64,000 nucleotides of DNA from contig NZ_LMEM01000016.1 in the NCBI RefSeq assembly GCF_001426345.1, forward strand, positions 664 to 64,663, in the 5' to 3' direction. Source of the DNA: Devosia sp. Root436 (GTDB taxonomy: Bacteria > Pseudomonadota > Alphaproteobacteria > Rhizobiales > Devosiaceae). The translations under genes were made by a program, and so were the position numbers. Shown here piece by piece: positions 1-64,000 of this stretch. The notes beneath the pieces are model-generated. The model made no database searches. It saw only the letters and a program-made list of their open reading frames with translations, and had not been told where the DNA came from. The first letter of the stretch is position 1. The number at the start of each line of letters is the position of its first letter.

Positions 1-447
1 GACTTCGGCCAGCATTTCCATGGCGCGGCTTCGTCGGGATTCAGACGTTCCGATGCCATGGGCGGCCATGACTTCCGTGATCTGATCTCCCACGGTCATG
101 AGCGGGTTGAGTGCCGATAGCGGATCCTGAAAGATCATCGACACGACGCGACCGCGCAGACTGCGGAGTTCGCCGGCCGGCAGACCCATTATGCTGCGGC
201 CCTCAAGATCGATAGCGCCGCCGGTAACGCGGATCACCTTGGGCAGGAGGCCCATGATGGCATTGGCGGTGACCGACTTGCCCGAGCCGGACTCCCCGAT
301 AATACAAAGGATCTGACCACGCTTGAGATCAAAGGACAGGTTCTCGACCGCATATTGCCGCTCCATGTCCAACGGCAGGCTGACGGTGAGATCGCTCACT
401 GAGAGCGCCACGTCCGTGGTCGCAACCGCATCGATGCGTGCTAGCAT
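1..447 (-). CDS. Peptide-type ABC transporter ATP-binding protein (partial, N-terminal part)
   Basis: The first 149 codons of an ATPase that would energise import of oligopeptides, dipeptides or nickel at the inner membrane. The ATG lies at 447-445 and the frame is open to base 1, so the C-terminal half lies outside the window. The Walker A motif GESGSGKS is at about residues 49-56, followed by the Q-loop segment MIFQDPLSALNP, typical of the OppD/DppD family. Walker B and the signature motif are not in view. Immediately upstream on the same strand I find no permease gene, only a short open stretch ending at the start codon, so the usual permease neighbour is missing or degraded. The substrate cannot be read from this piece. 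Confidence 0.9.
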   Translation of the reverse strand, partial: MLARIDAVATTDVALSVSDLTVSLPLDMERQYAVENLSFDLKRGQILCIIGESGSGKSVTANAIMGLLPKVIRVTGGAIDLEGRSIMGLPAGELRSLRGRVVSMIFQDPLSALNPLMTVGDQITEVMAAHGIGTSESRRSRAMEMLAEV

Positions 448-1184
448 TGGCTAGCCTCCCTTTCGCGCTTCTCGGCAATCCGGCCCATGCGGCCTGGTCC
501 AAGAGATTGACGGTTTTTGAGCCACAGAGTCACTGAACCTCAGCCCTTGACGGCAGGATTGGCTGAATGACCGGCCAGTTAAGCATTAAATTCCAGCCCC
601 CCCCTGATTAGAGGAAAAGCACGGACGGGGCCCCGGCGAGCGCGGAACGGTGCTCAGACAGGGGATCGCGGCTCGGCTTCCCTGGCGATGCGATGCACCG
701 ACCCACGTGCGAGAATAGTGCACCGGGAGTTCTCAACTTTGTGGGACCAGGTTGTCGAGACCGCCATCCGGAGGACTGAATGCGGCCCACCCCACCAACT
801 GCGGCGTGCGGCGAAGTACACAGGGATCCTACCCCGAGAGTAACGAACGCTCGCCGCCTAGACCGTGCCCACCCGCGAGCTTCCCGCCCCCAGGAATTTG
901 AGGCTAGAGGGATGCGGCAAGATGCTCTCGCAGAGACTAGGCACGCCAACACACTATGTTCAACGCCCCCAGAGGCTCTGTGCGCGAATGTGCTGAGATG
1001 CATTTTGAACTTGAGTCCGTCATTTCACCAAACCGTCCCTGGATGCTCCTCACAGAACTTTCAGCTTTCTCCTCCCGCTCTTTGGCACAATCTGCGCTCG
1101 CGTCCTTGACATCAGCAGTGGTGCTTTGCTTGCCGCGGCTACTCTACCGGCCGAACCGGCGAGACCGGCAACCAGGAGAGAACG
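448..1184. other. Intergenic stretch, no supported gene
   Basis: About 740 bases between the divergent ABC ATPase and cupin genes. Open frames here have no recognisable protein and poor codon character. An AGGAGAG ribosome binding site at 1174-1180 belongs to the cupin gene. I see no clear hairpin terminator. Confidence 0.5.
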
Positions 1185-1538
1185 ATGACCTTGCTGAAGA
1201 CCATTGACCACAACCCCACCTTCACCCCCACCCATGCCCTGCCCGGTCCCGAACGCCTGATTGAAGGCACGCCGGAATTCAGCACCTGGGCGATGGATGA
1301 GGCTCGCGACGGCAAGATCAAATCCGGCGTCTGGCAAGCTACTCCGGGCCTCACTCATTCTATCAAGGGCGAGGTTTTCGAATTCTGCCACATTCTCGAA
1401 GGTGTGGTCGAACTCACCGAGAACGGCCAGCCGCCGGTGACATACCGGGCTGGTGATAGTTTTGTGATGAAGCCCGGCTACGTCGGCACCTGGCGGACCA
1501 TCGAGACGGTCCGCAAGATCTACATCACGGTACGTTGA
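1185..1538 (+). CDS. Small cupin-domain protein (cupin_3 / DUF861 type)
   Basis: A 117-residue single-domain protein expected to fold as a beta-barrel. The middle carries the two cupin half-motifs: FEFCHILEGVVEL at about residues 65-77 and YRAGDSFVMKPGYVGTW at about 87-103. Proteins of this family include ureidoglycine aminohydrolase-like and sugar- or amino-acid-binding enzymes, but many are uncharacterised. The metal-binding histidines of classical cupins are only partly present, as is common in this subfamily. The start follows a strong AGGAGAG at 1174-1180. It stands alone, upstream of a GNAT gene. The exact substrate is unknown. Confidence 0.8.
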   Translation: MTLLKTIDHNPTFTPTHALPGPERLIEGTPEFSTWAMDEARDGKIKSGVWQATPGLTHSIKGEVFEFCHILEGVVELTENGQPPVTYRAGDSFVMKPGYVGTWRTIETVRKIYITVR

Positions 1539-2000
1539 CCCGAGCCAAGAGTGACGTGGGGCGGCAGCGTCTGCCCGCCGCCCCGCGTGACGAGGAATAC
1601 CTGGCCGATGGCTATGCCCAACCCTCCGGCATCACCGTCAACAGGATCATCTAGTGGACATCCTCGGCCAGGCGGTGGGCACAGCGGAATGCGGCCCTGG
1701 GTTTGGTAACTCCACGACATGCGCATTGTGGACGGCGCAAGCAGTCCACCCGCTAGCAAGGCTGTCCACCCGCTAATAGCCCACCCACGCCATATGCCGG
1801 ACGAGATATCGCAAATCTCCGACCTGCGGCCTAGACTTGAGCCTGCGGCGGCTGGACTTGCTGAGCGGCAGCTACTGAGCATGGAATTTCCTGCGGTTGC
1901 CGAGACCTTAACAGCGGAACATTCCGCTGGGACGCGTCCTGCCGATGCACCTGCGCCACGACCTCGCCTAATTTCAAACTACTCAGTCAGCAGGCATTCG
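1539..2000. other. Intergenic stretch, no supported gene
   Basis: About 460 bases. The frame of the next gene stays open from 1719, but that stretch has no family character and the acetyltransferase homology begins at the ATG at 2001. Nothing else is recognised. Confidence 0.45.
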
Positions 2001-2828
2001 ATGACCGATACGATCACTTTCGAAGCCTTCACAGCCGCTCATCTGGACGGAGCGTTACGCTTGTCGCGTGAGGCAGTATGGCCGCACCGCCGCGAGGACT
2101 GGCATCTTTTGTTGCGGCTAGGCCGCGGGGTGGTCGCCCTGTCCAGGGGGGCGGTGGTCGGCACTGCACTCGCTACGCGGTTTGGCGCTGTCGCCATGGC
2201 CAACATGATTATCGTCGATGCCCGGATGCGCGGGCGCGGGCTGGGTCGGCAACTGTTGACGCGCGCTATGGACTGGGTGGACGTGCCAGAATGGCGGCTG
2301 ACCGCAACAAAAGACGGCTTGCCGCTTTTTGAAAAGCTTGGCTTTATCGCCACTGACCGCGTCCTCCAGCATCAGGGGCTACCAGTGGCGCAGGTCTTGT
2401 CGGGTGGCGTGGACTGGGCGGGCGCCGCCGATCGGCCCGCAATCCAGGCGCTAGACCGCCAGGCCACTGGCGCTAACCGCGCGGCATTGATTACGCTCTT
2501 GATGCATGAAGACCGTATCGCGGTGGTCCGCGAAGGCGCGGGCGTCGTCGGATATGCGTGCCTGAGACGCTTTGGTCGGGGCCAACTGGTGGGACCGGTG
2601 GTCGCCGAAACCGTGGAGACGGCGCACCTTTTGCTTGGATTTCTATTCGCGAAAGCCCCCCGCGGCTTCATGCGCGTTGACACCACGGAATCCGCGGGTC
2701 TGGCCCCCTGGCTGACCGCGCAGGGGCTCGCGCCCGTGGGCGGCGGCATATCCATGCAGCGCGGCGGTACCACGACACTCGCTAACCCCCTCCGGCGGTT
2801 CGCGCTCGCGGCGCATGCCCTCGGATAA
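2001..2828 (+). CDS. Two-domain GNAT N-acetyltransferase (YitH/HolE-type C-terminal domain), paralogue 1
   Basis: A 275-residue predicted acyl-CoA-dependent N-acetyltransferase of the cytoplasm. The N-terminal GNAT fold shows the acetyl-CoA loop MRGRGLGRQLL at about residues 75-85 after a beta-strand of hydrophobic residues. The C-terminal domain carries FGRGQLVGPVVAE, typical of the Acetyltransf_18 (YitH/HolE) domain. I chose the ATG at 2001 because family similarity begins there, although the frame is open upstream. It lies 16 bases before a dehydrogenase gene and is probably cotranscribed with it. Two further paralogues occur at 9785 and 11596, all ending in a related A-L/S-A/Q-H/S tail. 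The substrate is unknown. Confidence 0.85.
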   Translation: MTDTITFEAFTAAHLDGALRLSREAVWPHRREDWHLLLRLGRGVVALSRGAVVGTALATRFGAVAMANMIIVDARMRGRGLGRQLLTRAMDWVDVPEWRLTATKDGLPLFEKLGFIATDRVLQHQGLPVAQVLSGGVDWAGAADRPAIQALDRQATGANRAALITLLMHEDRIAVVREGAGVVGYACLRRFGRGQLVGPVVAETVETAHLLLGFLFAKAPRGFMRVDTTESAGLAPWLTAQGLAPVGGGISMQRGGTTTLANPLRRFALAAHALG

Positions 2829-2844
2829 CTTTCAGGAGAGACCC

Positions 2845-3822
2845 ATGCGTAACAGTTCGATCGCCCAACTCGACCCCACCCACTCAGGAGAAACCGAACC
2901 AACGGTGAGCCGTTCGGTGTTGTATCTTTCTGATGCGGCGCGCGGGGCGGTATTCCGCAGCGCCTTCGAAGCGTCACTTCCAGAACTCGAATTCCACATC
3001 GGAGAGGCCCCCGATCCGATGGCGGTGCGCTGGCTGGTGACTTGGAAAGTGCCTGCCGATCTCGCCCGTTACCGCAACTTGCGGCTGATCTTTTCGGTGG
3101 GTGCGGGTGTGGATCAGCTCGACCTTGCAGCTCTGCCCCCCCATGTCGGCGTGGTGAGAATGCTCGAACCAGGCATTCCTCAACAGATGCAGGAGTATAT
3201 CACCCTGGCCACGCTTGCCCTGCATCGCGACCTGCCAGCCTATATCGGACAACAGCGCGCCGGACTATGGCAGGCAGCGCGCAACCTGCCGGCGGGCGAA
3301 CGACGGATCGGCGTGATGGGCCTTGGCCAGTTGGGACAGGCCGCCTTGGCGGCGCTGCGGCCCTTCGGCTTTCCCCTAGCCGGCTGGGCGAGGAGCCCGC
3401 GACAAATCGACGGAGTGGAATGCTTCACGGATCTTGACGCCTTTCTAGCGCGTACCGATCTCCTAATATGCTTGCTGCCCCTCACCACAGAAACCGAAAA
3501 CATTCTCGACGCCAGTCTTTTGGGCCGCCTGCCCCGGGGCGCGCGGCTGGTCCATGCCGGGCGTGGGCGACAGCTGGACCATTCGGCGCTGGTCGCAGCG
3601 CTGGATTCCGGGCAGATCTCAGCTGCGGTTTTAGACGTCACTGCCCCAGAGCCGCTACCGCAGACGCATACACTCTGGTCGCATCCTCGGGTCATTCTGA
3701 CACCGCATATCGCCTGTCAAACCCGGCCCGGCGATGGCGCCCGCCATGTAATAGAGGCAATTCAGGCCGACCTGTCGGGGACGACGATACCGGGATTGGT
3801 CGACCGAGCGCGGGGTTACTGA
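2845..3822 (+). CDS. D-2-hydroxyacid dehydrogenase, glyoxylate/hydroxypyruvate reductase-like
   Basis: A 325-residue NAD(P)-dependent dehydrogenase, most like the GhrA group that reduces glyoxylate and hydroxypyruvate. The Rossmann motif GVMGLGQLGQ is at about residues 154-163, the catalytic Arg is in the AGRGRQLD segment near 238, and the acid/His end is VTAPEPLP followed by TPHIA. The substrate-side motif SVGAGVDQL is at about 85-93. Start ATG at 2845 is preceded by AGGAGAG at 2834-2840; a longer frame from 2815 would overlap the GNAT gene. Proximity to glyoxylate-using bhc genes fits a role in glyoxylate handling, but that link is inference. Confidence 0.85.
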   Translation: MRNSSIAQLDPTHSGETEPTVSRSVLYLSDAARGAVFRSAFEASLPELEFHIGEAPDPMAVRWLVTWKVPADLARYRNLRLIFSVGAGVDQLDLAALPPHVGVVRMLEPGIPQQMQEYITLATLALHRDLPAYIGQQRAGLWQAARNLPAGERRIGVMGLGQLGQAALAALRPFGFPLAGWARSPRQIDGVECFTDLDAFLARTDLLICLLPLTTETENILDASLLGRLPRGARLVHAGRGRQLDHSALVAALDSGQISAAVLDVTAPEPLPQTHTLWSHPRVILTPHIACQTRPGDGARHVIEAIQADLSGTTIPGLVDRARGY

Positions 3823-3868
3823 GCGCGGGAGGGAGGCAGCGGCGCAGCTTGGCGGCATGGGGTCGGAC

Positions 3869-4345
3869 TCACATTGGAAAGATGGTCTTCAGCGGCAAAT
3901 GAGCCTTTATGAATGGCGATTTCATCACGACGTAGCTGAAATACTTGTCGATGCCGATATCCATGTCTCTCAGCCTCTCTATGACTGATTGGTACTCGCT
4001 GACCCCCGCGGTGACGAATTTCAATAGGTAATCATAGCCTCCGGCGATCAAGTGGCACTCGATCACCTCCTCGGCCTTTTCAGCCGCCTGCTGGAAACGT
4101 TCGAAGTCGATCTGGCGATGGCTCTTCAAGGTCACCTCTGTAAACACGGTGATGGTCGGCCCCAGTCTCGCAATGTCGATTAGCGCTGAATAGCCAATGA
4201 TATAGCCCTCGGCCTGGAGCCGCTTGACCCGCATCAGGCAGGGGCTGGGCGACAGATGAACGAGTTCGGCAAGCACCACATTGGTGACGCGTCCGTTCCG
4301 TTGTAGTTCGTGCAAGATGCGGATGTCGATCCGGTCAAGCTTCAC
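3869..4345 (-). CDS. Lrp/AsnC-family transcriptional regulator
   Basis: A one-component regulator that usually senses an amino acid. The N-terminal winged helix-turn-helix covers residues 1-55 (LDRIDIRILHELQRNGR, then LSPSPCLMRVKRL as the recognition region). The RAM ligand-binding domain follows, with VIECHLIAGGYDYLLKF at about residues 100-116. I prefer the GTG start at 4345, giving the standard VKLDRID beginning with AGAGGG upstream; an ATG at 4387 would add 14 atypical residues. It is convergent with the dehydrogenase gene and may regulate the amino-acid genes around it, which is inference. Confidence 0.9.
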   Translation of the reverse strand: MKLDRIDIRILHELQRNGRVTNVVLAELVHLSPSPCLMRVKRLQAEGYIIGYSALIDIARLGPTITVFTEVTLKSHRQIDFERFQQAAEKAEEVIECHLIAGGYDYLLKFVTAGVSEYQSVIERLRDMDIGIDKYFSYVVMKSPFIKAHLPLKTIFPM

Positions 4346-4652
4346 GGGCCCATCCCTCTGTTCCCTCCCACCCAGCTTAGGCAGCATGTGCCGATGGTTT
4401 CAATTCACTTATGCCATCCGCCGTCGGCACGTCTTGCATGCCCCGTAAGGGCTGAGCGCGACTTGGTACCCCAGAACTGCTCACCCGGATGCGTGAGCGC
4501 CAGACCCCTCCAGTCACTCGCACGACACACAGCCTGACCCGCCACACCAGGCTCGCCTGACACTGCGATGCAAGTGCCTGGCCTCGGCACGCGCCAAACA
4601 GCGATTGGCTAAACCCATCCGCTCCGCGGCGGTGGGCCCTGAGAAAGCTCGG
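4346..4652. other. Intergenic stretch between two minus-strand genes
   Basis: About 300 bases that must hold the promoter of the Lrp gene on the minus strand. I see no gene and no clear operator. Confidence 0.4.
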
Positions 4653-5762
4653 TCATGAACCTTTTTCTTTCACGACTAAGAGTTGAACCCCGCCACCCGG
4701 CTCACTGGGTAGGGAATTCGCGGTGTTCCGGCTCGCTGGAGTCGACATAGCGGTGACGCTGGAGAACGCCGGAGGGCCATGGGGATCGTCGTTGGGAGTC
4801 GGTGCACTCACCGCATTGAGCCTGGCGGTGGCCTCCTCCCCCAGGTGGAGATCGCCCGCCGGTAGATTGCTTTCCAGCTGCGTAAGCGTGCGCGCACTAA
4901 AGATGGTCGACGTCACCGAAGGGCGGTTCGTGACCCAGCTCAACGCCACTTGGCTCGGTGTGACACCAGCCTCGTCGGCGATTTGGGTAACAACTTCCAG
5001 GGTCGCCCAATTCTGCTCCGAGGCGAAAAAGCTATTTCCGATTTGCCCAAACATCGCGCTTTCAGAACCGAGACGTGTTCCTTGCTCGGCACCCCCTCCC
5101 CGAGTGTAGTTTCCGCTCAAGAAACCCGACGCGAGAGGGGACCGGGCGAGCAACCCGACATTGTTTGCGAGGGCAGCGGGAATAACCTCGTACTCGATCT
5201 CCCGGCAGGCAAGGCTATACTGCTGTTGCAGCGTGACAGGCAACTGCATGCCCATTGCTTTGGCCGTCGATAGTGCGAGCTGCAACTGCCAGCCCGAGAA
5301 GTTGGACAAGCCTACATAGTGCACCTTGCCAGCGCGCACTGCGGCGTCCAGGAAGGACAGCGTCTCTTCGATCGGAATCAGCGGATCCCAAGCATGCATC
5401 TGGTAGAGATCTATGGCCTCTATCCCGAGACGAAGGAGTGATGCATCTAAGGCGCGACGCAGATGCCGACGGAAGGTTCCCACATCATTTACGTCCTTGC
5501 CTGTAAAAATGTGCGCCTTGGTCGCGAGCACCACGCTATTGACCAGATTCTGTGGACGGCTGGCCCGCCAGCGACCCAAAAGTTCCTCGGATGCACCGCC
5601 GCCATTGACATCGGCGGTGTCCAGCATATTGCCGCCGGCTTCAAGGAAGGCGTCTATTATGGAAAAGGCTTCATCCTCCGAAGTCTCCGTTCCGAAGCCC
5701 ATGGTTCCCAGCGTCAAGTTTGAAACGGGGACGCCTGTGTTGCCGAGTCTTCGATACTGCAT
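4653..5762 (-). CDS. Aldo/keto reductase, C-terminal tail frameshifted
   Basis: An NADPH-dependent TIM-barrel oxidoreductase. The start at 5762 gives MQYRRLGNTGVPVSNLTLG; the catalytic Asp is in NMLDTAD, Tyr is replaced by Val at the usual NxY position (DTADVNGGG), Lys is in VLATKAH and His in YQMHAWD. The NADP-binding end includes SARTLTQLESNL. After the motif SAPTPNDDP the read-through tail is unlike the family. In the +1 frame the family ending QRHRYVDSSEPEHREF can be read, closing at a TGA on 4704-4702. One missing base near 4765-4772 explains this. It is either a sequencing indel in a C/G run or a real, probably tolerated, tail mutation. The missing Tyr is a second oddity. Confidence 0.85.
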   Translation of the reverse strand: MQYRRLGNTGVPVSNLTLGTMGFGTETSEDEAFSIIDAFLEAGGNMLDTADVNGGGASEELLGRWRASRPQNLVNSVVLATKAHIFTGKDVNDVGTFRRHLRRALDASLLRLGIEAIDLYQMHAWDPLIPIEETLSFLDAAVRAGKVHYVGLSNFSGWQLQLALSTAKAMGMQLPVTLQQQYSLACREIEYEVIPAALANNVGLLARSPLASGFLSGNYTRGGGAEQGTRLGSESAMFGQIGNSFFASEQNWATLEVVTQIADEAGVTPSQVALSWVTNRPSVTSTIFSARTLTQLESNLPAGDLHLGEEATARLNAVSAPTPNDDPHGPPAFSSVTAMSTPASRNTANSLPSEPGGGVQLLVVKEKGS

Positions 5763-6174
5763 ATTCGAGCTTTCTGTCTTACTTGAGGGCTCTGCGGCTA
5801 ATGACCATGGCGTCCGCCACTTCAACACCGTCGTAGCTGAGAGGAACAACGCGGTTGGGTACGCAAAGGCGCATGGCCCTAGAGATGCCATGCATTAATT
5901 CAACCTGCTGGAGGTGATCGGGTCCGGTGGTTGCTCTCGACCTCAGACCCGCCGCGACCTACACCGAGCATCTCATAGCTACCGGTCGGATCGTATTTTT
6001 TTGGCCACGACCATCAAGCTGGACAAGGCTGGGTTTGAGAACAACCTGTGCAGTCACCTCTATGACCTAGACGTCACGCGAGCGGACGGCAGCCGAGGCC
6101 AGGCCGCCGTCGCGGAGGTGTGGAACTTCGATTGTGAAGCTGCTTAAACAGAACTGGGAAACAAGCGGACCGTA
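5763..6174. other. Intergenic stretch, no supported gene
   Basis: About 410 bases between two minus-strand genes. A 77-codon open frame on the plus strand has no family character. Nothing further recognised. Confidence 0.4.
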
Positions 6175-7338
6175 TCAATACACCTTGCCGCGGGCTGACA
6201 CTGGCCAGAGGGTTTCAACCTTGCCGTTGCGCACCCCAACGTACCAGTCGTGCACATTGCAGGTCGGGTCGCAATGGCCGGGCACTAAGCGCAGTTTGTC
6301 GTTTATCCTGAGCACGCCGTTCAGGTCTTCCACATTGCCATGCTCATCTGAGCACTTGACATACTTCACGTCCTCTCGCCCGAAGACGACTGGCAGTCCA
6401 CTGTCGACCGATTGCGCCTTCAACCCAGCATCCACCACCGCAAGATGTGGCTTGGCGTGGCTCATCACGCTGGTCAGGATGAACAGTGCGTTTTCCCATT
6501 CGCCTTGGTCGATGCGCTTGCCGTCCTTGTCGCGAATCCGGCCATAGTCGGCATCCATGAAGGCGTAGGACCCGCATTGCAACTCGTTGTAGACGCCCGA
6601 GTTCGCCTCGAAGTAGTAGGATCCTGTGCCACCGCCCGACACTAAAGCGGGTTTCAAACCAGCGGCGTCCAGTGCCGTGGCCGCATCTTTGACCTGAGCG
6701 ATGGCACTGTCGACCTTGGCCTTGCGGTCCTCATAATCATCGAGATGCTGCATAGCGCCTTGATAGGCTTGGATCCCGGTGAACTTGAGTCCCAGGGCCG
6801 CGTCGACAGCCATTGCGATTGCCATAACTTCGGGAGTGGTTTTGACGCCGCAGCGCCCGGCGCCGCAATCAATCTCCACCAGACACTCAAGAATGGTGCT
6901 GTGCCTTTGCGCCGCTGCCGACAGATCGGCTACGTTTTCCACGTCGTCGACGCAGACAATAATTCGGCTGCCAAGTTTCGGCAGGCGCGCAAGCCTATCG
7001 ATCTTGGCCGGGTCGCGTACCTGGTTCGAGACAAGAACGTCCTTGATCCCGGCTCGCACGAAGACTTCTGCTTCGGACACCTTTTGGCAGCATACGCCGG
7101 TCGCCGCGCCCAGCGACTCCTGCAGTTTCATAACGTCTACCGACTTGTGCATCTTGCCGTGCGCCCGGTGGCGCATGTTGTGCGCTTTCGCGTACGCACC
7201 CATTTTCCGGATGTTGCGCTCCAAGGCGTCGAGGTCGAGGATCAAGCAGGGCGTCTGAATGTCTTTCTCGTCCATCCCCGGCAAGGCTGGCACGTCGTAC
7301 CCGACTTCGAGGCCCGCAAATTTGTCATGTACGTTCAT
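6175..7338 (-). CDS. bhcC: Beta-hydroxyaspartate aldolase (DSD1-family PLP enzyme)
   Basis: A 387-residue PLP- and metal-dependent aldolase of the D-threonine aldolase/alanine racemase-like fold. In the beta-hydroxyaspartate cycle of Paracoccus it joins glycine and glyoxylate to erythro-beta-hydroxyaspartate. The PLP lysine is expected at K62 in AHGKMHKSVD; the metal site HCDPTCN holds H355 and D357; SGGGTGSYYFE lies in the PLP phosphate region. Length and the ending PVSARGKVY match BhcC closely. It is the second gene of a bhcB-bhcC operon (11-base gap) divergent from an IclR regulator, the arrangement known for bhc. bhcA and bhcD are not nearby. Confidence 0.9.
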   Translation of the reverse strand: MNVHDKFAGLEVGYDVPALPGMDEKDIQTPCLILDLDALERNIRKMGAYAKAHNMRHRAHGKMHKSVDVMKLQESLGAATGVCCQKVSEAEVFVRAGIKDVLVSNQVRDPAKIDRLARLPKLGSRIIVCVDDVENVADLSAAAQRHSTILECLVEIDCGAGRCGVKTTPEVMAIAMAVDAALGLKFTGIQAYQGAMQHLDDYEDRKAKVDSAIAQVKDAATALDAAGLKPALVSGGGTGSYYFEANSGVYNELQCGSYAFMDADYGRIRDKDGKRIDQGEWENALFILTSVMSHAKPHLAVVDAGLKAQSVDSGLPVVFGREDVKYVKCSDEHGNVEDLNGVLRINDKLRLVPGHCDPTCNVHDWYVGVRNGKVETLWPVSARGKVY

Positions 7339-7349
7339 GTTGTCCGCTC

Positions 7350-8297
7350 TCAGTTCCAGGGCAGCATGTCGACATCGACATTACCGCCGGTGATGATGAC
7401 ACCGACACGCTTGCCGGCGAAGACCTGGGGGTTTTTCAGGATGGCAGCCAGGGGCACCGCGCTGGACGGTTCCATCACGAGTTTCAGCCGCAGCCAAGTC
7501 ACCCGCATGGCGTCGATTATCTCGTGCTCAGCCGTCGTCAGGATGTCTGTGACGTTGCGTTGAACGAAGTGCCAAGTCAGATCCTTTAGCGGCACCTTGA
7601 GCCCGTCGGCCACGGTTTGCGGGGCGTCGTCAGCAATGATATGGCCCGCTTTGAAGCTACGAAAGGCATCGTCGGCCTGCTCGGGTTCGGCGGCATAGAT
7701 GCTTAGCCCAGGCGCGAGATTTGACAGCGTAAGGCAGGTGCCGGAAATCATGCCGCCGCCCCCGATCGGCGCGATCACTGCATCCAGGTTGTCTACCTGT
7801 TCAAGCAGTTCCGCCGAGCAAGTCGCCTGCCCGGCAATAACTCGATGATCGTTGTAGGGGTGCACGAATTCCGCGCCGGTTTCAGCCATAACCTCAGCGA
7901 AAACGGCCTCACGGGACGTCGTTGAGGGCTCGCACTCGATGACTCTCCCCCCATAGCCACGTACTGCGTCCTTCTTCACCTGGGGAGCCGTGCGCGGCAT
8001 GACAACAGTGCAGCTTATGCCGCGCCGGCCGGCGGCATAGCTCAGGCAGGTGCCATGATTGCCACTGGAATGGGTAGCCACGCCCCTCTCTGCCTGCTCG
8101 TCCGAAAGTCCGAAAACGGCGTTCGCGGCGCCACGAGCCTTAAAGGCCCCGGCCTTCTGCAGGTTCTCGCATTTGAAGAACAATTCGGCACCCGTCAGCC
8201 GGTTCAGGGCTTGCGAAGTCATGATGGGGGTGCGGTGAATGTAAGGTTCGATGCGTTCGCGTGCTGCGAGCATGTCTTCGAGAGTCGGAATGTACAT
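7350..8297 (-). CDS. bhcB: Beta-hydroxyaspartate dehydratase (threonine dehydratase family)
   Basis: A 315-residue fold-type II PLP enzyme. In the bhc pathway it removes water from erythro-beta-hydroxyaspartate to give iminosuccinate. The PLP lysine is K53 in AGAFKARGA, the substrate loop is SSGNHGTC at about 79-86, and the phosphate-binding glycine loop is GGGGMISG at about 175-182. I chose the ATG at 8297 because MYIPTLEDML is the family start and GGAAGCG precedes it; the frame is open further upstream. EutB, the hydroxyectoine enzyme, is a related alternative, but the adjacent bhcC and bhcR argue for BhcB. Confidence 0.9.
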   Translation of the reverse strand: MYIPTLEDMLAARERIEPYIHRTPIMTSQALNRLTGAELFFKCENLQKAGAFKARGAANAVFGLSDEQAERGVATHSSGNHGTCLSYAAGRRGISCTVVMPRTAPQVKKDAVRGYGGRVIECEPSTTSREAVFAEVMAETGAEFVHPYNDHRVIAGQATCSAELLEQVDNLDAVIAPIGGGGMISGTCLTLSNLAPGLSIYAAEPEQADDAFRSFKAGHIIADDAPQTVADGLKVPLKDLTWHFVQRNVTDILTTAEHEIIDAMRVTWLRLKLVMEPSSAVPLAAILKNPQVFAGKRVGVIITGGNVDVDMLPWN

Positions 8298-8589
8298 AAG
8301 CGCTTCCCGTTCAGGCGTCTGCTTCAATAGTCGCTGCAAGCGCTTGCGCGGCAGCGTTGCCGCGCCGTGAGTGAAGATCGATTACCGAGTGCTTCATGGC
8401 AGTGGCTTCTGGCTCGCAAGAGGAGTAGCACGGCCCGACTGTGTGGTAAACTTTACTGAAAATCATTTTTATCAGACGAAAAATGTACAAAAATATGTTC
8501 AAATAGAAAGGGTTAGAATTTTCCATTCTGCAGAAGTTGATTCCATTAGACCAATTGCCTATCTTGTCGCGAAATAGTGAGAAGCGTTG
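8298..8589. promoter_or_regulatory. Divergent bhcB / bhcR control region
   Basis: A 292-base, locally AT-rich segment between the divergent bhcB and bhcR genes that must contain both promoters. A perfect 10-base palindrome, TTCTGCAGAA, sits at 8526-8535, about 55 bases before the bhcR ATG, and is a candidate IclR-type operator. IclR proteins usually bind imperfect palindromes of about this size, but the assignment is inference. Confidence 0.5.
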
Positions 8590-9402
8590 ATGCAGCAGCC
8601 AATCCGACGACGCGGCCGCCCTAGGGGCACCAAGACGCTCCAACAGCCACCGACCATCCAGGCGCTCGACCGCGCGATTGATGTGCTCGAAGCGCTGGCG
8701 TCCCACCAGGGCATGACATTATCTGAGCTCGCCGCTCATCTTGAACAGTCGATAGCAACAATGCATCGGGTTTTGGCCGCCCTTGAACGACGTAACTATG
8801 TCGAAAGCAGTGGGGAACGGCAGGAGTGGTTCGTGGGTGCAGAGGCATTCCGCTTGGGCTCAGCTTTCCTGCGGCGCACCAACATCGTGGAAAGCACCCG
8901 CTCTGTAATGCGGGATTTAATGGCCTCGTCGGGTGAGACGTCAAATCTCGGAATCGAGCGGGATGGGGATGTTCTGTTTGTCAGCCAAGTCGAGACGCAC
9001 GAGTCTATTCGCGCGTTCTTCCCGCCAGGAACGCGCGCCCCGCTTCACGCATCGGGCATTGGCAAGGCTCTTTTAAGCGCATTTGATGACGAGCGGCTGG
9101 AGGTGTTCCTCAGAACAGCAGCCTTGGCTGGCTTTACCGAAAGAACAATAACCACAGCCAGCGAATTGCGCGACGCGGTAAAACAAATCCGCGAGCGGGG
9201 ATACTCGCTCGATGATGAAGAGCGCATCATTGGGATGCGATGCGTCGGCGCCACAATCTTCAATGGATACGGTGATGCAGTGGCTGGCATATCCGTCTCG
9301 GGTCCGACGATTAGGATGCCTGATGCCAGGGTGCTCGAGCTGGGAAGTTGGGTCGTCAAGGCCGCCGCCGAAGCGTCGCGAACGCTCGGTGCCAGATTGT
9401 AA
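8590..9402 (+). CDS. bhcR: IclR-family regulator, BhcR-like
   Basis: A 270-residue one-component regulator. The basic start QQPIRRRGRPRGTK is followed by a winged HTH at about residues 24-80 (ALDRAIDVLEAL, then ATMHRVLAALERR). The C-terminal GAF-like effector domain shows LHASGIGKALLSAF at about 157-170 and GISVSGP near 240. In Paracoccus, BhcR senses glyoxylate and controls the divergent bhc operon; the same divergent layout is present here. An in-frame TTG directly precedes the ATG, which I take as start. The effector cannot be proven from sequence. Confidence 0.85.
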   Translation: MQQPIRRRGRPRGTKTLQQPPTIQALDRAIDVLEALASHQGMTLSELAAHLEQSIATMHRVLAALERRNYVESSGERQEWFVGAEAFRLGSAFLRRTNIVESTRSVMRDLMASSGETSNLGIERDGDVLFVSQVETHESIRAFFPPGTRAPLHASGIGKALLSAFDDERLEVFLRTAALAGFTERTITTASELRDAVKQIRERGYSLDDEERIIGMRCVGATIFNGYGDAVAGISVSGPTIRMPDARVLELGSWVVKAAAEASRTLGARL

Positions 9403-9784
9403 ATTTGCCCGCCGCAAACGCTTAGCATCGACTCGGGTACCAGGCGCTTTGCGTATATGAACGGGGGCAGCCGACCTTCGGCCGCAATCACGTCGGTTCT
9501 TTGGTCCGCAGTTGGCGAACTGCTCAGGCGCACGGATGGCTTTGCCGGTTCGATCGCTTTTAGTCGGAATGCGCGATGCTTACTCAGAAAGGTGCAGGAC
9601 CGGCGAGGGTGAGAATGAGATGCATGTACCATCAGTTCGGCAGAAGATTTTGCGGAGGGGCCAAGTGCGGCAAATCCTGCTGGCGTCTCTGCGCCACAGT
9701 ATGGCAAGACCCAATGGGTTCGCGCCAGCTCGACACCGGAATGAGACCGGGCGCTTGCCGATCACCGGTAGAGGACAAGTCTCG
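9403..9784. other. Intergenic stretch, no supported gene
   Basis: About 380 bases. The downstream acetyltransferase frame is open from 9512, but those codons lack family character. Nothing else recognised. Confidence 0.4.
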
Positions 9785-10657
9785 ATGGCAAAAACCGTTC
9801 GCGTGAAGTCCTTCCAACTGATTGCGCGGGATATCGCCGATGTTGACGTTCATCTGCTGCATGTCCTCTCGATAGGTGTAGGCTGGCCGCATCGTCCCGC
9901 CGATTGGGAGTTCCTGCGGCAAGTGGGGCAAGGGATCGTCGCGGTCGACGACATTGGGCGCGTCTTCTGCAGTGCGATGTGGTTTCTGCAGGGCGAAGAT
10001 TTGGCCACGATTGGGCTTGTGATCACCACGCCGCGCGCGCAGGCGCAAGGAGCCGGCCGTTGGCTGATGGAAGAGGTAATGGAACGCTGCAAAGGCCGCA
10101 ACCTGACGCTGAATTCAACGAAGGCCGCCTATCCCCTCTACCTGTCACTCGGGTTCGAAAAGGAGGCGACCGTTTTCCTACACGGGGGCATACTCTCAAC
10201 GCTGCCAGCAGCGGCCCGGGACCATGGCCTGGACGAGTTACCCACGACCCAAATTGAGGAACTCGCTGACTACGATACGGAAGCTTTTGGCGTCAACCGC
10301 TCGGCGGTGTTAGTACAACTGTCCAAAAGATCTGTGACCTGCGTTCTGCGACGGAGCGACAAGGTGGTCGGCTATGCCATGCGCCGCCAGTTCGGGAGGG
10401 GGCACGTGATTGGACCGATAGTGGCCAGTAACGACGAGGACGCAATTCTTCTCGTCGGATGGCATCTGCCCGCGTTGAAGGATGGTTATGTGCGGATCGA
10501 TACGCGCGAGGATACCAGTCCCTTCGCGGAATTCCTGACACAGATAGGCCTTCCCACGACCTCCACGACAATGACGATGTCCAAGGGGCGTAGGTTCTTG
10601 AACCGCAGCGATGCCTCCCCTTGGGTCTACGGGCTGGCTGCGCACGCCTTGAACTGA
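9785..10657 (+). CDS. Two-domain GNAT N-acetyltransferase, paralogue 2
   Basis: A 290-residue protein of the same family as the genes at 2001 and 11596. The N-terminal GNAT domain has the acetyl-CoA loop AQAQGAGRWLM at about residues 84-94; here Q-A-Q-G-A-G replaces the more usual R/Q-G-x-G-x-G. The C-terminal Acetyltransf_18 domain carries FGRGHVIGPIVAS. The ATG at 9785 is chosen because family similarity starts there, with AGAGGA upstream. It stands after bhcR and before a broken oxidoreductase gene. The acceptor substrate is unknown. Confidence 0.85.
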   Translation: MAKTVRVKSFQLIARDIADVDVHLLHVLSIGVGWPHRPADWEFLRQVGQGIVAVDDIGRVFCSAMWFLQGEDLATIGLVITTPRAQAQGAGRWLMEEVMERCKGRNLTLNSTKAAYPLYLSLGFEKEATVFLHGGILSTLPAAARDHGLDELPTTQIEELADYDTEAFGVNRSAVLVQLSKRSVTCVLRRSDKVVGYAMRRQFGRGHVIGPIVASNDEDAILLVGWHLPALKDGYVRIDTREDTSPFAEFLTQIGLPTTSTTMTMSKGRRFLNRSDASPWVYGLAAHALN

Positions 10658-10913
10658 CCGACGTTGCTGAGGGTATGCCCCGGCATGACGGATTTTGGTC
10701 GAGTCCGGGCACGACGGGCTAGCTTGAGTGCAGCGTCATCACCTCGGGCGACGCTCGAACACTGGCCTGCGGTTTTTAGCGCTTGTTCGCAATAAGATGC
10801 CGCCAATCGCTGCGGAAGCGGGGAATACTGCTGCCCACAAGCGGCCATTCTCATGCAAGAAAAGGCTGCCTCGCGTCCGCCGGCACGGCCAATCTGAAAA
10901 CCCAGCGGAAGGT

Positions 10914-11152
10914 ATGCAAGTGCCACAGCCTAAGGTCGCCGACAAGGACACGCCTTATTGGAGGGGAGCGGATCCTGTCATGCTGCTAACGCCACAATCG
11001 CTCGTAAAAAAGCATGATGTAGTGATCGTCGGCGCAGGCTGTGCCGAGTTGTCCCCTGGTCTGGCGTGGGGACGGGCCGGACGCTCTGTCGCTGCCTCCG
11101 ATGCGACGAACCCGGGCGACGGCGCATCTCACCAACCGCAGGGTGGGGTACC
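10914..11152 (+). pseudogene. Remnant of an FAD-dependent oxidoreductase N-terminus
   Basis: From the ATG at 10914 the frame encodes a leader and then the dinucleotide-binding strand HDVVIVGAGCAELSPGLA, followed by GRAGRSVAASDATNPGDGAS, the start of a DAO-type amine or amino-acid oxidase. The usual GxGxxG is damaged (GAGCAE), and family similarity stops after about 75 residues, just before the ridA gene. I read it as a decayed gene whose body has been deleted. Such oxidases commonly neighbour RidA because they release imines. Confidence 0.6.
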
Positions 11153-11191
11153 GAAGGTCCGAGTCAGTTCGACCATGATGGGGAGGCTCCG

Positions 11192-11599
11192 ATGAATGAC
11201 GCCGTGAAAATCACTCCATTCTCTACCGCGAGCGCCCCTGCCCCTGGCGGCCATTATGCTCAGGCGATCAAGCATGCGGGGCTTCTTTATATCTCCGGCC
11301 AGCTGCCCATTGCCCCAGACGGCACCCATCTCGCGGAGGCCGATTTCGACGATCAGGCGCGCCAGGCGATCCGCAATTTGATCGCGGTGGCCGAGGCCGC
11401 CGGGGCTTCGGTCGGCAGCCTCTTGAAGGTGACCGTCTACGTCGTCGGCGTCGCCAATTGGCCGCGTTTCAACGCCGTCTATGAAGAGATGCTGGGCGCG
11501 GCGCATCCCGCGCGGACGGTCGTTCCGGTGCCCGAGCTGCACTACGGCTATCTTGTGGAACTTGACGCCATAGCGGCATGTCAGGAGGAGAGCACATGA
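11192..11599 (+). CDS. RidA-family (YjgF/UK114) enamine/imine deaminase
   Basis: A 135-residue trimeric cytoplasmic protein that hydrolyses reactive enamines and imines to ketoacids. Family features are HAGLLYISGQLPIAPDG at about residues 27-43, the internal segment GSLLKVTVYVV and the C-terminal ARTVVPVPELHYG, in which R105 is the expected carboxylate-binding arginine. The ATG at 11192 follows GGGAGG. Its stop overlaps the start of the next GNAT gene by an ATGA, so the two are translationally coupled. Near bhcB it could act on iminosuccinate-like products; this is inference. Confidence 0.85.
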   Translation: MNDAVKITPFSTASAPAPGGHYAQAIKHAGLLYISGQLPIAPDGTHLAEADFDDQARQAIRNLIAVAEAAGASVGSLLKVTVYVVGVANWPRFNAVYEEMLGAAHPARTVVPVPELHYGYLVELDAIAACQEEST

Positions 11600-12453
11600 A
11601 TTCTATCCAGCCATCTGTCACACTACGCCCGATGACGGGCGAAGCGGGTGATTTGGAAAGTGCGCTGGAGCTATCCCGCGCAGTGGGCTGGGCGTATCGG
11701 CTTGACGACTGGCGCGTCGCCCAGTCGCTTGGCCAGGGTATTCTGGCCGAGGAGAATGGCCAGGTAATCGCCTCTGCTATTTGTTGGCCTTATGGCGATG
11801 CTTTCGCAACCTGCGGCAGCATCATTGTCGCGCCCGCGATGCAAGGTCGCGGACTGGGTCGATCGCTACTGGCGCACCTGTTGCAATCAACCGGCAGCCG
11901 CGCCGTCATGCTGAACTCTACGGCAGTGGGAATGAGGCTTTACGAGAGCTTCGGTTTCGAAGCTACCGGCACCGTTCACCAGCATTTGGGGCAAGTCTCA
12001 GCAGGCACTGCGGATGCCGAGAGAGGCCGCTGGGTCCGCAAGGCTAACGCTGAGGATTTGCAGACATTGCTCCAGATGGACCGGCAGGCCTTCGGGGCCG
12101 ACCGACGCCGGATGATCGAGGAGTTCAACTTGATTGGCTCTATCGCCGTGATTGAACGAGCTGGTGACATTCAAGGCTATGCCATCTGTCGTCCCTTCGG
12201 CCTTGGTCAGGTGGTCGGCCCGGTCATCGCATGCGGGGCAGAGGATGCGAAGCTGCTGATTGAACATTTCCTGAGGGTGAACGCCGGACAAATCTTGCGC
12301 ATAGACACTGGCGGGGACAGCGGGCTCCGTGACTGGCTAACGGCCCAAGGTCTGTTAGAGGTTAGCAGTGTCACAACAATGATCCGCGGTCATCGGCCTC
12401 AGATTACGGGGCCGCACAGGATATTTGCTCTCGCCAGCCAATCCTTTGGTTGA
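11596..12453 (+). CDS. Two-domain GNAT N-acetyltransferase, paralogue 3
   Basis: A 285-residue paralogue of the proteins at 2001 and 9785. The GNAT acetyl-CoA loop is MQGRGLGRSLL at about residues 81-91; the C-terminal domain has FGLGQVVGPVIAC. The ATG at 11596 overlaps the ridA stop as ATGA and has GGAGGAG upstream. Coupling to ridA suggests that the acceptor is a small amine or amino acid of the same pathway, which is inference. An IS256-type insertion follows 30 bases after its stop. Confidence 0.85.
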   Translation: MNSIQPSVTLRPMTGEAGDLESALELSRAVGWAYRLDDWRVAQSLGQGILAEENGQVIASAICWPYGDAFATCGSIIVAPAMQGRGLGRSLLAHLLQSTGSRAVMLNSTAVGMRLYESFGFEATGTVHQHLGQVSAGTADAERGRWVRKANAEDLQTLLQMDRQAFGADRRRMIEEFNLIGSIAVIERAGDIQGYAICRPFGLGQVVGPVIACGAEDAKLLIEHFLRVNAGQILRIDTGGDSGLRDWLTAQGLLEVSSVTTMIRGHRPQITGPHRIFALASQSFG

Positions 12454-12476
12454 GGGCGGATAGCTGCTATTCCGCT

Positions 12477-12484
12477 AAGGAGAA
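12477..12484. repeat. Target-site duplication, left copy
   Basis: AAGGAGAA directly outside the left inverted repeat; the same 8 bases occur at 13909-13916 on the right. Eight bases is a usual duplication size for IS256-family elements. Confidence 0.8.
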
Positions 12485-12515
12485 GGTCGTGTCCCGGGAC
12501 GTGGTGTAACTGAGG
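12485..12515 (+). repeat. IS256-family left inverted repeat
   Basis: 31 bases starting GGTCGTGTCCC and ending GTGGTGTAACTGAGG; pairs with the right end. Confidence 0.85.
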
Positions 12516-12638
12516 TGGTCAAGCCGCTCGCGAGCGCGCCATCACGAGCGCCGTAGCGAGCGAGCGGCTGGGTGGTCATCGACGGATTTCCGGTAGGGTC
12601 GGGTTGCTCACACCAACCTGATACTGGAAGGACCACCG

Positions 12639-13841
12639 ATGACCGATGCGATGATGAACCTGCGCACGCTGGTAGAGAAGACCCCTGACGCCGATATTCT
12701 GCGTGAGATGATCGGCATTGCCGCGGAACGCCTGATGGAGCTGGAGGTGGGTGCTGCCACCGGCGCCGGCTATGGCGAGAAGAGCGCCGAGCGCCTGGCG
12801 CAGCGCAATGGCTACCGTGATCGGGACTGGCAGACCCGGGCCGGCACCGTCGAGCTGCGCATCCCCAAGCTGCGCAAAGGCAGCTACTTCCCCGGCTTCC
12901 TTGAGCCCCGGCGCATGGCCGAGAAGGCGCTGACCGCAGTGATCCAGGAGGCTTACATCCAGGGCATCTCCACCCGCTCGGTGGATGAGCTGGTCAAGGC
13001 CATGGGCATGAGTGGCATCTCCAAGAGCCAGGTCAGCCGATTGTGCGAGGAGATCGACGGCAAGGTGAAGGCGTTCCTCGAGCGGCCAATCGAGGGCGAC
13101 TGGCCGTATCTTTGGATCGACGCCACCTACCTCAAGGTGCGCCGGGGTGGCCGCATCGTATCGGTGGCTGCCATCATGGCCGTGGGCGTCAATGCCGATG
13201 GCCGGCGCGAAGTGCTCGGCATGGAGATCGGCACCTCGGAAGCCGAGGCGATCTGGACCGAGTTCCTGCGCAAGCTGACCCGCCGCGGCCTCCGTGGGGT
13301 GAAGCTGGTCATCTCCGATGCTCACGAAGGTATCAAGGTGGCTGTCACCAAGGTGCTGTGCGCGACCTGGCAACGCTGTCGGGTGCACTTCATGCGCAAT
13401 GTTCTGGCCCATGCCGGCAAGAGCGGCCGCCGGGTGGCCAGCGCCTTCATCGCCACGGCCTTCGCTCAGGAAACGGCCGAGGCAGCCAGTGCGCAATGGC
13501 GCGCCGTCGCCGATCAGATCCGCCCCCGGGTGCCCAAGCTCGCCACCATCATGGACGAGGCCGAGCACGATGTACTGGCCTATATGAGCTTCCCCAAGGA
13601 GCATCGGACCAAGCTGCACAGCAACAACCCAATCGAGCGCGTCAACGGCGAGGTGAAGCGTCGGACCGAGGTCGTCGGCATCTTCCCCAACGAGGACGCC
13701 ATCGTGCGCCTGGTGGGCGCCATCCTGCTCGAACAGAACGATGAATGGGCCGTCCAGCGCGCCAGATATATGACGCTGGAATCCGTCGCCCCATTGAGCG
13801 ATGATCCCCTCGTCAGCTTGCCGGCAGTCCCCGCACGCTGA
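12639..13841 (+). CDS. IS256-family (Transposase_mut) transposase
   Basis: A 400-residue DDE transposase that cuts and joins the element ends. The first catalytic Asp is in [14 protein letters not shown] near residue 157, the second in [13 protein letters not shown] near 225, and the Glu in the [16 protein letters not shown] region near residue 330. The C/H segment [14 protein letters not shown] is a family hallmark. Length and motif spacing are normal and the frame is intact. It is the only gene of the element. Confidence 0.95.
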
Positions 13842-13877
13842 CCAACCCGGCCAAGCCGGAAATGCGTGGAGGCCAAG

Positions 13878-13908
13878 CCTCAGTTACACCACGCTGTGGG
13901 ACACGATC
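13878..13908 (-). repeat. IS256-family right inverted repeat
   Basis: Reverse complement begins GATCGTGTCCC and ends GTGGTGTAACTGAGG; differs from the left end at five positions. Confidence 0.85.
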
Positions 13909-13916
13909 AAGGAGAA
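13909..13916. repeat. Target-site duplication, right copy
   Basis: AAGGAGAA directly outside the right inverted repeat, identical to 12477-12484. Confidence 0.8.
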
Positions 13917-13965
13917 GGGCCGGCGGATCCGAATGATACACTTCGGGCGGTTATGGATTGTGAAT

Positions 13966-14163
13966 TCAATCTGCCTGACCGCGCCACGTAACGAAGTCGG
14001 CGAGTGCGATTTCGTTTAGGGTCGCACATAAGCCCACGCCTTGGGGGATAGCAAAGTAACCGTCAGCAAGAGTAGATTCTGGATTGTCGACAAGTACGTC
14101 TACATAGCCCGGCTGCCGCCTCTCGTAGGGGCGGATCTCCTGCAGCACGAAGTTAGATTTACC
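13966..14163 (-). pseudogene. C-terminal fragment of an enolase-superfamily (mandelate racemase-like) enzyme
   Basis: Reading the minus strand to the stop at 13966 gives NFVLQEIRPYERR, then ADGYFAIPQGVGLCATLNE, the characteristic last segment of mandelate racemase/muconate lactonising enzymes (NF-x-QE, then GY-x-x-P-x-x-PGLG). Only about 60 residues remain; an in-frame stop and unrelated sequence lie upstream, and no barrel domain can be found. The normal P-G-L-G reads V-G-L-C. A dead fragment. Confidence 0.5.
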
Positions 14164-14478
14164 TTAGAACGAAGGCAACAGTTGACTAGTAACTTCCGTC
14201 AGGACACCGGCACAGAAAGGGGCCGCAATCGCGGCGCCAGAACGAAGAGTAGCGGCGCTGAGCGCAGCCGGGGAGACGGAGAGTCGATTCCGTGAACCTA
14301 CCCGCCACCGGTATTTAGGATCGCACTCAAGAGGATCTCGACATCAGCGTCATCGAGCTCGTCGGATGGCAGGGGCTTCACGGTTTACGCCTTTGTGCCC
14401 ACTTGATCCGCTACGGTCTCCATTGAGGCCGCCGAGGGGATCACGACGGGAATATCGGCCCATGACCGGGCCAGAACG
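14164..14478. other. Intergenic stretch with truncated ribB remains at its right edge
   Basis: About 315 bases. From 14407 the frame of the following gene is open and already shows RibB-like residues (SATVSIEAAEGITTGISAHD), directly after an in-frame TGA at 14404-14406. Left of that I recognise nothing, and no FMN riboswitch core is visible. Confidence 0.5.
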
Positions 14479-15384
14479 GTGCTGGTCGCGACCGACCCTG
14501 ATGTCACGCCCGCAAGAATTGCCTCCCCCGGTCACGTCTTTCCACTGCGGGCGGCCGAAAATGGCGTGCTGGCGCGCGATGGTCATACTGAGGGCGCCGT
14601 TGACCTGATGCGGCTGGCTGGGCTCCCGCCCGCCGGCGTAATTTGCGAGATTATGCGGGACGACGGGCAGATGGCGCGGCGACCCGATCTCGAGATATTT
14701 GCCCGGCAACATAAGCTGCCAATCCTGACCATTCGGGACATCATCGCGCATCGGCTTGCCAGCGAGACGCTGGTCGATGAAGTGGCGCGGTCCGAACTGC
14801 CAACCCAACACTCACCGATCCCGCTCGAAGTTCGCGCCTTCCGCAGCCGCCTGGACGGCACAGAGCATCTGGCGCTGATCCGAAACCCTTTGGCCGGCTT
14901 CCCACTGGTGCGCTTGCATTCCGAGTGTCTCACTGGGGATGCGTTGGGCTCGCTACGTTGCGACTGCGGACCGCAATTGCAGGAGGCCCTGCGCCAGATC
15001 GCTACCGGCGATGGCGGTGCGCTGATCTATCTACGCGGGCAGGAGGGGCGCGGTATTGGTCTCGCCAACAAGATCCGGGCCTATGCACTACAAGACCAGG
15101 GACACGACACGGTGGAAGCCAATACGGCACTGGGTTTCGCTCCGGACGCCCGCGACTACGGCATTGCCGGGCAGATCCTGCGGGCGCTCGGCATCGAACG
15201 TCTGCGGCTGTTGTCGAACAATCCGGGCAAGGCGCTGTCGCTGGAGCAGTTCGGCATCCATGTCGCCGAGCGCTTGCCCATCCAGATCCCAGCAAATCCC
15301 TACAACTGGCGCTATCTCGCAACCAAGCGGGACAAGTTCGGGCACACCTTTACCCACCAGGAACAAGAGAACCAGAATGTCTGA
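14479..15384 (+). CDS. ribA: RibBA: truncated DHBP-synthase domain fused to complete GTP cyclohydrolase II
   Basis: Riboflavin pathway. The GTP cyclohydrolase II domain is complete: zinc cysteines in HSECLTGD and RCDCGPQL, the catalytic segment YLRGQEGRGIGLANKI and LLSNNPGKALSL. It would open GTP to the diaminopyrimidine. The preceding DHBP-synthase domain keeps only its C-terminal half (PGHVFPLRA, HTEGAVDL, GVICEIM); about 100 N-terminal residues with the acidic metal site are gone, so that activity must be lost. The first usable start is GTG at 14479. The stop overlaps the ribH start by eight bases. It may be a surviving GCH2 gene or a decaying one. Confidence 0.85.
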   Translation: MLVATDPDVTPARIASPGHVFPLRAAENGVLARDGHTEGAVDLMRLAGLPPAGVICEIMRDDGQMARRPDLEIFARQHKLPILTIRDIIAHRLASETLVDEVARSELPTQHSPIPLEVRAFRSRLDGTEHLALIRNPLAGFPLVRLHSECLTGDALGSLRCDCGPQLQEALRQIATGDGGALIYLRGQEGRGIGLANKIRAYALQDQGHDTVEANTALGFAPDARDYGIAGQILRALGIERLRLLSNNPGKALSLEQFGIHVAERLPIQIPANPYNWRYLATKRDKFGHTFTHQEQENQNV

Positions 15385-15820
15385 TACTTCGCCACGCCTC
15401 GCCATTGTTGTCAGCCAGTTCAATCCCGAGGTCACGCATGGCCTGCGCGACGGAGCACTGAAATATCTGAGCAGGAAGGGAATCCCGATTGCGCCAGACA
15501 ATATCTACTCGGCCCCCGGCGCCTTCGAAATCCCGCTTATTGCGAAGCGGTTGGCGCAATCCGGCTTCGACGGAGTGATTTGCCTGGGCTGCGTCATCAA
15601 AGGCGATACGGCCCATTTCGAATATATCAGCGAAGCCGCCGCCCATGGCCTGATGCAAGCCGGGCTCGAAACCGGCAAACCCATCACCTTCGGCATTTTG
15701 ACGACCTACACGGACGAACAGGCCATTGTGCGCAGTCGTGACGACGAGCACAACAAGGGCCGCGAAGCCGCTGCCGCTTGTCTGAAAGTCCTACGCATAT
15801 TCAGCACTTTGGGCAGTTGA
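15377..15820 (+). CDS. ribH: 6,7-dimethyl-8-ribityllumazine synthase
   Basis: A 147-residue enzyme that condenses the ribityl-pyrimidine with dihydroxybutanone phosphate in riboflavin synthesis. Signature segments are SQFNPEVT at residues 13-20, PGAFEIPLIAKRL, CVIKGDTAHFEYI with the catalytic His, and FGILTTYT. Length is normal. The start overlaps the end of ribBA by eight bases, so both are one transcript. It is a two-gene set, as for a secondary or mobile riboflavin locus rather than the full nrdR-ribD operon. Confidence 0.93.
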   Translation: MSDTSPRLAIVVSQFNPEVTHGLRDGALKYLSRKGIPIAPDNIYSAPGAFEIPLIAKRLAQSGFDGVICLGCVIKGDTAHFEYISEAAAHGLMQAGLETGKPITFGILTTYTDEQAIVRSRDDEHNKGREAAAACLKVLRIFSTLGS

Positions 15821-16260
15821 AGTTCTCAGTGAGGATCTAGCAATAGAAGCCGGCTGGTTGTTCGAGCGCTGGCACCTGGCCCGCTCCGTCCATCGTGCGC
15901 GTGATCAGCGCTGAGCCCACCAGCGCCAGAAGCACTGCGGACGCGACACTTTCTGGACTGGCCTTTGAAAACAGCCGATCGGCGGCCGAAAGGAAGCTGG
16001 GCCCCAATGTGCGGCGACGGCCTGCCGATGGCTCAGCCGGGCACGCGACTTCGAGGAGAGCTCCGTTGCATCGCGATCGCCCCCTGCAGTGCCGTCGACC
16101 CCTCCTATCGTCCTATGGCTACCAGGCTGGAGATCCATGTAGCGTTCGCACCCGCCTCCCCCCATGCCCCTAAGGCTGCACTAGCCGAAACGCCTCCTGC
16201 ACACCGTTTTGCCCAGCAAAACAATCTCAACTGGCTTTAGCCTGAATCGGAGAAGACGAC
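15821..16260. other. Intergenic stretch, no supported gene
   Basis: About 440 bases before the malic enzyme gene; short open frames here have no recognisable family. It probably holds the malic enzyme promoter. Confidence 0.4.
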
Positions 16261-18540
16261 ATGGCTGAGAACAAGGCGGCAAGCCTTCGTGAGGGCGCCC
16301 TTCACTTTCACCAGTTCCCCAAGCCGGGCAAGCTTGAGATCGTGGCGACCAAGCCACTGGCAAATGCGCGCGACCTTTCGCTCGCCTATTCGCCCGGGGT
16401 CGCCATTCCCTGCGAGGAAATCGCCGCCGATCCGGAAGCCGTTTACAAGTATACCTCCAAGGGCAACCTAGTGGCGGTCATCTCCAATGGCACGGCCGTG
16501 CTGGGCCTGGGCAATATCGGCGCGCTGGCATCCAAGCCGGTGATGGAAGGCAAGGCGGTCCTGTTCAAGAAGTTCGCCGGCATAGATTCGATCGATATCG
16601 AGGTTAATGAACAGGATCCCAAGCGCTTCATCGAGATCGTGGCGCCGCTGGAACCCAGCTTTGGCGGCATCAACCTCGAAGATATCAAGGCGCCGGAATG
16701 CTTCGAGATCGAGGAAGCTTTGCGCGAGCGGATGAATATTCCGGTGTTCCACGACGACCAGCATGGCACCGCCATCATCGTCGCCGCTGCCGTGCTCAAT
16801 GCCATGCAACTGGTCGGCAAGGACATTGCCAAGGTTAAGATCTGCACCTCGGGCGCCGGTGCGGCGGCGATCGCCTGCATGAATATGCTGATCGCGGTGG
16901 GAGCGACGCGCGAGAACATCTGGATCGCCGACTCCAAGGGCCTAGTCACCAAGGTGCGGCATAACTCGGTCGATCGCTGGCGCGGCGCCTTTGCTCAGAA
17001 CACCGACAAGACCGAGCTCAGCGAAGTTATGGCCGGCGCCGATATCTATGTTGGGCTGTCCAAGGCCGGGGCGCTGAAGCCCGAAATGATGAAGGACATG
17101 GCGCCCAATCCGCTTATCCTGGCGCTTTCCAATCCTACTCCCGAAATCATGCCGGAACTGGCGCGAGAAGCGCGGCCGGACGCCATGATTTGCACGGGAC
17201 GATCGGATTATCCCAACCAGGTCAACAATGTCCTCTGCTTCCCTTTCCTCTTCCGCGGCGCGCTCGACTGCGGCGCCACGGTGATCAACGAAGAGATGAA
17301 GGCCGCCGCCGCCCATGCCATCGCCAAGCTAGCGCATGAGCCGGGGCTGGAGGCTTCCGCGCATGGCGTGCCGGCCATCTTCGGCTCGGATTATCTCATT
17401 CCCAATCCGTTCGATCAGCGACTGATCCTGCGCATTGCGCCGGCCGTGGCCAAGGCGGCCATGGAAAGCGGCGTGGCCCGCCGGCCGATTGACGATTTCG
17501 CCGCCTATCGCGACCAGCTCAATCGCTTTGTATTCCGCTCGGGATTCGTGATGAAGCCGATGTTCGAACGGGCACTGGGAGAGGGCAAGCGCATCGCCTT
17601 TGCCGATGGCGAGGACGAACGCGTGCTGCGCGCCACCCAGGTGATGCTGGAAGACGGCATAGGGCGGTCCATTCTCATTGGCCGCCCATCCGTCATTGAA
17701 CAACGCATCGAGCGCTTCGGGCTGACCCTGAAGGCGGGGCGCGATTTCGACGTCATTAATCCCGAGGACGATCCGCGCTATCGCGACTATGTGGAGCTGT
17801 TCCATTCACTGGTCGGGCGTAAGGGGGTGACGCCGGACACCGCGCGGACGATCGTGCGTACCAATACAACAGTGATCGGGGCGCTAGCGGTGAAACGCGG
17901 CGAGGCGGATGCGTTGATCTGCGGGCTGCAGGGCCGGTTCATCAAGCATGCCCGCAATATCCAATCGGTGATCGGGCTGGCCGAGGATTCCCAGCAGCTT
18001 TCGGCGCTTTCGATGCTGGTGATGACCCGCGGCGTGTTCTTCCTCGCCGACACCTACGTGAATATCGATCCCAGTGCCGACGAGATCGTCTCGATCACGC
18101 TGCAGGCGCGCGACCACCTCAAGCGCTTCAACATTGATGCCAAGGCAGCTTTGCTAAGCTACTCGAACTTCGGTTCGCGCGAGGGCGCGACCAGCGAGAA
18201 GATGCGGCTCGTCTATGAGACCCTCAAGCAGGTTGCGCCGGATTTGGCGGCGGAAGGCGAAATGCAGGGCGACTTAGCGATCAATACTGAGTTGCGAGAG
18301 CGCTACGTGCCCAATTCGGTGCTGAGGGGCGAGGCGAACTTGCTTATCTTTCCGAACCTTGAAGCAGCAAACCTGTCGATGACGCTGCTCAAGGAGCTCA
18401 ACAATGCCCTGCCGGTGGGGCCTATCCTGATGGGAACGCGGCAGCCGGCGCATATCCTGGCGCCATCTGTGACCTCCAGAGGCATTGTCAATATGGCTGC
18501 AATCGCCGCGGCCGAGGCGCTGGCCCCAACATTGGCGTGA
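16261..18540 (+). CDS. maeB: NADP-dependent malic enzyme, MaeB type
   Basis: A 759-residue cytoplasmic enzyme converting malate to pyruvate, CO2 and NADPH. The malic domain (about 1-430) shows [35 protein letters not shown], the metal motif FHDDQHGTA and the nucleotide loop TSGAGAAAI. The remainder is the phosphotransacetylase-like domain, found in all MaeB proteins and thought to be regulatory (acetyl-CoA) rather than catalytic. GGAGAAGACGAC precedes the ATG. It links C4 products such as oxaloacetate or malate from the bhc route to pyruvate, but it is also a housekeeping enzyme. Confidence 0.95.
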
Positions 18541-18830
18541 GCTCCCTGATTGGCCCTGCGAGAACAGATTTACGGCCCAGGGCACTGACAGCGAATGGGA
18601 CTATACGGCGCCAAGACGCAGGATGCCACGGCCCGGGGCGCTGGATACGGTGCGCCGCCTCGGAGAGCTGACGCAGTGCGAGAATGCCGCGCCGGACCTC
18701 CTTGAAGAGGGTGTCTGCCGCGGGTTGCAATTTCCCGGCGCCGTTTACTTTTCGAGGCGAGAGATGGCGCTACTTGAACGCCTCGAATTTTTCCGTTGTG
18801 AGCCGGAAAGCGGTTTCAATCCTGACCCTA
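18541..18830. other. Short intergenic stretch, no supported gene
   Basis: 290 bases between the convergent malic enzyme and MFS genes; no recognised protein and no clear terminator hairpin. Confidence 0.4.
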
Positions 18831-20024
18831 TCAATGCGATGCCAGCAAAGCGATCAGTGAAGTGACGGCTATGACCACGATGCCGGCGACCAGCACGATG
18901 GATATCGACAGGCCCGCATCAGTCCACACACCGAGGCCGATGGTGGAGGCGGCGGAACAGACCAGGGTAACGCATTGCACAGCGGCACGCGCGGAGCCCA
19001 GCCGAGCCTTGCCATAGAGTTCGGCCAGCAGATGCGGCGTGCAGGCAAAGTAGAGGCCGGTCGCGAACCCTGCTCCGACAAAATAGCCCAGAATGGTCCA
19101 GTCAGGCGAGCCGACCAGCGCAACGCCCATGCCCAGGGCGGCCGGTAGGGCATAGAGCGCTACGACACGCCGGGCGGAGAAGCGGTCGACAAGTACCCCG
19201 GATATTAGCATGGCGGTGGTCTGGGCGATGGCATAGGCGGCGAGGCCAATGGCGATCCAGTCGGCGGCGCCCCGCTGATCGAGCCAGACGGACTGGTGAA
19301 AAAGCATGCCGGAAAAGATCAATGGCACGCACATCAGCGCAGGCAGGTATGGTAGCACAGCGTGATCGATTGCGAGGCGCGGCCGGGCAACTGCCGGGGC
19401 GTCGATGCCGGTTCTGCACTCACTTGCGAGGAGCCACAAAAAGGCCGGGATGGCCACCACGGCCGTGGCCAAGGCGATGCCGAGCCAGGTGGCGCGCCAG
19501 CCATAAATTCCAAGCAGCAGCACCGCGAGAGCGGGCAGGATGGAGGGCCCCAGCGCGTAGCCCAGCGAGGGCAGTCCGGCCAGCGCCTTCTTGCGTCCGT
19601 CCAGCAGGCGGACAGAGGCGGTGAGCGCGGCATGGGTGAAGAGCCAGTCGCCCAGGAGGCGCACGAACAGAATGCCGATAGCGAAAACCAGCAGGTTTGG
19701 TGCGAAGGCCACGCACAGGCTGGCCACGGAAAAAATGGCCAGGAGGATCAGGGTATATGATCTGAGGCTGATGCGGTCGACCAGTCCACCAAGGTAGAAC
19801 ATCGGCACGACCGCAGCTAGCGTGGACAGCGCGAAGATAAAGCCAATGGTCGACTGATCAGTGCCGAACTCGGCGGTGATCGATGGGCTGAACAGGCCCA
19901 GGAAATAGCCGGTCCCCAGCGTCGACAGAACGATCATCGCTGTCGAATAAGCGAGCGCACGCGGCGTGGAGAGACTGGTCACGATGGGCTCGCTTGCGTT
20001 CGGCGGAAAGGTTGACGGCGGCAT
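18831..20024 (-). CDS. MFS-family transporter
   Basis: A 397-residue inner-membrane protein with about twelve hydrophobic segments in two halves. The loop 2-3 motif typical of the superfamily is GGLVDRISLRSYT at about residues 79-91, with a weaker copy GVLVDRFSARRVVAL in the second half. It is likely a secondary transporter of a small solute; there is no family-specific hint. An FAD-oxidoreductase relic lies immediately upstream on the same strand, so it may once have supplied a catabolic oxidase with substrate. Confidence 0.9.
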   Translation of the reverse strand: MPPSTFPPNASEPIVTSLSTPRALAYSTAMIVLSTLGTGYFLGLFSPSITAEFGTDQSTIGFIFALSTLAAVVPMFYLGGLVDRISLRSYTLILLAIFSVASLCVAFAPNLLVFAIGILFVRLLGDWLFTHAALTASVRLLDGRKKALAGLPSLGYALGPSILPALAVLLLGIYGWRATWLGIALATAVVAIPAFLWLLASECRTGIDAPAVARPRLAIDHAVLPYLPALMCVPLIFSGMLFHQSVWLDQRGAADWIAIGLAAYAIAQTTAMLISGVLVDRFSARRVVALYALPAALGMGVALVGSPDWTILGYFVGAGFATGLYFACTPHLLAELYGKARLGSARAAVQCVTLVCSAASTIGLGVWTDAGLSISIVLVAGIVVIAVTSLIALLASH

Positions 20025-20026
20025 GC

Positions 20027-20143
20027 CTAGATCAGCAGCAGTACTGGCACGTCAAGACGGGCTTCACCATAGGCAACCGCCGCTCCGACAAGTCCACCGC
20101 CGACTACTATGAGTTTGGTTCGTTCCACTTTACCCGGTGGCAT
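20027..20143 (-). pseudogene. Remnant of an FAD-dependent oxidoreductase N-terminus
   Basis: The segment TKLIVVGGGLVGAAVAYGEA is a clean FAD-binding GxGxxG beta-alpha start of a DAO-type oxidase, followed by DVPVLLLI and then a stop at 20029-20027. A real enzyme would continue for about 350 residues. It lies two bases before the MFS gene, suggesting that a deletion removed the body and joined the remainder to the transporter. This is a different family member from the relic at 10914. Confidence 0.6.
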
Positions 20144-21112
20144 CGCACGAGGCACGCCACCCCACTTCGGTATCTCACGGGTGTGTGCAGCAACACGATT
20201 TCTCCGCTTCATTGGCGAGGTAGGTCGGCGGCACAGTAGGCCATCTCACCCTTGTTCGGCATAACCTCCCGTTACCAACTAACAGGCGTGTTGCGCCGCC
20301 GCCCGGCTCAAGCGCCGCTGCGGTGAGGCCGCCGAACCAGATGGGAAGATCAGCGGGCTCAGCACGTCTTCTCCAATGTGCTCATTCATTGAAAAGCTCC
20401 TTCACGACCCTTGTAAGGTATGACGGAAGGTCCGGCTCAGGAGAAAATCGACAAAGTCCGGCAGGGAACACCCTGCCACGTTTCCCGGTGGAATTAGGTC
20501 TGCTTCAGGAGTATGTGCGTTGAAACTTGACGCTCCGGATAACGGCCCCAAACTTGCCGAAATGCATGAATTGGGATGATCCGGGGGCACCCTACTCCGA
20601 CCCGACCTAATGTAGCCGAAGACCCCCTACCCTACGTCAACCCTCGTTCCCGGCTCGTGAGCCGCCGAACTTCCCGGAACGTGATCGACCGCAATCCACA
20701 ATCGTCCGTGCTTAAGGGATCAGGCTTGTCGCGCCCATTAATTGTCGATTCTTTCAAACGCTGTAACAAGTTAGCGTCAAAGTTCGGTGTATTTTAATGC
20801 CCCCAAAGCCCTTCAGATCCCAAGCGCCGACCCCACTCTTTCCAACAGATACTGAGTTGAAGCCTCGCTGTTAGCTCGGCCGACCTGCGGACATGCTGCC
20901 CAACTAGATATCAATCCGAAGGTGCCCGGGCACGGAAACTCGGCGGGAGCTTACGGCGGGTTCGCAGGCGCGTAACCGACAGTGGCGATCCGTCCAGTCC
21001 ATCATCGGGGCAACGGAAAAACGCCGGGCTACGCTAATCTGCGATTTCCTTTCTTTTTCCATCAGTTAGGCCTTGTCTTTCTCATTCGCCCTTGTCCCGT
21101 TTCCTTCGTTCA
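20144..21112. other. Long non-coding stretch before the integrase (likely island edge)
   Basis: About 970 bases with only short open frames and no recognisable protein or tRNA. A minus-strand frame near 20285-20390 starts behind AAGGAGC but gives only about 35 residues. As an integrase follows on the plus strand, the left attachment site of the island should lie here, but I cannot identify a core repeat. Confidence 0.45.
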
Positions 21113-21181
21113 TGTACCAAATCCGTCGATTTTGACACCTGACTTTGGTACAATGTACCAAATGAAATCGCGTGTACCAAA
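21113..21181. promoter_or_regulatory. Three TGTACCAAA boxes and a palindrome upstream of the integrase
   Basis: The nonamer TGTACCAAA occurs at 21113-21121, 21154-21162 and 21173-21181. Its inverse TTTGGTACA at 21144-21152 forms a perfect palindrome with the second copy around a single A at 21153. The cluster ends 13 bases before the integrase ATG at 21195. It could be an operator or integrase arm-type sites. Confidence 0.65.
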
Positions 21182-21194
21182 CGAGGATTCCACC

Positions 21195-22265
21195 ATGGGC
21201 ACTATCACCGAGCGCAAGCGCAAGGACGGCAGCGCTGCCTATATGGCGCGCGTGCGGGTCATGCGTGATGGTTTCGCCTATCACGAGACGGAAACTTTTG
21301 ACAGGCGTCCGACCGCGACGTCGTGGATCAAAAAGCGCGAGCGCGAACTCGCGAAACCAGGCGTGATCGACGAGTACAAGGCGGCGGACCCCCCGCTGGC
21401 AAAAGCCATTGACCGGTACACCGAAGAGTCTCTGAGGGAGATTGGCCGGACAAAAGCTCAGGTTCTCAGAGCGATCAAGAACTATCCCATCGCCGACATG
21501 CCCTGCTCCACCATCAAGTCGAAGGATATCATCGAGTTCCTGCAGTCGCTGACAAGCCAGCCTCAGACGGTCGGCAATTACGCCAGCCACCTCGCGGCCA
21601 TCTTCGCTATCGCGCGGCCGATGTGGGATTATGGATTGAATGATCGCGAGATGAGGGACGCGATTGTAGTCGCCCGCCGCATGGGCATCATCTCGCGCTC
21701 CGTTCAGCGCGACCGACGGCCAACGCTGGAAGAACTCGACAAACTTCTGGCTCACTTCGTCGATCGGCGAAAGAAAGTTCCTCAAGCCGTGCCGATGCAC
21801 AAGGTCATCGTGTTCGCGCTCTTCTCGACCCGGCGGCAAGCAGAAATCACGCAAATCACATGGGATGACTTTGAAAAACAACACAAGCGTGTGCTCGTGC
21901 GCGATATGAAACACCCGGGCGAGAAGATCGGAAACGATACCTGGGTCGATCTGCCAGACGAGGCTATTCAGGTCATTGAAAGCATGCCCAAAACCAAGCC
22001 GGAAATCTTCCCCTACTCACCCGATGCCATCACCGCCAATTTCACGCGGGCCTGTAAACTGCTCGGGATCGAGGACCTGCGCTTCCACGATCTGCGGCAT
22101 GAGGGGATTTCTCGGCTATTCGAGATGGGCTGGAACATTCCCAAGGTTGCCACGGTCAGTGGACACCGGTCATGGGTCAGCCTCAAGCGCTACACCCACA
22201 TTCGCGAAGCTGGCGACAAGTATGTGGACTGGCGCGGCCTGCAACTCGCTATCAGCAACAGATGA
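21195..22265 (+). CDS. Tyrosine recombinase / site-specific integrase
   Basis: A 356-residue DNA strand-exchange enzyme. The N-terminal arm-binding region begins GTITERKRKDGSAAYMARV; a SAM-like core-binding domain follows. Catalytic residues are visible: Arg in FSTRRQAEIT near residue 220, Lys in the beta-hairpin region, HDLRHEGIS near 300, the His of SGHRSW near 322 and the nucleophile Tyr in KRYTHIRE near 333. The ATG at 21195 is preferred; an upstream ATG at 21153 lies inside the palindrome. It stands at the left edge of the defence island and is the natural candidate for its integrase. Confidence 0.9.
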   Translation: MGTITERKRKDGSAAYMARVRVMRDGFAYHETETFDRRPTATSWIKKRERELAKPGVIDEYKAADPPLAKAIDRYTEESLREIGRTKAQVLRAIKNYPIADMPCSTIKSKDIIEFLQSLTSQPQTVGNYASHLAAIFAIARPMWDYGLNDREMRDAIVVARRMGIISRSVQRDRRPTLEELDKLLAHFVDRRKKVPQAVPMHKVIVFALFSTRRQAEITQITWDDFEKQHKRVLVRDMKHPGEKIGNDTWVDLPDEAIQVIESMPKTKPEIFPYSPDAITANFTRACKLLGIEDLRFHDLRHEGISRLFEMGWNIPKVATVSGHRSWVSLKRYTHIREAGDKYVDWRGLQLAISNR

Positions 22266-22507
22266 AGTCGATGAGGTTTTAGCCGTGAGCGCGCCTATTG
22301 GCCCTCGTGAGGCGTTCCGGCCTCAGCGTGGCCCGCACCGCCGCCTCTACGCTGGACGACGCGGGCCGCGATTCAGCCTCCCGAATCATGCCGTCACAGG
22401 CCCGGTCCGCCATCCCCTCCCTTACTGGACAGCCTTCGCGCGAATAGCTTGGAAAATTGTAAGCTTCGTGCTACATATCCAGCCAATCTGTAGTGCGAAG
22501 GTTTCAA

Positions 22508-22843
22508 ATGCCTACACCACACAATCCTCCTGCCGCTGTGCGGCGCGCCCTTAGCAAGCTCGGAGCCGACATCCACGATGCCCGTCGGCGTCGGCGGCTA
22601 CCAATGGCCGTCGTGGCGCAGCGCGCCTTCACCTCCCGATCGACCCTACAAAAGGTCGAGGCTGGGGACACCAATGTCAGCATAGGCATTTATGCGGGCG
22701 TCCTTCAGGCGCTCGGCCTGCTCGACGGTCTGAGCCAAATCGCCGACATCAGCAACGACTCTGTTGGACAGGCGCTGGCCAGCGCTGAATTGCCCAAGCA
22801 CGTCCACCTCAAGCGGCCAGCCGGATCGTCTCGCGATGGCTGA
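22508..22843 (+). CDS. hipB: HipB-like XRE antitoxin
   Basis: A 111-residue DNA-binding protein. The HTH is at about residues 15-70 (LGADIHDARRRRRLPMAVVAQRA, with SRSTLQKVEAG as the recognition helix). The role is to bind its own promoter and neutralise the HipA-like kinase. Its last eight bases overlap the start of hipA. It starts at the ATG 22508, five codons into the open frame. The C-terminal tail of about 30 residues could contact HipA, as in the E. coli complex. Confidence 0.85.
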   Translation: MPTPHNPPAAVRRALSKLGADIHDARRRRRLPMAVVAQRAFTSRSTLQKVEAGDTNVSIGIYAGVLQALGLLDGLSQIADISNDSVGQALASAELPKHVHLKRPAGSSRDG

Positions 22844-24083
22844 CTTCGAGGTGCATATCGACCTGGACGACCGCACACGCCAAATTGGACTCGCGAGGAG
22901 TAATCGCGTCCGAGGCACAGAGACTATCCTTTTCGAATATGATGGCGCGTGGCTCGTCGACCCCGACCGGTTCTCGCTTGAGCCTGCTCTTGCCCTGACC
23001 CGCGGCGCCTTCGCCCCTCCTGCCGGACTGGCGACTTTCGGCTCCATCGGAGACTCCGCGCCCGACACATGGGGGCGCCGTCTTATGCAACGGGCCGAGC
23101 GCCGTCTTGCCGAACGCGAAGGCCGCGCCGTTCGCACCCTTGCGGAAAGCGATTACCTGCTCGGCGTCGCCGACGAGACCCGCCTGGGTGCCCTCAGATT
23201 CCGCTGGGCAGGCGAAGAGATGTTCCAGGCGCCTATCCGCGCCGGCGTCCCCGCCCTAATCGAACTCGGGCGGCTGCTCCAGATCACCGAACGGATCCTC
23301 CGGGACGAGGAAACGGACGAGGACCTTCAACTCATCTTCGCCCCCGGCTCTTCCCTCGGCGGTGCCCGGCCGAAAGCATCGGTCATCGACCAGCACGGAC
23401 ACCTCTCCATCGCCAAGTTTCCGAAGGAGACCGACGACTACAGCATGGAGACATGGGAGGAGATCGCGCTGCGGCTGGCCGACCAGGCCGGTATCACCAC
23501 CCCACACCATGAGCTGATCGAGGTCGCCGGCAAGGCGGTGATGCTGTCCCGGCGCTTCGATCGTTCCGGCGCGATCCGCATTCCTTTCCTGTCTGCGATG
23601 GCGATGATGGGTGCCAGGGACGGTGAGCGCGGCAGCTACCCGGAGATCGTCGACGCTCTTGCGCAACACGGCGCGCGGGGGAAGACCGACGCTCATGCCC
23701 TCTATCGGCGTGTCGTCTTCAACGTATTGATTTCCAATGTCGACGATCACCTGCGCAACCATGGCTTCCTTTGGCTCGGCAAGGCGGGATGGTCTCTCTC
23801 TCCCGCCTATGACCTCAACCCTGTGCCCACCGACCTCAAGGCGCGAGTGCTGACCACGAACATCGACCTCGACGAGGGCACCTGCTCGCTCGACCTGCTT
23901 GAGGCGGCTTCGGAGTTCTTCGGCCTCACACTGGTGCACGCCCGCGCGATCATCAAAGAAGTCGCGACAGCGACAGCGACGTGGCGCGAAACCGCAAAGG
24001 CAGCCGGTGCGCGCTCCGCCGAAATTACCCGGATGGCCAGCGCCTTCGAGCACGATGATCTAAAACGGGCAATGGCACTATGA
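22836..24083 (+). CDS. hipA: HipA-like serine/threonine kinase toxin
   Basis: A 415-residue protein kinase-fold toxin; characterised relatives phosphorylate tRNA synthetases or other translation factors and cause growth arrest. Visible motifs are the ATP loop SSLGGARPKASV near residue 172, the catalytic loop SNVDDHLRNHGF with D303, H305 and N308, and the metal motif SPAYDLNPV near 325. All catalytic positions are present, so it should be active. It overlaps hipB by eight bases and the next gene by ATGA, making an unusual three-gene unit. Confidence 0.9.
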   Translation: MADFEVHIDLDDRTRQIGLARSNRVRGTETILFEYDGAWLVDPDRFSLEPALALTRGAFAPPAGLATFGSIGDSAPDTWGRRLMQRAERRLAEREGRAVRTLAESDYLLGVADETRLGALRFRWAGEEMFQAPIRAGVPALIELGRLLQITERILRDEETDEDLQLIFAPGSSLGGARPKASVIDQHGHLSIAKFPKETDDYSMETWEEIALRLADQAGITTPHHELIEVAGKAVMLSRRFDRSGAIRIPFLSAMAMMGARDGERGSYPEIVDALAQHGARGKTDAHALYRRVVFNVLISNVDDHLRNHGFLWLGKAGWSLSPAYDLNPVPTDLKARVLTTNIDLDEGTCSLDLLEAASEFFGLTLVHARAIIKEVATATATWRETAKAAGARSAEITRMASAFEHDDLKRAMAL

Positions 24084-25204
24084 CCCGAACCTTCATCTAC
24101 AACTTCACGCCGCCATCCCTTGACCCTTCCCCCGGCGCGACCATCGCGCTGGACGTCTCCGAGATCGAAGACGCAGGCATTCGCGAAGTGCTTCAGACGC
24201 CGGGCGCGGCCTATGGCGCTTGGTCGATCCTAGATGCGCTGCTCGCGCCGACCGGCGCGGGCACGTCCTTCATTTTCAGACAACCGCTTGGCCAGGCGCG
24301 CGAAGTGAAGGTCGCGTTGTCAGGCCTGTTCGGACGGTTCGTTGCCCGCGCGTATCTCGAGCGTTATTTCGATCTCTCCATCTTCGCCCATCTCGGCAAC
24401 CACGTGATCGATCTCGACCGTCGAAAGCAGGCAAGGATCAAGCGCCTCGCCCGAGGCGACCTCCCCGATTGGATCGCATGCAAATCCGAACTGACCTCAC
24501 TCACGATCGCGGAGGCCAAGGGCTGTCACGACCCCGGCGGACCAGCGAAAGCGCTCGCGCGAGCCTGGACGCAGGCCGGACGCATCGACGTAACGGTCAA
24601 GGGCCGGAAGGTAACTGTGAAGCGGATCGCGGTCGCCACCCGCTGGGGCGTGGCCAATTCCGTCCCCGCCGACGCCTACCTCTCCGTTCGCGATCCGGTT
24701 GACAAGGGCGAACCTATCGATCCGCAAGACAAGGACGCTCCCTTCATCGGCTTGCTTCGCCTCCATGTCGCCAGCATGATCGAACCACTCGGCCATGCTG
24801 AACTCGCCCAAGCGCTGCGCTCTCTGACACGCCAAACGTTTCAGCGACCGCTCCGGGACGCCACCGCTCGCGCCCGCGCCGCCCTCGACAACGCGCCGAT
24901 AGGACAAGTCGAGAAGACCCACGACATTGGCGGCCTAGTGGGCGGAATCGTCACGCGGGCCGGCCCGATTACCGATGCCATTGCCAGCACCGTCGATCAG
25001 GAGGCTCTGGCCCGGCTCAACCTTCGTCCGGTTTTCGTCGGAATAGACCGGGATCTGATCCGCGCGGCAATCGACGGCGAAGCGCAGACCATTCGCGGAC
25101 GCCTGGCGGAAAAAGTGAGTCCCGACGAGTTCGCGCGACCGGATCGCGCTGGCGGCTGGATCATCCCGCTCGGCACGGAACGACGCATAGTTGGGGGCGC
25201 CTGA
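24080..25204 (+). CDS. Unknown protein with a PD...ExK nuclease-like motif, third gene of the hip operon
   Basis: A 374-residue protein that I do not recognise. It contains LPDWIACKSELTSLTIAEAKG at about residues 128-148: P-D (129-130), then hydrophobic strand and E145-A-K147, the arrangement of a PD-(D/E)XK nuclease active site. A Gln or Lys that could serve as the fourth residue occurs in the following helix (RAWTQAGRID). The C-terminal half has no known motif. It starts with ATGA overlap on hipA, so it must be cotranslated. It could be a nuclease effector or a modifier of the kinase pair. Other readings are open. Confidence 0.75.
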   Translation: MTRTFIYNFTPPSLDPSPGATIALDVSEIEDAGIREVLQTPGAAYGAWSILDALLAPTGAGTSFIFRQPLGQAREVKVALSGLFGRFVARAYLERYFDLSIFAHLGNHVIDLDRRKQARIKRLARGDLPDWIACKSELTSLTIAEAKGCHDPGGPAKALARAWTQAGRIDVTVKGRKVTVKRIAVATRWGVANSVPADAYLSVRDPVDKGEPIDPQDKDAPFIGLLRLHVASMIEPLGHAELAQALRSLTRQTFQRPLRDATARARAALDNAPIGQVEKTHDIGGLVGGIVTRAGPITDAIASTVDQEALARLNLRPVFVGIDRDLIRAAIDGEAQTIRGRLAEKVSPDEFARPDRAGGWIIPLGTERRIVGGA

Positions 25205-25480
25205 TGCGACACGGCGACGTGAAAAACATCAAGAAGAGCGGGCCCCCCGAAACGGGGCACGCGCATATCTCGCCGAGTTGAGCAATCAATTGAGACGATC
25301 AAGGCCACCTAGCAGTGCACTGACAGCGCCAATTAGAAACGCCTTGCAATGCTGTACCGGCAATGCAGGGAGGCCCTGAGAACCGGACCTTGCCGGTTGT
25401 GCTTGGGCTGGCCTTGGTTGTGTGTTCCCCCGAAGTTCCTCATACTTGTCATCCGCAACAGAGTGCGCGAACGGGGCCGC

Positions 25481-27616
25481 ATGCACATTTCACGACTACA
25501 GCTCGTCAACTACCGCAATTTCGGCAGTGCGAACGTCTATTTCAAGAAGGGCATCAACACGCTCATTGGCGAGAACGGCTCGGGCAAGACAAACTTGTTC
25601 CGCGCGATGCGCTTGCTGCTTGATGACGACATGCTGCGGATGGCTTACCGCCTCGATGAAAGCGACTTTCACCGGGGCCTTGATAACTGGCGCGGACATT
25701 GGATCGTCATCAGCCTAGAATTCGACGAGGTCGCCCAGAACGAGGCGTTACAGGCGCTATTCCTTCACGGCGTCGGCAATGTCGAAGATGGCCAGGTCGG
25801 TCGCGCGACCTACAACTTCATTTTCCGCCCAAACACAGCCATACGGCTTCGCCTGGCGGAACTCGGTGAGGGCGACCGCGACGGCCTCGTTCGGCTGCGC
25901 AACGCGATTACGCTGGACGACTATGAGGTCGTGTTTACCGGCAAGAGCACGGCGGATTTCACCGACCCTGACCAGTATCGCGCTCTTGTGGGTGACTTCG
26001 ATGCTGTCCGATTTCCCGACGAGATGGAGCCGTCCGAGATCGGCGGGCGGGTGCCGAAGGTTCTCTCCGTTGCAAAGGAAATCTCGTTCACATTCGTGCA
26101 AGCGCTTCGCGATGTCGTCACGGATTTTCAGAACAACCGCACCAATCCTTTGTTGAGCCTATTGCGAAGCAAGAGCGGCGAGATCGACCAGGCCGCGCTT
26201 GCGCCGATCACCGCCTTGGTCGAAGGCCTGAACACGGCAATCGAGGAGCTACCGGACGTCGGCACCATTCGCGGCGATATCCGGCAGACCATTCGCGACG
26301 CCGCAGGAGAGACCTATTCACCGGCGGGATTGTGGATCCGCTCCGGCGTTCCGGCAGAAGCCGAGCGCCTTTTCCAGTCACTCCGGCTGTTCGTCGGCGA
26401 GTCCGATGATGGCTACGAAGGGGCGATCCATGAGCTGAGCCTCGGCGGCGCCAATCTCATCTACCTTACGCTCAAGCTCCTCCATTTCCGCTACCAGAAG
26501 GAGAAGCAGGTTTGTGCCAACTTCCTGGTCATCGAAGAACCTGAGGCGCACATTCACACGCACATCCAGAGGACATTGTTTGATCGGCTGAACTACCCCG
26601 ATACCCAAGTCATTTACTCGACCCACTCCTCCCATATTTCCGAGGTGAGCAACATCGAGAACGTCAACGTACTCGGCCGCGTCGGCCGACGCTGCGAGGC
26701 GTATCAGCCGGCAGCCGGCCTCCCACCCGGTCAGGTACGGGGCCTCCAGCGCTATCTCGATGCGGTGCGCAGCAATCTACTGTTCGCAAAGAGCGTGGTT
26801 CTGGTCGAAGGCGATGCCGAGGAAATCCTTGTCCCCGCGCTAGTCAAAGATGTCCTTGGCGTCAGCCTCGACGAACTCGGTATCAGCCTGATCAACATCG
26901 GCAGCACTGGCTTCGAGAATGTGGCCGTGGTGTTTCACGACACTCGATTGCGTAAACGATGCGCAATTATCACCGATCTCGACGCAGCATTTATCGATAC
27001 CGTGCCCGCCCCCGGCGACAATGATGCGACACAGAAGGCAAAAGCTAAGGTCTTGGGCTCGCAGCGTTCCGGGATAGCTCGCCGAATTCGCCTCGACGGC
27101 TTCGTCGCGGGCAACCCGTGGGTCACGGTCCACTATGCACCGCACACCTTCGAAGTGGACTTTGTTGCAGCAGGCAATCAACGCCCGGTCGTGGCAGCGT
27201 TGCCCGACTTCTACGTCCATGCTCCCACCATCGCCCTTGCTACCGCTGAGCTTGGTTCGGGCGACATAGCGCAGTTTGGCACCAGGGTTCTGACCGTCGC
27301 TAACGGCGCCGGCAAAGGCTGGTTCGCGATTCAGGTCGCCAAGAAGATCGATCCTGATACAGAGCTGCCCGACTATGTCGCCCAAGCCCTATTCGCAGCG
27401 CACTCCCCGTCCCGCGCGATGATCGCCAACATCATCCTCTACCGCCTCAAGCGCCTGGAGATAGACAGACGGGGAAACCCAGATACGCTTGCGGTGATGT
27501 TCGCGCATGTTGAACGATTCAGCGCGGGTCAAATAGAACTCGATGCGCTGCTTCTCGAAATGGCTGCGGCGTTCCCCGCCGATCAGATCAGCCGAGTCCT
27601 GAACCACCTCACATGA
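25481..27616 (+). CDS. OLD-family ATPase/TOPRIM nuclease, GajA-like
   Basis: A 711-residue defence-type endonuclease. The ABC-like ATPase shows Walker A GENGSGKTNLF at residues 30-40, the signature-like ELSLGGANLIYL near 318, Walker B FLVIEEPEAHIHTH near 348 and the D-loop/H-motif YSTHSSHISEV near 376. The TOPRIM domain follows with VVLVEGDAEEILVP near 440 and ITDLDAAF near 497. In Gabija, GajA senses nucleotide depletion and nicks DNA; the next gene is a UvrD helicase as in Gabija. Start ATG at 25481 gives the family MHISRLQL. The 275 bases upstream hold no gene. Confidence 0.9.
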   Translation: MHISRLQLVNYRNFGSANVYFKKGINTLIGENGSGKTNLFRAMRLLLDDDMLRMAYRLDESDFHRGLDNWRGHWIVISLEFDEVAQNEALQALFLHGVGNVEDGQVGRATYNFIFRPNTAIRLRLAELGEGDRDGLVRLRNAITLDDYEVVFTGKSTADFTDPDQYRALVGDFDAVRFPDEMEPSEIGGRVPKVLSVAKEISFTFVQALRDVVTDFQNNRTNPLLSLLRSKSGEIDQAALAPITALVEGLNTAIEELPDVGTIRGDIRQTIRDAAGETYSPAGLWIRSGVPAEAERLFQSLRLFVGESDDGYEGAIHELSLGGANLIYLTLKLLHFRYQKEKQVCANFLVIEEPEAHIHTHIQRTLFDRLNYPDTQVIYSTHSSHISEVSNIENVNVLGRVGRRCEAYQPAAGLPPGQVRGLQRYLDAVRSNLLFAKSVVLVEGDAEEILVPALVKDVLGVSLDELGISLINIGSTGFENVAVVFHDTRLRKRCAIITDLDAAFIDTVPAPGDNDATQKAKAKVLGSQRSGIARRIRLDGFVAGNPWVTVHYAPHTFEVDFVAAGNQRPVVAALPDFYVHAPTIALATAELGSGDIAQFGTRVLTVANGAGKGWFAIQVAKKIDPDTELPDYVAQALFAAHSPSRAMIANIILYRLKRLEIDRRGNPDTLAVMFAHVERFSAGQIELDALLLEMAAAFPADQISRVLNHLT

Positions 27617-29406
27617 CCTTTGTTTGGCCGAAAGGCGACCTGAATGACGAGCAGGTCGACGCCATAACTATCCCTGGCAATGTCTTCCTGACCGCCTGCC
27701 CCGGCAGCGGAAAGACGCGCGCCTTGACCTACAAGGCCGCGCTCGAACTATCGCGGCTGGCAACCACGAAGCAACGGGTCGTTGCGATCACCTACACCCA
27801 TCGGGCTGCGGAGGAGATTCATGAGCGGATCGAGGCCCTAGGCGTTGGAACCGAGCACCTGTGGATCGGGACCATTCATAGCTTTTGTATAGATTGGATC
27901 CTACGGCCTTACGCGATCTATCATCCAGCCCTTCGACACGGCTTTCGAGTGATTGACGCTCACGGGACCGAACGCCGCCTGGAGGAACATTGCCGCGCCT
28001 TGCGCAACGGGGTCAGGCCATTCGACTGCAGCTACAGCTACTCAACTCGGGGATGCGAACTGCGAGATACCCACGGGAGGTCGCAGCAGGCGGTTGGGAG
28101 TGTCCTCAACCGCTATTGGGCGGACCTAGAAGCGAAGCGCCAGATCGATTTCGAGATGATCCTGCAATTCGCCTACGAGCTGATCGCAACCGTGCCGTCG
28201 ATTGCCATCCTTCTAAGCCAACTGTTCCGCTTCATCCTGGTTGACGAGTATCAGGATACTAAGGAGATACAGTACGGCATCATCGCCCATGTGATGCGGG
28301 CGGGCGCCGGACGAACCAATGCCTTCCTTGTCGGCGACGCCAACCAAGCCATCTTTGGTTCGCTCGGTGGGTACGCGATCACTCGTGAGCAGTTCGCGCA
28401 GGACTGCCAGGCGCCGTTCACCCCGAAAAGCCTGTCCATCAACTATCGCTCCTCGACGCGCATCGTTGACTACTTCACGAACTACCATGTCATCCCAGCC
28501 GCGATCAGCGCGGAGGGCAAGAACCGATTGTTCGAAAGCGCGATCTCCTATGACCACACGACCCCGAGCCGGCAACTCGAAGATGAGCTTGTTCGACTGC
28601 TCCGGTACAACATCGAGACCGTCGGGATCTCTCCCCGGGAAGTCTGCGTCATTGCCCCTCAGTGGGTGGCCCTCGCCGATATCACCCGGAGGCTCGTGGT
28701 GGCCATGCCGGAGTACAGCTTTGACGGACCTGGAATCGCGCCCTTCGCCCGGAACATTGACAACTTCTTCTACAAGGTCGCGCGCCTGGCACTAACCGAG
28801 CCTTCACCCCAGCTCTTCGTTCGGCGCCTGCGATGGGCCGGTGACATCATGCTCGAACTTGAGCGGGCTGAGGTTCACCTTCGTGGGGTATCGCCCCGGG
28901 GCCTGCTTAGCATGTGCAATGCGATCGCGATCGACGAAGAGGATGGCCTCAACCACCTGAGGCTGTTCTTTGACGAGTTCTTGACGGGGCTAGGGATTGT
29001 CCTCGCTGATTACCCCGCACTTGCTAATCACCACGAGACGTTCTTTGGGGATTCCCAGGCACGAATTAACCGTCTCCAGGAAGACGGGCTTCAAGGAATC
29101 TCCGACATCGCGATGTTCCGTCGCGTGTTTGCGAGCCGTTCTGGCATAACCATTTCCAGCATCCACAATGTCAAAGGCGCGGAGTTCGACGTCGTGATTG
29201 CGTTTGCGCTCCTGCAAGGCATGGTGCCACACTTTGGTGACCTCCAGGTTGAGAGTGCCAAGAAGCTCCTCTATGTCATCTGCTCGCGGGCCCGGAAAAA
29301 TCTTCACCTGATCTCCGAAACCGGTCGCATGAATCGCGGCGGCCCATACCTACCGACCGAAGTCCTCGCAAGTTACGCTTTCAACTACGACGACGTTCCT
29401 GATTGA
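27613..29406 (+). CDS. UvrD/Rep-like helicase, GajB-like
   Basis: A 597-residue superfamily 1A helicase. Motif I ACPGSGKTRALTY is near residues 29-41, motif II LVDEYQDTKEIQ near 209-220, motif IV LSINYRSS near 274 and motif V SSIHNVKGAEFDVVIA near 514-529. It overlaps the OLD gene by ATGA and must be coexpressed with it. In Gabija, GajB is activated by DNA ends produced by GajA. It is somewhat longer than typical GajB (about 500), so it may belong to a different OLD-UvrD class. Its end overlaps that of the AddA-like gene by 22 bases, tail to tail. Confidence 0.9.
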   Translation: MTFVWPKGDLNDEQVDAITIPGNVFLTACPGSGKTRALTYKAALELSRLATTKQRVVAITYTHRAAEEIHERIEALGVGTEHLWIGTIHSFCIDWILRPYAIYHPALRHGFRVIDAHGTERRLEEHCRALRNGVRPFDCSYSYSTRGCELRDTHGRSQQAVGSVLNRYWADLEAKRQIDFEMILQFAYELIATVPSIAILLSQLFRFILVDEYQDTKEIQYGIIAHVMRAGAGRTNAFLVGDANQAIFGSLGGYAITREQFAQDCQAPFTPKSLSINYRSSTRIVDYFTNYHVIPAAISAEGKNRLFESAISYDHTTPSRQLEDELVRLLRYNIETVGISPREVCVIAPQWVALADITRRLVVAMPEYSFDGPGIAPFARNIDNFFYKVARLALTEPSPQLFVRRLRWAGDIMLELERAEVHLRGVSPRGLLSMCNAIAIDEEDGLNHLRLFFDEFLTGLGIVLADYPALANHHETFFGDSQARINRLQEDGLQGISDIAMFRRVFASRSGITISSIHNVKGAEFDVVIAFALLQGMVPHFGDLQVESAKKLLYVICSRARKNLHLISETGRMNRGGPYLPTEVLASYAFNYDDVPD

Positions 29407-32400
29407 ACAGCGATTTGATTTGCCGCCGCGCTCGAGGCTGCGTCCACGCTAGGAGCAGTAACCCAGACAACTTGGCCCGCAGACATGTAGACAAGCGCGC
29501 CCCTCGAGGCGCCCGTGACACGGAGATAGTCACGGAGTTGAGCCGCGTGGGCGCTGTGCATCAGGGACGTCGGCTTCACGTCCGACTTCCAATCGACCAC
29601 GACGGACATTCCATCGCCGTCCGTCGCTACAGCATCTGCACGGCCGGCGAGATAGCGCGGCGGTGCCGCGCTCCACAGAGGGAGCTCAGGGACGAGGCTT
29701 GCCAAGATGGGTTCGAGTTCTGGCAGTTGGTAGGTTCGCAGAGCCGTATGTGCCATCTCTCTTGCCTCGGGCAGAGCGGTCGACACTTCATCGGTAGCGA
29801 GCACGAGCTGCGTTAAGAGACCCGTTGCCCGTATCTCCGCCTCACCTTCGACGGGCGCCAGTTCCCCGGTGAGCAATTCCTCCATGAGCTTGTGAAGGAT
29901 CGTCCCCCGTAGTGAGCCAGCGCCTCGAATAGGCTGCACGTCACCAGAGGCAGCATCGATCACGAAGGCATCGGCAAGGTCGGCACTCCGATCTGCATCC
30001 CGCTCGCTCGGCCGATCCCAGGCAATCGGGGGGGAGGCAGCGTCGATGCGCTCACGCTCGCCGGCGAAAACAGATTCGGTCTGTTCGTTTTCGCCTTGTG
30101 ACTGCGGGGCGGAGGTCGGCTTCGGCAGCAGTTCCACCTGAATTTCGGGTAACGTCGCCTGTCCAAGATCCATCACGCGCGACCAGGAGCGCGCCGGAGC
30201 ACCCGGCAGCTCGGGAATAACCAAAAGATCGCGAGCGCGAGTAGTCGCAACGTACCATATCCGTTCGCGCTGTCGCCCCTCCCGCGTCTCCTCTTCCTCC
30301 CGCGCAGCCGCGAGATCCGGAGGCTCGACTCCTCCAACGATCCAATGCAGCGTTTGGTCGGACTGACGGTATACGAACTGATCTTGCGGTTTGAATCGCG
30401 TTGAAGAGTTGACGGGAATGACAACCGGCCATTCCAGCCCTTTCGCGCTGTGCATGGTCACGATCTCGACGGAATCGTCAGAGGCATCAACGCGTCCTTC
30501 TGGGTGCCGTCGTTTGCCTTCCCATCCACGTTGGAGGTCCAGCGCGAACGCCCGAAGTCCTGCCACGTCATAGGGTCGGGCAAGTTCGATGACGGCATCG
30601 AGGTTCGCTAGCGCACGCGCGTTGCGTTGCCCGTGCCGTGCTGCCATGACCACGCGGAGGTTCAGCCGTTCGATCGCGAAGGCGACGAGTTGCATGGGGG
30701 TTGCTTCGGCGGCGAGCCGGTAAAGTTTCTTCAGCTCGGTCAGAACGCTTCTGGCAACCGGATGCTGGACTTGTTCGATTGGCGTACGCAGTTGGAAACG
30801 GCGCCTTCCGTCCATGTCCGGCGAGAGCGCCGCGGTGATATCAAGGAGATCCTCGTCGCGCAGGCCAACCGTCGGCCCCCGCATGAGCGCGCCGAAAGCC
30901 AGCGTGTCCAACGGATCGGCCAGTGTGCGAACCAGCGCAAGGACGTCTTGGAGTTCTTGTCGTCGAAATAGAGCCTGCCCTGCTTGCGACGCCACCGAGA
31001 TGCGCCGGCTTTCCAGCGCGCGTTCGTATCGCCACAGATCGGTGTGCGTCGGCGCAAGCAGGGCGATATCCCCCGCTCGAAGAAGCCGTGTCTTCCCTCT
31101 TGGATCGGCGATGCTGAGCGCGCCAATCAACCGTGTGCACAAGGTGGCAACGGCTTCCGCCTCCGCTTCCCGTTGCTCCTCGGCAGACGCGTCGCGGGGG
31201 ACCTCCACCGTCAGTTTGGCGGCCGAGGGAAATGGTAACGGTGTGGGCTCCAGAGTCGCAGTCAGCGGCACAAAGCCCGGCTGGCCCTTCTTACCGAGGA
31301 CGTCGCGAAAAACCGTGTTGATGTGCGCGATGATTTCCGGCCGAGAACGGAAGTTTGCGGTGACCTCGAGCACGCACCCATTGGGCGCTCGCGCGATGAC
31401 GGACTTTGCCAGCGTGTAGGCTTCGATATCGGCACCGCGGAAACGGTAGATCGCCTGCTTCGGATCGCCCACGAGAAACAGCGCGCCGGGACGCAGGTTG
31501 GATTCACTCCACACTGTAGTGTGGGTCTCCGCCGCGAGGCAGAACACGATCTCAGCTTGAGTTGGGTCGGTGTCTTGGAACTCGTCCACTAAAAGGTGCG
31601 CGAAGCGCTTTGCGACTGACTCGCGAATGTCAGGATGCTCGCAGACGAGGATACGGGCTTCCCGGAGGAGATCATCAAAGTCGAGGACTGCGGCCTCACG
31701 TTTACGCTGGTCGTACGCGGCGACAACCTCGCCCAGTACGCTGGCAAGATCATGGACCAATCGCTGCGCGATCAGGCCCATCATCAAGCGGTATGCTGTG
31801 GCAACACGCTCAAAGAAGACAGCCGCCTCACGCGACCGTTGCGCTCCCTCGGCGGCCCCAATCGCACGCCGCCACGCTGCCCCGCGCTCGTACGGCAGAA
31901 GGTCAATGCTCGCGCGGCGCATGATTTCGTCGATACGTGGTGGCTGTGTCAGCCGCCACAGACCGGCAAACCCTGTTTGCTCGACACCGGTCACGAAGAA
32001 GGCGGCGAGACGCTCCAAAGAACTGATCAGGTCCCCTGTCCAGCTATCCCCCGGATGAGTGGCGTACCAGCGCGCGAACTCGGAGACGGCGTGCGCAAAT
32101 GACACTTCAGTACGGTCGTCGCCATCCGGGGCCGGCGCCGTGGCGTCAGGGTGTGCGCGCCGCAGGAAGGCAAGTTCACGGATGCGCTCAACGATCCTGA
32201 GGGGGTCATCCTTCGCGAGTACTGCGATCGGATCGTTGTCATCTGCATCGTGGTCGAGCTTCGCTTTCAACCAGTTGGCGAGAACCTCGTCGAACAATGC
32301 ATCGGCAATCGTCTGGTCGACCACTCGCGCGCCTGGATCCAGTCCCGCGTTAAGGCCATGCGAGCGGAGGATGCCTTGGCAGAAACCGTGGATCGTGGTG

Positions 32401-32747
32401 GCCGCAATTTCGCCGACACGCGCCGCTGCCGCGTCAAGGCAGTCGCGTTGTCGATCGCTCAGGGGAAAGCGGATGACACCCGAGAGAGCCGGCGGAAGGC
32501 GATCGGAACGGAGCTCATCGACCGTCCATCTGATGCGAGCCTCAAGCTCGCTTGCTGCCAGCTCTGTGAAGGTGATGGCCGCAATGGAGGCCGGATCGAT
32601 GCCACCAGCGAGCATCATCGCCACGCGGCCCGCCATCAGCGACGTCTTCCCCGTGCCAGCAGCAGCTTCGACAAGAATGTTGCTCTGGAAATCCGTTAAC
32701 GCGCGCATGCGCGCACCTAAGTCAGGCTTGGTCACGAACTCCCCCAT
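29385..32747 (-). CDS. AddA/RecB-like helicase-nuclease
   Basis: A 1,120-residue UvrD-type helicase fused to a C-terminal PD-(D/E)XK nuclease. Motif I is EAAAGTGKTSLMAG near residues 27-40, motif II LLVDEFQDTDPTQAEI near 392-407, and helicase motifs V-VI include EIVTMHSAKGLEWPVVIP. The nuclease shows LAGRADAVATDGDG and VVVDWKSD with D1052 and K1054. It overlaps the upstream AddB-like gene by 16 bases. Classical AddAB repairs double-strand breaks and degrades phage DNA; this island copy differs in size and setting and is probably defensive, which is inference. Confidence 0.88.
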   Translation of the reverse strand: MGEFVTKPDLGARMRALTDFQSNILVEAAAGTGKTSLMAGRVAMMLAGGIDPASIAAITFTELAASELEARIRWTVDELRSDRLPPALSGVIRFPLSDRQRDCLDAAAARVGEIAATTIHGFCQGILRSHGLNAGLDPGARVVDQTIADALFDEVLANWLKAKLDHDADDNDPIAVLAKDDPLRIVERIRELAFLRRAHPDATAPAPDGDDRTEVSFAHAVSEFARWYATHPGDSWTGDLISSLERLAAFFVTGVEQTGFAGLWRLTQPPRIDEIMRRASIDLLPYERGAAWRRAIGAAEGAQRSREAAVFFERVATAYRLMMGLIAQRLVHDLASVLGEVVAAYDQRKREAAVLDFDDLLREARILVCEHPDIRESVAKRFAHLLVDEFQDTDPTQAEIVFCLAAETHTTVWSESNLRPGALFLVGDPKQAIYRFRGADIEAYTLAKSVIARAPNGCVLEVTANFRSRPEIIAHINTVFRDVLGKKGQPGFVPLTATLEPTPLPFPSAAKLTVEVPRDASAEEQREAEAEAVATLCTRLIGALSIADPRGKTRLLRAGDIALLAPTHTDLWRYERALESRRISVASQAGQALFRRQELQDVLALVRTLADPLDTLAFGALMRGPTVGLRDEDLLDITAALSPDMDGRRRFQLRTPIEQVQHPVARSVLTELKKLYRLAAEATPMQLVAFAIERLNLRVVMAARHGQRNARALANLDAVIELARPYDVAGLRAFALDLQRGWEGKRRHPEGRVDASDDSVEIVTMHSAKGLEWPVVIPVNSSTRFKPQDQFVYRQSDQTLHWIVGGVEPPDLAAAREEEETREGRQRERIWYVATTRARDLLVIPELPGAPARSWSRVMDLGQATLPEIQVELLPKPTSAPQSQGENEQTESVFAGERERIDAASPPIAWDRPSERDADRSADLADAFVIDAASGDVQPIRGAGSLRGTILHKLMEELLTGELAPVEGEAEIRATGLLTQLVLATDEVSTALPEAREMAHTALRTYQLPELEPILASLVPELPLWSAAPPRYLAGRADAVATDGDGMSVVVDWKSDVKPTSLMHSAHAAQLRDYLRVTGASRGALVYMSAGQVVWVTAPSVDAASSAAANQIAVQSGTSS

Positions 32748-35374
32748 AGCTTGTCGAGAGGAGAGTTGACCTGGGCGAAGGCACGGCGCTTGATGCGTCG
32801 GTAGGCCTCGCCATCGGCCGGAAGCGCAATCGCGAGCGGGTCGAAGAACTCTCGCGGCGGCCCCGGCGCGATTGCCCCGACCTGCTGGAGCTCCGCCCCT
32901 GCCGCAGCAAACAAGATTGCTTGCTCCAGGGCCTTGTTGAGTTCCTCACCGGACAGGATCGCGGAACGTGCCGGATCGTCTTTCAAGTATGTGAGCCTCG
33001 AACTCACGTCGCGAACATCGGGGAGAAGCGCTCGAACGGCTAACGCGTAAAAGACGCGTTGAAGCTCCGCTCCTCGATCGAACACGACGGGCCGCTTTCT
33101 AGCTGGTGCCGAACCCACCTTGTAATCGGTGACAATTGCAGCACCCGTCGAGACTTCATGGTCGAGCCGGTCGATACGCCCACGAAAGACAAGCCCCGTC
33201 TCTCCAATCGGCACTGGCGCGAGAGTGTTCCACGGGTGCTCTCCACCTACGGCCTCGCCGAACGACAGTTCAGTCCAAGTTCTTCCTCCCGCTTCACCGA
33301 AACTGTCGATGAGGGCCCGAAACGCTCGTTCGCGAGCAACGTCCATCGTATGGTGCCAAAGGACATGCGGAGGGGCGGGGCGAACGATTGGCCACTCTTG
33401 GATCAGCTTGTCAGCTTCGCGCATCAGCGCGTTGTTGAGAGCGTCCTGGTCTCTAGGCGTGCCTTCACGGAGGACCCCGCTGATCAGCGCATGAACGAGC
33501 TCACCAAAGGCCCGCGGGTGAAGCGACAGCGGTTCGGCATCCATACCCGCCTCACGCCAGAACAGCGCATGCTCCCAGACGAAACCCAGGGGATCGCAAA
33601 GAAGACGCTGCAGCGAAGTCGTCGATTGAACAGCGGTGAGTGCCTCTACGAGGAGAGGATGGTTGCTACGGACTCGCCCATCGTGCGCAGTGTGACGCTC
33701 ACCGTCCTGCCAGGCGTTCCAACAGACCCGGCTCGATCGCACCTGCGCGTTCTTCCCGGCGTCCGCGGGTCGCGCATACAGGCGATCGCTCTCGCTAAAC
33801 GCGTGGGCAGGAATCATACTTCGGCCAACCAAACGCTCCCGATCACGTCGCCAGAGCGAACTTGGCGCCTGTATCGAGCCCGCGGCGCTTCGATGGTTTC
33901 GCGAGAGAGCGTGCCCTTCCGACTGACTGATGATGATGTTGTAGTTCAACAGGTCATTATCCGCGACCGCTGAAGACGGCAGCCGCAGATCGCCGAGAAG
34001 GTGATCAGGCAGCAGCGGGTCTTCACTCGCTGGCCTCGGCCAAGCGTTTGCGGCAAGACCAATGAGACGGACATAGCGGCGAGGAGCAGCAGCGACATGC
34101 CTCGCAGGGGCCCAGGCGATGGAATTGCCAGGATCGCGACCGTCGTCGACGCGAAGCGCTCGAAGGGACAACTCGATGGCTTGCACCGGCGCCATCTGCA
34201 CAGCGTCCTGCCACAACGCCAGCGTCGGACCACTCAGCAACCGGTCGCCGATGGACTCCGCAGAGGAAATTCCTATTGCGAGTTCATCCAGAATGGGAAG
34301 CAACACCTGTTCAGCGATATTGCCGCCAGCGCGTTGGGTCCGTGCCTCTTCGAGGGCATGACGCCAGCGCTCCGGAGAGGTGAGTGCAGCGTTTCGACGG
34401 ATCCCTTTGGCCCAATCGTCTGGGATGCGATATTTTGCCGATGAGTTAGGAAGCCGGACAAAGAGCAAACGCACCCGCTCCTGCGTCAGGCCGCGCAAAA
34501 GGATGTCGGCAAGCGCAGCGCAAGTCTGACCCTCGCGGGTAGCGAGCGCCGGAACGCCATGGGTAAAATGTACGGGCAGAGTTGCTTCCCGTGAAAGAAC
34601 GAGAAACGCGTCGTCCCAAGCCCCAGGCGAAGCCGCAACGACGGCAATCTCATGGGGCGCAGCCACCCCCCTTGCGACGAGGTCGCGCGCCCAACGCAGC
34701 GCCTCTCTGGCTTCGCTCCGCGGATCGGCGCACACGTCGGCCGTCAAGATGGAACTAACCTTGCGCTCGCGGGCCTTGATCGATCCCGTAAACCAGAACC
34801 CACGGCCCTCGGGCGGCAAAATCCATTGTACTGGTACGACGTCGCATAGCGCCAGGATCAGGGGGCGCCAGACAGGATGAACATCGACGATGTCCCGAAG
34901 CGTGACGGGCCCAAGCACCTTGGGTGCGAAGGTCAGCCGCTTGAGTGCGGCCGCCACAAGATCGGAGGGAGCAAGCTTTCCTGGTGGTAGGGCATCGCGG
35001 ACGTGACGTTCTAGAAGGACAAAATCTCTGAGGCGAGAGTTATGGGGGTGGACTTGCGAGTGACCGGCGGCCCACCAGTCCCGCAGGGAAGCCAGTACCG
35101 CAGCCGGCATCCCGGGTAACTCAGCAACGTGGGCGATGTCCTCGAATTTCTCGTTCGCCAGGACCTGCCGGATTGCCGGATAGAGCGCGTCGTGTGTCGC
35201 GGGCGTAATGAAACCTCCCGCGAGGCGTGCTGCCAATAGAGGGAGCGTCAGGATTTGACGACCAATTGCGCCCTCTCGAGCGGCATCGAGCCTCCGCATC
35301 CTCAGCGCAAGCGGACCCTCGACTACCACCGTGTTAATCAGCACAAGACCCTCCCGTTCTCCCGATCCTTCCAT
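32732..35374 (-). CDS. AddB-like protein with PD-(D/E)XK nuclease domain
   Basis: An 880-residue partner of the AddA-like protein. The N-terminal part resembles an inactivated helicase. The C-terminal nuclease core reads FRGRIDRLDHEVSTGAAIV then TDYKVGS, with Asp and the D-x-K motif. The iron-sulphur cysteines that clamp classical AddB are not evident; I see only one Cys near the domain start (CDPLGFVWEHALF). The start near 35374 is uncertain; the homologous region begins close to VLINTVVVEGP. It heads a two-gene minus-strand operon and is divergent from the reverse transcriptase gene. Confidence 0.8.
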   Translation of the reverse strand: MEGSGEREGLVLINTVVVEGPLALRMRRLDAAREGAIGRQILTLPLLAARLAGGFITPATHDALYPAIRQVLANEKFEDIAHVAELPGMPAAVLASLRDWWAAGHSQVHPHNSRLRDFVLLERHVRDALPPGKLAPSDLVAAALKRLTFAPKVLGPVTLRDIVDVHPVWRPLILALCDVVPVQWILPPEGRGFWFTGSIKARERKVSSILTADVCADPRSEAREALRWARDLVARGVAAPHEIAVVAASPGAWDDAFLVLSREATLPVHFTHGVPALATREGQTCAALADILLRGLTQERVRLLFVRLPNSSAKYRIPDDWAKGIRRNAALTSPERWRHALEEARTQRAGGNIAEQVLLPILDELAIGISSAESIGDRLLSGPTLALWQDAVQMAPVQAIELSLRALRVDDGRDPGNSIAWAPARHVAAAPRRYVRLIGLAANAWPRPASEDPLLPDHLLGDLRLPSSAVADNDLLNYNIIISQSEGHALSRNHRSAAGSIQAPSSLWRRDRERLVGRSMIPAHAFSESDRLYARPADAGKNAQVRSSRVCWNAWQDGERHTAHDGRVRSNHPLLVEALTAVQSTTSLQRLLCDPLGFVWEHALFWREAGMDAEPLSLHPRAFGELVHALISGVLREGTPRDQDALNNALMREADKLIQEWPIVRPAPPHVLWHHTMDVARERAFRALIDSFGEAGGRTWTELSFGEAVGGEHPWNTLAPVPIGETGLVFRGRIDRLDHEVSTGAAIVTDYKVGSAPARKRPVVFDRGAELQRVFYALAVRALLPDVRDVSSRLTYLKDDPARSAILSGEELNKALEQAILFAAAGAELQQVGAIAPGPPREFFDPLAIALPADGEAYRRIKRRAFAQVNSPLDKLWGSS

Positions 35375-35550
35375 CTACCAAGATACTCAACCGCCTGGTG
35401 GCGGAGCTCCAGAGCCTCATCGTTTTCGGGTTCACCGAACTCTAGTGAGTCCCGTTGTACTGATAGCGACGGCTTGACTCGATGGGATATACCCCCAACG
35501 TCATCCCGTCCTTTTTGCTTTTGGAGTCTACTCGTGAGCGCCATCCGCCG

Positions 35551-37260
35551 ATGAGCAAGAGCAAAAATCCCAAAGCGAGGCATGTGCGGTTGCTGTCCAG
35601 CGGCTTCTTTCCGCCCGAGATGCCTGATTGCTTCTACAGCGAGCGTCTCGGACGCAAGCGGGAGCCGATCCTCAAGTCGTTTGATCAAATACCCTCGAAG
35701 AAGAATGGCCCTCCGCACTTTCATCTGCTTAAGGGTGAGCGCGCGATCTTTAGCTTCCCTCGGTTCGGTCGGGAGGATCGCCGTCACTCCTATATCAACC
35801 CAATCTCGTACTTCTACCTGTCGAAGGTCTTGGCCGAGAACTACGTCAGCATACGCAAGCTCAATAGGCGCTCGAGAATGTCCGTCGCGCCCACTATATT
35901 CGATTGGGCCGGCGAGCGAGCGCTGATCCGCCCAGCATTCGATGCACGGGACTCGCAACATGTCACCCTCAACGCCGGATTCGAGTTTCTCGCCGAAGGC
36001 GATATCGCGGCCTTCTTCCATTCGATCTATACCCACGTAATTCCGTGGGCGGTCCACGGTAAGGCCGTTGCGAAACGGCGGAAGCAGGACTTTGGGCTCT
36101 ACGGCAACGTCCTGGATCTTCTTGTGCGCAACGCTCAAGATGGGCAGACCATCGGACTACCAGTCGGTCCGGACACATCGCGTCTCATCGCCGAACTTAT
36201 TGGAACGGCTATCGACAAGTCGATCCAGACTTCGCTCAAAGGGAAGCGAAAGTGGAGTGCTCGCGAGCGCGGTGCGATGCGCTTCGTGGATGACTACGTC
36301 TTTGGCTGCTCGTCACATCAAGAGGCGGAGATCGTCTTGGCCACGCTCAGGCGGTGCGCCAACGATTTTGAACTCGAGTTGAACAACTCCAAAACACGCA
36401 TCTCACCCACGGGCCCGTTTTTCGCTGCAGCGTGGAAAGAACACGTGAGGGGTCTTCTCCCAGCCATCGGTTCGGACAAGGGCAGCCTACTTCGGTACTT
36501 CTATGGAATAGAGGCAGCGGTTCGGGCGCACCCGGAGGCAAACGTCGCAAAGTTCGCACTTCAGAACGCCCGGAGACTTTTCCTCGAGACCCACGATTGG
36601 CCCCTGGTCGAGGACTATCTTCTGTCCAGTTACCGGCAAAATGCCGCGGTTCTTCCGACGGTGGTCGAGATACTGATCTTGCGACACCTCGACCGAAAAG
36701 ACGTCGCCATCGAGCGCATCAGCTCCTTTGTCTCCGCCCGATTTGCAGCACTGGCCCTTCTGCAAAAGCGGGGAGAAGTCTGCTGGCTCCTCTATCTCTG
36801 CATTTGCCTTCAGACATCGATTCGAAGCGCGGCAATCGCCGAACTGTTCGCAGCCGAGGACAGCGCCGTTGCTATCCTGATAGCCGACGCCAAGCGGCTC
36901 GGCTTAGTACAAGGCGCGATCGATCAACGCACCTGGGACGCCAGCCTGACTAAGGAGGGCCTGCGCAGTTCAATGTGGCTCTATTCATACGAGAGCGCGC
37001 TGAAGGGCCTGAACGCGGCCGGGACCACGGCCCACGTCACATCGGACCCATACTTTGGCCCCCTGCTCGCCCAGGATGTTGAGTTCTACCGATCGGGTTC
37101 GTCCCATTTGAATCGAGGCACGTTTCTCTTGAGGTTGCGCCTTGAGCGGGTACGTCAGCAGCTGCAGCAAGCAGCGGTTCAGGAGGACCTTGCCGACGAG
37201 TTCGTTGATTTCGAGGATGCGAGCGAAGGCGAGCCAGACGGTGCATTTGACTTCTATTGA
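35551..37260 (+). CDS. Defence-associated (UG/Abi-like) reverse transcriptase
   Basis: A 569-residue RT. Motif A is AEGDIAAFFHSIYTH with D151, motif B GLPVGPDTSRLIAEL near 202-216, and motif C RFVDDYVFG with D247 and D248, followed by motif D ELNNSKTRI. The IYTH after motif A, FVDDY in motif C and a long helical C-terminus of about 270 residues without thumb, maturase or endonuclease motifs set it apart from group II intron and retron RTs and place it with the unknown-group/DRT and AbiA/AbiK-type antiphage RTs. The exact class is undecided. ATG 35551 is preferred over 35482. No RNA partner is evident. Confidence 0.85.
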   Translation: MSKSKNPKARHVRLLSSGFFPPEMPDCFYSERLGRKREPILKSFDQIPSKKNGPPHFHLLKGERAIFSFPRFGREDRRHSYINPISYFYLSKVLAENYVSIRKLNRRSRMSVAPTIFDWAGERALIRPAFDARDSQHVTLNAGFEFLAEGDIAAFFHSIYTHVIPWAVHGKAVAKRRKQDFGLYGNVLDLLVRNAQDGQTIGLPVGPDTSRLIAELIGTAIDKSIQTSLKGKRKWSARERGAMRFVDDYVFGCSSHQEAEIVLATLRRCANDFELELNNSKTRISPTGPFFAAAWKEHVRGLLPAIGSDKGSLLRYFYGIEAAVRAHPEANVAKFALQNARRLFLETHDWPLVEDYLLSSYRQNAAVLPTVVEILILRHLDRKDVAIERISSFVSARFAALALLQKRGEVCWLLYLCICLQTSIRSAAIAELFAAEDSAVAILIADAKRLGLVQGAIDQRTWDASLTKEGLRSSMWLYSYESALKGLNAAGTTAHVTSDPYFGPLLAQDVEFYRSGSSHLNRGTFLLRLRLERVRQQLQQAAVQEDLADEFVDFEDASEGEPDGAFDFY

Positions 37261-37562
37261 TGTCTACAGACCTCGCAAAACCAAGCTGGAACGTTCCGCC
37301 TGCCCCAACCAGAGTTGTCCAGTCCCGTCGACGGATCGTGACATCACCTGCCTTCGGAGCTGCCAGAGCTAGACGTGCCATGGCGAAGAAGCGACGCCTC
37401 TCTGATCGAACGGTATGGTCTGGCGAGCTTGGTTCAGCGCAGCTGAGTATGACGGGATATTCGAGCGTGCAAACACAAGACTCGCGCGATAGGGTCATGA
37501 AAAACAAGCTGTTTCCGCCAATCCTGATGAGTCGCGCATGTCCGACAGCCTGGCCGACCTGA
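37260..37562 (+). CDS. Possible small basic protein coupled to the reverse transcriptase
   Basis: A 100-codon frame whose ATG overlaps the RT stop as TGATG, a typical coupling signal, and whose end overlaps the start of mod by 25 bases. It is rich in Arg/Lys (for example QSRRRIVTS and RARRAMAKKRRLS). I know no family for it. The gap between RT and mod would otherwise be 277 unexplained bases, so a short protein or an RNA gene is plausible. Codon use gives no decisive support. Confidence 0.35.
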   Translation: MSTDLAKPSWNVPPAPTRVVQSRRRIVTSPAFGAARARRAMAKKRRLSDRTVWSGELGSAQLSMTGYSSVQTQDSRDRVMKNKLFPPILMSRACPTAWPT

Positions 37563-40500
37563 TCCTGACGTTGACACCCGAAGACGGGTCATCCATCGGC
37601 AATGGTGCAATGTTGGCCCTGCTGCGCGAGCACATGCCGAGCTTGTCGGAGAATGACTATGTCGGCGCGCGCGATCTTCTACTAGACGAAGGTATCCTCG
37701 GCCGAGGGCGCGGGCGCGGTGGATCAATATTCCGGATCGTCGAACAGGCGTTGGATGAAAATGAGGATGGTGCGGAAGATTTGGATGGCGACGAGGACGG
37801 GTTCGAGCTGATCCCCACCGTGGAATCCATATCAACGCAAAAGACGAAATCCACGAAAAAGAGCGCTCGTAGGTCTGGAGAACCAATCCAGGTGCTCAGC
37901 TACCGACATCGCGAGATGCGGGTAAACAATCCAGAGGTCGGGATGGTCCATGCTGGGACGGACCCTGACGGCGACAAGACTGCGTGGGCATATGACCCGC
38001 ATCTGGACCCCGTACTAAACTTCGACAGCGCTCGCAGAGGGATCGAAAAGCTGATCGACGACGCGCTATCCAGTGAAGACCCGCAGCGCATGAAGGACGC
38101 TCTGACCGAGCTCAAGCGGCTTCAGCAGCCGTATCTCAACTGGACGGGCAAAGCTGAGCGGACGTCTCTCGAAATAGACACTGTCTCCCTTCATGTCCAT
38201 GAGCGGGTCGACCCCGCGACGATCCTGGCCAACGCGGCCAAACGGCTGAAGGGCAAGGACGCGGGCACGCAATGGCGGCAGCCGGACCTCTTCGCTGCGC
38301 CATTCGAGAACCTTCCGCTGCGGCAAGCACTCGATTTCTACAGCCATGAGAAAGGCTGGTCGAATCGCTTGGTGGCGGGCGACAGCCTGCTGGTGATGAA
38401 CTCGCTCCTGACCAAGGAGAGCATGGCGGGAAAGGTGCAGATGATCTACATCGACCCGCCCTATGGCATCAAGTATGGGTCGAACTTCCAGCCATTTACA
38501 AACAAGCGCGACGTCAAGGATCGGTCAGATGCGGACCTGACCCAGGAACCCGAAATGATTAAGGCGTTCCGGGACACTTGGGAGCTGGGCATCCACTCCT
38601 ACCTCACCTATTTGCGCGATCGTTTGATGCTGGCGAGAGACTTGCTCCACGAGAGCGGGTCGGTGTTCGTACAGATTTCCGACGACAATGTGCATCATGT
38701 CCGCGAAATCCTGGACGAGATTTTTGGCGGAGCGAACTTCATATCTGAGATTGCCTTCCGCACGACGTCCAGTTTGGGCGGTGACTTCATTGGCAAAAGC
38801 TTTGACTATTTGCTGTGGTATGGGCGCGAAAAGGCCAAGACCAAATCTCACGACCTTTTTTCATCCCGAGGGATCGAAGATGATGTTGGCGGTCGGTACA
38901 CCCGATGTGAGCTCCCAGGCTTCTTCCGGCGACCAATGTCAAAGGCTGAGAAGTCCAATCCCGAGGCGTTGCCCCAGGGCGCAAGGGTATATCGGCACGA
39001 CAACTTAAAATCGCAAAGCGGGTCGGAAGCAGCTGAATTTCCCATTGCTCATCAAGGAATGGAGTTCAGACCTGGAAAAGGCTTCTGGAAGAGTAACCCA
39101 ACCGGCATCGTAAGGCTGGATCGCGCATGGCGTTTGGCTGCGCCCACACCCGATTCAGTCAACTATGTTCGGTTCATAGACGACTTTCCGTTTGTCGGTC
39201 TTTCCAATGTCTGGGGGGATACGCAAACTGGAGCGTTTACCGCAAGCAAGGACTACGTCGTTCAGACCAACACAAAAGTCCTCGAACGCTGCCTCCTTAT
39301 GACCACCGATCCCGGCGACCTAGTGCTCGACCCGACCTGCGGCTCGGGTACCACTGCCTTCGTTGCCGAGAAATGGGGGCGCCGCTGGGTCACGTGCGAC
39401 ACCTCCCGCGTCGCCATTACATTGGCTAAGCAACGGCTGATGACCGCGAGTTTCGACTATTACGCGCTGCGTTACCCGCATGAGGGTCTGAAGGGCGGCT
39501 TCGACTACGAAACAGTGCCGCACATCACCCTGAAGAGCATTGCCAACAACCCAGACATCGACTCGATCTACGACGAGGTTCACCCAAAGATTCAAGCGTC
39601 GTTGGTATCCCTGAACTCTGCTCTGACAAACGCGCCCGTGGCATCCTTCAAGCCCAGCCAAGGTGTGCGCAAGGGCCAAGTCGTCAGTTTCCGCAACGGC
39701 GGCGCTTTGCAAGAATGGGAAGTGCCGTTCGACTGGCCCGAGACGTGGCCCCAAACCGCGCGCGCGGACTTCGATGCCTTCCACACTGCCCGTCAAACCA
39801 AGCAGCGCCGCATAGACCAATCCATCGCCGACCATGCCGAGCCGGAAACGCTCTACGACAAGCCTCGCATTGATAAGAATCGCCTGCGGATTACCGGTCC
39901 GTTCTCGGTAGAGGCGGTACCGGCGGCAACGGTCCTGTCACTCGACGATAGCCTCCCCCTCGCCGAGGCGGACGACAGTGTTGCCCGGTCGGGAGAGACC
40001 TCGCGCCAATCCCTTTGGCGCGATGAGCTCTTGAAGACCGGCGTCCGCGGCAAGGGCGGCGCAATGCTCACTTTCGCGGAATTCGAGACCCTGCCGGGCC
40101 TGAAATTCATACATGGGAGCGGCTCACTGGCCGAGACGGGCGAACGGGTCGTCGTTAGCTTTGGCCCAGAGCATGCGGCTCTGGAACAGCGCCAGGTCGA
40201 ACTAGCTCTCTCTGAAGCAGAAACTTTGCGTCCGGCGCCAAAGTACATCCTGTTCTGTGCTTTTGCCTTCGATCCAGAGGCGGCCAAAGACATAGATGAG
40301 GTGAACTGGCCTGGTGTGACCCTACTCAAGGCCCAGATGAACACCGACCTTTTAACCGAAGATCTAAAAAAGGCGCGGTCATCCAACCAATCCTTCTGGC
40401 TGATGGGCCAGCCCGATGTAGAGCTGCGAAAACTTGACGACGGGATGTGGGAGGTCGAGGTCAATGGCTTCGACTATTTCGATCCCAAGGTCGGCGACCT

Positions 40501-40783
40501 CGTGTCCGGCGGCAAGAAACAGATCGCTATGTGGTCGCTTGACGTCGATTATGACCAGCGATCACTCATGCCACACCAGGTTTTCTTCCCAATGGCTGAC
40601 GCCAAGGGTGGTTGGAACCGACTGAGGGCAACGGTGCGCTCCGAACTCGACGATAACTTGTTGGAGCAGTTCCACGGAACGGTGTCGCTGCCCTTCCCGG
40701 CAGGTGACAACCGGCGGATTGCGGTGAAAATCGTTGATGATCGGGGGATCGAATCCCTCAAGATCATGCCGCTTGAGGACTGA
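37538..40783 (+). CDS. Type III-like DNA adenine methyltransferase (Mod)
   Basis: A 1,081-residue beta-class N6-adenine methyltransferase: the catalytic motif YIDPPYGIKYG near residues 302-312 comes before the AdoMet motif VLDPTCGSGTTAF near 595-607. Residues 1-70 form a winged-helix-like domain ending GRGRGRGGSIFR, and an acidic linker follows. The region between the motifs would hold the target-recognition part. It is followed four bases after its stop by the helicase-nuclease Res gene. It protects host DNA and, with Res, forms the restriction complex. It is longer than typical Mod (about 650), so the C-terminal 400 residues are an uncommon extension. Confidence 0.9.
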   Translation: MSDSLADLILTLTPEDGSSIGNGAMLALLREHMPSLSENDYVGARDLLLDEGILGRGRGRGGSIFRIVEQALDENEDGAEDLDGDEDGFELIPTVESISTQKTKSTKKSARRSGEPIQVLSYRHREMRVNNPEVGMVHAGTDPDGDKTAWAYDPHLDPVLNFDSARRGIEKLIDDALSSEDPQRMKDALTELKRLQQPYLNWTGKAERTSLEIDTVSLHVHERVDPATILANAAKRLKGKDAGTQWRQPDLFAAPFENLPLRQALDFYSHEKGWSNRLVAGDSLLVMNSLLTKESMAGKVQMIYIDPPYGIKYGSNFQPFTNKRDVKDRSDADLTQEPEMIKAFRDTWELGIHSYLTYLRDRLMLARDLLHESGSVFVQISDDNVHHVREILDEIFGGANFISEIAFRTTSSLGGDFIGKSFDYLLWYGREKAKTKSHDLFSSRGIEDDVGGRYTRCELPGFFRRPMSKAEKSNPEALPQGARVYRHDNLKSQSGSEAAEFPIAHQGMEFRPGKGFWKSNPTGIVRLDRAWRLAAPTPDSVNYVRFIDDFPFVGLSNVWGDTQTGAFTASKDYVVQTNTKVLERCLLMTTDPGDLVLDPTCGSGTTAFVAEKWGRRWVTCDTSRVAITLAKQRLMTASFDYYALRYPHEGLKGGFDYETVPHITLKSIANNPDIDSIYDEVHPKIQASLVSLNSALTNAPVASFKPSQGVRKGQVVSFRNGGALQEWEVPFDWPETWPQTARADFDAFHTARQTKQRRIDQSIADHAEPETLYDKPRIDKNRLRITGPFSVEAVPAATVLSLDDSLPLAEADDSVARSGETSRQSLWRDELLKTGVRGKGGAMLTFAEFETLPGLKFIHGSGSLAETGERVVVSFGPEHAALEQRQVELALSEAETLRPAPKYILFCAFAFDPEAAKDIDEVNWPGVTLLKAQMNTDLLTEDLKKARSSNQSFWLMGQPDVELRKLDDGMWEVEVNGFDYFDPKVGDLVSGGKKQIAMWSLDVDYDQRSLMPHQVFFPMADAKGGWNRLRATVRSELDDNLLEQFHGTVSLPFPAGDNRRIAVKIVDDRGIESLKIMPLED

Positions 40784-40787
40784 GCCC

Positions 40788-43580
40788 ATGTCCCTCATCA
40801 TCAATACACCGTTCGTCTGCCCGGCCCAGCATTGGGTCGAAGGCAAGGGCGGCAAGCTCGAGATCAAGCCAGAGCGTCGCCCGGCGAGCTACGAAGTCTT
40901 CGACGCCCGCAACAACACAAAGCGCACCGAGGTGCTGGGTCTCGTAAATACGATTCGGACACGCGTCGATGCTTGGCGCGAGGCTGGTTGGCCCGGCGTA
41001 ACAATTGTCACCCGCAAGCTGCTGGAACATTGGCATGACCGCGACGCGCGGCAGCATCCGTTCTACTTCTGCCAACTCGAGGCGATCGAGACCCTGATCT
41101 GGTGGGTCGAAGGGACCGAGGCCTTCAGACAGGGTATCTCGATCCCCGGCGACGGCGGGACCTGGGAACGGCTCTGCAACAAGATGGCGACGGGTGCCGG
41201 CAAGACAACGGTGATGGCGATGATCATCACCTGGCAGGTGCTGAACGCGCTGACCTACCCGAAGCGGAACAAGGATTTCAGCCGCGCCGTGTTCATCGTG
41301 GCGCCCGGCCTAACAGTGAAAGAACGCCTGCAAGTGCTGCTGCCCAGCGAAGGCAGCTACTACGATGAGTTCAATCTCTGCCCCTCGGAGGCCCTGAGGC
41401 AGAAACTGAACCAGGCCGAAGTGTTGATTGAAAACTGGCACACACTGATGCCGCTTAAGGAACAGGAGCGGTCCGTGGTGAAGAAGGGCCGGGAGTCGGA
41501 CGAGGCGTTCACACGCCGCGTTCTGGGCAAGCTGGCCGCGCACAAGGATATCACCGTCATCAACGACGAGGCACATCATGCCTACCGCAAACCGCCCGAG
41601 GTGAAGATCAGCAAGAAGCAGGCGGCTGAACAGGGGATCGATCTCGACGAGGCGACGCGCTGGATCGACGGGCTAGACCGTATCCACAAAACACGGCGCA
41701 TTCAGCGCTGCTTCGACCTTTCGGCCACGCCCTTTGCCCCGACCGGCAAAAAGAGCACGGATACGGCGCTGTTCGACTGGATCATCTCCGATTTCGGGCT
41801 AAACGATGCGATCGAGGCCGGGCTGGTCAAGACGCCGCGCGTCGTGGTTCGGGACGATGCCCTGCCAGACGCCCGGACGCTGCGGTCAAAACTCTATCAC
41901 ATCTACCGAGATCCATCGGTGTCCGAGGATCTGAACAGGGCCAAGGCCGAGCCGCACGAGGCGCTGCCGAAACTGGTGCAGGACGCCTATACGCTTCTCG
42001 GCGCCGACTGGCGCGAGACGCAGAGGCAGTGGCGAGATGCCGGGCATCATACCCCGCCGGTGATGCTGACGGTCTGCAACCGCACCGAGACGGCCGCGCG
42101 GGTCGAGCACTATTTCAACAAGGGCGACTCGCATTGGCCCGAGCTGCACGCCCCGAACAAGACGTTGCGCGTTGATTCAAAAGTGCTTGAGAAGGCGGAG
42201 ATCGGCGAAGCCGCCACATCCGACAAGGACTATGAGGCCAGGCTGAAGAGCATCATCGAGGCGACGAACCTACCGGAGACCCGAAAGCAGCAGCTTCTCG
42301 ACATGAAGAAGGAAGCGCTGCTTCGGGAGATCGTGGATAATGTCGGCAAGCGCGGGGCAGCGGGCCAAGACCTGCAGAACGTCATCTCCGTCGCAATGTT
42401 GTCCGAGGGCTGGGATGCCAAGAACGTAACCCACATCATGGGTTTACGCGCGTTCACCTCGCAGTTGCTGTGTGAGCAGGTCGTCGGCCGTGGGCTGCGC
42501 AGGGTTTCCTACGACACCGATGAGAATGGTCTATTCCTGCCGGAGTATGTGAACGTCTTTGGGGTTCCGCTGTCCATTTCCGAGACGGGAGAAAGTGGGG
42601 ACGCGCCTCCGCCTCCCAGGCCAACCACTCAGATTGAAGTCATCCCTGAAAGGGCACACTTGGAAACAAAGTGGCCCAACGTGTTGCGCATCGAAACGGT
42701 GGTGAAGCCTCAGTTAGCCATCGCATGGGACGAGGTACCAGCCTTGGTGCTTGACCCAGCCTCGACCCCCATCAGCGCCGAACTGGCGCCCGCCCTGGGT
42801 GGTGCAACGGACATGGGCATGGTCACCGCGATCGATCTCGAACGCCTTCCGGATGGCTTCCGGCTGCAGAGATTGATCTTTCAGGCCGCCCGCAAGGGCT
42901 TTGCTGAACTGCGCCACAGCTTCTCGGGAACGGAAGAGTATCTTGCCGCGCAATTGGTTCGCATAGTCGAGCACTTCCTGAAGTCAAAGTTGCTGGATAT
43001 TCCGTCGCTCTTCCATTCCGACCCTCTTCGTCGACGGATCCTCATCGCATTGAACATCGATCTCATTGTTCAACATGTCATGCGCTACGTCAGCGAGCAC
43101 AATACGGAGCGCCTCACGCCGGTCTTCGATGAAGAAAACCCAATAGGGGCTACCGGTCAAATGCGCACCTGGTACACGACCAAACCGTGTTTTCCGGCGA
43201 TCAAGTCGCACATCAGCCACCTCGTTGGCGATTCCTCATGGGAAGGTCACGCGGCGAATGTCTTCGAGAGCCGTGACGATGTCGTAGCCTATGCCAAAAA
43301 CGATCATCTGGGCTTCCAGATTCAGTACATGTGGGCCGGTTCGCGTCGCCGATACGTGCCGGATTTCCTTGTACGACTGTCGAGCGGCAAGATGCTCGCG
43401 CTCGAAATCAAAGGAACGGATAGCCCGCAGAACAAGGCCAAGCGCGACGCACTGGGCGAATGGGTGGCGGCAGTCAATGGGGCCGGCGGTTTTGGCCAAT
43501 GGGCCTGGGACGTCGCCTTCAAGCCCGGCGAGCTGCAGGACATTGTCTCTAAGCACGCCAATTCTGTCACGGTTGCTTAA
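40788..43580 (+). CDS. Type III-like restriction enzyme Res (helicase + nuclease)
   Basis: A 930-residue superfamily 2 helicase. Walker A is NKMATGAGKTTVM near residues 131-143, the DEAH-type box TVINDEAHHAY near 255-265, motif III DLSATPF near 306 and motif VI QVVGRGLRR near 563. The C-terminal nuclease reads RRYVPDFLVRLSSGKM then LALEIKG, a complete PD...ExK. It would translocate on or cleave unmodified DNA together with Mod. The start 40788 follows the mod stop by four bases. The pair resembles the Mod/Res restriction systems common in island regions. Confidence 0.9.
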   Translation: MSLIINTPFVCPAQHWVEGKGGKLEIKPERRPASYEVFDARNNTKRTEVLGLVNTIRTRVDAWREAGWPGVTIVTRKLLEHWHDRDARQHPFYFCQLEAIETLIWWVEGTEAFRQGISIPGDGGTWERLCNKMATGAGKTTVMAMIITWQVLNALTYPKRNKDFSRAVFIVAPGLTVKERLQVLLPSEGSYYDEFNLCPSEALRQKLNQAEVLIENWHTLMPLKEQERSVVKKGRESDEAFTRRVLGKLAAHKDITVINDEAHHAYRKPPEVKISKKQAAEQGIDLDEATRWIDGLDRIHKTRRIQRCFDLSATPFAPTGKKSTDTALFDWIISDFGLNDAIEAGLVKTPRVVVRDDALPDARTLRSKLYHIYRDPSVSEDLNRAKAEPHEALPKLVQDAYTLLGADWRETQRQWRDAGHHTPPVMLTVCNRTETAARVEHYFNKGDSHWPELHAPNKTLRVDSKVLEKAEIGEAATSDKDYEARLKSIIEATNLPETRKQQLLDMKKEALLREIVDNVGKRGAAGQDLQNVISVAMLSEGWDAKNVTHIMGLRAFTSQLLCEQVVGRGLRRVSYDTDENGLFLPEYVNVFGVPLSISETGESGDAPPPPRPTTQIEVIPERAHLETKWPNVLRIETVVKPQLAIAWDEVPALVLDPASTPISAELAPALGGATDMGMVTAIDLERLPDGFRLQRLIFQAARKGFAELRHSFSGTEEYLAAQLVRIVEHFLKSKLLDIPSLFHSDPLRRRILIALNIDLIVQHVMRYVSEHNTERLTPVFDEENPIGATGQMRTWYTTKPCFPAIKSHISHLVGDSSWEGHAANVFESRDDVVAYAKNDHLGFQIQYMWAGSRRRYVPDFLVRLSSGKMLALEIKGTDSPQNKAKRDALGEWVAAVNGAGGFGQWAWDVAFKPGELQDIVSKHANSVTVA

Positions 43581-43650
43581 CGCACGCGGTGCCCCTGCCG
43601 CATCGCCGAACAGCCGCCACGACGATGGCTGCCCTACTGAGATGACCGCC

Positions 43651-44730
43651 TCATTTCACCAGACGCAAATTTCCCCTTCGGGGAGTTGTCAAAGCATTTG
43701 GCGTTGATGGCACGCCCACAGTCACAAGGCCGAAAAGAAGTTTCACAGCTTCTGATTCAGGAACTGACAGGATAGCCGAAATTCGCTCCAGACCGGCGCC
43801 GTTCTGACGGAGATCGTCAAGGACCTTCTTCCACACCTGCGACTGCTCACGGCGCATCGGCGTTGGTTCATCCGTTCGCCAACCCCGCCGAGAAATCTCC
43901 ATAAACAACTGCTGATAGGTCCATTTCGACACCAAACCCAGCTCATGAAGCCGATAGGTCATTGCCGCCACCGAAACCGACCACGCTCGCTTAAGTTCGA
44001 CAACTTTCGGCAGGCCGGTGATGCGGCCAACCGCCCGTAGAGGAGCTTCTGGCATAAGGAAGGCGGCGGCGAACTCGTTTGCTTGCTTTTCGGCCTCAAG
44101 ACCATTTGGCGCCGCGTGCTTATGCAGGACGAGATGCCCCAACTCATGAGCAGCGTCGAAACGGCTTCGCTCGGCAGACTTTTGCGAATTGAGAAATGCG
44201 TAAGGTCTCTGTCCGCGCCAGACTGAAAAGGCGTCAACCTCCTTTCCATCCTCGCCTAAGGAAAAGACGCGAACACCCTTCAACTCCAGAAGATGAACCA
44301 TGTTCTTGATGGGCCGGTTGCCAATGCCCCAAAAATCGCGAAGGCCAGCCGCAGCGCTTTGAGGGGTATCCTCTCGCATATCGGGTACAACGGAGGCGGG
44401 CAGATCAAACTCGCTGTCCAACCAATCAGACATCAAGAACGCGATTGCCCCTGCGGCGATCGCCCCGTCTCGCTGGCGCGCCGTCATTTTGCTCATCGAT
44501 CGGAAGCTGACACCTTCGGCCCGCGGAATATCCACGTCGTCAGACAGAAAAAAGGAAAGCGGAAACCCCAAGGTGCGAGCAAGCTTCTTGGCGACATCAT
44601 CGCTGGGAAGATACTCGCCAGCTTCATAGCCCGTGACCGTACGTGGCTCGATACCTGTCTTTGCAGCGAGCTCCTTCATCGTCAGCCCGGCACGCTGACG
44701 AGCCACGGTAAGCCGTGATCGATTAAACAT
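43651..44730 (-). CDS. XRE-HTH / ImmA-IrrE family metallopeptidase
   Basis: A 359-residue fusion. Residues 5-60 are an XRE HTH (LTVARQRAGLTMKELAAKTG, with RTVTGYEAGEY). The zinc peptidase core is FDAAHELGHLVLH with H195, E196 and H199. Such proteins cleave a repressor to derepress a mobile element or defence genes. The upstream partner gene at 44730 overlaps by one base (TAATG). A palindromic site lies before the operon, possibly the target of this HTH. Confidence 0.9.
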   Translation of the reverse strand: MFNRSRLTVARQRAGLTMKELAAKTGIEPRTVTGYEAGEYLPSDDVAKKLARTLGFPLSFFLSDDVDIPRAEGVSFRSMSKMTARQRDGAIAAGAIAFLMSDWLDSEFDLPASVVPDMREDTPQSAAAGLRDFWGIGNRPIKNMVHLLELKGVRVFSLGEDGKEVDAFSVWRGQRPYAFLNSQKSAERSRFDAAHELGHLVLHKHAAPNGLEAEKQANEFAAAFLMPEAPLRAVGRITGLPKVVELKRAWSVSVAAMTYRLHELGLVSKWTYQQLFMEISRRGWRTDEPTPMRREQSQVWKKVLDDLRQNGAGLERISAILSVPESEAVKLLFGLVTVGVPSTPNALTTPRRGNLRLVK

Positions 44731-45383
44731 TATGCCGCCTTGCGCTTCACCGGCACATCGATATCCGCGTTTTCCATCGGCTCTTCGACCGGCACCCCAC
44801 CATCCACTCCGGGCAAGGGAATGAAGATGCGCTCTGCCCAGTCAGTTATGTTGCGTTCATCATAGGCCGATGGCAGCGAAAGCTCCGCACGGCAGTCCTC
44901 ATCATCGATATGAATTAATAACATCCAGGTGGGGTAGCTCAATATCGTGGCCGCCTTACGGAGTTCCGCCTCGATGGTCTCTGGGAACATGTCTGTTTCG
45001 AGGTTGTTTTTGAGAACAGCCGCTTCCGTGAAAAGTCCCTTTAGGGACTTAGTCCTCGGTGACCCAAACGGGGAACAAGTCAGACCATCTGCACTGGCAA
45101 CGACGATGTTAATTTGTGTAGAATCATTGATCACCAGTGAGTAGTTGCTTGGATCATCCTTGCGCCACCCCAGAGGCAACAACTCGTCACGCAGGGTACG
45201 CACCACAAACCGCCAGGCCTCGGTGCCCGGAATGAACGGTGGATCATTATCCGTACAGTTGAGCCTGGCCGTGTGGCCGGCTAGGACCGCTCTCGTCACG
45301 GCCTCCACCGAGACGTTCAACTCAGCCAGTCGGCGCTTCGCGTCGAATGGATGCTGATGGACAATAGTCGCCGACATCGTCAT
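44730..45383 (-). CDS. Unknown protein paired with the ImmA-like gene
   Basis: A 217-residue protein without a recognised domain. The core (TEAWRFVVRTLRDELLPLGWR, then YSLVINDSTQINIVVA) looks like an alpha/beta fold; the C-terminus ends in a disordered basic tail (VPVKRKAA). It is the first gene of a two-gene operon with the XRE-ImmA peptidase, sharing a TAATG junction, so it may be the sensor, substrate or effector of that peptidase. Function not assigned. Confidence 0.7.
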   Translation of the reverse strand: MTMSATIVHQHPFDAKRRLAELNVSVEAVTRAVLAGHTARLNCTDNDPPFIPGTEAWRFVVRTLRDELLPLGWRKDDPSNYSLVINDSTQINIVVASADGLTCSPFGSPRTKSLKGLFTEAAVLKNNLETDMFPETIEAELRKAATILSYPTWMLLIHIDDEDCRAELSLPSAYDERNITDWAERIFIPLPGVDGGVPVEEPMENADIDVPVKRKAA

Positions 45384-45396
45384 GGCACACCGCTCA

Positions 45397-45438
45397 ACTT
45401 CATTTTTTTAACCTTCTAGCAGGTAACAAAAATGAAGT
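45397..45438. promoter_or_regulatory. Inverted repeat before the ImmA operon
   Basis: Perfect 11-base arms, ACTTCATTTTT at 45397-45407 and AAAAATGAAGT at 45428-45438, separated by 20 bases, 14 bases upstream of the operon start on the minus strand. Half-sites two turns apart suit a dimeric XRE regulator. Confidence 0.7.
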
Positions 45439-45815
45439 CCACCCCGCTTCCTCACACCGGTACTACACTCGGTCTGCTGCGTCGGACTGTTCAACTCCAA
45501 CGCCTTCATCATCTTGACGTACGCGACCCACTTCACCTGCTGTTCGCAGGCGTTGCACATGCGTCAGCTTATCCCGAAACGGATCCGATTCGAGGTGGGC
45601 GTCGCCCTTCGGGCCCGGCTCTCGGCTCTCGCCGAAGCCCCGCTGCGCGCGTCTTCACCCTGTGGGCTTCGATCCCTGACGCGGTGAGAGCCCTGCCCGC
45701 GCCGACGCTCCTCCGTGTCGGTCTGCCCCGTGGCGAGAGTGAGAGGGCGGTTTGGGGGCTATGACGGGTTGAAGTCAGGGAGAGAGGCTCCAGGCGCCCG
45801 TCATGGAGAAATCCC
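45439..45815. other. Intergenic stretch with conserved leader copy 1
   Basis: About 380 bases without a gene. Its right part, 45737-45815, resembles 47093-47175 before the ParB-like gene: both contain AGAGTGAGAGGGCGG, TGACGGGTTG, GAGAGAGGCTC and GGCGCCCGTC/GCCGCCCGTC, ending in GGAG(T)AAATCCCATG. This shared leader suggests common control or an RNA structure. Confidence 0.6.
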
Positions 45816-47011
45816 ATGACCAATGCAGTGACGATCGATGCAGGCCACAACGGACGCAGTGGCTACAAGGTGGATGCCAGCCGAGGCCAGCGGGTCGGCC
45901 GCGTGTCGTCGGAGTGGTTCAACCGCCCGGCTGACGAGCGCTACCTGTCCCTATCGGACCTCATGGCGTCCGTACAAAGCCGGGCCGAACGCAGCCGAAC
46001 CCGTACCGTGGAGAGCGCCGCGATCCGGGTGGAGGCAAGCCGCGACGATGCAGAGCGGCTAACCCTTGTTCTGCCTAGTGCCGACAGGCCCGTCGCGCCG
46101 ACACATTGGAGTTTTGGCCAACTCGCGAGCATCGTCGGCGCGCCGGCCACATACCTGCGCCAACTTCCGGCACCGCTCGCCGGCATCAACCTGCAATATG
46201 GCCTCAGCTCGCACCGTGCCGAACAAGTAAAGACGCTCGAAAGCGAGAATGGGCGCGTCGAGCTGCGTGCCGTCACCGGTCCAGACTATGGCCGCATCTA
46301 TGACCATGAACTGGTTGCCGCTGTGCAGAAGATCGCCGGCAATGGCACCGGCGACACACGTTGGAAGATCCCAGGCGTGCTCGACTGGTCGACCGGCATG
46401 TACAATCCGCGTGTCGACATCACGTCAGACACCACCACGCTGTACGCCTCTGATCGGGACGTCTTCCTCTTCCTGGTCGACGATCTCAATCCCATTGAGG
46501 CCGGTCGGCTGCCGGACGGTTCGCCCGACCTCTATTTCCGCGGCTTCTATTGCTGGAATTCCGAGGTCGGCGCGAAGACGCTCGGCATCGCAAGCTTCTA
46601 TCTGCGCGCTGTGTGCCAGAACCGCAATCTCTGGGGCGTCGAGGACTTCGAGGAGATTACTATCCGGCATTCAAATACGCTGCCTCGCGCTTCGCGCACC
46701 AGGTAGCGCCGGCCCTGACCCGCTTCGCCAATTCCTCACCCCTGCCCTTCGTCAACGGCATCCGAGCGGCGCGGGAGAAGATCGTCGCCCGCACCGATGA
46801 CGATCGGACGGACTTCCTGCGCAAGCGCGGATTTTCCAAGACTGAGACGGCGAAGATCATCGACATCGTGCTGACCGAAGAGGGTCACAAGCCCGAAAGC
46901 GTTTTCGACTTCGTCCAGGGCATCACCGCCGTGGCCCGCAACAAACCGCATCAGGACGCGCGGCCGGACCTTGAGGCCAAGGCCAAGAAGCTGCTCGATC
47001 GGGCAGCCTGA
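45816..47011 (+). pseudogene. DUF932-family mobile-element protein with one frameshift
   Basis: A DUF932 protein, common on plasmids and integrative elements, of unknown but probably single-strand DNA-related function. The first 285 residues (to EEITIRHS near 46670) are in one frame, which then runs into a stop at 46706. The family continuation KYAASRFAHQVAPALTRFAN to the end at 47011 is in another frame. One missing A in the AAA run at 46673-46675 (CATTC-AAA-TACGCT) restores a single frame of about 398 residues. Either a homopolymer sequencing error or a true knock-out. Confidence 0.85.
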
Positions 47012-47092
47012 GTTCCGCAAAGTCGGCGATACGGATTTCCGTGTCGCCGGCTCTGTGCCTTTCCGGATGGCCGGGTGCGCGGCGCCGTCCTC

Positions 47093-47175
47093 AGAGTGAG
47101 AGGGCGGCGCCCATCTTTGTGACGGGTTGGAGGTCGAGAGAGAGGCTCTCGGCCGCCCGTCGCGGAGTAAATCCC
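47093..47175 (+). promoter_or_regulatory. Conserved leader copy 2, before the ParB-like gene
   Basis: Similar to the segment ending at 45815; shares AGAGTGAGAGGGCGG (47093-47107), GACGGGTTG, GAGAGAGGCTC and CGCCCGTC, and ends in GGAGTAAATCCC before the ATG at 47176. Confidence 0.55.
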
Positions 47176-49281
47176 ATGGCTACTGCAAAGAAGAAGCCCA
47201 CCATCGTCCTGTCGCCATCGCGCGACATTCCTTTCAACCAGCTCGTGCTGAGCCAGTCGAACGTCCGGCGCATCAAGGCCGGGGTCTCGGTTGAAGAACT
47301 GGCCGAGGACATTGCCCGCCGCGGCATCCTTCAGGGCCTCACCGTCCGCCCTGTCATTGATGAAAGTGGCAAGGAGACCAGCATGTTCGAGGTGCCAGCC
47401 GGCGGCAGGCGTTTCCGAGCGCTGGAGCTGCTCGTCAAGCAGAAGCGCCTGGCCAGGACCGCGCCAGTCCCCTGCGTTGTCCGCGAGGGTGGCATCGCCG
47501 AGGAAGACTCGCTGGCCGAGAACGTTCAGCGCGCGCCGCTGCATCCGCTCGATCAGTTCCGGGCCTTCCTCACGCTGCGGGAGAAGGGGCAGGCCGAGGA
47601 GGAAATCGCCGCGACGTTCTTCATCTCGGTCAATGTGGTCAAGCAGCGCCTGAAGCTCGCATCCGTGTCTCCGGTGCTGCTCGATATCTATGCCGAAGAC
47701 GGCATGACGCTCGCCCAACTTGAGGCCTTCACCGTCTCGGGCGACCACGCCCGCCAAGAGCAGGTGTTCGAACGCCTCGGGGCGTCCTACGACAAGTCGG
47801 CCTATGCCATCCGGCGCATGCTGACCGAAGGCGCCGTTCGCGCCTCCGACAAGCGGGCGCAGTTCATCGGCGTCGACGCCTATGTCGAAGCCGGCGGCAC
47901 CGTGCTGCGTGACCTGTTCGAGGGTGACGATGGCGGGTGGCTGCGGGATGTCGCCCTAGTCGACCAGATGCTGGCCGACAAGCTGACGGCCGAATCCAAG
48001 GCCATCGCCGCCGAAGGCTGGAAATGGACCGAGGTGGCGCCCGACTTCGCCTATGGCCATACATATGGTCTCCGCCAGTTGCGCGGTGAACCCGTGCCAC
48101 TCACCGCCGAGGAGGAAGCTACCCGCGACGCCCTCAAGGCCGAGTTCGACCGTCTGGAGGAGCAGCACGAAAGCGCTGACGAGCTTCCGGACGCGGTCGA
48201 CGAGCGGCTCGGCGAGCTTGAGACCGCGCTCGAGGCTTTCGTGGAACGGCCGCTGTCCTTCGATGCCGAAGAAATCGCCCGCGCCGGCGCCTTCATCAGC
48301 ATCGCCGGGAACGGTTGCCTGCGCGTCGATCGGGGCTATGTCCGGCCCGAGGATGAAGCGTCGGTCGAGCCGGAGGCCGAGGCGTCGGATGGCGAAGCCA
48401 CTGGCGGAGAAGCGTCGGCGGGCGAGGACCACGTCTCAGGCGTCGATGTTCCCGCTGGTGATGCCACCACCGATTCCGAGGAGGACGAAGGTCTTTCGCC
48501 CATCTCGGACCGGCTGATGACGGAGTTGACGGCGCATCGGACACTCGGACTTCGGCACGCCCTGGGCGAACATCCCGATGTTGCCTTCCGCGCGGCGCTG
48601 CACGCTTTGACGCTCAAGGTCTTCTATCACTACGGCTCGGATAGCTGCCTCGAACTGGACCTAAAGACTGTCAGCTTCGGGGCTCAGGCGCCGGGCCTCA
48701 ACGACAGTCTCTCTGCCGAGGCGATCCGCGCACGCCACGAAAGCTGGGCCAAGGCGCTGCCAAAAGACTCGGCTGACCTTTGGGACGCGCTGGGTGACTG
48801 GGACAGCGACAGCCGTGGGGCGCTCTTCGCCCATGTCGTCAGCCTGTCGGTCAACGCGGTCCATGAGGCCTGGAACCGGCGCCCACGGGCCCTCGTCCAT
48901 GCCGATCAGCTGGCCGATGCCGTCGACCTCGACATGGCCCCGCGCTGGAAGCCCACCGTCGATACCTTCCTTGGCCGGGTGACCAAGGCTCGCATCCTGC
49001 AGGCGGTTGGCGAGGCAAAGGGCCAGCGTGCCGCCGACCGCATCGCCCACCTCAAGAAGGGCGAGATGGCGACAGAAGCCGAGACGCTGCTGGTCGATAC
49101 CGGCTGGCTGCCCGACCCGCTCCGCAGGCCGGGTCAGACGGCCGCCGAGGTCGCCGTCGATTCCGCCCCTGCTGTCGAAGAAACGGCGGGCGCAGAGGGA
49201 GAAACGGCCGTGGCCGAAGATGACGGCGTCACCGATGATGACGATACGGCCGTGGCGGCAATGACCATCGCGGCCGAATAG
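47176..49281 (+). CDS. ParB/RepB-like nuclease-domain protein of integrative elements
   Basis: A 701-residue protein. The ParB/Srx N-terminal domain covers about residues 15-115 with EVPAGGRRFRALELL and SLAENVQRAPLHPLDQF; the following HTH is EEIAATFFISVNVVKQRLKLA. Residues 390-440 are an acidic low-complexity linker (A/E/G/D rich). The C-terminus is acidic too. Such large ParB-like proteins accompany DUF932 and Toprim genes in alphaproteobacterial integrative elements; their role is not established and need not be partition. The ATG 47176 follows GGAGTAAA. Confidence 0.9.
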   Translation: MATAKKKPTIVLSPSRDIPFNQLVLSQSNVRRIKAGVSVEELAEDIARRGILQGLTVRPVIDESGKETSMFEVPAGGRRFRALELLVKQKRLARTAPVPCVVREGGIAEEDSLAENVQRAPLHPLDQFRAFLTLREKGQAEEEIAATFFISVNVVKQRLKLASVSPVLLDIYAEDGMTLAQLEAFTVSGDHARQEQVFERLGASYDKSAYAIRRMLTEGAVRASDKRAQFIGVDAYVEAGGTVLRDLFEGDDGGWLRDVALVDQMLADKLTAESKAIAAEGWKWTEVAPDFAYGHTYGLRQLRGEPVPLTAEEEATRDALKAEFDRLEEQHESADELPDAVDERLGELETALEAFVERPLSFDAEEIARAGAFISIAGNGCLRVDRGYVRPEDEASVEPEAEASDGEATGGEASAGEDHVSGVDVPAGDATTDSEEDEGLSPISDRLMTELTAHRTLGLRHALGEHPDVAFRAALHALTLKVFYHYGSDSCLELDLKTVSFGAQAPGLNDSLSAEAIRARHESWAKALPKDSADLWDALGDWDSDSRGALFAHVVSLSVNAVHEAWNRRPRALVHADQLADAVDLDMAPRWKPTVDTFLGRVTKARILQAVGEAKGQRAADRIAHLKKGEMATEAETLLVDTGWLPDPLRRPGQTAAEVAVDSAPAVEETAGAEGETAVAEDDGVTDDDDTAVAAMTIAAE

Positions 49282-49300
49282 CCTCCCATGACCCCAACTG

Positions 49301-49330
49301 GCCCGCCGGCAACGGCGGGCCTTTTCCTTT
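49301..49330 (+). terminator. Rho-independent terminator after the ParB-like gene
   Basis: GCCCGCC at 49301-49307 pairs with GGCGGGC at 49314-49320 around a six-base loop, followed by CTTTTCCTTT. It sits 20 bases after the ParB-like stop and 14 bases before the next gene. Confidence 0.75.
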
Positions 49331-49343
49331 GCAGGAGACCAAC

Positions 49344-50381
49344 ATGGCAGAACCGCCGCATGACCTGGCACGCCGTCTCGCGGATCGAGCAGAGGCAGTG
49401 TGTCGGCACTATCTCTCCAACGGTCGGCGCCAGGGCAATTATTGGATGGTCGGCGATGTGCGCAACACGCCCGGTCGCTCCATGTTCGTCCGGCTCAAGG
49501 ATACCGCAAAGGGCTCAGCAGGCCGCTGGACCGACGCTGCAACTGGCGAGCATGGCGATCTACTCGATGTCGTGCGCGAGGCGCTTGGCCTCATCGCATT
49601 TGGAGATGTCGCGAAAGAGGCCCGAGCCTTCCTTGGCGCGCCGCATATAGAAGTGCGCTCCCCTACTCCGGTCCATCTCAGAACACGCGCCCCAGCCGGG
49701 TCGATTGGGGCGGGGCGTCGGCTTTTCCGCATGTCGCAGCCGATCAACGGAACCGTCGTGGAAACTTATCTGCGCGGACGCGGCATTACGAGTTTGCACG
49801 GAACCGGAGCACTGCGCTTCCACCCGCGTTGCTACTATCGACCCGACGATCTTGGACCGACCGAAACCTGGCCGGCATTGATCGCCGCAGTCACTGATCT
49901 AGGAGGCCGATTGACCGGAGTGCACCGCACCTGGCTCGCGCAGGACGGCACGGGAAAGGCGCCCATAGACACTCCGCGACGGGCCATGGGCGATCTGTTG
50001 GGCAACGCCGTCCGTTTCGGTGTCCCCTGCAGCGTCATGGCGGCTGGAGAAGGTATCGAGACCACGCTCTCGCTACGATGTGCCCTGCCCGGTATGGCGA
50101 TGGCGGCAGCCCTATCCGCCGCCCATCTCGCCGCCATTCTGTTCCCACCGACATTACGACGGCTCTATATCATCCACGACAACGATCCGGCTGGTGACGG
50201 TGCGCGTGACAGGCTGTTCGAGCGGGCGATAGAGGCCGGGATCGAGGCAATTGTCCTGTCGCCGAGGATGGAGGACTTCAACGAGGATCTCCACTATCTC
50301 GGCCTGGAACCGCTTCGCACATCGATCGCGGATCAACTTCTTCGACGGGATCGCGTCCGCTATCTGAAGCTGGCGGCCTGA
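49344..50381 (+). CDS. Toprim-domain protein (DUF7146-type, primase-like)
   Basis: A 345-residue protein of mobile elements. The N-terminal region (RYHYL-like CRHYLSNGRRQGNYWMVGD) resembles the CHC2-like part of plasmid primases but lacks the zinc ligands. The Toprim domain shows AAGEGIETTLSLR near residues 234-246 and IIHDNDPAGDGARD near 279-292, with the acidic residues kept. It probably binds or primes DNA during element replication or transfer. ATG 49344 has CAGGAGA at 49332-49338. Confidence 0.85.
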   Translation: MAEPPHDLARRLADRAEAVCRHYLSNGRRQGNYWMVGDVRNTPGRSMFVRLKDTAKGSAGRWTDAATGEHGDLLDVVREALGLIAFGDVAKEARAFLGAPHIEVRSPTPVHLRTRAPAGSIGAGRRLFRMSQPINGTVVETYLRGRGITSLHGTGALRFHPRCYYRPDDLGPTETWPALIAAVTDLGGRLTGVHRTWLAQDGTGKAPIDTPRRAMGDLLGNAVRFGVPCSVMAAGEGIETTLSLRCALPGMAMAAALSAAHLAAILFPPTLRRLYIIHDNDPAGDGARDRLFERAIEAGIEAIVLSPRMEDFNEDLHYLGLEPLRTSIADQLLRRDRVRYLKLAA

Positions 50382-50697
50382 GCCGGAAGTGGTGGTGAGG
50401 GCCGTTCGGTGTCGTCTGCATCCGCACAGGTGGCGTGACCCCTCCGAGAGAGCCGCGACCCTGTCTTCGAGAGGGCGATCGGGCCCACAAACGCGCCGGC
50501 CAGACAATGGCGACGTCCGACTATTTTCCGGCGGCGGCCGCGCCGCCTTTCCATCGCGAGGCAAAATGGTCGGCCTCTGCCATCCTCCGCTTCCGCTCCG
50601 ACCCTCTGCTTCGCTCCGGGTGTCGAGCCGTCCCGCCCGTGGGCTTTCGTCGCCACGAAGGCCGCGAGGGTCGCGGTCCAAATGACGGGAGCATCCC
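50382..50697. other. Leader before the DUF2493 gene, no gene seen
   Basis: 316 bases of GC-rich leader ending GGGAGCATCCC before the ATG at 50698. No supported gene or strong hairpin with a T-run. Confidence 0.45.
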
Positions 50698-51630
50698 ATG
50701 AGCGAGCATAACGATACCGAGCCGCACCACGCCGCATCTCCAACCGAGCACGTCCTGACCGAACTTCAGCTCTATGGCTGGCGCCCCTATGCCGACGAAC
50801 CCGATCCGCGGCCACTTCCCGAGGGCGTCCACGTTGCCGGCGCAGTGGCTGACATCTTCGACGCCCTCATTGCCACCCTGGGCGACACGCGCCTCGAACC
50901 CGACCTCGATGATCTGCTCTGGTCCGTCACCAATGTCTTCCACCGCGCCGTGCTGCGGATCGAGCGGCAACTGGATGACAATGAGCAGGCCCAGCGCCGT
51001 CTGCAGCGGGAACAGGACGGCAGCGAGATCAAGGCGGTGGAACTCGAAAACCTCACCGCCCAGGGCCAGACCATGATCGAGCGGCGCGACGCTTTCGAGC
51101 TGATGCGCGACCAGTCCGCCGAACACTACGAGCAGCACACCGGATCAGCATGGCGCCCGCGCACCGGATCAATGGTCAACCACCGCCATCTCACCGCCGC
51201 GATGATCGATAGCCGCGATTTCCTCGCCGCCCGGCGCAAGGCCGACACCGAGGTAATGTTGCCCGCCGGTCCGAAGATCGCCCTGACGGGTGGGCTGGAC
51301 TTCAACGATCACAACCTGATCTGGGACGCACTCGACAAGGTCCACGCCAAGCACAGTGACATGGTGCTGATCCACGGGAAGTCGCCCAAAGGTGCCGAAT
51401 TGATCGCGGCCAAATGGGCCGACAGCCGCAAGGTTCCTCAGGTCGGCTTCGCCCCGAACTGGGACAAGCACGGCCGGTCCGCACCCTTCAAGCGAAACGA
51501 CGCCATGCTGGACCTGCTACCCATCGGGGTCATCGTGTTTCCGGGCACGGGCATCCAGGACAACTTCGCCGACAAGGCCAGGAAGCTCGGCATCAATGCC
51601 TACGATTTCCGCAATCGGAGCGGCGCCTAG
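50698..51630 (+). CDS. DUF2493 (SLOG-like) protein
   Basis: A 310-residue protein of integrative elements. The C-terminal DUF2493 domain, related to the nucleotide-binding SLOG fold, shows KIALTGGLDFND near residues 198-209, VLIHGKSPKGAELIAAKWA near 223-241 and GVIVFPGTG near 278-286. The N-terminal half is helical (coiled-coil-like NEQAQRRLQREQDGSEIKA). SLOG proteins may bind NAD or nucleotide-like ligands; the role here is unknown. It belongs to the conserved accessory block of the element. Confidence 0.85.
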   Translation: MSEHNDTEPHHAASPTEHVLTELQLYGWRPYADEPDPRPLPEGVHVAGAVADIFDALIATLGDTRLEPDLDDLLWSVTNVFHRAVLRIERQLDDNEQAQRRLQREQDGSEIKAVELENLTAQGQTMIERRDAFELMRDQSAEHYEQHTGSAWRPRTGSMVNHRHLTAAMIDSRDFLAARRKADTEVMLPAGPKIALTGGLDFNDHNLIWDALDKVHAKHSDMVLIHGKSPKGAELIAAKWADSRKVPQVGFAPNWDKHGRSAPFKRNDAMLDLLPIGVIVFPGTGIQDNFADKARKLGINAYDFRNRSGA

Positions 51631-51775
51631 GGCGCCGTCCGACGCCATTGAGGCTCCGGTGAACCACTGCGCCGAAATCACGATTCCTTGCGCCCACGAC
51701 TTGCGCTATTCTAGCACCCGCGCCGTGGTGGTGGTGGAGGCGCAACCGTCCGACATTGTCACGGAGACCATCACC

Positions 51776-52219
51776 ATGATCATTCTCGCTATTGTCGCAT
51801 CGCTAGGCGCCATCGCCGTCCTGTGCTGGTTGCTCTTCACGCTTGCAGTATTTGCGTTGCCGTTCTTCGCCGGCGTTACCCTCGGCCTTTGGGCCCATGG
51901 CACCGGGGCCGGCATACTCGGTGGAGTCATTGTCGGCGCTTTTGCTGCGGCCGTGACCTTCGGCCTGTTCCAGCTCCTGCTCCTGTTCGTTCGGCCCGCC
52001 TGGCTGAAGCTGCTCATCCTGCTCGTGTTCGTGGCACCCGCGGTTGTCGCCGGCTACCACGCCACCTTCGGCATCGTGAAGCTGACCATGCCGTCCGAAA
52101 CCTGGCAGGTGGTCTTTGCTATGGCGGGCGCCATCGCCGTCGGCATCACGGCGTTCATGCGCCTGACTTTGATGGTCCCGCCCGGACCCGCCGAGCAGGG
52201 CATCGCGCGGGCGTCCTAA
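51776..52219 (+). CDS. Small membrane protein of unknown function
   Basis: A 147-residue protein with four hydrophobic segments: residues 1-30 (IILAIVASLGAIAVL), 32-60 (glycine-rich, VTLGLWAHGTGAGILGG), 62-95 and 110-135. It is probably an inner-membrane protein; it has no recognised family motif. I take the ATG at 51776, where hydrophobic sequence begins, rather than upstream positions overlapping the DUF2493 gene. Confidence 0.65.
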   Translation: MIILAIVASLGAIAVLCWLLFTLAVFALPFFAGVTLGLWAHGTGAGILGGVIVGAFAAAVTFGLFQLLLLFVRPAWLKLLILLVFVAPAVVAGYHATFGIVKLTMPSETWQVVFAMAGAIAVGITAFMRLTLMVPPGPAEQGIARAS

Positions 52220-52791
52220 CCTGCAAACACTGGCCGAGCGGACCAGAGGCAGGACACCACAAGTCCCCTTCCTCGTAGTGGTTGGCAAGAAGACGGCGGC
52301 GAGGAACCGCGGTGTGGAGCGTGCCGGGAAGAGCGAGTGTCCGGCGTTGTGCCCTGCCCCGCGTCAGAGCTGATCTCAATATTGGGCGGAGACGAATGAC
52401 AGGGGTGTTGACCTCTTCCCTGGGGTATCGGAGCGCGCAACCGTCGGATCCCTCGGTTGAGAAGCGGGTTGTCATCTTAGCCTGTCAGCCGGCCGTGCAG
52501 CGTGCGCGATGGCCACGTTCTTCCCGGTTTCAAGCGGGTGCAAGCCCGCTCCAATACGGCCTCTCTCTTGGCTTGATCTGTCCGAAGACCGGCTTCGCCT
52601 CGATCGCCTAAGGCGCAACAGCGCCGTCAAAACTATCTTCCCCTCCCGGCCAAGGCCGGGTTCCTCGCGAGACAAGATAGTCCTCCTTGCTGTGGACCCC
52701 TGCGGGGTGCGCCGTCGATCGCCTTCGGCTTACCGATCGCCATCGAGGCCGCAATGGTGCGGGCTCGAACCAGAAACCAAGGAGAACTACC
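52220..52791. other. Long leader/intergenic region before DUF736
   Basis: 570 bases without a supported gene but with strong secondary-structure potential (see the hairpin at 52632-52681). It ends in AAGGAGAACTACC before the DUF736 start. It may hold a regulatory RNA or transfer-related site. Confidence 0.5.
52632..52681. repeat. Nested inverted repeat
   Basis: Outer arms ACTATCTT (52632-52639) and AAGATAGT (52674-52681); inner arms CCCGGCC (52645-52651) and GGCCGGG (52654-52660) with a two-base loop. It could form a long structured stem in RNA or a cruciform in DNA. No T-run follows, so it is not a typical terminator. Confidence 0.6.
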
Positions 52792-53118
52792 ATGGCCACC
52801 ATCGGCACCTTCAAGAAGTCCGGCACCAACGAATTCACCGGCGAGATCGTCACCCTTTCCCTCCAAGCCAAGAACGTCCGCATTGCTGTGGACACCCGCG
52901 CCACCGGCGAGAACGCCCCCAGCCACCGCGTCTTCGTCGGCCGCATCGAGATCGGCGCCGCCTGGGCCAAGCAGTCCAACGAGGGCCGCGCCTACCTGGG
53001 CCTCAAGCTCGACGACCCGAGCCTCACCGCCCCGATCTACGCCAACCTCTTCGACGATGAGGAAGGCGAGGGCTACAGCCTGATCTGGTCCCGCCCAACC
53101 CGCCGCAACGGCGACTGA
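52792..53118 (+). CDS. DUF736 protein, copy 1
   Basis: A 108-residue protein of the DUF736 family, nearly universal on alphaproteobacterial conjugative elements. Family features are MATIGTFKK, EFTGEIVTLSL, the central GRIEIGAAWAKQ and the C-terminal SLIWSRP. The function is unproven. GGAGAAC precedes the ATG, and a hairpin terminator follows. A second copy is at 58193. Confidence 0.93.
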   Translation: MATIGTFKKSGTNEFTGEIVTLSLQAKNVRIAVDTRATGENAPSHRVFVGRIEIGAAWAKQSNEGRAYLGLKLDDPSLTAPIYANLFDDEEGEGYSLIWSRPTRRNGD

Positions 53119-53134
53119 AGCAACCGCAAGCGCT

Positions 53135-53165
53135 CCGCCCGGCTGGTCCGGGCGGGGCCTTCGCC
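53135..53165 (+). terminator. Hairpin after DUF736
   Basis: CCGCCCGG (53135-53142) and CCGGGCGG (53148-53155) pair perfectly around five bases, followed by a C/T-rich stretch. The T content is modest. Confidence 0.6.
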
Positions 53166-53228
53166 TCTCTGCATGTCCTTATCGCGATGGTGACGGAGGG
53201 CGGTCGCGTCCCGTTGCTGCGACGAGAT

Positions 53229-53450
53229 TCAAACCTCTGGGACTTGCTTCACCAAAAGCTCCCCCGGTTCAACGTCAAGCGCTTCGGCAATCTGTCCCAA
53301 CACCGTCACGCTGGCAGCTACGTCGGCGCGCTCGATCGCGCCGATATAGCGCGCACTTAGGCCCGAGCGCTCCGCCAGATCTTCCTGCGTCATTTGCTTG
53401 TCATGGCGCAGCCGACGCAGATTGACCGCCATGACCTCCTTGAGGTCCAT
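53229..53450 (-). CDS. qseC: XRE repressor, QseC-like
   Basis: A 73-residue HTH protein (NLRRLRHDKQMTQEDLAERSG, with ARYIGAIERADV). In ICEMlSymR7A, QseC is a small repressor that sets an on/off switch of element transfer and is divergent from the antiactivator qseM. The same layout is found here: palindromic operators in the 150-base gap and a QseM-like gene on the other strand. Size and context support the name; identity at the family level is by recognition only. Confidence 0.8.
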   Translation of the reverse strand: MDLKEVMAVNLRRLRHDKQMTQEDLAERSGLSARYIGAIERADVAASVTVLGQIAEALDVEPGELLVKQVPEV

Positions 53451-53471
53451 GACGGCATCCGAACCAATGTC

Positions 53472-53500
53472 GGAACGATCGTTCTAGGAACGATCGTTCC
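53472..53500. promoter_or_regulatory. Tandem palindromic operators in the qseC-qseM gap
   Basis: The 14-base palindrome GGAACGATCGTTCC is at 53487-53500, and a 13-base copy GGAACGATCGTTC at 53472-53484, two bases apart. They lie about 25-50 bases upstream of qseC. Two adjacent sites fit cooperative binding of a small XRE dimer. Confidence 0.8.
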
Positions 53501-53602
53501 GATTCGTTCGAACATGTGATATTTGTCCGGCTCTCATCGGCACGTTCGAGATTAACAAGGCCCTGACCTGTCGATATATGTCCGCTGTTAGGGGATACGA
53601 AG

Positions 53603-53866
53603 ATGGCGCCATCGGATTTTCTAGACGCTCCGCCGGACAGCCGAGAGCTGTCAGACTACGATCATGAGCATATGAAGCTCTACATGCGCGTGCTCGACGC
53701 GGCGACCGATGGCGCAGATTGGCGCGAAGCCGTCGCGGTGATTTTTGAAATCGACCCCAGCACCGACCCCGAACGGGCCCGGCGTGTTCACGACAGCCAT
53801 CTTGCCCGCGCCCGCTGGATGGCCGAACACGGCTATCGCCACCTCCTCCACGAAGGTCGCCGCTAG
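53603..53866 (+). CDS. qseM: QseM-like antiactivator (DUF2285)
   Basis: An 87-residue protein with the short DUF2285 form: DYDHEHMKLYMRVLDAA, then DWREAVAVIFEIDP, RARRVHDSHLARARWM and EHGYRHLL. In ICEMlSymR7A, QseM binds the activators TraR and FseA and blocks transfer. It is divergent from qseC across shared operators and is followed by the fseA-like gene, as expected. Whether a TraR partner exists cannot be seen in the window. Confidence 0.82.
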   Translation: MAPSDFLDAPPDSRELSDYDHEHMKLYMRVLDAATDGADWREAVAVIFEIDPSTDPERARRVHDSHLARARWMAEHGYRHLLHEGRR

Positions 53867-53972
53867 CACGGGCAATGCGCCAGAAGCATCGCCTGGCGTC
53901 TCCGCAAGGTCTTCCCAGCCGGTTGATTCTTGGGGACGTTGTCACCCCACGTTGCGGCACGAGGAAACAAAG

Positions 53973-54729
53973 ATGACGCCCGACACCTCCCGCTGGCGGT
54001 CCTCGGAGGCTTACGACTATCTGGACGCCCTCGACTCTCCCGATCTCGCCTGGGAATGGCTCAGGCGCAACCCCGAATACCAGGCGGATTGGGAGCATGC
54101 CGACAGTCCTCCCCTGAAGCACGAGCTCCATCGGAAATGGGGCTTGCAGTTTTTTCGTCTCGCCGTCGTTGAGTGCTGGCGAGCATACTGTGTTGTGGTC
54201 TGCCGAGGCGGATACCAGCACCGTGCTGCTTACGCACGCGCCAACCATTCTGCCGACGGCCGACAACCTCTTCACCGAGTTGCGCGAAACAACCGCGCTC
54301 TCGGACGAGCAAGGCGTGCATTTCCTGCTCAAAGCCGGCGGCCAGACAATTCGTCTGGTGCGGCTTGCTGGCGTCGCAGCCGACATCCCACTCGCCGCGC
54401 TCGTGCCGCTTGACCCCAATGGGCACGGCAGAATCGACGCCATCGACCGTCTTCTGCGCGCCTTGCAGGGGCGAACGATGCCGGCTGATCGCCGTTTGAC
54501 GCAACAGCAGAAGCGGCGCCATCGCCACATGCTCCAGGCGACCGATGGACATCTGAACGGCGCCTCCTATCGCCAAATCGCCGATGTCCTTTACGGCATT
54601 GAGCGCATTCGCGCCGAGCATTGGAAAACCTCTGCCCTGCGCGACAGCGTCATTGGCCTCGTGGAGGGCGGCCTTGCCATGATCGCCGGCGGCTATCGTC
54701 AATTGCTGCGTCATCGCCGGCAAAGATAG
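53973..54729 (+). CDS. fseA: FseA-type excision activator made by +1 frameshift
   Basis: Two halves in different frames. The first (from ATG 53973) is the DUF6499 domain: SSEAYDYLDALDSPDLAWEW, RRNPEYQADWEHA, ending WGLQFF. At the T6 run 54150-54155 the frame must change by +1; then SPSLSAGEHTVLW and the DUF2285 domain follow to 54729, with RRLTQQQKRRHRHML and SYRQIADVLYG. In ICEMlSymR7A the two halves (msi172-msi171) are joined by programmed +1 frameshifting to make the activator of rdfS. The same direction of shift is needed here. Without the shift, frame 0 runs on to 54413. Confidence 0.85.
54150..54156 (+). promoter_or_regulatory. Putative +1 frameshift site in fseA
   Basis: TTTTTTC read as TTT-TTT-CGT in frame 0; slipping one base gives TTT-TTT-(C)-GTC and the downstream frame. 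The run lies exactly at the junction of the two domains. Confidence 0.65.
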
Positions 54730-54866
54730 CCGAATACAGCTCGGCTTGGGGTGGGGATTTCGGCCACCCGGAATTCCCCATCCACTCCGATCTCCAATCT
54801 TCGCCACCGTGATCTTCATTCGCCGCCAGCATCCGGCGGCCCCAATGAAGGTCCGGAGGCCCGACC

Positions 54867-55121
54867 ATGACTTCCAATACCGCCGGCTTGCCGCCGCGCT
54901 ACCTCAGAACCCCCGAGGCTGCACGCTTCCTCGGCCTGTCAGATCGAACGCTCGAAAAGCACCGCACCTATGGCACCGGTCCCGCCTACCGAAAGCTCGG
55001 CGGGCGCGTCGTCTATTCCCTCGAAGACCTCCAGGCCTGGGCCGACCGGGGCACCAAGACCTCGACCTCTGACCCGGGCGTCGGGACCGTCCATCCCGCC
55101 CGCCGTCTGATTGCGCGCTGA
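54867..55121 (+). CDS. rdfS: Excisionase / recombination directionality factor, RdfS-like
   Basis: An 84-residue protein with a MerR-type winged helix: RYLRTPEAARFLGLSDRTLE, then GPAYRKLGGRVVYSLEDLQ. Such proteins bend attachment-site DNA and direct the integrase to excision; RdfS does so for ICEMlSymR7A under FseA control. Position directly after fseA and before repA matches that model. Confidence 0.87.
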   Translation: MTSNTAGLPPRYLRTPEAARFLGLSDRTLEKHRTYGTGPAYRKLGGRVVYSLEDLQAWADRGTKTSTSDPGVGTVHPARRLIAR

Positions 55122-55133
55122 CCGGTGAGCCCC

Positions 55134-56189
55134 ATGACCACATCACCGCACCAACGTGGCGAACGCGCCCAACTCGATCCGTTTCATGCGATCAGCGGCT
55201 TCGTGCCGCACCGCGACCAGCGGGATCTGATGGCGCACCCCTTCTTTTCCCTCTCCAAGTCGCGCCGGGTTGCGCCGATCCACTACAAGGCCGGTGACGT
55301 CGAATTGCAGGTCTATGCCGTCGCCGAACACGGCATGGCCACCATCTGGGACGCCGACGTCCTGATCTGGGCAGCCAGCCAGATTCTCGCCGCCCAGGAC
55401 CGCGGCCTTCCTACCTCGCGCTTCTTCCGTTTCACGCCCTATCAGCTCCTCAACGCCATCGGCCGCAGCACCGGCGCGCGCAGCTACTTCCTCATCAAGG
55501 GCGCCCTCACCCGGCTCCAGTCGACCGTCATCCGCACCAATATCCGGCACGGCGAGCACTGGCGGCGCCAACAGTTCTCCTGGATCAACGAGTGGGAAGA
55601 GCTCGCCGCGCGCAGCGGCCGTGTCGAAGGCATGGAGTTCGTCCTGCCCGAATGGCTCTACCAGGGCATCATCGACCGTCGCCTGGTCCTCGCGATCGAT
55701 CCTGACTACTTCCGCCTCACCGGTGGCATCGAGCGCTGGCTCTACCGCATCGCGCGCAAGCATGCGGGGCGCCAGAGGCACGGTTGGCGGTTTGAGCTGC
55801 GGCACCTCCATGCCAAGAGCGGCTCGCAAGCGCGATACTCAGACTTTGCCATCGACGTACGCGCCATCGCACGGCGTCAGCCGATTCCCGGCTACCTGCT
55901 CGCCATCGAACGCGGCGTGGATGCTGCCGAACTTGTCCACATCCGCCCTGTGGAAAACCTGTGCGTAACTTCGCCAGACATCCGTACATCAGGCGCAAAC
56001 GATATCCGTACATCAGGCGCAAACCTAACTGTACATCAGGCGCACGGATCGCAGTTAAGCCTTTGGTCCGACGAGCGGAATCGCTCCCGTAAAGACTCTA
56101 AAGAAGAATCTAAATCTTATTATTTGGAAGCGCGTTCCGGGGATAACTCATCCCTTCTCGGCCCCTCCCGCCGGGAGAAAGCCCGATGA
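55134..56189 (+). CDS. repA: Replication initiator protein RepA-like
   Basis: A 351-residue initiator of the RepA family found on alphaproteobacterial plasmids and integrative elements. Two winged-helix domains are expected; recognisable segments are HPFFSLSKSRRVAPIHY, FRFTPYQLLNAIGRSTGARSY and RLTGGIERWLYRIARKHAGRQ. Near the C-terminus the octapeptide DIRTSGAN is repeated in tandem and followed by LTVHQAHGS, encoded by iteron-like DNA repeats. I prefer ATG 55134 over GTG 55125. It overlaps parA by ATGA. It could allow episomal replication after excision. Confidence 0.88.
   Translation: MTTSPHQRGERAQLDPFHAISGFVPHRDQRDLMAHPFFSLSKSRRVAPIHYKAGDVELQVYAVAEHGMATIWDADVLIWAASQILAAQDRGLPTSRFFRFTPYQLLNAIGRSTGARSYFLIKGALTRLQSTVIRTNIRHGEHWRRQQFSWINEWEELAARSGRVEGMEFVLPEWLYQGIIDRRLVLAIDPDYFRLTGGIERWLYRIARKHAGRQRHGWRFELRHLHAKSGSQARYSDFAIDVRAIARRQPIPGYLLAIERGVDAAELVHIRPVENLCVTSPDIRTSGANDIRTSGANLTVHQAHGSQLSLWSDERNRSRKDSKEESKSYYLEARSGDNSSLLGPSRREKAR
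55984..56044 (+). repeat. Three iteron-like repeats inside repA
   Basis: GTACATCAGGCGCA occurs at 55984-55997, 56008-56021 and 56031-56044 (spacing 24 and 23 bases). The first two lie in a 24-base near-perfect tandem unit. Two-turn spacing is typical for initiator binding sites, so this may be the replication origin. Confidence 0.7.
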
Positions 56190-56839
56190 TCGTCGCGCTC
56201 CTCAACCAAAAGGGCGGCGTCGGCAAGACGACGCTGGCACTGCACCTCGCCGGGGAATGGGCCCGCCGGGGCAAGCGCGTCACGCTGATCGATGCCGATC
56301 CCCAAGGGTCGGCGCTCGATTGGTCGCAGCAGCGCAGCCGAAGTGGCGCGCCGCGTCTGTTTGGCGTCGTCGGCCTCGCCCGAGATACGCTGCATCGCGA
56401 AGCGCCCGAGCTTGCCCGTGATGTCGATCACCTCGTCATCGACGGACCGCCACGTGTTGCGGGGCTCATGCGTTCCGCGCTGCTCGCCGCCGACCTGGTG
56501 CTGATCCCCGTGCAACCGTCGCCGCTCGACGGTTGGGCCTCGGCTGAGATGCTGGCGCTGCTGAACGAAGCGCGCATCTATCGCCCGCAGCTCGCCGCGC
56601 GCTTTGTCCTCAACCGCTGTGGCGCCCGAACGGTTATTGCGCGGGAGACCGCCGAAACCCTCGCCGACCACGATCCGAGCGTACTTGCCACGACCATCGG
56701 CCAGCGTGTGGTCTTCGCCGAGGCGGCACAGACCGGCCGGCTCGCTGGCGAGTTGGATGACGACAGCCCGGCAGCGCGCGAGATCGCGGCGCTCGTCACC
56801 GAGATCGAGCGGCTGCGCATCGAAACGGTGTTGCCATGA
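56186..56839 (+). CDS. parA: ParA-family partition ATPase
   Basis: A 217-residue deviant-Walker ATPase. Residues 7-18 are NQKGGVGKTTLA, the switch I/II parts are LIDADPQGSALDW and VIDGPPRV, and VLIPVQPSPLD follows. It lacks an N-terminal HTH and so is of the small (type Ib) class. It overlaps repA and the next gene by ATGA, making repA-parA-rhh one unit. It should aid inheritance of the excised form. Confidence 0.93.
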   Translation: MIVALLNQKGGVGKTTLALHLAGEWARRGKRVTLIDADPQGSALDWSQQRSRSGAPRLFGVVGLARDTLHREAPELARDVDHLVIDGPPRVAGLMRSALLAADLVLIPVQPSPLDGWASAEMLALLNEARIYRPQLAARFVLNRCGARTVIARETAETLADHDPSVLATTIGQRVVFAEAAQTGRLAGELDDDSPAAREIAALVTEIERLRIETVLP

Positions 56840-57090
56840 GTGGGCCGAGCACGAAGCAGAGCTTCGCCGCCCGCCCCGGCGATCCCGATCGGTGGATCAA
56901 ATCCGCCGATGGGTCTGCAGCGCGAGGGCAAGCCGCATCCGGCTTCACCGCGCGCCTCACCATCGATGTCACGCCGGAACTGCGTGGCCGCATCAAGGTG
57001 GTCGCCTTCCAGCGCGGAACCACCGTTGCTGAAATGCTGCGCGACCTACTCGATCGCGAATTCCCCGCCAACGAGGGAGCCGCCAGATGA
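56836..57090 (+). CDS. Ribbon-helix-helix partition/regulator protein
   Basis: An 84-residue protein. The C-terminal half reads FTARLTIDVTPELRGRIKV then AFQRGTTVAEMLRDLLDREF, a ribbon-helix-helix fold like ParG or CopG-type centromere proteins. The first 35 residues are flexible and basic. It is tightly coupled to parA (ATGA), so it is likely its centromere-binding partner. Confidence 0.8.
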   Translation: MSGPSTKQSFAARPGDPDRWIKSADGSAARGQAASGFTARLTIDVTPELRGRIKVVAFQRGTTVAEMLRDLLDREFPANEGAAR

Positions 57091-57605
57091 CGCAGCCTTC
57101 TTCGCTGCCATTGAGCATGCAGCCTGCGGTCGAAGCACCGTCGCCCTACACCACCTTGGTCGAACTGACCTGGCGGGAAAAGCGCATCGAATACTGGATC
57201 CGCTTCGGCCCGCAGAGCTACGAACATATCCTCGATCGACATCGGCGCCTTGTCGGCTTCGCTCCTGGCACGATTTTCGCGTTCATCCGCTGGGCGGCCA
57301 ACGACTTCGGCACGGTGCTGTCGCGCATCGACATAGTGCGCGCGATCGAGCGTGGAGAGCCATTCCAGACTTTGCCCTTCGTGCGCCCCGGCGGTGACAT
57401 CCTGCTCAAGGCCGAGGGCTGGCCGAAGGTCGCACGGGTGCTCGAAATTATCGACGCCATCGAGGCGCTCGGTATCGATGCCTACGATGTCGTCCCCGAT
57501 CACTGGCGACACGTTCATCACCGCATCGCCGCTGGTCTGGAGCCAACCCCCTACACCACGGACCGCCATGCCGCGTGGCTCAAACGCCGGAGCGTGGAGC
57601 CATGA
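57087..57605 (+). CDS. DUF2840 protein
   Basis: A 172-residue protein of the DUF2840 family, a standard member of this type of transfer region. Key segment TTLVELTWREKRIEYWIRFG, then GTIFAFIRWAANDFGT and PGGDILLKAEGWPKV. Function unknown. It overlaps its neighbours by ATGA on both sides and so is cotranslated with the partition genes and traF. Confidence 0.88.
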   Translation: MTQPSSLPLSMQPAVEAPSPYTTLVELTWREKRIEYWIRFGPQSYEHILDRHRRLVGFAPGTIFAFIRWAANDFGTVLSRIDIVRAIERGEPFQTLPFVRPGGDILLKAEGWPKVARVLEIIDAIEALGIDAYDVVPDHWRHVHHRIAAGLEPTPYTTDRHAAWLKRRSVEP

Positions 57606-58159
57606 GCCAACACGCCATCATCGTCACCATGCTCGCCTCCGCCGCCCTCGTCGTCGCGCCCTCCTGGTTTGACTACGTCCCCGCCTTCATCTGGAACGCT
57701 TCCGCCAGCGTGCCGATCGGGCTCTATCGGCTTGCGCCTGTGGAACACCCCGACATCGGCGACTATGTGGTCGTTTCGCCGCCCGAGCCGCTCGCCGCCT
57801 TTCTCGCCGAGCGACGCTATCTCCCGCTCGGCGTGCCGCTGATCAAGCGAGTACTTGCGTTGCCAGGCGCCAAGATTTGCCGGCGCGGCGCGACCATCGT
57901 CGCCTACGACCATGCGTACGGCGAGGCGCGCGAGCGCGACCGCCTCGGCCGGCCACTGCCCTCCTGGCAGGGCTGCCGGATGCTCGCCGAGAGCGAAATC
58001 TTCCTCATGAATTGGGACGCGCCCGACAGCCTCGACGGCAGATACTTCGGGCCGCTCCCCATCACCACCATCGTAGCCCGGGCGCTTCCCGTCTGGACCG
58101 ACGCGGACGGCGATGGCCGCTTCCACTGGCACGTCGGCGACCCAGCAGACACGCCCTGA
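57602..58159 (+). CDS. traF: TraF-like S26 signal peptidase/pilin maturation protease
   Basis: A 185-residue membrane-anchored serine protease. An N-terminal hydrophobic segment (residues 5-30) is followed by NASASVPIGLYRL with the nucleophile S36, and the general base K82 in PLIKRVLALPG. In conjugation TraF processes and cyclises the pilin. The start overlaps the DUF2840 stop. The pilin and mating-pore genes it would serve are not in the window. Confidence 0.9.
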   Translation: MSQHAIIVTMLASAALVVAPSWFDYVPAFIWNASASVPIGLYRLAPVEHPDIGDYVVVSPPEPLAAFLAERRYLPLGVPLIKRVLALPGAKICRRGATIVAYDHAYGEARERDRLGRPLPSWQGCRMLAESEIFLMNWDAPDSLDGRYFGPLPITTIVARALPVWTDADGDGRFHWHVGDPADTP

Positions 58160-58192
58160 TCCCTTCCCAACCGCCAGAAAAGGAGCCTTCCC

Positions 58193-58540
58193 ATGGCACA
58201 GATCGGTCAGTTCACCCGCACGCAGTCGGGCTATTCAGGGCGTGTCCGCACGCTCTCGCTCGACCTAGCTCTCGTCTTCGTTCCCGCCGACAATGCCGAT
58301 GTCGAGAACGCGCCGGACTATCGCATCCGCCGCGGCGATGAAGACGGCATCGAGATCGGTGCGGGCTGGCTCCAGAGCGGCGACCGCGCCGGCACCTATA
58401 TTTCGGTGCTTCTCGACGACCCCGCATTCGCGCAGCCGATCCGCGCCCGTCTGGTCCAGTCGGACGAGAGCGGCCGCGACTGGGGACTGCACTGGACGCG
58501 CCCGAAGAAGCGTGACGAGCCGGACAAGGCGCAGGACTGA
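58193..58540 (+). CDS. DUF736 protein, copy 2
   Basis: A 115-residue DUF736 protein: MAQIGQFTRTQSGYSGRVRTLSLDL and the ending GLHWTRP. It is clearly divergent from the copy at 52792; its central part has an insert (EDGIEIGAGWLQSG). AGGAGCC precedes the ATG. It lies between traF and the transglycosylase. Confidence 0.9.
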   Translation: MAQIGQFTRTQSGYSGRVRTLSLDLALVFVPADNADVENAPDYRIRRGDEDGIEIGAGWLQSGDRAGTYISVLLDDPAFAQPIRARLVQSDESGRDWGLHWTRPKKRDEPDKAQD

Positions 58541-58543
58541 CCC

Positions 58544-59263
58544 ATGCCTTTGCACCGCATCGGTCGCGCTCCGCGGCGGCACGGCATCCATTGCCGTGTC
58601 GCCATCCTTCTCCTTCCCGGCCTGCTGCTCTTCACCCCTGCCCTCGCCGTGTTCGCGCAAGACGTGCCCGTTCGATCAGCCTCCGATCAGCGTTTCGCGG
58701 CGCACATAGCCGAAGCATCGCTGCGCTTCCGCATTCCCGAGCACTGGATACGCGCCGTCCTCGATGCCGAAAGCGCGCGGGACATCGGCGCCGTTTCGTC
58801 CGCCGGGGCGAGAGGACTGATGCAGATCATGCCCGACACCTGGGCCGAATTGCGTGCGCTCCATCGGCTTGGTGACGACCCATTCGACCAGCGCGACAAC
58901 ATCCTCGCCGGTACCGCCTATCTGCGCCAGATGCTCGACCGCTATGGCAGCATCGGCGCCATGCTCGCGGCCTACAATGCAGGCCCGGGTCGCTATGACG
59001 AGTATCTTGCGACTGGCCGCCCACTGCCGGCCGAGAGCATGGCGAACCGCTGCGCATCGTGGAGGGCGCGCAGGGAGGAACCCAGAGCAGCAACCGGAGG
59101 ATGGCAGGATAAAGGGGCGCGAGGTGCGCGGCGGTTGGGGTGTTGTATTTCAAGGACTTGCGAGACGTTTTTGAGATGTGCTTCTCTGGCGCCAACATCG
59201 CCCAACGCGCACTTCGTCAGTCATTTCAACACTTTGGTACGATGTGCGGTGTCGCGTCCATGA
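58544..59263 (+). CDS. Lytic transglycosylase (SLT), C-terminus abnormal
   Basis: A periplasmic peptidoglycan-opening enzyme for conjugation. A signal peptide is visible (AILLLPGLLLFTPALAVFAQ). The SLT core has catalytic Glu in AVLDAESARD, GARGLMQIMPDTW, ILAGTAYLRQMLDRYG and AYNAGPGRYDEYL. After RPLPAE (about residue 163) the sequence no longer looks like the family; the frame continues into low-complexity residues and even overlaps the relaxase start by four bases. Probably a deletion removed the true C-terminus and fused the enzyme to leader DNA. The catalytic domain remains intact. Confidence 0.8.
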   Translation: MPLHRIGRAPRRHGIHCRVAILLLPGLLLFTPALAVFAQDVPVRSASDQRFAAHIAEASLRFRIPEHWIRAVLDAESARDIGAVSSAGARGLMQIMPDTWAELRALHRLGDDPFDQRDNILAGTAYLRQMLDRYGSIGAMLAAYNAGPGRYDEYLATGRPLPAESMANRCASWRARREEPRAATGGWQDKGARGARRLGCCISRTCETFLRCASLAPTSPNAHFVSHFNTLVRCAVSRP

Positions 59264-60999
59264 GCGACGAGCGCCACTTTCGCGTCCGCCCTGGCCGCAT
59301 CCGCTCCAGCAAGGCGCAGCGCGCACGACCCTTCATCGCCCAGGCACTCACCTCCGCCCAGAAGGCCGGCGGCTCAGTCTCACGACAGGGAGGGATCGGT
59401 CCCGGCAACCGCTCGCGCTTCGGTCGCGGTCAGCGCGCATCGGTCCAGGCCAACCGTCTGCTCACAGCGCGCTCGCGCAGCGCCGTCATCAAGGCGCGTG
59501 TCGTGCGGATGAACATGCGTGGCGGGAACCTGCCGACGCACCTCTCCTATCTCCGCCGTGAAGGTGTCACCCGGGACGGGGAGAAGGCCAAGCTCTTCGT
59601 TCCCGAAACAGGCGACGCAGATGCAGAGACCTTTGCGGAGCGCTGCAAGGACGATCGCCATCATTTCCGCTTCATCGTCTCGCCTGACGATGCGGTTGAG
59701 ATGGCCGACCTGCGCGCCTTCACCCGTGACCTGGTCGCGCAAATGGAGCGAGATCTAGACACCCGGCTCGATTGGGTCGCCGTCGATCACTGGAACACCG
59801 AGCATCCACATGTCCACCTGATCGTGCGGGGTATGCGCGACGATGGCGAGAACCTCGTCATCTCTCGCGACTATATCAGTGAGGGCATGCGCGACCGGGC
59901 GCGTGATCTCATTACTCAGGAACTGGGCCCGCGGAACGACCACGATATCCGCCGCACGCTGGAGCGCCAGATCGATGCCGAACGCTGGACCAATCTTGAC
60001 CGCCAGATCTGGCGGGACAGCCATAAGAGCGGCGTTATAGATTTGGCGCCGCGCCCCGGCGAGCAGCCGGACGAATTCCACGCCCTCAAGGTCGGCCGCC
60101 TCCGCACCCTCGAACGGCTAGGCGTCGCGCACCAGATCGGTCACGGCCAATGGTATCTTGCCGACGATGCCGAACCCACCCTGCGCGACTTGGGCGAGCG
60201 CGGTGACATCATCAAGCGCATGCATCGCAGCCTGACCAAGGCCGGTATTGAGCGTGGTGCAGCCAGCTTGGTGCTTGCCGGCGAAGACATGCACGAACCG
60301 ATCATCGGCAGACTGGTCGAGCGGGGGCTCAATGATGAGCTCAAGGGGACGGCCTATGCGGTGATCGACGGCGTGGACGGCCGCGCTCACCATATCAGGC
60401 TCCCCGACCTGGACGCCGCCGGCGACAGCGCGCCCCGATCGATCGTCGAGTTACGCGGCTTCACCGACACGCAGGGCCGGCGTCGCCTAGCCCTCGCCTC
60501 TCGATCGGACCTTCCCCTCGAACATCAGATCTCGGCGAATGGCGCAACGTGGCTCGACCGGCAGGCCGTATCTGGCGATCCCATCGCCCTCGGCAATGGC
60601 GGCTTCGGGCGCGAGGTCCAGGATGCCCTCGAGCGCCGGGCCGAGCATCTGATCGCAGAAGGCCTTGCCCAACGTCAGGGCGGCAGGATCGTCTTCGCGC
60701 GAAGGCTGCTGGACACCCTGCGGAACCGTGAGCTCGAAGCGCTCGGGGACAAGCTGGCAACCGAACTCGGCCGACCGTTCAACAAAGCCGCCACCGGCGA
60801 CTATGTTGCCGGCACCTACCGCCAGCGCGTTGCCCTGGCATCGGGCCGCTTCGCGATGATCGATGACGGGCTTGGCTTCCAACTCGTCCCCTGGACGCCG
60901 TCGCTCGAAAAGAAAATCGGGCAACACATCACCGGCATCGCGCGCGGCGATGGCGGTGTCGGTTGGAGCTTCAGTCGGAAGCGAGGGATCGGCCTATAG
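59260..60999 (+). CDS. rlxS: Conjugative relaxase, RlxS/VirD2-like (DUF3363)
   Basis: A 579-residue relaxase that would nick oriT and lead the DNA strand into the recipient. The histidine triad is NTEHPHVHLIVRG with H182, H184 and H186; RHHFRFIVSPDDA and AFTRDLVAQMERDLDTRLDW precede it. The C-terminal DUF3363 region ends GWSFSRKRGIGL as in full-length relatives. Possible catalytic tyrosines lie in the first 200 residues. I chose ATG 59260; the frame is open from 59140. Usually traG and trb genes follow; here they do not. Confidence 0.9.
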   Translation: MSDERHFRVRPGRIRSSKAQRARPFIAQALTSAQKAGGSVSRQGGIGPGNRSRFGRGQRASVQANRLLTARSRSAVIKARVVRMNMRGGNLPTHLSYLRREGVTRDGEKAKLFVPETGDADAETFAERCKDDRHHFRFIVSPDDAVEMADLRAFTRDLVAQMERDLDTRLDWVAVDHWNTEHPHVHLIVRGMRDDGENLVISRDYISEGMRDRARDLITQELGPRNDHDIRRTLERQIDAERWTNLDRQIWRDSHKSGVIDLAPRPGEQPDEFHALKVGRLRTLERLGVAHQIGHGQWYLADDAEPTLRDLGERGDIIKRMHRSLTKAGIERGAASLVLAGEDMHEPIIGRLVERGLNDELKGTAYAVIDGVDGRAHHIRLPDLDAAGDSAPRSIVELRGFTDTQGRRRLALASRSDLPLEHQISANGATWLDRQAVSGDPIALGNGGFGREVQDALERRAEHLIAEGLAQRQGGRIVFARRLLDTLRNRELEALGDKLATELGRPFNKAATGDYVAGTYRQRVALASGRFAMIDDGLGFQLVPWTPSLEKKIGQHITGIARGDGGVGWSFSRKRGIGL

Positions 61000-61016
61000 A
61001 GGGGCCGGCGCAGGCC

Positions 61017-61295
61017 TTAGCTGTTGAGACTGTCCTTGAGGGCCTTGGCCGGGGCGAAGGTCAACTTCTTGGCGGCCGCGATCTTGATGGTGGCGCCGGT
61101 GGAAGGATTGCGGCCGTCGCGCTCGGGCGTCGCCTTGACCTTGAACTTGCCGAAGCCCGGCAGGGACACTTCTTCGCCGGCGGCGGCCGCCTCGGCGATC
61201 GCCTTGAACACGCCATCGACCAGCGCCTTGCCCTGCGCCTTGGTCAGGCTGTGCTCGGTAGCGAGCTTGTCGGCGATTTCATTTGCAGTGGTCAT
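61017..61295 (-). CDS. HU-family DNA-binding protein
   Basis: A 92-residue histone-like protein that bends DNA. Family marks are NEIADKLATEHSLTKAQGKA, the FGKFKVKATPERDGRNPSTG arm motif and KIAAAKKLTFAPAKALKD. Its stop is only 17 bases from the relaxase stop (convergent). HU genes often accompany such relaxases, so it may help relaxosome or integrase complexes. Confidence 0.95.
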   Translation of the reverse strand: MTTANEIADKLATEHSLTKAQGKALVDGVFKAIAEAAAAGEEVSLPGFGKFKVKATPERDGRNPSTGATIKIAAAKKLTFAPAKALKDSLNS

Positions 61296-61387
61296 GAAAT
61301 AGGTCCTCGTTTGGAAATGATGCCGGCCCTATGCCATGACACGGGATACTTGTCACTGGCGAGAGCGCGCGTTGGCGGTACGCGCCG

Positions 61388-63541
61388 TCACCAACCCTTT
61401 ATGGCGTAGGCATCAGCCAAATCGCGAGGGTTGAAAAGAGCAGCGAGCATCTTCATGTTGCAGCCATTGTCATTTGCCGCCGCCTCAAGAACGGTTGGAT
61501 CCTGCGAGAGCCCGACGTTGTCGACGGACCCCGAGTCAAGTGGAGCTTCGGGGGAGCGGGCCGTCTCGGCCGCTGGCGGGCTAAGCGCTGGCTCATCCAC
61601 CACCATCGTCGATAGTCCGCATGCTTCCGTCGGCGCTGACAGATCTAGGATTGCGGTGGCCGCATTCTCGGACAGCTTCCATCCGAGTGGGAGCTTCAGG
61701 GCCTGAATAGGGACTTGATGCGGGAAGAAGCCGAAGTCGACCCCTGTTCCCTGAACAAAGCTCGGATCGTCCAGACCGCCAAAGTATGACCTGGCGCGAT
61801 CCAAAGCGAGCAGCCCGCGCGCTTCCCTAGTCTGCAGCATGGTCGAAAGGGGATCGAACACATAGGACTGGGGGGGCGCGGGTTCATCCTCATAAACATA
61901 ACCCGGCAGCCGATCATTGTGACCTGAGATTGGCATATACGCCAAAAAGATGTGGCGCGAACAGCCTTGCCATTCTACCGGGGCGTCGAATCTGGTCTCT
62001 ATGATCAGTGGGCATTTGCATGCGTCCGAACCATTGAGCGAGTACTCCGCGTCCCCGCAATTCTGCGTTTGATAGGCGAGGCTCTTGATCTGTCCGACCA
62101 GGTCTATGACGGTGTCCGCGCCCGAGTTCTCGAAATAGCCTCCGTCGGCCAGCACGCGATAAGAGTTTTCGGATACCTTAAGTCGAGCTGTCGCCGTCAA
62201 CCACGGGAACCGCGCGCTGGCAACCGCCGCCGTGCTGGTGCTTATGTCGTGGACAGAGACGATATTGCCTGAAGGGAAGGATTCCGCGTTCGTGGCGCCG
62301 CTGGCGCCGAGCGCCGAGATCACAAACCGGTTGCCGCTGACGGCGTCGGTCGCGATGAAGATCAATGCGGGCTGAATCGTGTCCGGCTTCCAACTCGCTC
62401 GGAGTGGCTCGGCCGGCACTACGCTAGTCGGAACCATTGTGCCAATCGCCCCCGCTAGGACATCGCCACCGTCCGGAAAAAGCTGAGGACCGGGGATTAG
62501 AAATTCTGCAACCTGAACAAAAAGCAGATTGGCCACTACGGGAGACAATAGGTCCGTAGTCAGAGGGGACAAATCGATGTCGTCGGTGCGGGGATGGCAC
62601 GGCTCCAATCGGCTCTTTGAGTCTCGCCCATCAACGCTTGCCGAGTAGAGCAAATGACCGACACCGCCGCCCGATACGCCGACGGCAGCAAATAGATGCT
62701 GCGCAAAGCTCGGACAGACTCCTTGCATGGCACTAAGGGCCAAGTAGGAGTGCGCTGCCGCGTAGATTCCTCCACCCTCCGAGGAAGCAACGATTACTGG
62801 GTACGGGCGATCAGCATCTCGGTAGTCTTGAAGGTCGCCACGCGCATCCAGCCACGCAATGAGTCCATCGGTTACCGGGTAGTCGGTGCCCGTCTCATAT
62901 GTTGAGGCATCGAAGAGCGGCAGTGCCCGTGGAGGCCCTTCCAAGAAAACGGCAGCTACGCACACAACGAGAAACATCCCTGCAAGGCGCGGATACATCG
63001 ATATGATCGCGACAAGCAGCCCCATCAGCCCGATGCCCGCTGTGACCACTCCAAGCGGACCGATCAAGGTCGGCAGCGTGACGGGCGAGAAAAGGATCGA
63101 CGCAACAGCGACGGCCAAGACCGCAAGCGTCCCGACAGACACAACAATATCAGTACGCCGCGCCGCAGCATTGAAAATGGGGGTCAGCAGGAGGCAAGCG
63201 GCAAAGCTCAAAACCAGCACCGGGATCATGAACCAGAGTGCCTCCGGCGCCGAACGGGCCGTCATGGCTGTCAACGCCAGTAGGGGCAGGTTGGCCAGAA
63301 CTGCATCTGGCAAACGCTGAACTCTAGTCCGCGACCCAAGCACAACGAGATGGACCAAAGCGGCGACGATCGGTGGCGCGAGGAATGCAATCCACGGCGT
63401 GACTGAGCCTTCCAACCGCGTCGTCGCGATAACGTCGGTGATCTGCGACGGAGCCAGCCAATAGAGCACGCCGTAGATGCCGGCGATGCCCATGATTGGC
63501 AGCCGCAAGAGGACTTCGGTAGTCTTGGTACGAGCCTTCAT
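61388..63541 (-). CDS. Membrane-anchored patatin-like phospholipase
   Basis: A 717-residue protein. The first about 200 residues hold roughly seven hydrophobic segments (for example IPVLVLSFAACLLLTPIF). The hydrolase part carries an oxyanion loop SSEGGGIYAA near 253-262, the nucleophile motif VGVSGGGVG with S290, and the catalytic Asp in LADGGYFENSG, D466. Patatin phospholipases that open membranes act as effectors in several antiphage systems; others serve lipid turnover. The ATG 63541 is preferred. An unknown gene lies 82 bases upstream on the same strand. Confidence 0.82.
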   Translation of the reverse strand: MKARTKTTEVLLRLPIMGIAGIYGVLYWLAPSQITDVIATTRLEGSVTPWIAFLAPPIVAALVHLVVLGSRTRVQRLPDAVLANLPLLALTAMTARSAPEALWFMIPVLVLSFAACLLLTPIFNAAARRTDIVVSVGTLAVLAVAVASILFSPVTLPTLIGPLGVVTAGIGLMGLLVAIISMYPRLAGMFLVVCVAAVFLEGPPRALPLFDASTYETGTDYPVTDGLIAWLDARGDLQDYRDADRPYPVIVASSEGGGIYAAAHSYLALSAMQGVCPSFAQHLFAAVGVSGGGVGHLLYSASVDGRDSKSRLEPCHPRTDDIDLSPLTTDLLSPVVANLLFVQVAEFLIPGPQLFPDGGDVLAGAIGTMVPTSVVPAEPLRASWKPDTIQPALIFIATDAVSGNRFVISALGASGATNAESFPSGNIVSVHDISTSTAAVASARFPWLTATARLKVSENSYRVLADGGYFENSGADTVIDLVGQIKSLAYQTQNCGDAEYSLNGSDACKCPLIIETRFDAPVEWQGCSRHIFLAYMPISGHNDRLPGYVYEDEPAPPQSYVFDPLSTMLQTREARGLLALDRARSYFGGLDDPSFVQGTGVDFGFFPHQVPIQALKLPLGWKLSENAATAILDLSAPTEACGLSTMVVDEPALSPPAAETARSPEAPLDSGSVDNVGLSQDPTVLEAAANDNGCNMKMLAALFNPRDLADAYAIKGW

Positions 63542-63623
63542 GGTGTCCCCGGATGACCAGAACGGCTTACCAGTTGTGCTACAACGCAAAGGACTGGCGC
63601 CGTTCGCACTGGCAGCATGGTTC

Positions 63624-64000
63624 CTACTCGCACATCCCTTGCTCCCGGAGAGCATTCAAGATTGCGCGCAACTCCACATCACCCCGGCCGGGCAAAAAAC
63701 GCTGACCATTGGGCACGTGGATCAAGGTTATCTGGTCGTCGCCGATAGCCTCGAAAAACCCCAGAGCTCTTAGGGACCGCAGCGAGTGGCCCTGCGGGCC
63801 AATTGATGAGCTGTAGACAACGAAATGAAGCGGTGGAGGCTCGTTCGCTTGTTGAGCCGCAAAGAATGCGCTCAGCAGCGCGCCGCGCTGGGAACTACCG
63901 GGGGCGAACATTGAAAAGTGCGCTACGAGCAGCTTGGGTTGGTGCCGAGCGACCTGGCCGGCGAACTCCGTGACACTTGACCCCTCACGGAAGGGCATTG
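63624..64000 (-). CDS. Unknown protein (partial), upstream partner of the patatin gene
   Basis: The C-terminal 125 codons of a gene that runs beyond the window edge; an in-frame ATG at 63998 is probably internal. The pattern HQPKLLVAHFSMFAP, then PLHFVVYSSS and LRALGFFEAIGDDQ, looks like alternating strands and helices of a receiver- or Rossmann-like domain. No conserved catalytic motif is recognised. Same strand and short gap suggest an operon with the patatin-like gene. Confidence 0.55.
   Translation of the reverse strand, partial: MPFREGSSVTEFAGQVARHQPKLLVAHFSMFAPGSSQRGALLSAFFAAQQANEPPPLHFVVYSSSIGPQGHSLRSLRALGFFEAIGDDQITLIHVPNGQRFLPGRGDVELRAILNALREQGMCE

Follow-up and report, generated by a model that had tools for sequence, protein, structure and literature searches.

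A DRT6-type reverse transcriptase as a probable one-gene antiphage system in a mosaic defense island of Devosia sp. Root436

We found that a reverse transcriptase (RT) gene in a stretch of 64,000 nucleotides from Devosia sp. Root436 (contig NZ_LMEM01000016.1; this whole stretch is called the window below) probably makes up a complete one-gene DRT6 antiphage system with DRT4-like action, in a mosaic defense island. This "probably" covers jointly the DRT6 identity, the single-gene claim and the DRT4-like action. The family, the fold, the catalytic residues, flanks free of any conserved partner and the conservation of a Tyr in the tail are directly supported. DRT6 is an already-known type. What may be new here is a clade-conserved terminal Tyr on an acidic tail as a possible primer.

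The RT gene and its relatives

The RT gene and its parts are as follows.

35551..37260, + strand: DRT6 (UG12) reverse transcriptase, 569 aa, probably the whole functional unit (PADLOC Drt6, 9wy8 structure match, 75-row tree)
35998..36036, + strand: motif A GDIAAFFHSIYTH with catalytic D151 (D151, Y160, T161 and H162 invariant in 75 rows)
36145..36183, + strand: motif B region QTIGLPVGPDTSR (Q199, G202, G206, P207 and S210 invariant in 75 rows)
36283..36297, + strand: motif C FVDDY with catalytic D247 and D248 (D247 invariant, D248 in at least 90% of 75 rows)
36430..37203, + strand: C-terminal alpha-helical domain, residues 294-551 (AlphaFold2 secondary structure)
37204..37257, + strand: acidic disordered C-terminal tail, residues 552-569, ending AFDFY (pLDDT <50 for 551-569)
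37255-37257, + strand: Tyr569, candidate priming residue (Tyr within the last two residues in 21/21 clade members)

The RT matched the PADLOC Drt6 profile (PDLC03748) best, with 509.5 bits (2.9e-153) over positions 3-483 of 511. The second PADLOC profile was Drt4 (374.6 bits), and UG30, UG14, Drt3b and AbiK also came behind Drt6. The NCBIfam matches of the RT include no Drt6 model. They include Drt4 (NF041749) at 172.3 bits, short of its cut-off of 450, and Drt3b, also far below its cut-off. All 75 members of the homolog alignment described below match both the Drt6 and the Drt4 profile at 1e-20 or better, so the border between the two is graded. The window RT is clearly closer to Drt6 than to Drt4.

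Structural comparison gave the same family. The best PDB chain by sequence was 9wy8 (228.5 bits), whose title is 'Cryo-EM structure of the hexameric DRT6'. An AlphaFold2 model made from 75 homologs had a mean pLDDT of 92.3 (whole model), and in a Foldseek and VIA-align comparison its top structure was again 9wy8 (Z 41.2, rmsd 1.9 A, 490 residues, 31% identity). This is a lead of 10 Z units over the DRT4 structures (Z 30.9), followed by AbiK (24.3) and Abi-P2 (21.2); no group II intron RT structure came above Z 15.5. We conclude that the RT is almost certainly a DRT6 (UG12).

A preliminary description of this DNA, made from the sequence alone, had proposed a defense-type UG/Abi-like RT, and the PADLOC profile and the 9wy8 fold support this and narrow it to DRT6. 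By profile, the RT belongs with neither group II introns nor retrons, the models for both being far below their cut-offs. A group II intron RT or maturase was rejected (TIGR04416, 38.6 bits against a cut-off of 300), as was a retron RT (NF038233, 24.1 bits against 235), in each case also with no Rfam match at gathering score.

The motifs A, B and C of the preliminary description are present where it had placed them, as judged from the ORF and the 75-row alignment. In motif A, D151 is followed by FFHSIYTH (35998-36036), and the catalytic residues D151, D247 and D248 are all intact. The AlphaFold2 model confirmed the long helical C-terminus that had also been described. There is an in-frame ATG at 35482, upstream of the start that we chose. 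We prefer 35551 because the chosen starts of the two closest relatives, L013 and L014, sit at the equivalent position in the clade alignment. Scans of 35200-37700 for promoter-like and terminator-like sequences found no more than in shuffled sequence. The repeats in this region are short and nothing remarkable.

Homologs came from two sources. The best 80 of 225 RT relatives were taken from a scan of GTDB genomes, and a further 8 came from 31 viral loci, chosen because they matched over most of the query. From these 88 loci (L013-L100) we removed four, L028, L037, L056 and L080, whose matched stretch is interrupted by in-frame stops. The remaining 84 loci and the window gave 85 proteins, and reduction to <90% identity left 75. 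Partial, distant matches (L101-L123) were left out of the tree, and six loci from genome searches (L004 and L008-L012, alignment A3) are outside the 75-row set.

In a maximum-likelihood tree of these 75 rows (best 80 of 225 relatives plus viral loci), the window groups with L013 from Bradyrhizobium, whose RT is 74% identical, and L014 from a Rhodospirillaceae MAG (70-71%). The three belong to a clade of 21 rows with support 100/100. One row of the clade is a viral contig; the named hosts are presumably alphaproteobacteria, their families being placed from general knowledge. A search for clade members among 376 genomes of the class returned the window's own genome alone at E 1e-120. The same search of viral contigs returned one clade member and one non-member, both already among our loci.

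Flanks of the RT gene and neighbors in the island

The features around the RT gene are as follows.

20982-22265: integrase
25349-27616: GajA (Gabija)
27613-29406: GajB (Gabija)
29385-35374, strand opposite to the RT: AddA/RecB-like helicase and PD-(D/E)XK AddB-like protein
37260..37562, + strand: 100-codon ORF, judged not to be a gene (codon score, no convincing relative)
37261..37458, no strand: junction, not conserved, where the RT unit meets the restriction-modification unit (BLAST similarity to a mod homolog begins at 37459)
37459..37537, + strand: 5' leader of the type III mod (common to the mod of L129, not to RT homologs)
37538..40783, + strand: type III methyltransferase (mod), a separate unit (PADLOC MTase_III, 4.2e-185)
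40734..43580, + strand: BPTD_3080-family restriction endonuclease (res), a separate unit (NCBIfam NF046055, 1147.9 bits, cut-off 800)
43651-45383: RmrA/RmrT-like genes

A HipA-like gene is also found in the island.

We found that the RT very probably works as a single-gene system, with no conserved partner in its flanks. This judgment comes from sequence comparison. Two reviews (PMC13213688 and PMC13314766) present DRT6 as consisting of one RT, a relative of DRT4. The preliminary description had assigned the RT a partner, either the small ORF or an RNA in 37260-37537. That reading fails, because a true partner should be conserved beside the RT in close relatives and this is not so: RT homologs do not share the segment, its codon score is non-coding, and it shows no excess of RNA structure.

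Comparison of the downstream segment across relatives, the check that the preliminary description had suggested, found no conservation. Over 400 bases downstream of the RT, the window aligned to L013 and L014 with local scores of 20 and 18, not above shuffles; over 400 bases upstream, the scores were 16 and 16, also not above shuffles. We extended the comparison to 92 RT pairs that are 60-90% identical, using 300 bases downstream, 300 upstream and 300 of the RT gene. Scores above 40 were found in 2/92 pairs downstream, 12/92 upstream and 87/92 in the RT body. The best of 20 shuffles was exceeded in 11/92, 21/92 and 92/92 pairs, respectively, where chance would give ~4/92; a few lineages thus share flanks. 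These are local alignment scores set against simple-composition shuffles, for pairs that are not phylogenetically independent. When the downstream segments were forced into end-to-end alignment, matches were scattered only.

The stop-start arrangement in the preliminary description is real. The RT stop (37258-37260) overlaps an ATG (37260-37262) as TGATG, and the frame that begins there has no stop for 100 codons, ending at 37562, 25 bases inside mod. The length of the frame, by comparison, is no more than chance would give. By hand count, 25 further ORFs of at least 100 codons are found in 30000-43000 besides the five large genes. The codon score of the ORF was -0.095 bits per codon, and all six frames of the downstream segment scored <0. 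Control pieces read in the true frame (79 pieces of 100 codons from neighboring genes and the RT) scored 0.12 to 0.42 (5-95%), a range that is somewhat flattered, as the codon model was trained on 13 neighboring genes that also supplied most of these pieces. The RT, which was outside the training set, scored 0.248.

Relatives of the ORF were equally scarce. Within the genus (60 other genomes searched) there was one match, 34% identical (E 7e-4) and carrying two internal stops. A search of viral contigs for close relatives found none, and three profile libraries gave no match. The small ORF was rejected as a gene on its codon score, its lack of convincing relatives and its lack of conservation.

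These results bear directly on the idea that the RT needs the product of 37260-37562 as a protein partner. The TGATG overlap and the open frame speak for it, as does the TGATG found at the RT stop of two other clade loci, L013 and L021. L014, however, has TAG and no overlap, and past the stop neither L013 nor L014 resembles the window above shuffles. With the non-coding codon score and the lack of relatives and profile matches added, an ORF partner is already contradicted by the present evidence and has next to no probability.

A structured RNA from either flank, of the kind used by DRT2, DRT3a, DRT9 and DRT10, was also considered. Other UG RTs use noncoding RNA templates (excerpts of PMC13213688, PMC12483538 and PMC12632851), the 176 bases upstream of the RT fold somewhat better than shuffles (z -1.60, 16/200 as good), and the upstream flanks are those that scored above 40 in 12 pairs. 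In nine of these 12, however, the two RTs share at least 80% identity, and the remaining three are one lineage (L090, L091 and L098). The window's own two pairs, at 16-20 in both flanks, are below shuffles. Downstream, folding gave z +1.36, with 185/200 shuffles as good and thus no excess structure, and Rfam gave no match at gathering scores anywhere in the window. A downstream RNA was rejected on these two results and its lack of conservation. The relatives DRT4 (PMC13213688) and AbiK (PMC9508834) are described, in the parts cited, as untemplated. We give an RNA partner very little probability.

Part of the downstream segment belongs to mod. Another genome (locus L129) carries a mod 75% identical to that of the window, and similarity between the two begins at 37459, 79 bases 5' of the mod start, with a 46-base block in which 40 bases are identical. 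No RT match was found either in L129 or in the 12 kb before its mod. Because 37459-37537 recurs before this mod without an RT upstream, it belongs with mod as a leader. Judged from the alignments, 37261-37458 is the junction of two units that move independently, and the ORF or RNA of the preliminary description is an accident of this module junction.

We also considered that the RT might be a working part of a composite system with its Gabija or type III restriction-modification neighbors. On plasmids of Rhizobium, Agrobacterium and Sinorhizobium (L146-L149) the RT lies 15 bases past GajB in a GajA-GajB-RT run. The same order is found in L023 and L034, and L030 has RT-GajA-GajB. Against this, both Gabija genes are beside the RT in only 3/20 other clade members (L023, L030 and L034), two of which are one lineage; in this count several loci end early at contig ends, and weaker single GajA- or GajB-like matches (L016, L022, L038, L050 and L066) are outside it. 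In the window, Gabija is 6 kb from the RT, with two opposite-strand genes between. As for restriction-modification, an RT-mod-res arrangement is found in L072 and nowhere else in the available sequence of the 88 loci L013-L100, and mod and res also occur without an RT match. We rejected both a fixed Gabija-RT system (three clade members and four plasmid copies) and a fixed system of RT and type III restriction-modification. A composite system is quite improbable. Gabija and mod/res look like recurring island neighbors rather than fixed parts of the RT system.

The acidic tail and Tyr569

We found that the RT ends in an acidic tail whose terminal Tyr is conserved in its clade. In the model, a long helix (522-551) is followed by residues 551-569 at pLDDT <50, ending AFDFY. 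The tail had pLDDT <50 in both AlphaFold2 models, the one from 75 rows and one from the clade only. The last residue is Tyr in 19/21 clade members, and Tyr is the penultimate residue in the other two (YV and YF). A hydroxyl residue at or near the C-terminus is thus conserved across the clade, although its 21 members are related and 21/21 stands for fewer than 21 independent events.

The end residue does not simply reflect the composition of the tail. Over the 28 positions before the last two in the 21 clade members, 588 residues included 292 acidic ones, with 63 Phe against 8 Tyr. Phe is frequent in the tail and Tyr rare, which indicates that the end residue is not merely drawn from it. Since the terminal residue is Tyr despite 63 Phe to 8 Tyr, the hydroxyl, beyond the aromatic ring, seems to be selected.

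Among the 75 rows, a strict terminal Tyr is clade-specific and is no rule for DRT6. Outside the clade, 13/54 rows end in Tyr, including Gly-rich tails (GGGGGGSSY and GGGAGGY). Tyr is present within the last 25 residues in 39/54 rows (72%), compared to 59% of 25-residue pieces of the protein body, and is missing from this stretch in the other 15/54. Beyond the 75-row set, the last residue is Phe in L008, L009 and L011, Tyr in L010, and neither of the two in L004 and L012. All four plasmid homologs (L146-L149), held out to check the tail, have Tyr as their last residue, but they hardly differ from L023 over the tail and add little independent evidence. The one Drt3b homolog compared (L125) also ends in Tyr. 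The solved DRT6 (9wy8) has an acidic tail with an internal Tyr (EYFD). Its resolved chain of 495 residues ends at the equivalent of window residue 517, so its acidic tail is apparently unresolved in the structure.

The tail could have another function. An acidic tail with a terminal aromatic residue might mimic the C-terminal tip of single-stranded DNA-binding protein (SSB), as a docking hook that recruits or blocks host exonucleases and helicases working on the DNA made by the RT, with no priming. Many DRT6 rows do have a strongly acidic tail and a terminal aromatic or hydrophobic residue. Four of the 75 (L074, L085, L094 and L100) carry a terminal acidic-acidic-x-P-hydrophobic motif, and L008, which is not among the 75, has EEPF as its last four residues; such ends resemble the SSB tip. 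None of these four SSB-like rows, however, falls in the window clade, where Tyr is last in 19/21 members, the lone Phe-ending row has Tyr before the Phe, and the tail is Phe-rich. For the window RT, we consider an SSB mimic unlikely.

Returning to priming, the chances that Tyr569 primes DNA synthesis, by analogy with DRT3b, DRT9 and DRT10, seem about evenly balanced. Just short of that balance we place a broader proposal: DRT6 of this clade would make untemplated DNA primed at the last residue, and elsewhere in the family the tail would have been re-tooled as a fast-evolving module. If so, each subunit would be a protein with a long single DNA strand growing from its C-terminus, and the tail module would set primer choice and product stability (internal Tyr, Gly-rich Tyr tip, SSB-like tips).

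Proposed mechanism and comparison with known systems

By extension from its relatives, we propose that the RT would assemble as a hexamer and make single-stranded DNA without a nucleic acid template. The chain would begin on a hydroxyl of the RT itself, in this clade most likely that of the C-terminal Tyr569. The acidic, disordered tail could bring Tyr569 to the active site and afterwards remain joined to the DNA. On infection, a phage DNA-binding protein of the ORF55 type would stabilize the DNA, and the stabilized DNA would become toxic or sequester factors needed by the phage; both trigger and toxicity are modeled on relatives.

Several relatives provide the basis for this proposal, as far as the cited parts of the papers go. 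AbiK makes untemplated DNA from a primer near its N-terminus, Tyr44 (PMC9508834), and AbiA makes untemplated DNA from a loop primer, Tyr298/Tyr303 (PMC11077055), so relatives differ in where the primer lies. C-terminal priming is described for three systems. DRT3b uses Y666 in a tail of residues 622-667 and makes a protein-templated repeat, and Y666F loses both the adduct and defense (PMC13174585); DRT9 uses tyrosines of its C-terminal tail (PMC12483538); and DRT10 uses S456 or Y444 (PMC12632851). DRT4 makes random single-stranded DNA that phage ORF55 shields from exonuclease, and DRT6 is described as an antiphage relative of DRT4 that is also activated by ORF55, its product or mechanism being less resolved than that of DRT4 (excerpts of PMC13213688 and PMC13314766). 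The main texts of PMC12632851 and PMC13174585 name DRT6 0 times, and the membership of DRT6 in Class 1 is one that we infer.

These results resolve what had been proposed as a system of two parts into a DRT6 of one gene, and the case shows how a true partner is told from an ORF that arises by chance where two modules meet. Because the terminal Tyr is conserved, DRT6 initiation is open to a single-mutation test, Y569F.

The window RT has likenesses to four known systems. Like AbiK and Abi-P2 (7r07 and 7r08), it has palm and fingers with a helical domain replacing the thumb, and the protein-primed, untemplated synthesis described in part of PMC9508834 for AbiK is proposed likewise here, by analogy. 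It differs in that the AbiK primer, according to the same excerpt, is in an N-terminal loop, and it is ~16% identical to AbiK/Abi-P2. With DRT3b (9z6y), in the portion of its description cited here, it shares an RT-like domain, a helical repeat and a C-terminal tail with a conserved near-terminal Tyr. DRT3b works with DRT3a and a noncoding RNA, whereas we found no adjoining second RT and no conserved noncoding RNA for the window RT.

DRT4/UG15 (9vdo and 9l9s) has a similar fold (Z 28-31) and is also a single gene (excerpt of PMC13213688). The window RT, in contrast, does not reach the cut-off of the NCBIfam Drt4 model (172 against 450 bits), and the sole DRT4-like homolog compared, L124 (419 bits, itself below the cut-off), ends in DSL and is without an acidic tail. 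From the solved DRT6/UG12, 9wy8, the window RT differs in belonging to an alphaproteobacterial clade and in having its tail Tyr at the very end, where 9wy8 has the internal EYFD followed by an acidic run (compared up to its last three residues). The two are alike in their whole-length fold, their catalytic motifs, their single gene and their acidic C-terminal tail.

The defence island and its AddAB-like pair

We found that the window carries a dense mosaic defence island at 20982-45383. It contains an integrase, a HipA-like gene, Gabija, an AddAB-like helicase-nuclease pair, the DRT6 reverse transcriptase (RT), a type III restriction-modification system and an RmrAT-like pair. The helicase-nuclease pair is as follows.

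29385-35374, minus strand: AddA/RecB-like and AddB-like genes, overlapping; profile matches far below curated cut-offs

The AddA/RecB-like gene combines a UvrD helicase with a PD-(D/E)XK domain, and the AddB-like gene has a PD-(D/E)XK domain. Scores for the pair were 241.6 bits with TIGR02784 (curated cut-off 860.75) and 28.2 bits with TIGR03623 (curated cut-off 299.6). Among the loci compared, the only match to the AddB-like protein (tblastn, 1e-5) was its own locus in the window. The pair is possibly a defence version of AddAB.

Neighbours of DRT6 in other genomes

Gabija genes directly adjoin DRT6 at seven other loci. The order is GajA-GajB-RT in four plasmid homologues from Rhizobium, Agrobacterium and Sinorhizobium (L146-L149), with a gap of 15 bases, and in two members of the window RT's clade (L023 and L034). 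It is RT-GajA-GajB in a third clade member (L030).

In a Chloroflexota MAG (L072, 9986-17821) the RT is likewise followed by type III mod and then res, which are 50% and 52% identical to the window's proteins. Upstream of the window's mod, 40 bases of a 46-base block (37460-37505) are identical to L129, a mod homologue locus without an RT match; the two mod proteins are 75% identical. The block could be a conserved regulatory leader of the type III system in the window and L129.

Sequence 5' of the RT is conserved in the lineage of L090, L091 and L098 even though RT identity is only 67-74%; in most other lineages it is not. This flank perhaps holds an upstream gene or RNA.

Duplicate copies and C-terminal tails

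DRT6 occurs twice on contig C12 (120442 bases) of the same-genus genome G036, in identical copies whose positions mirror each other (L003, L007; L044, L045). This arrangement suggests that the contig is palindromic, that it is a linear plasmid whose ends are inverted, or that it is an artefact of assembly.

The RTs of L094, L100, L074 and L085 end in DDDDLPF, EEAPL, WDDIPL and DDIPI, respectively. These DRT6 tails, which come from two different regions of the tree, resemble the C-terminal tip of single-stranded DNA-binding protein (SSB).
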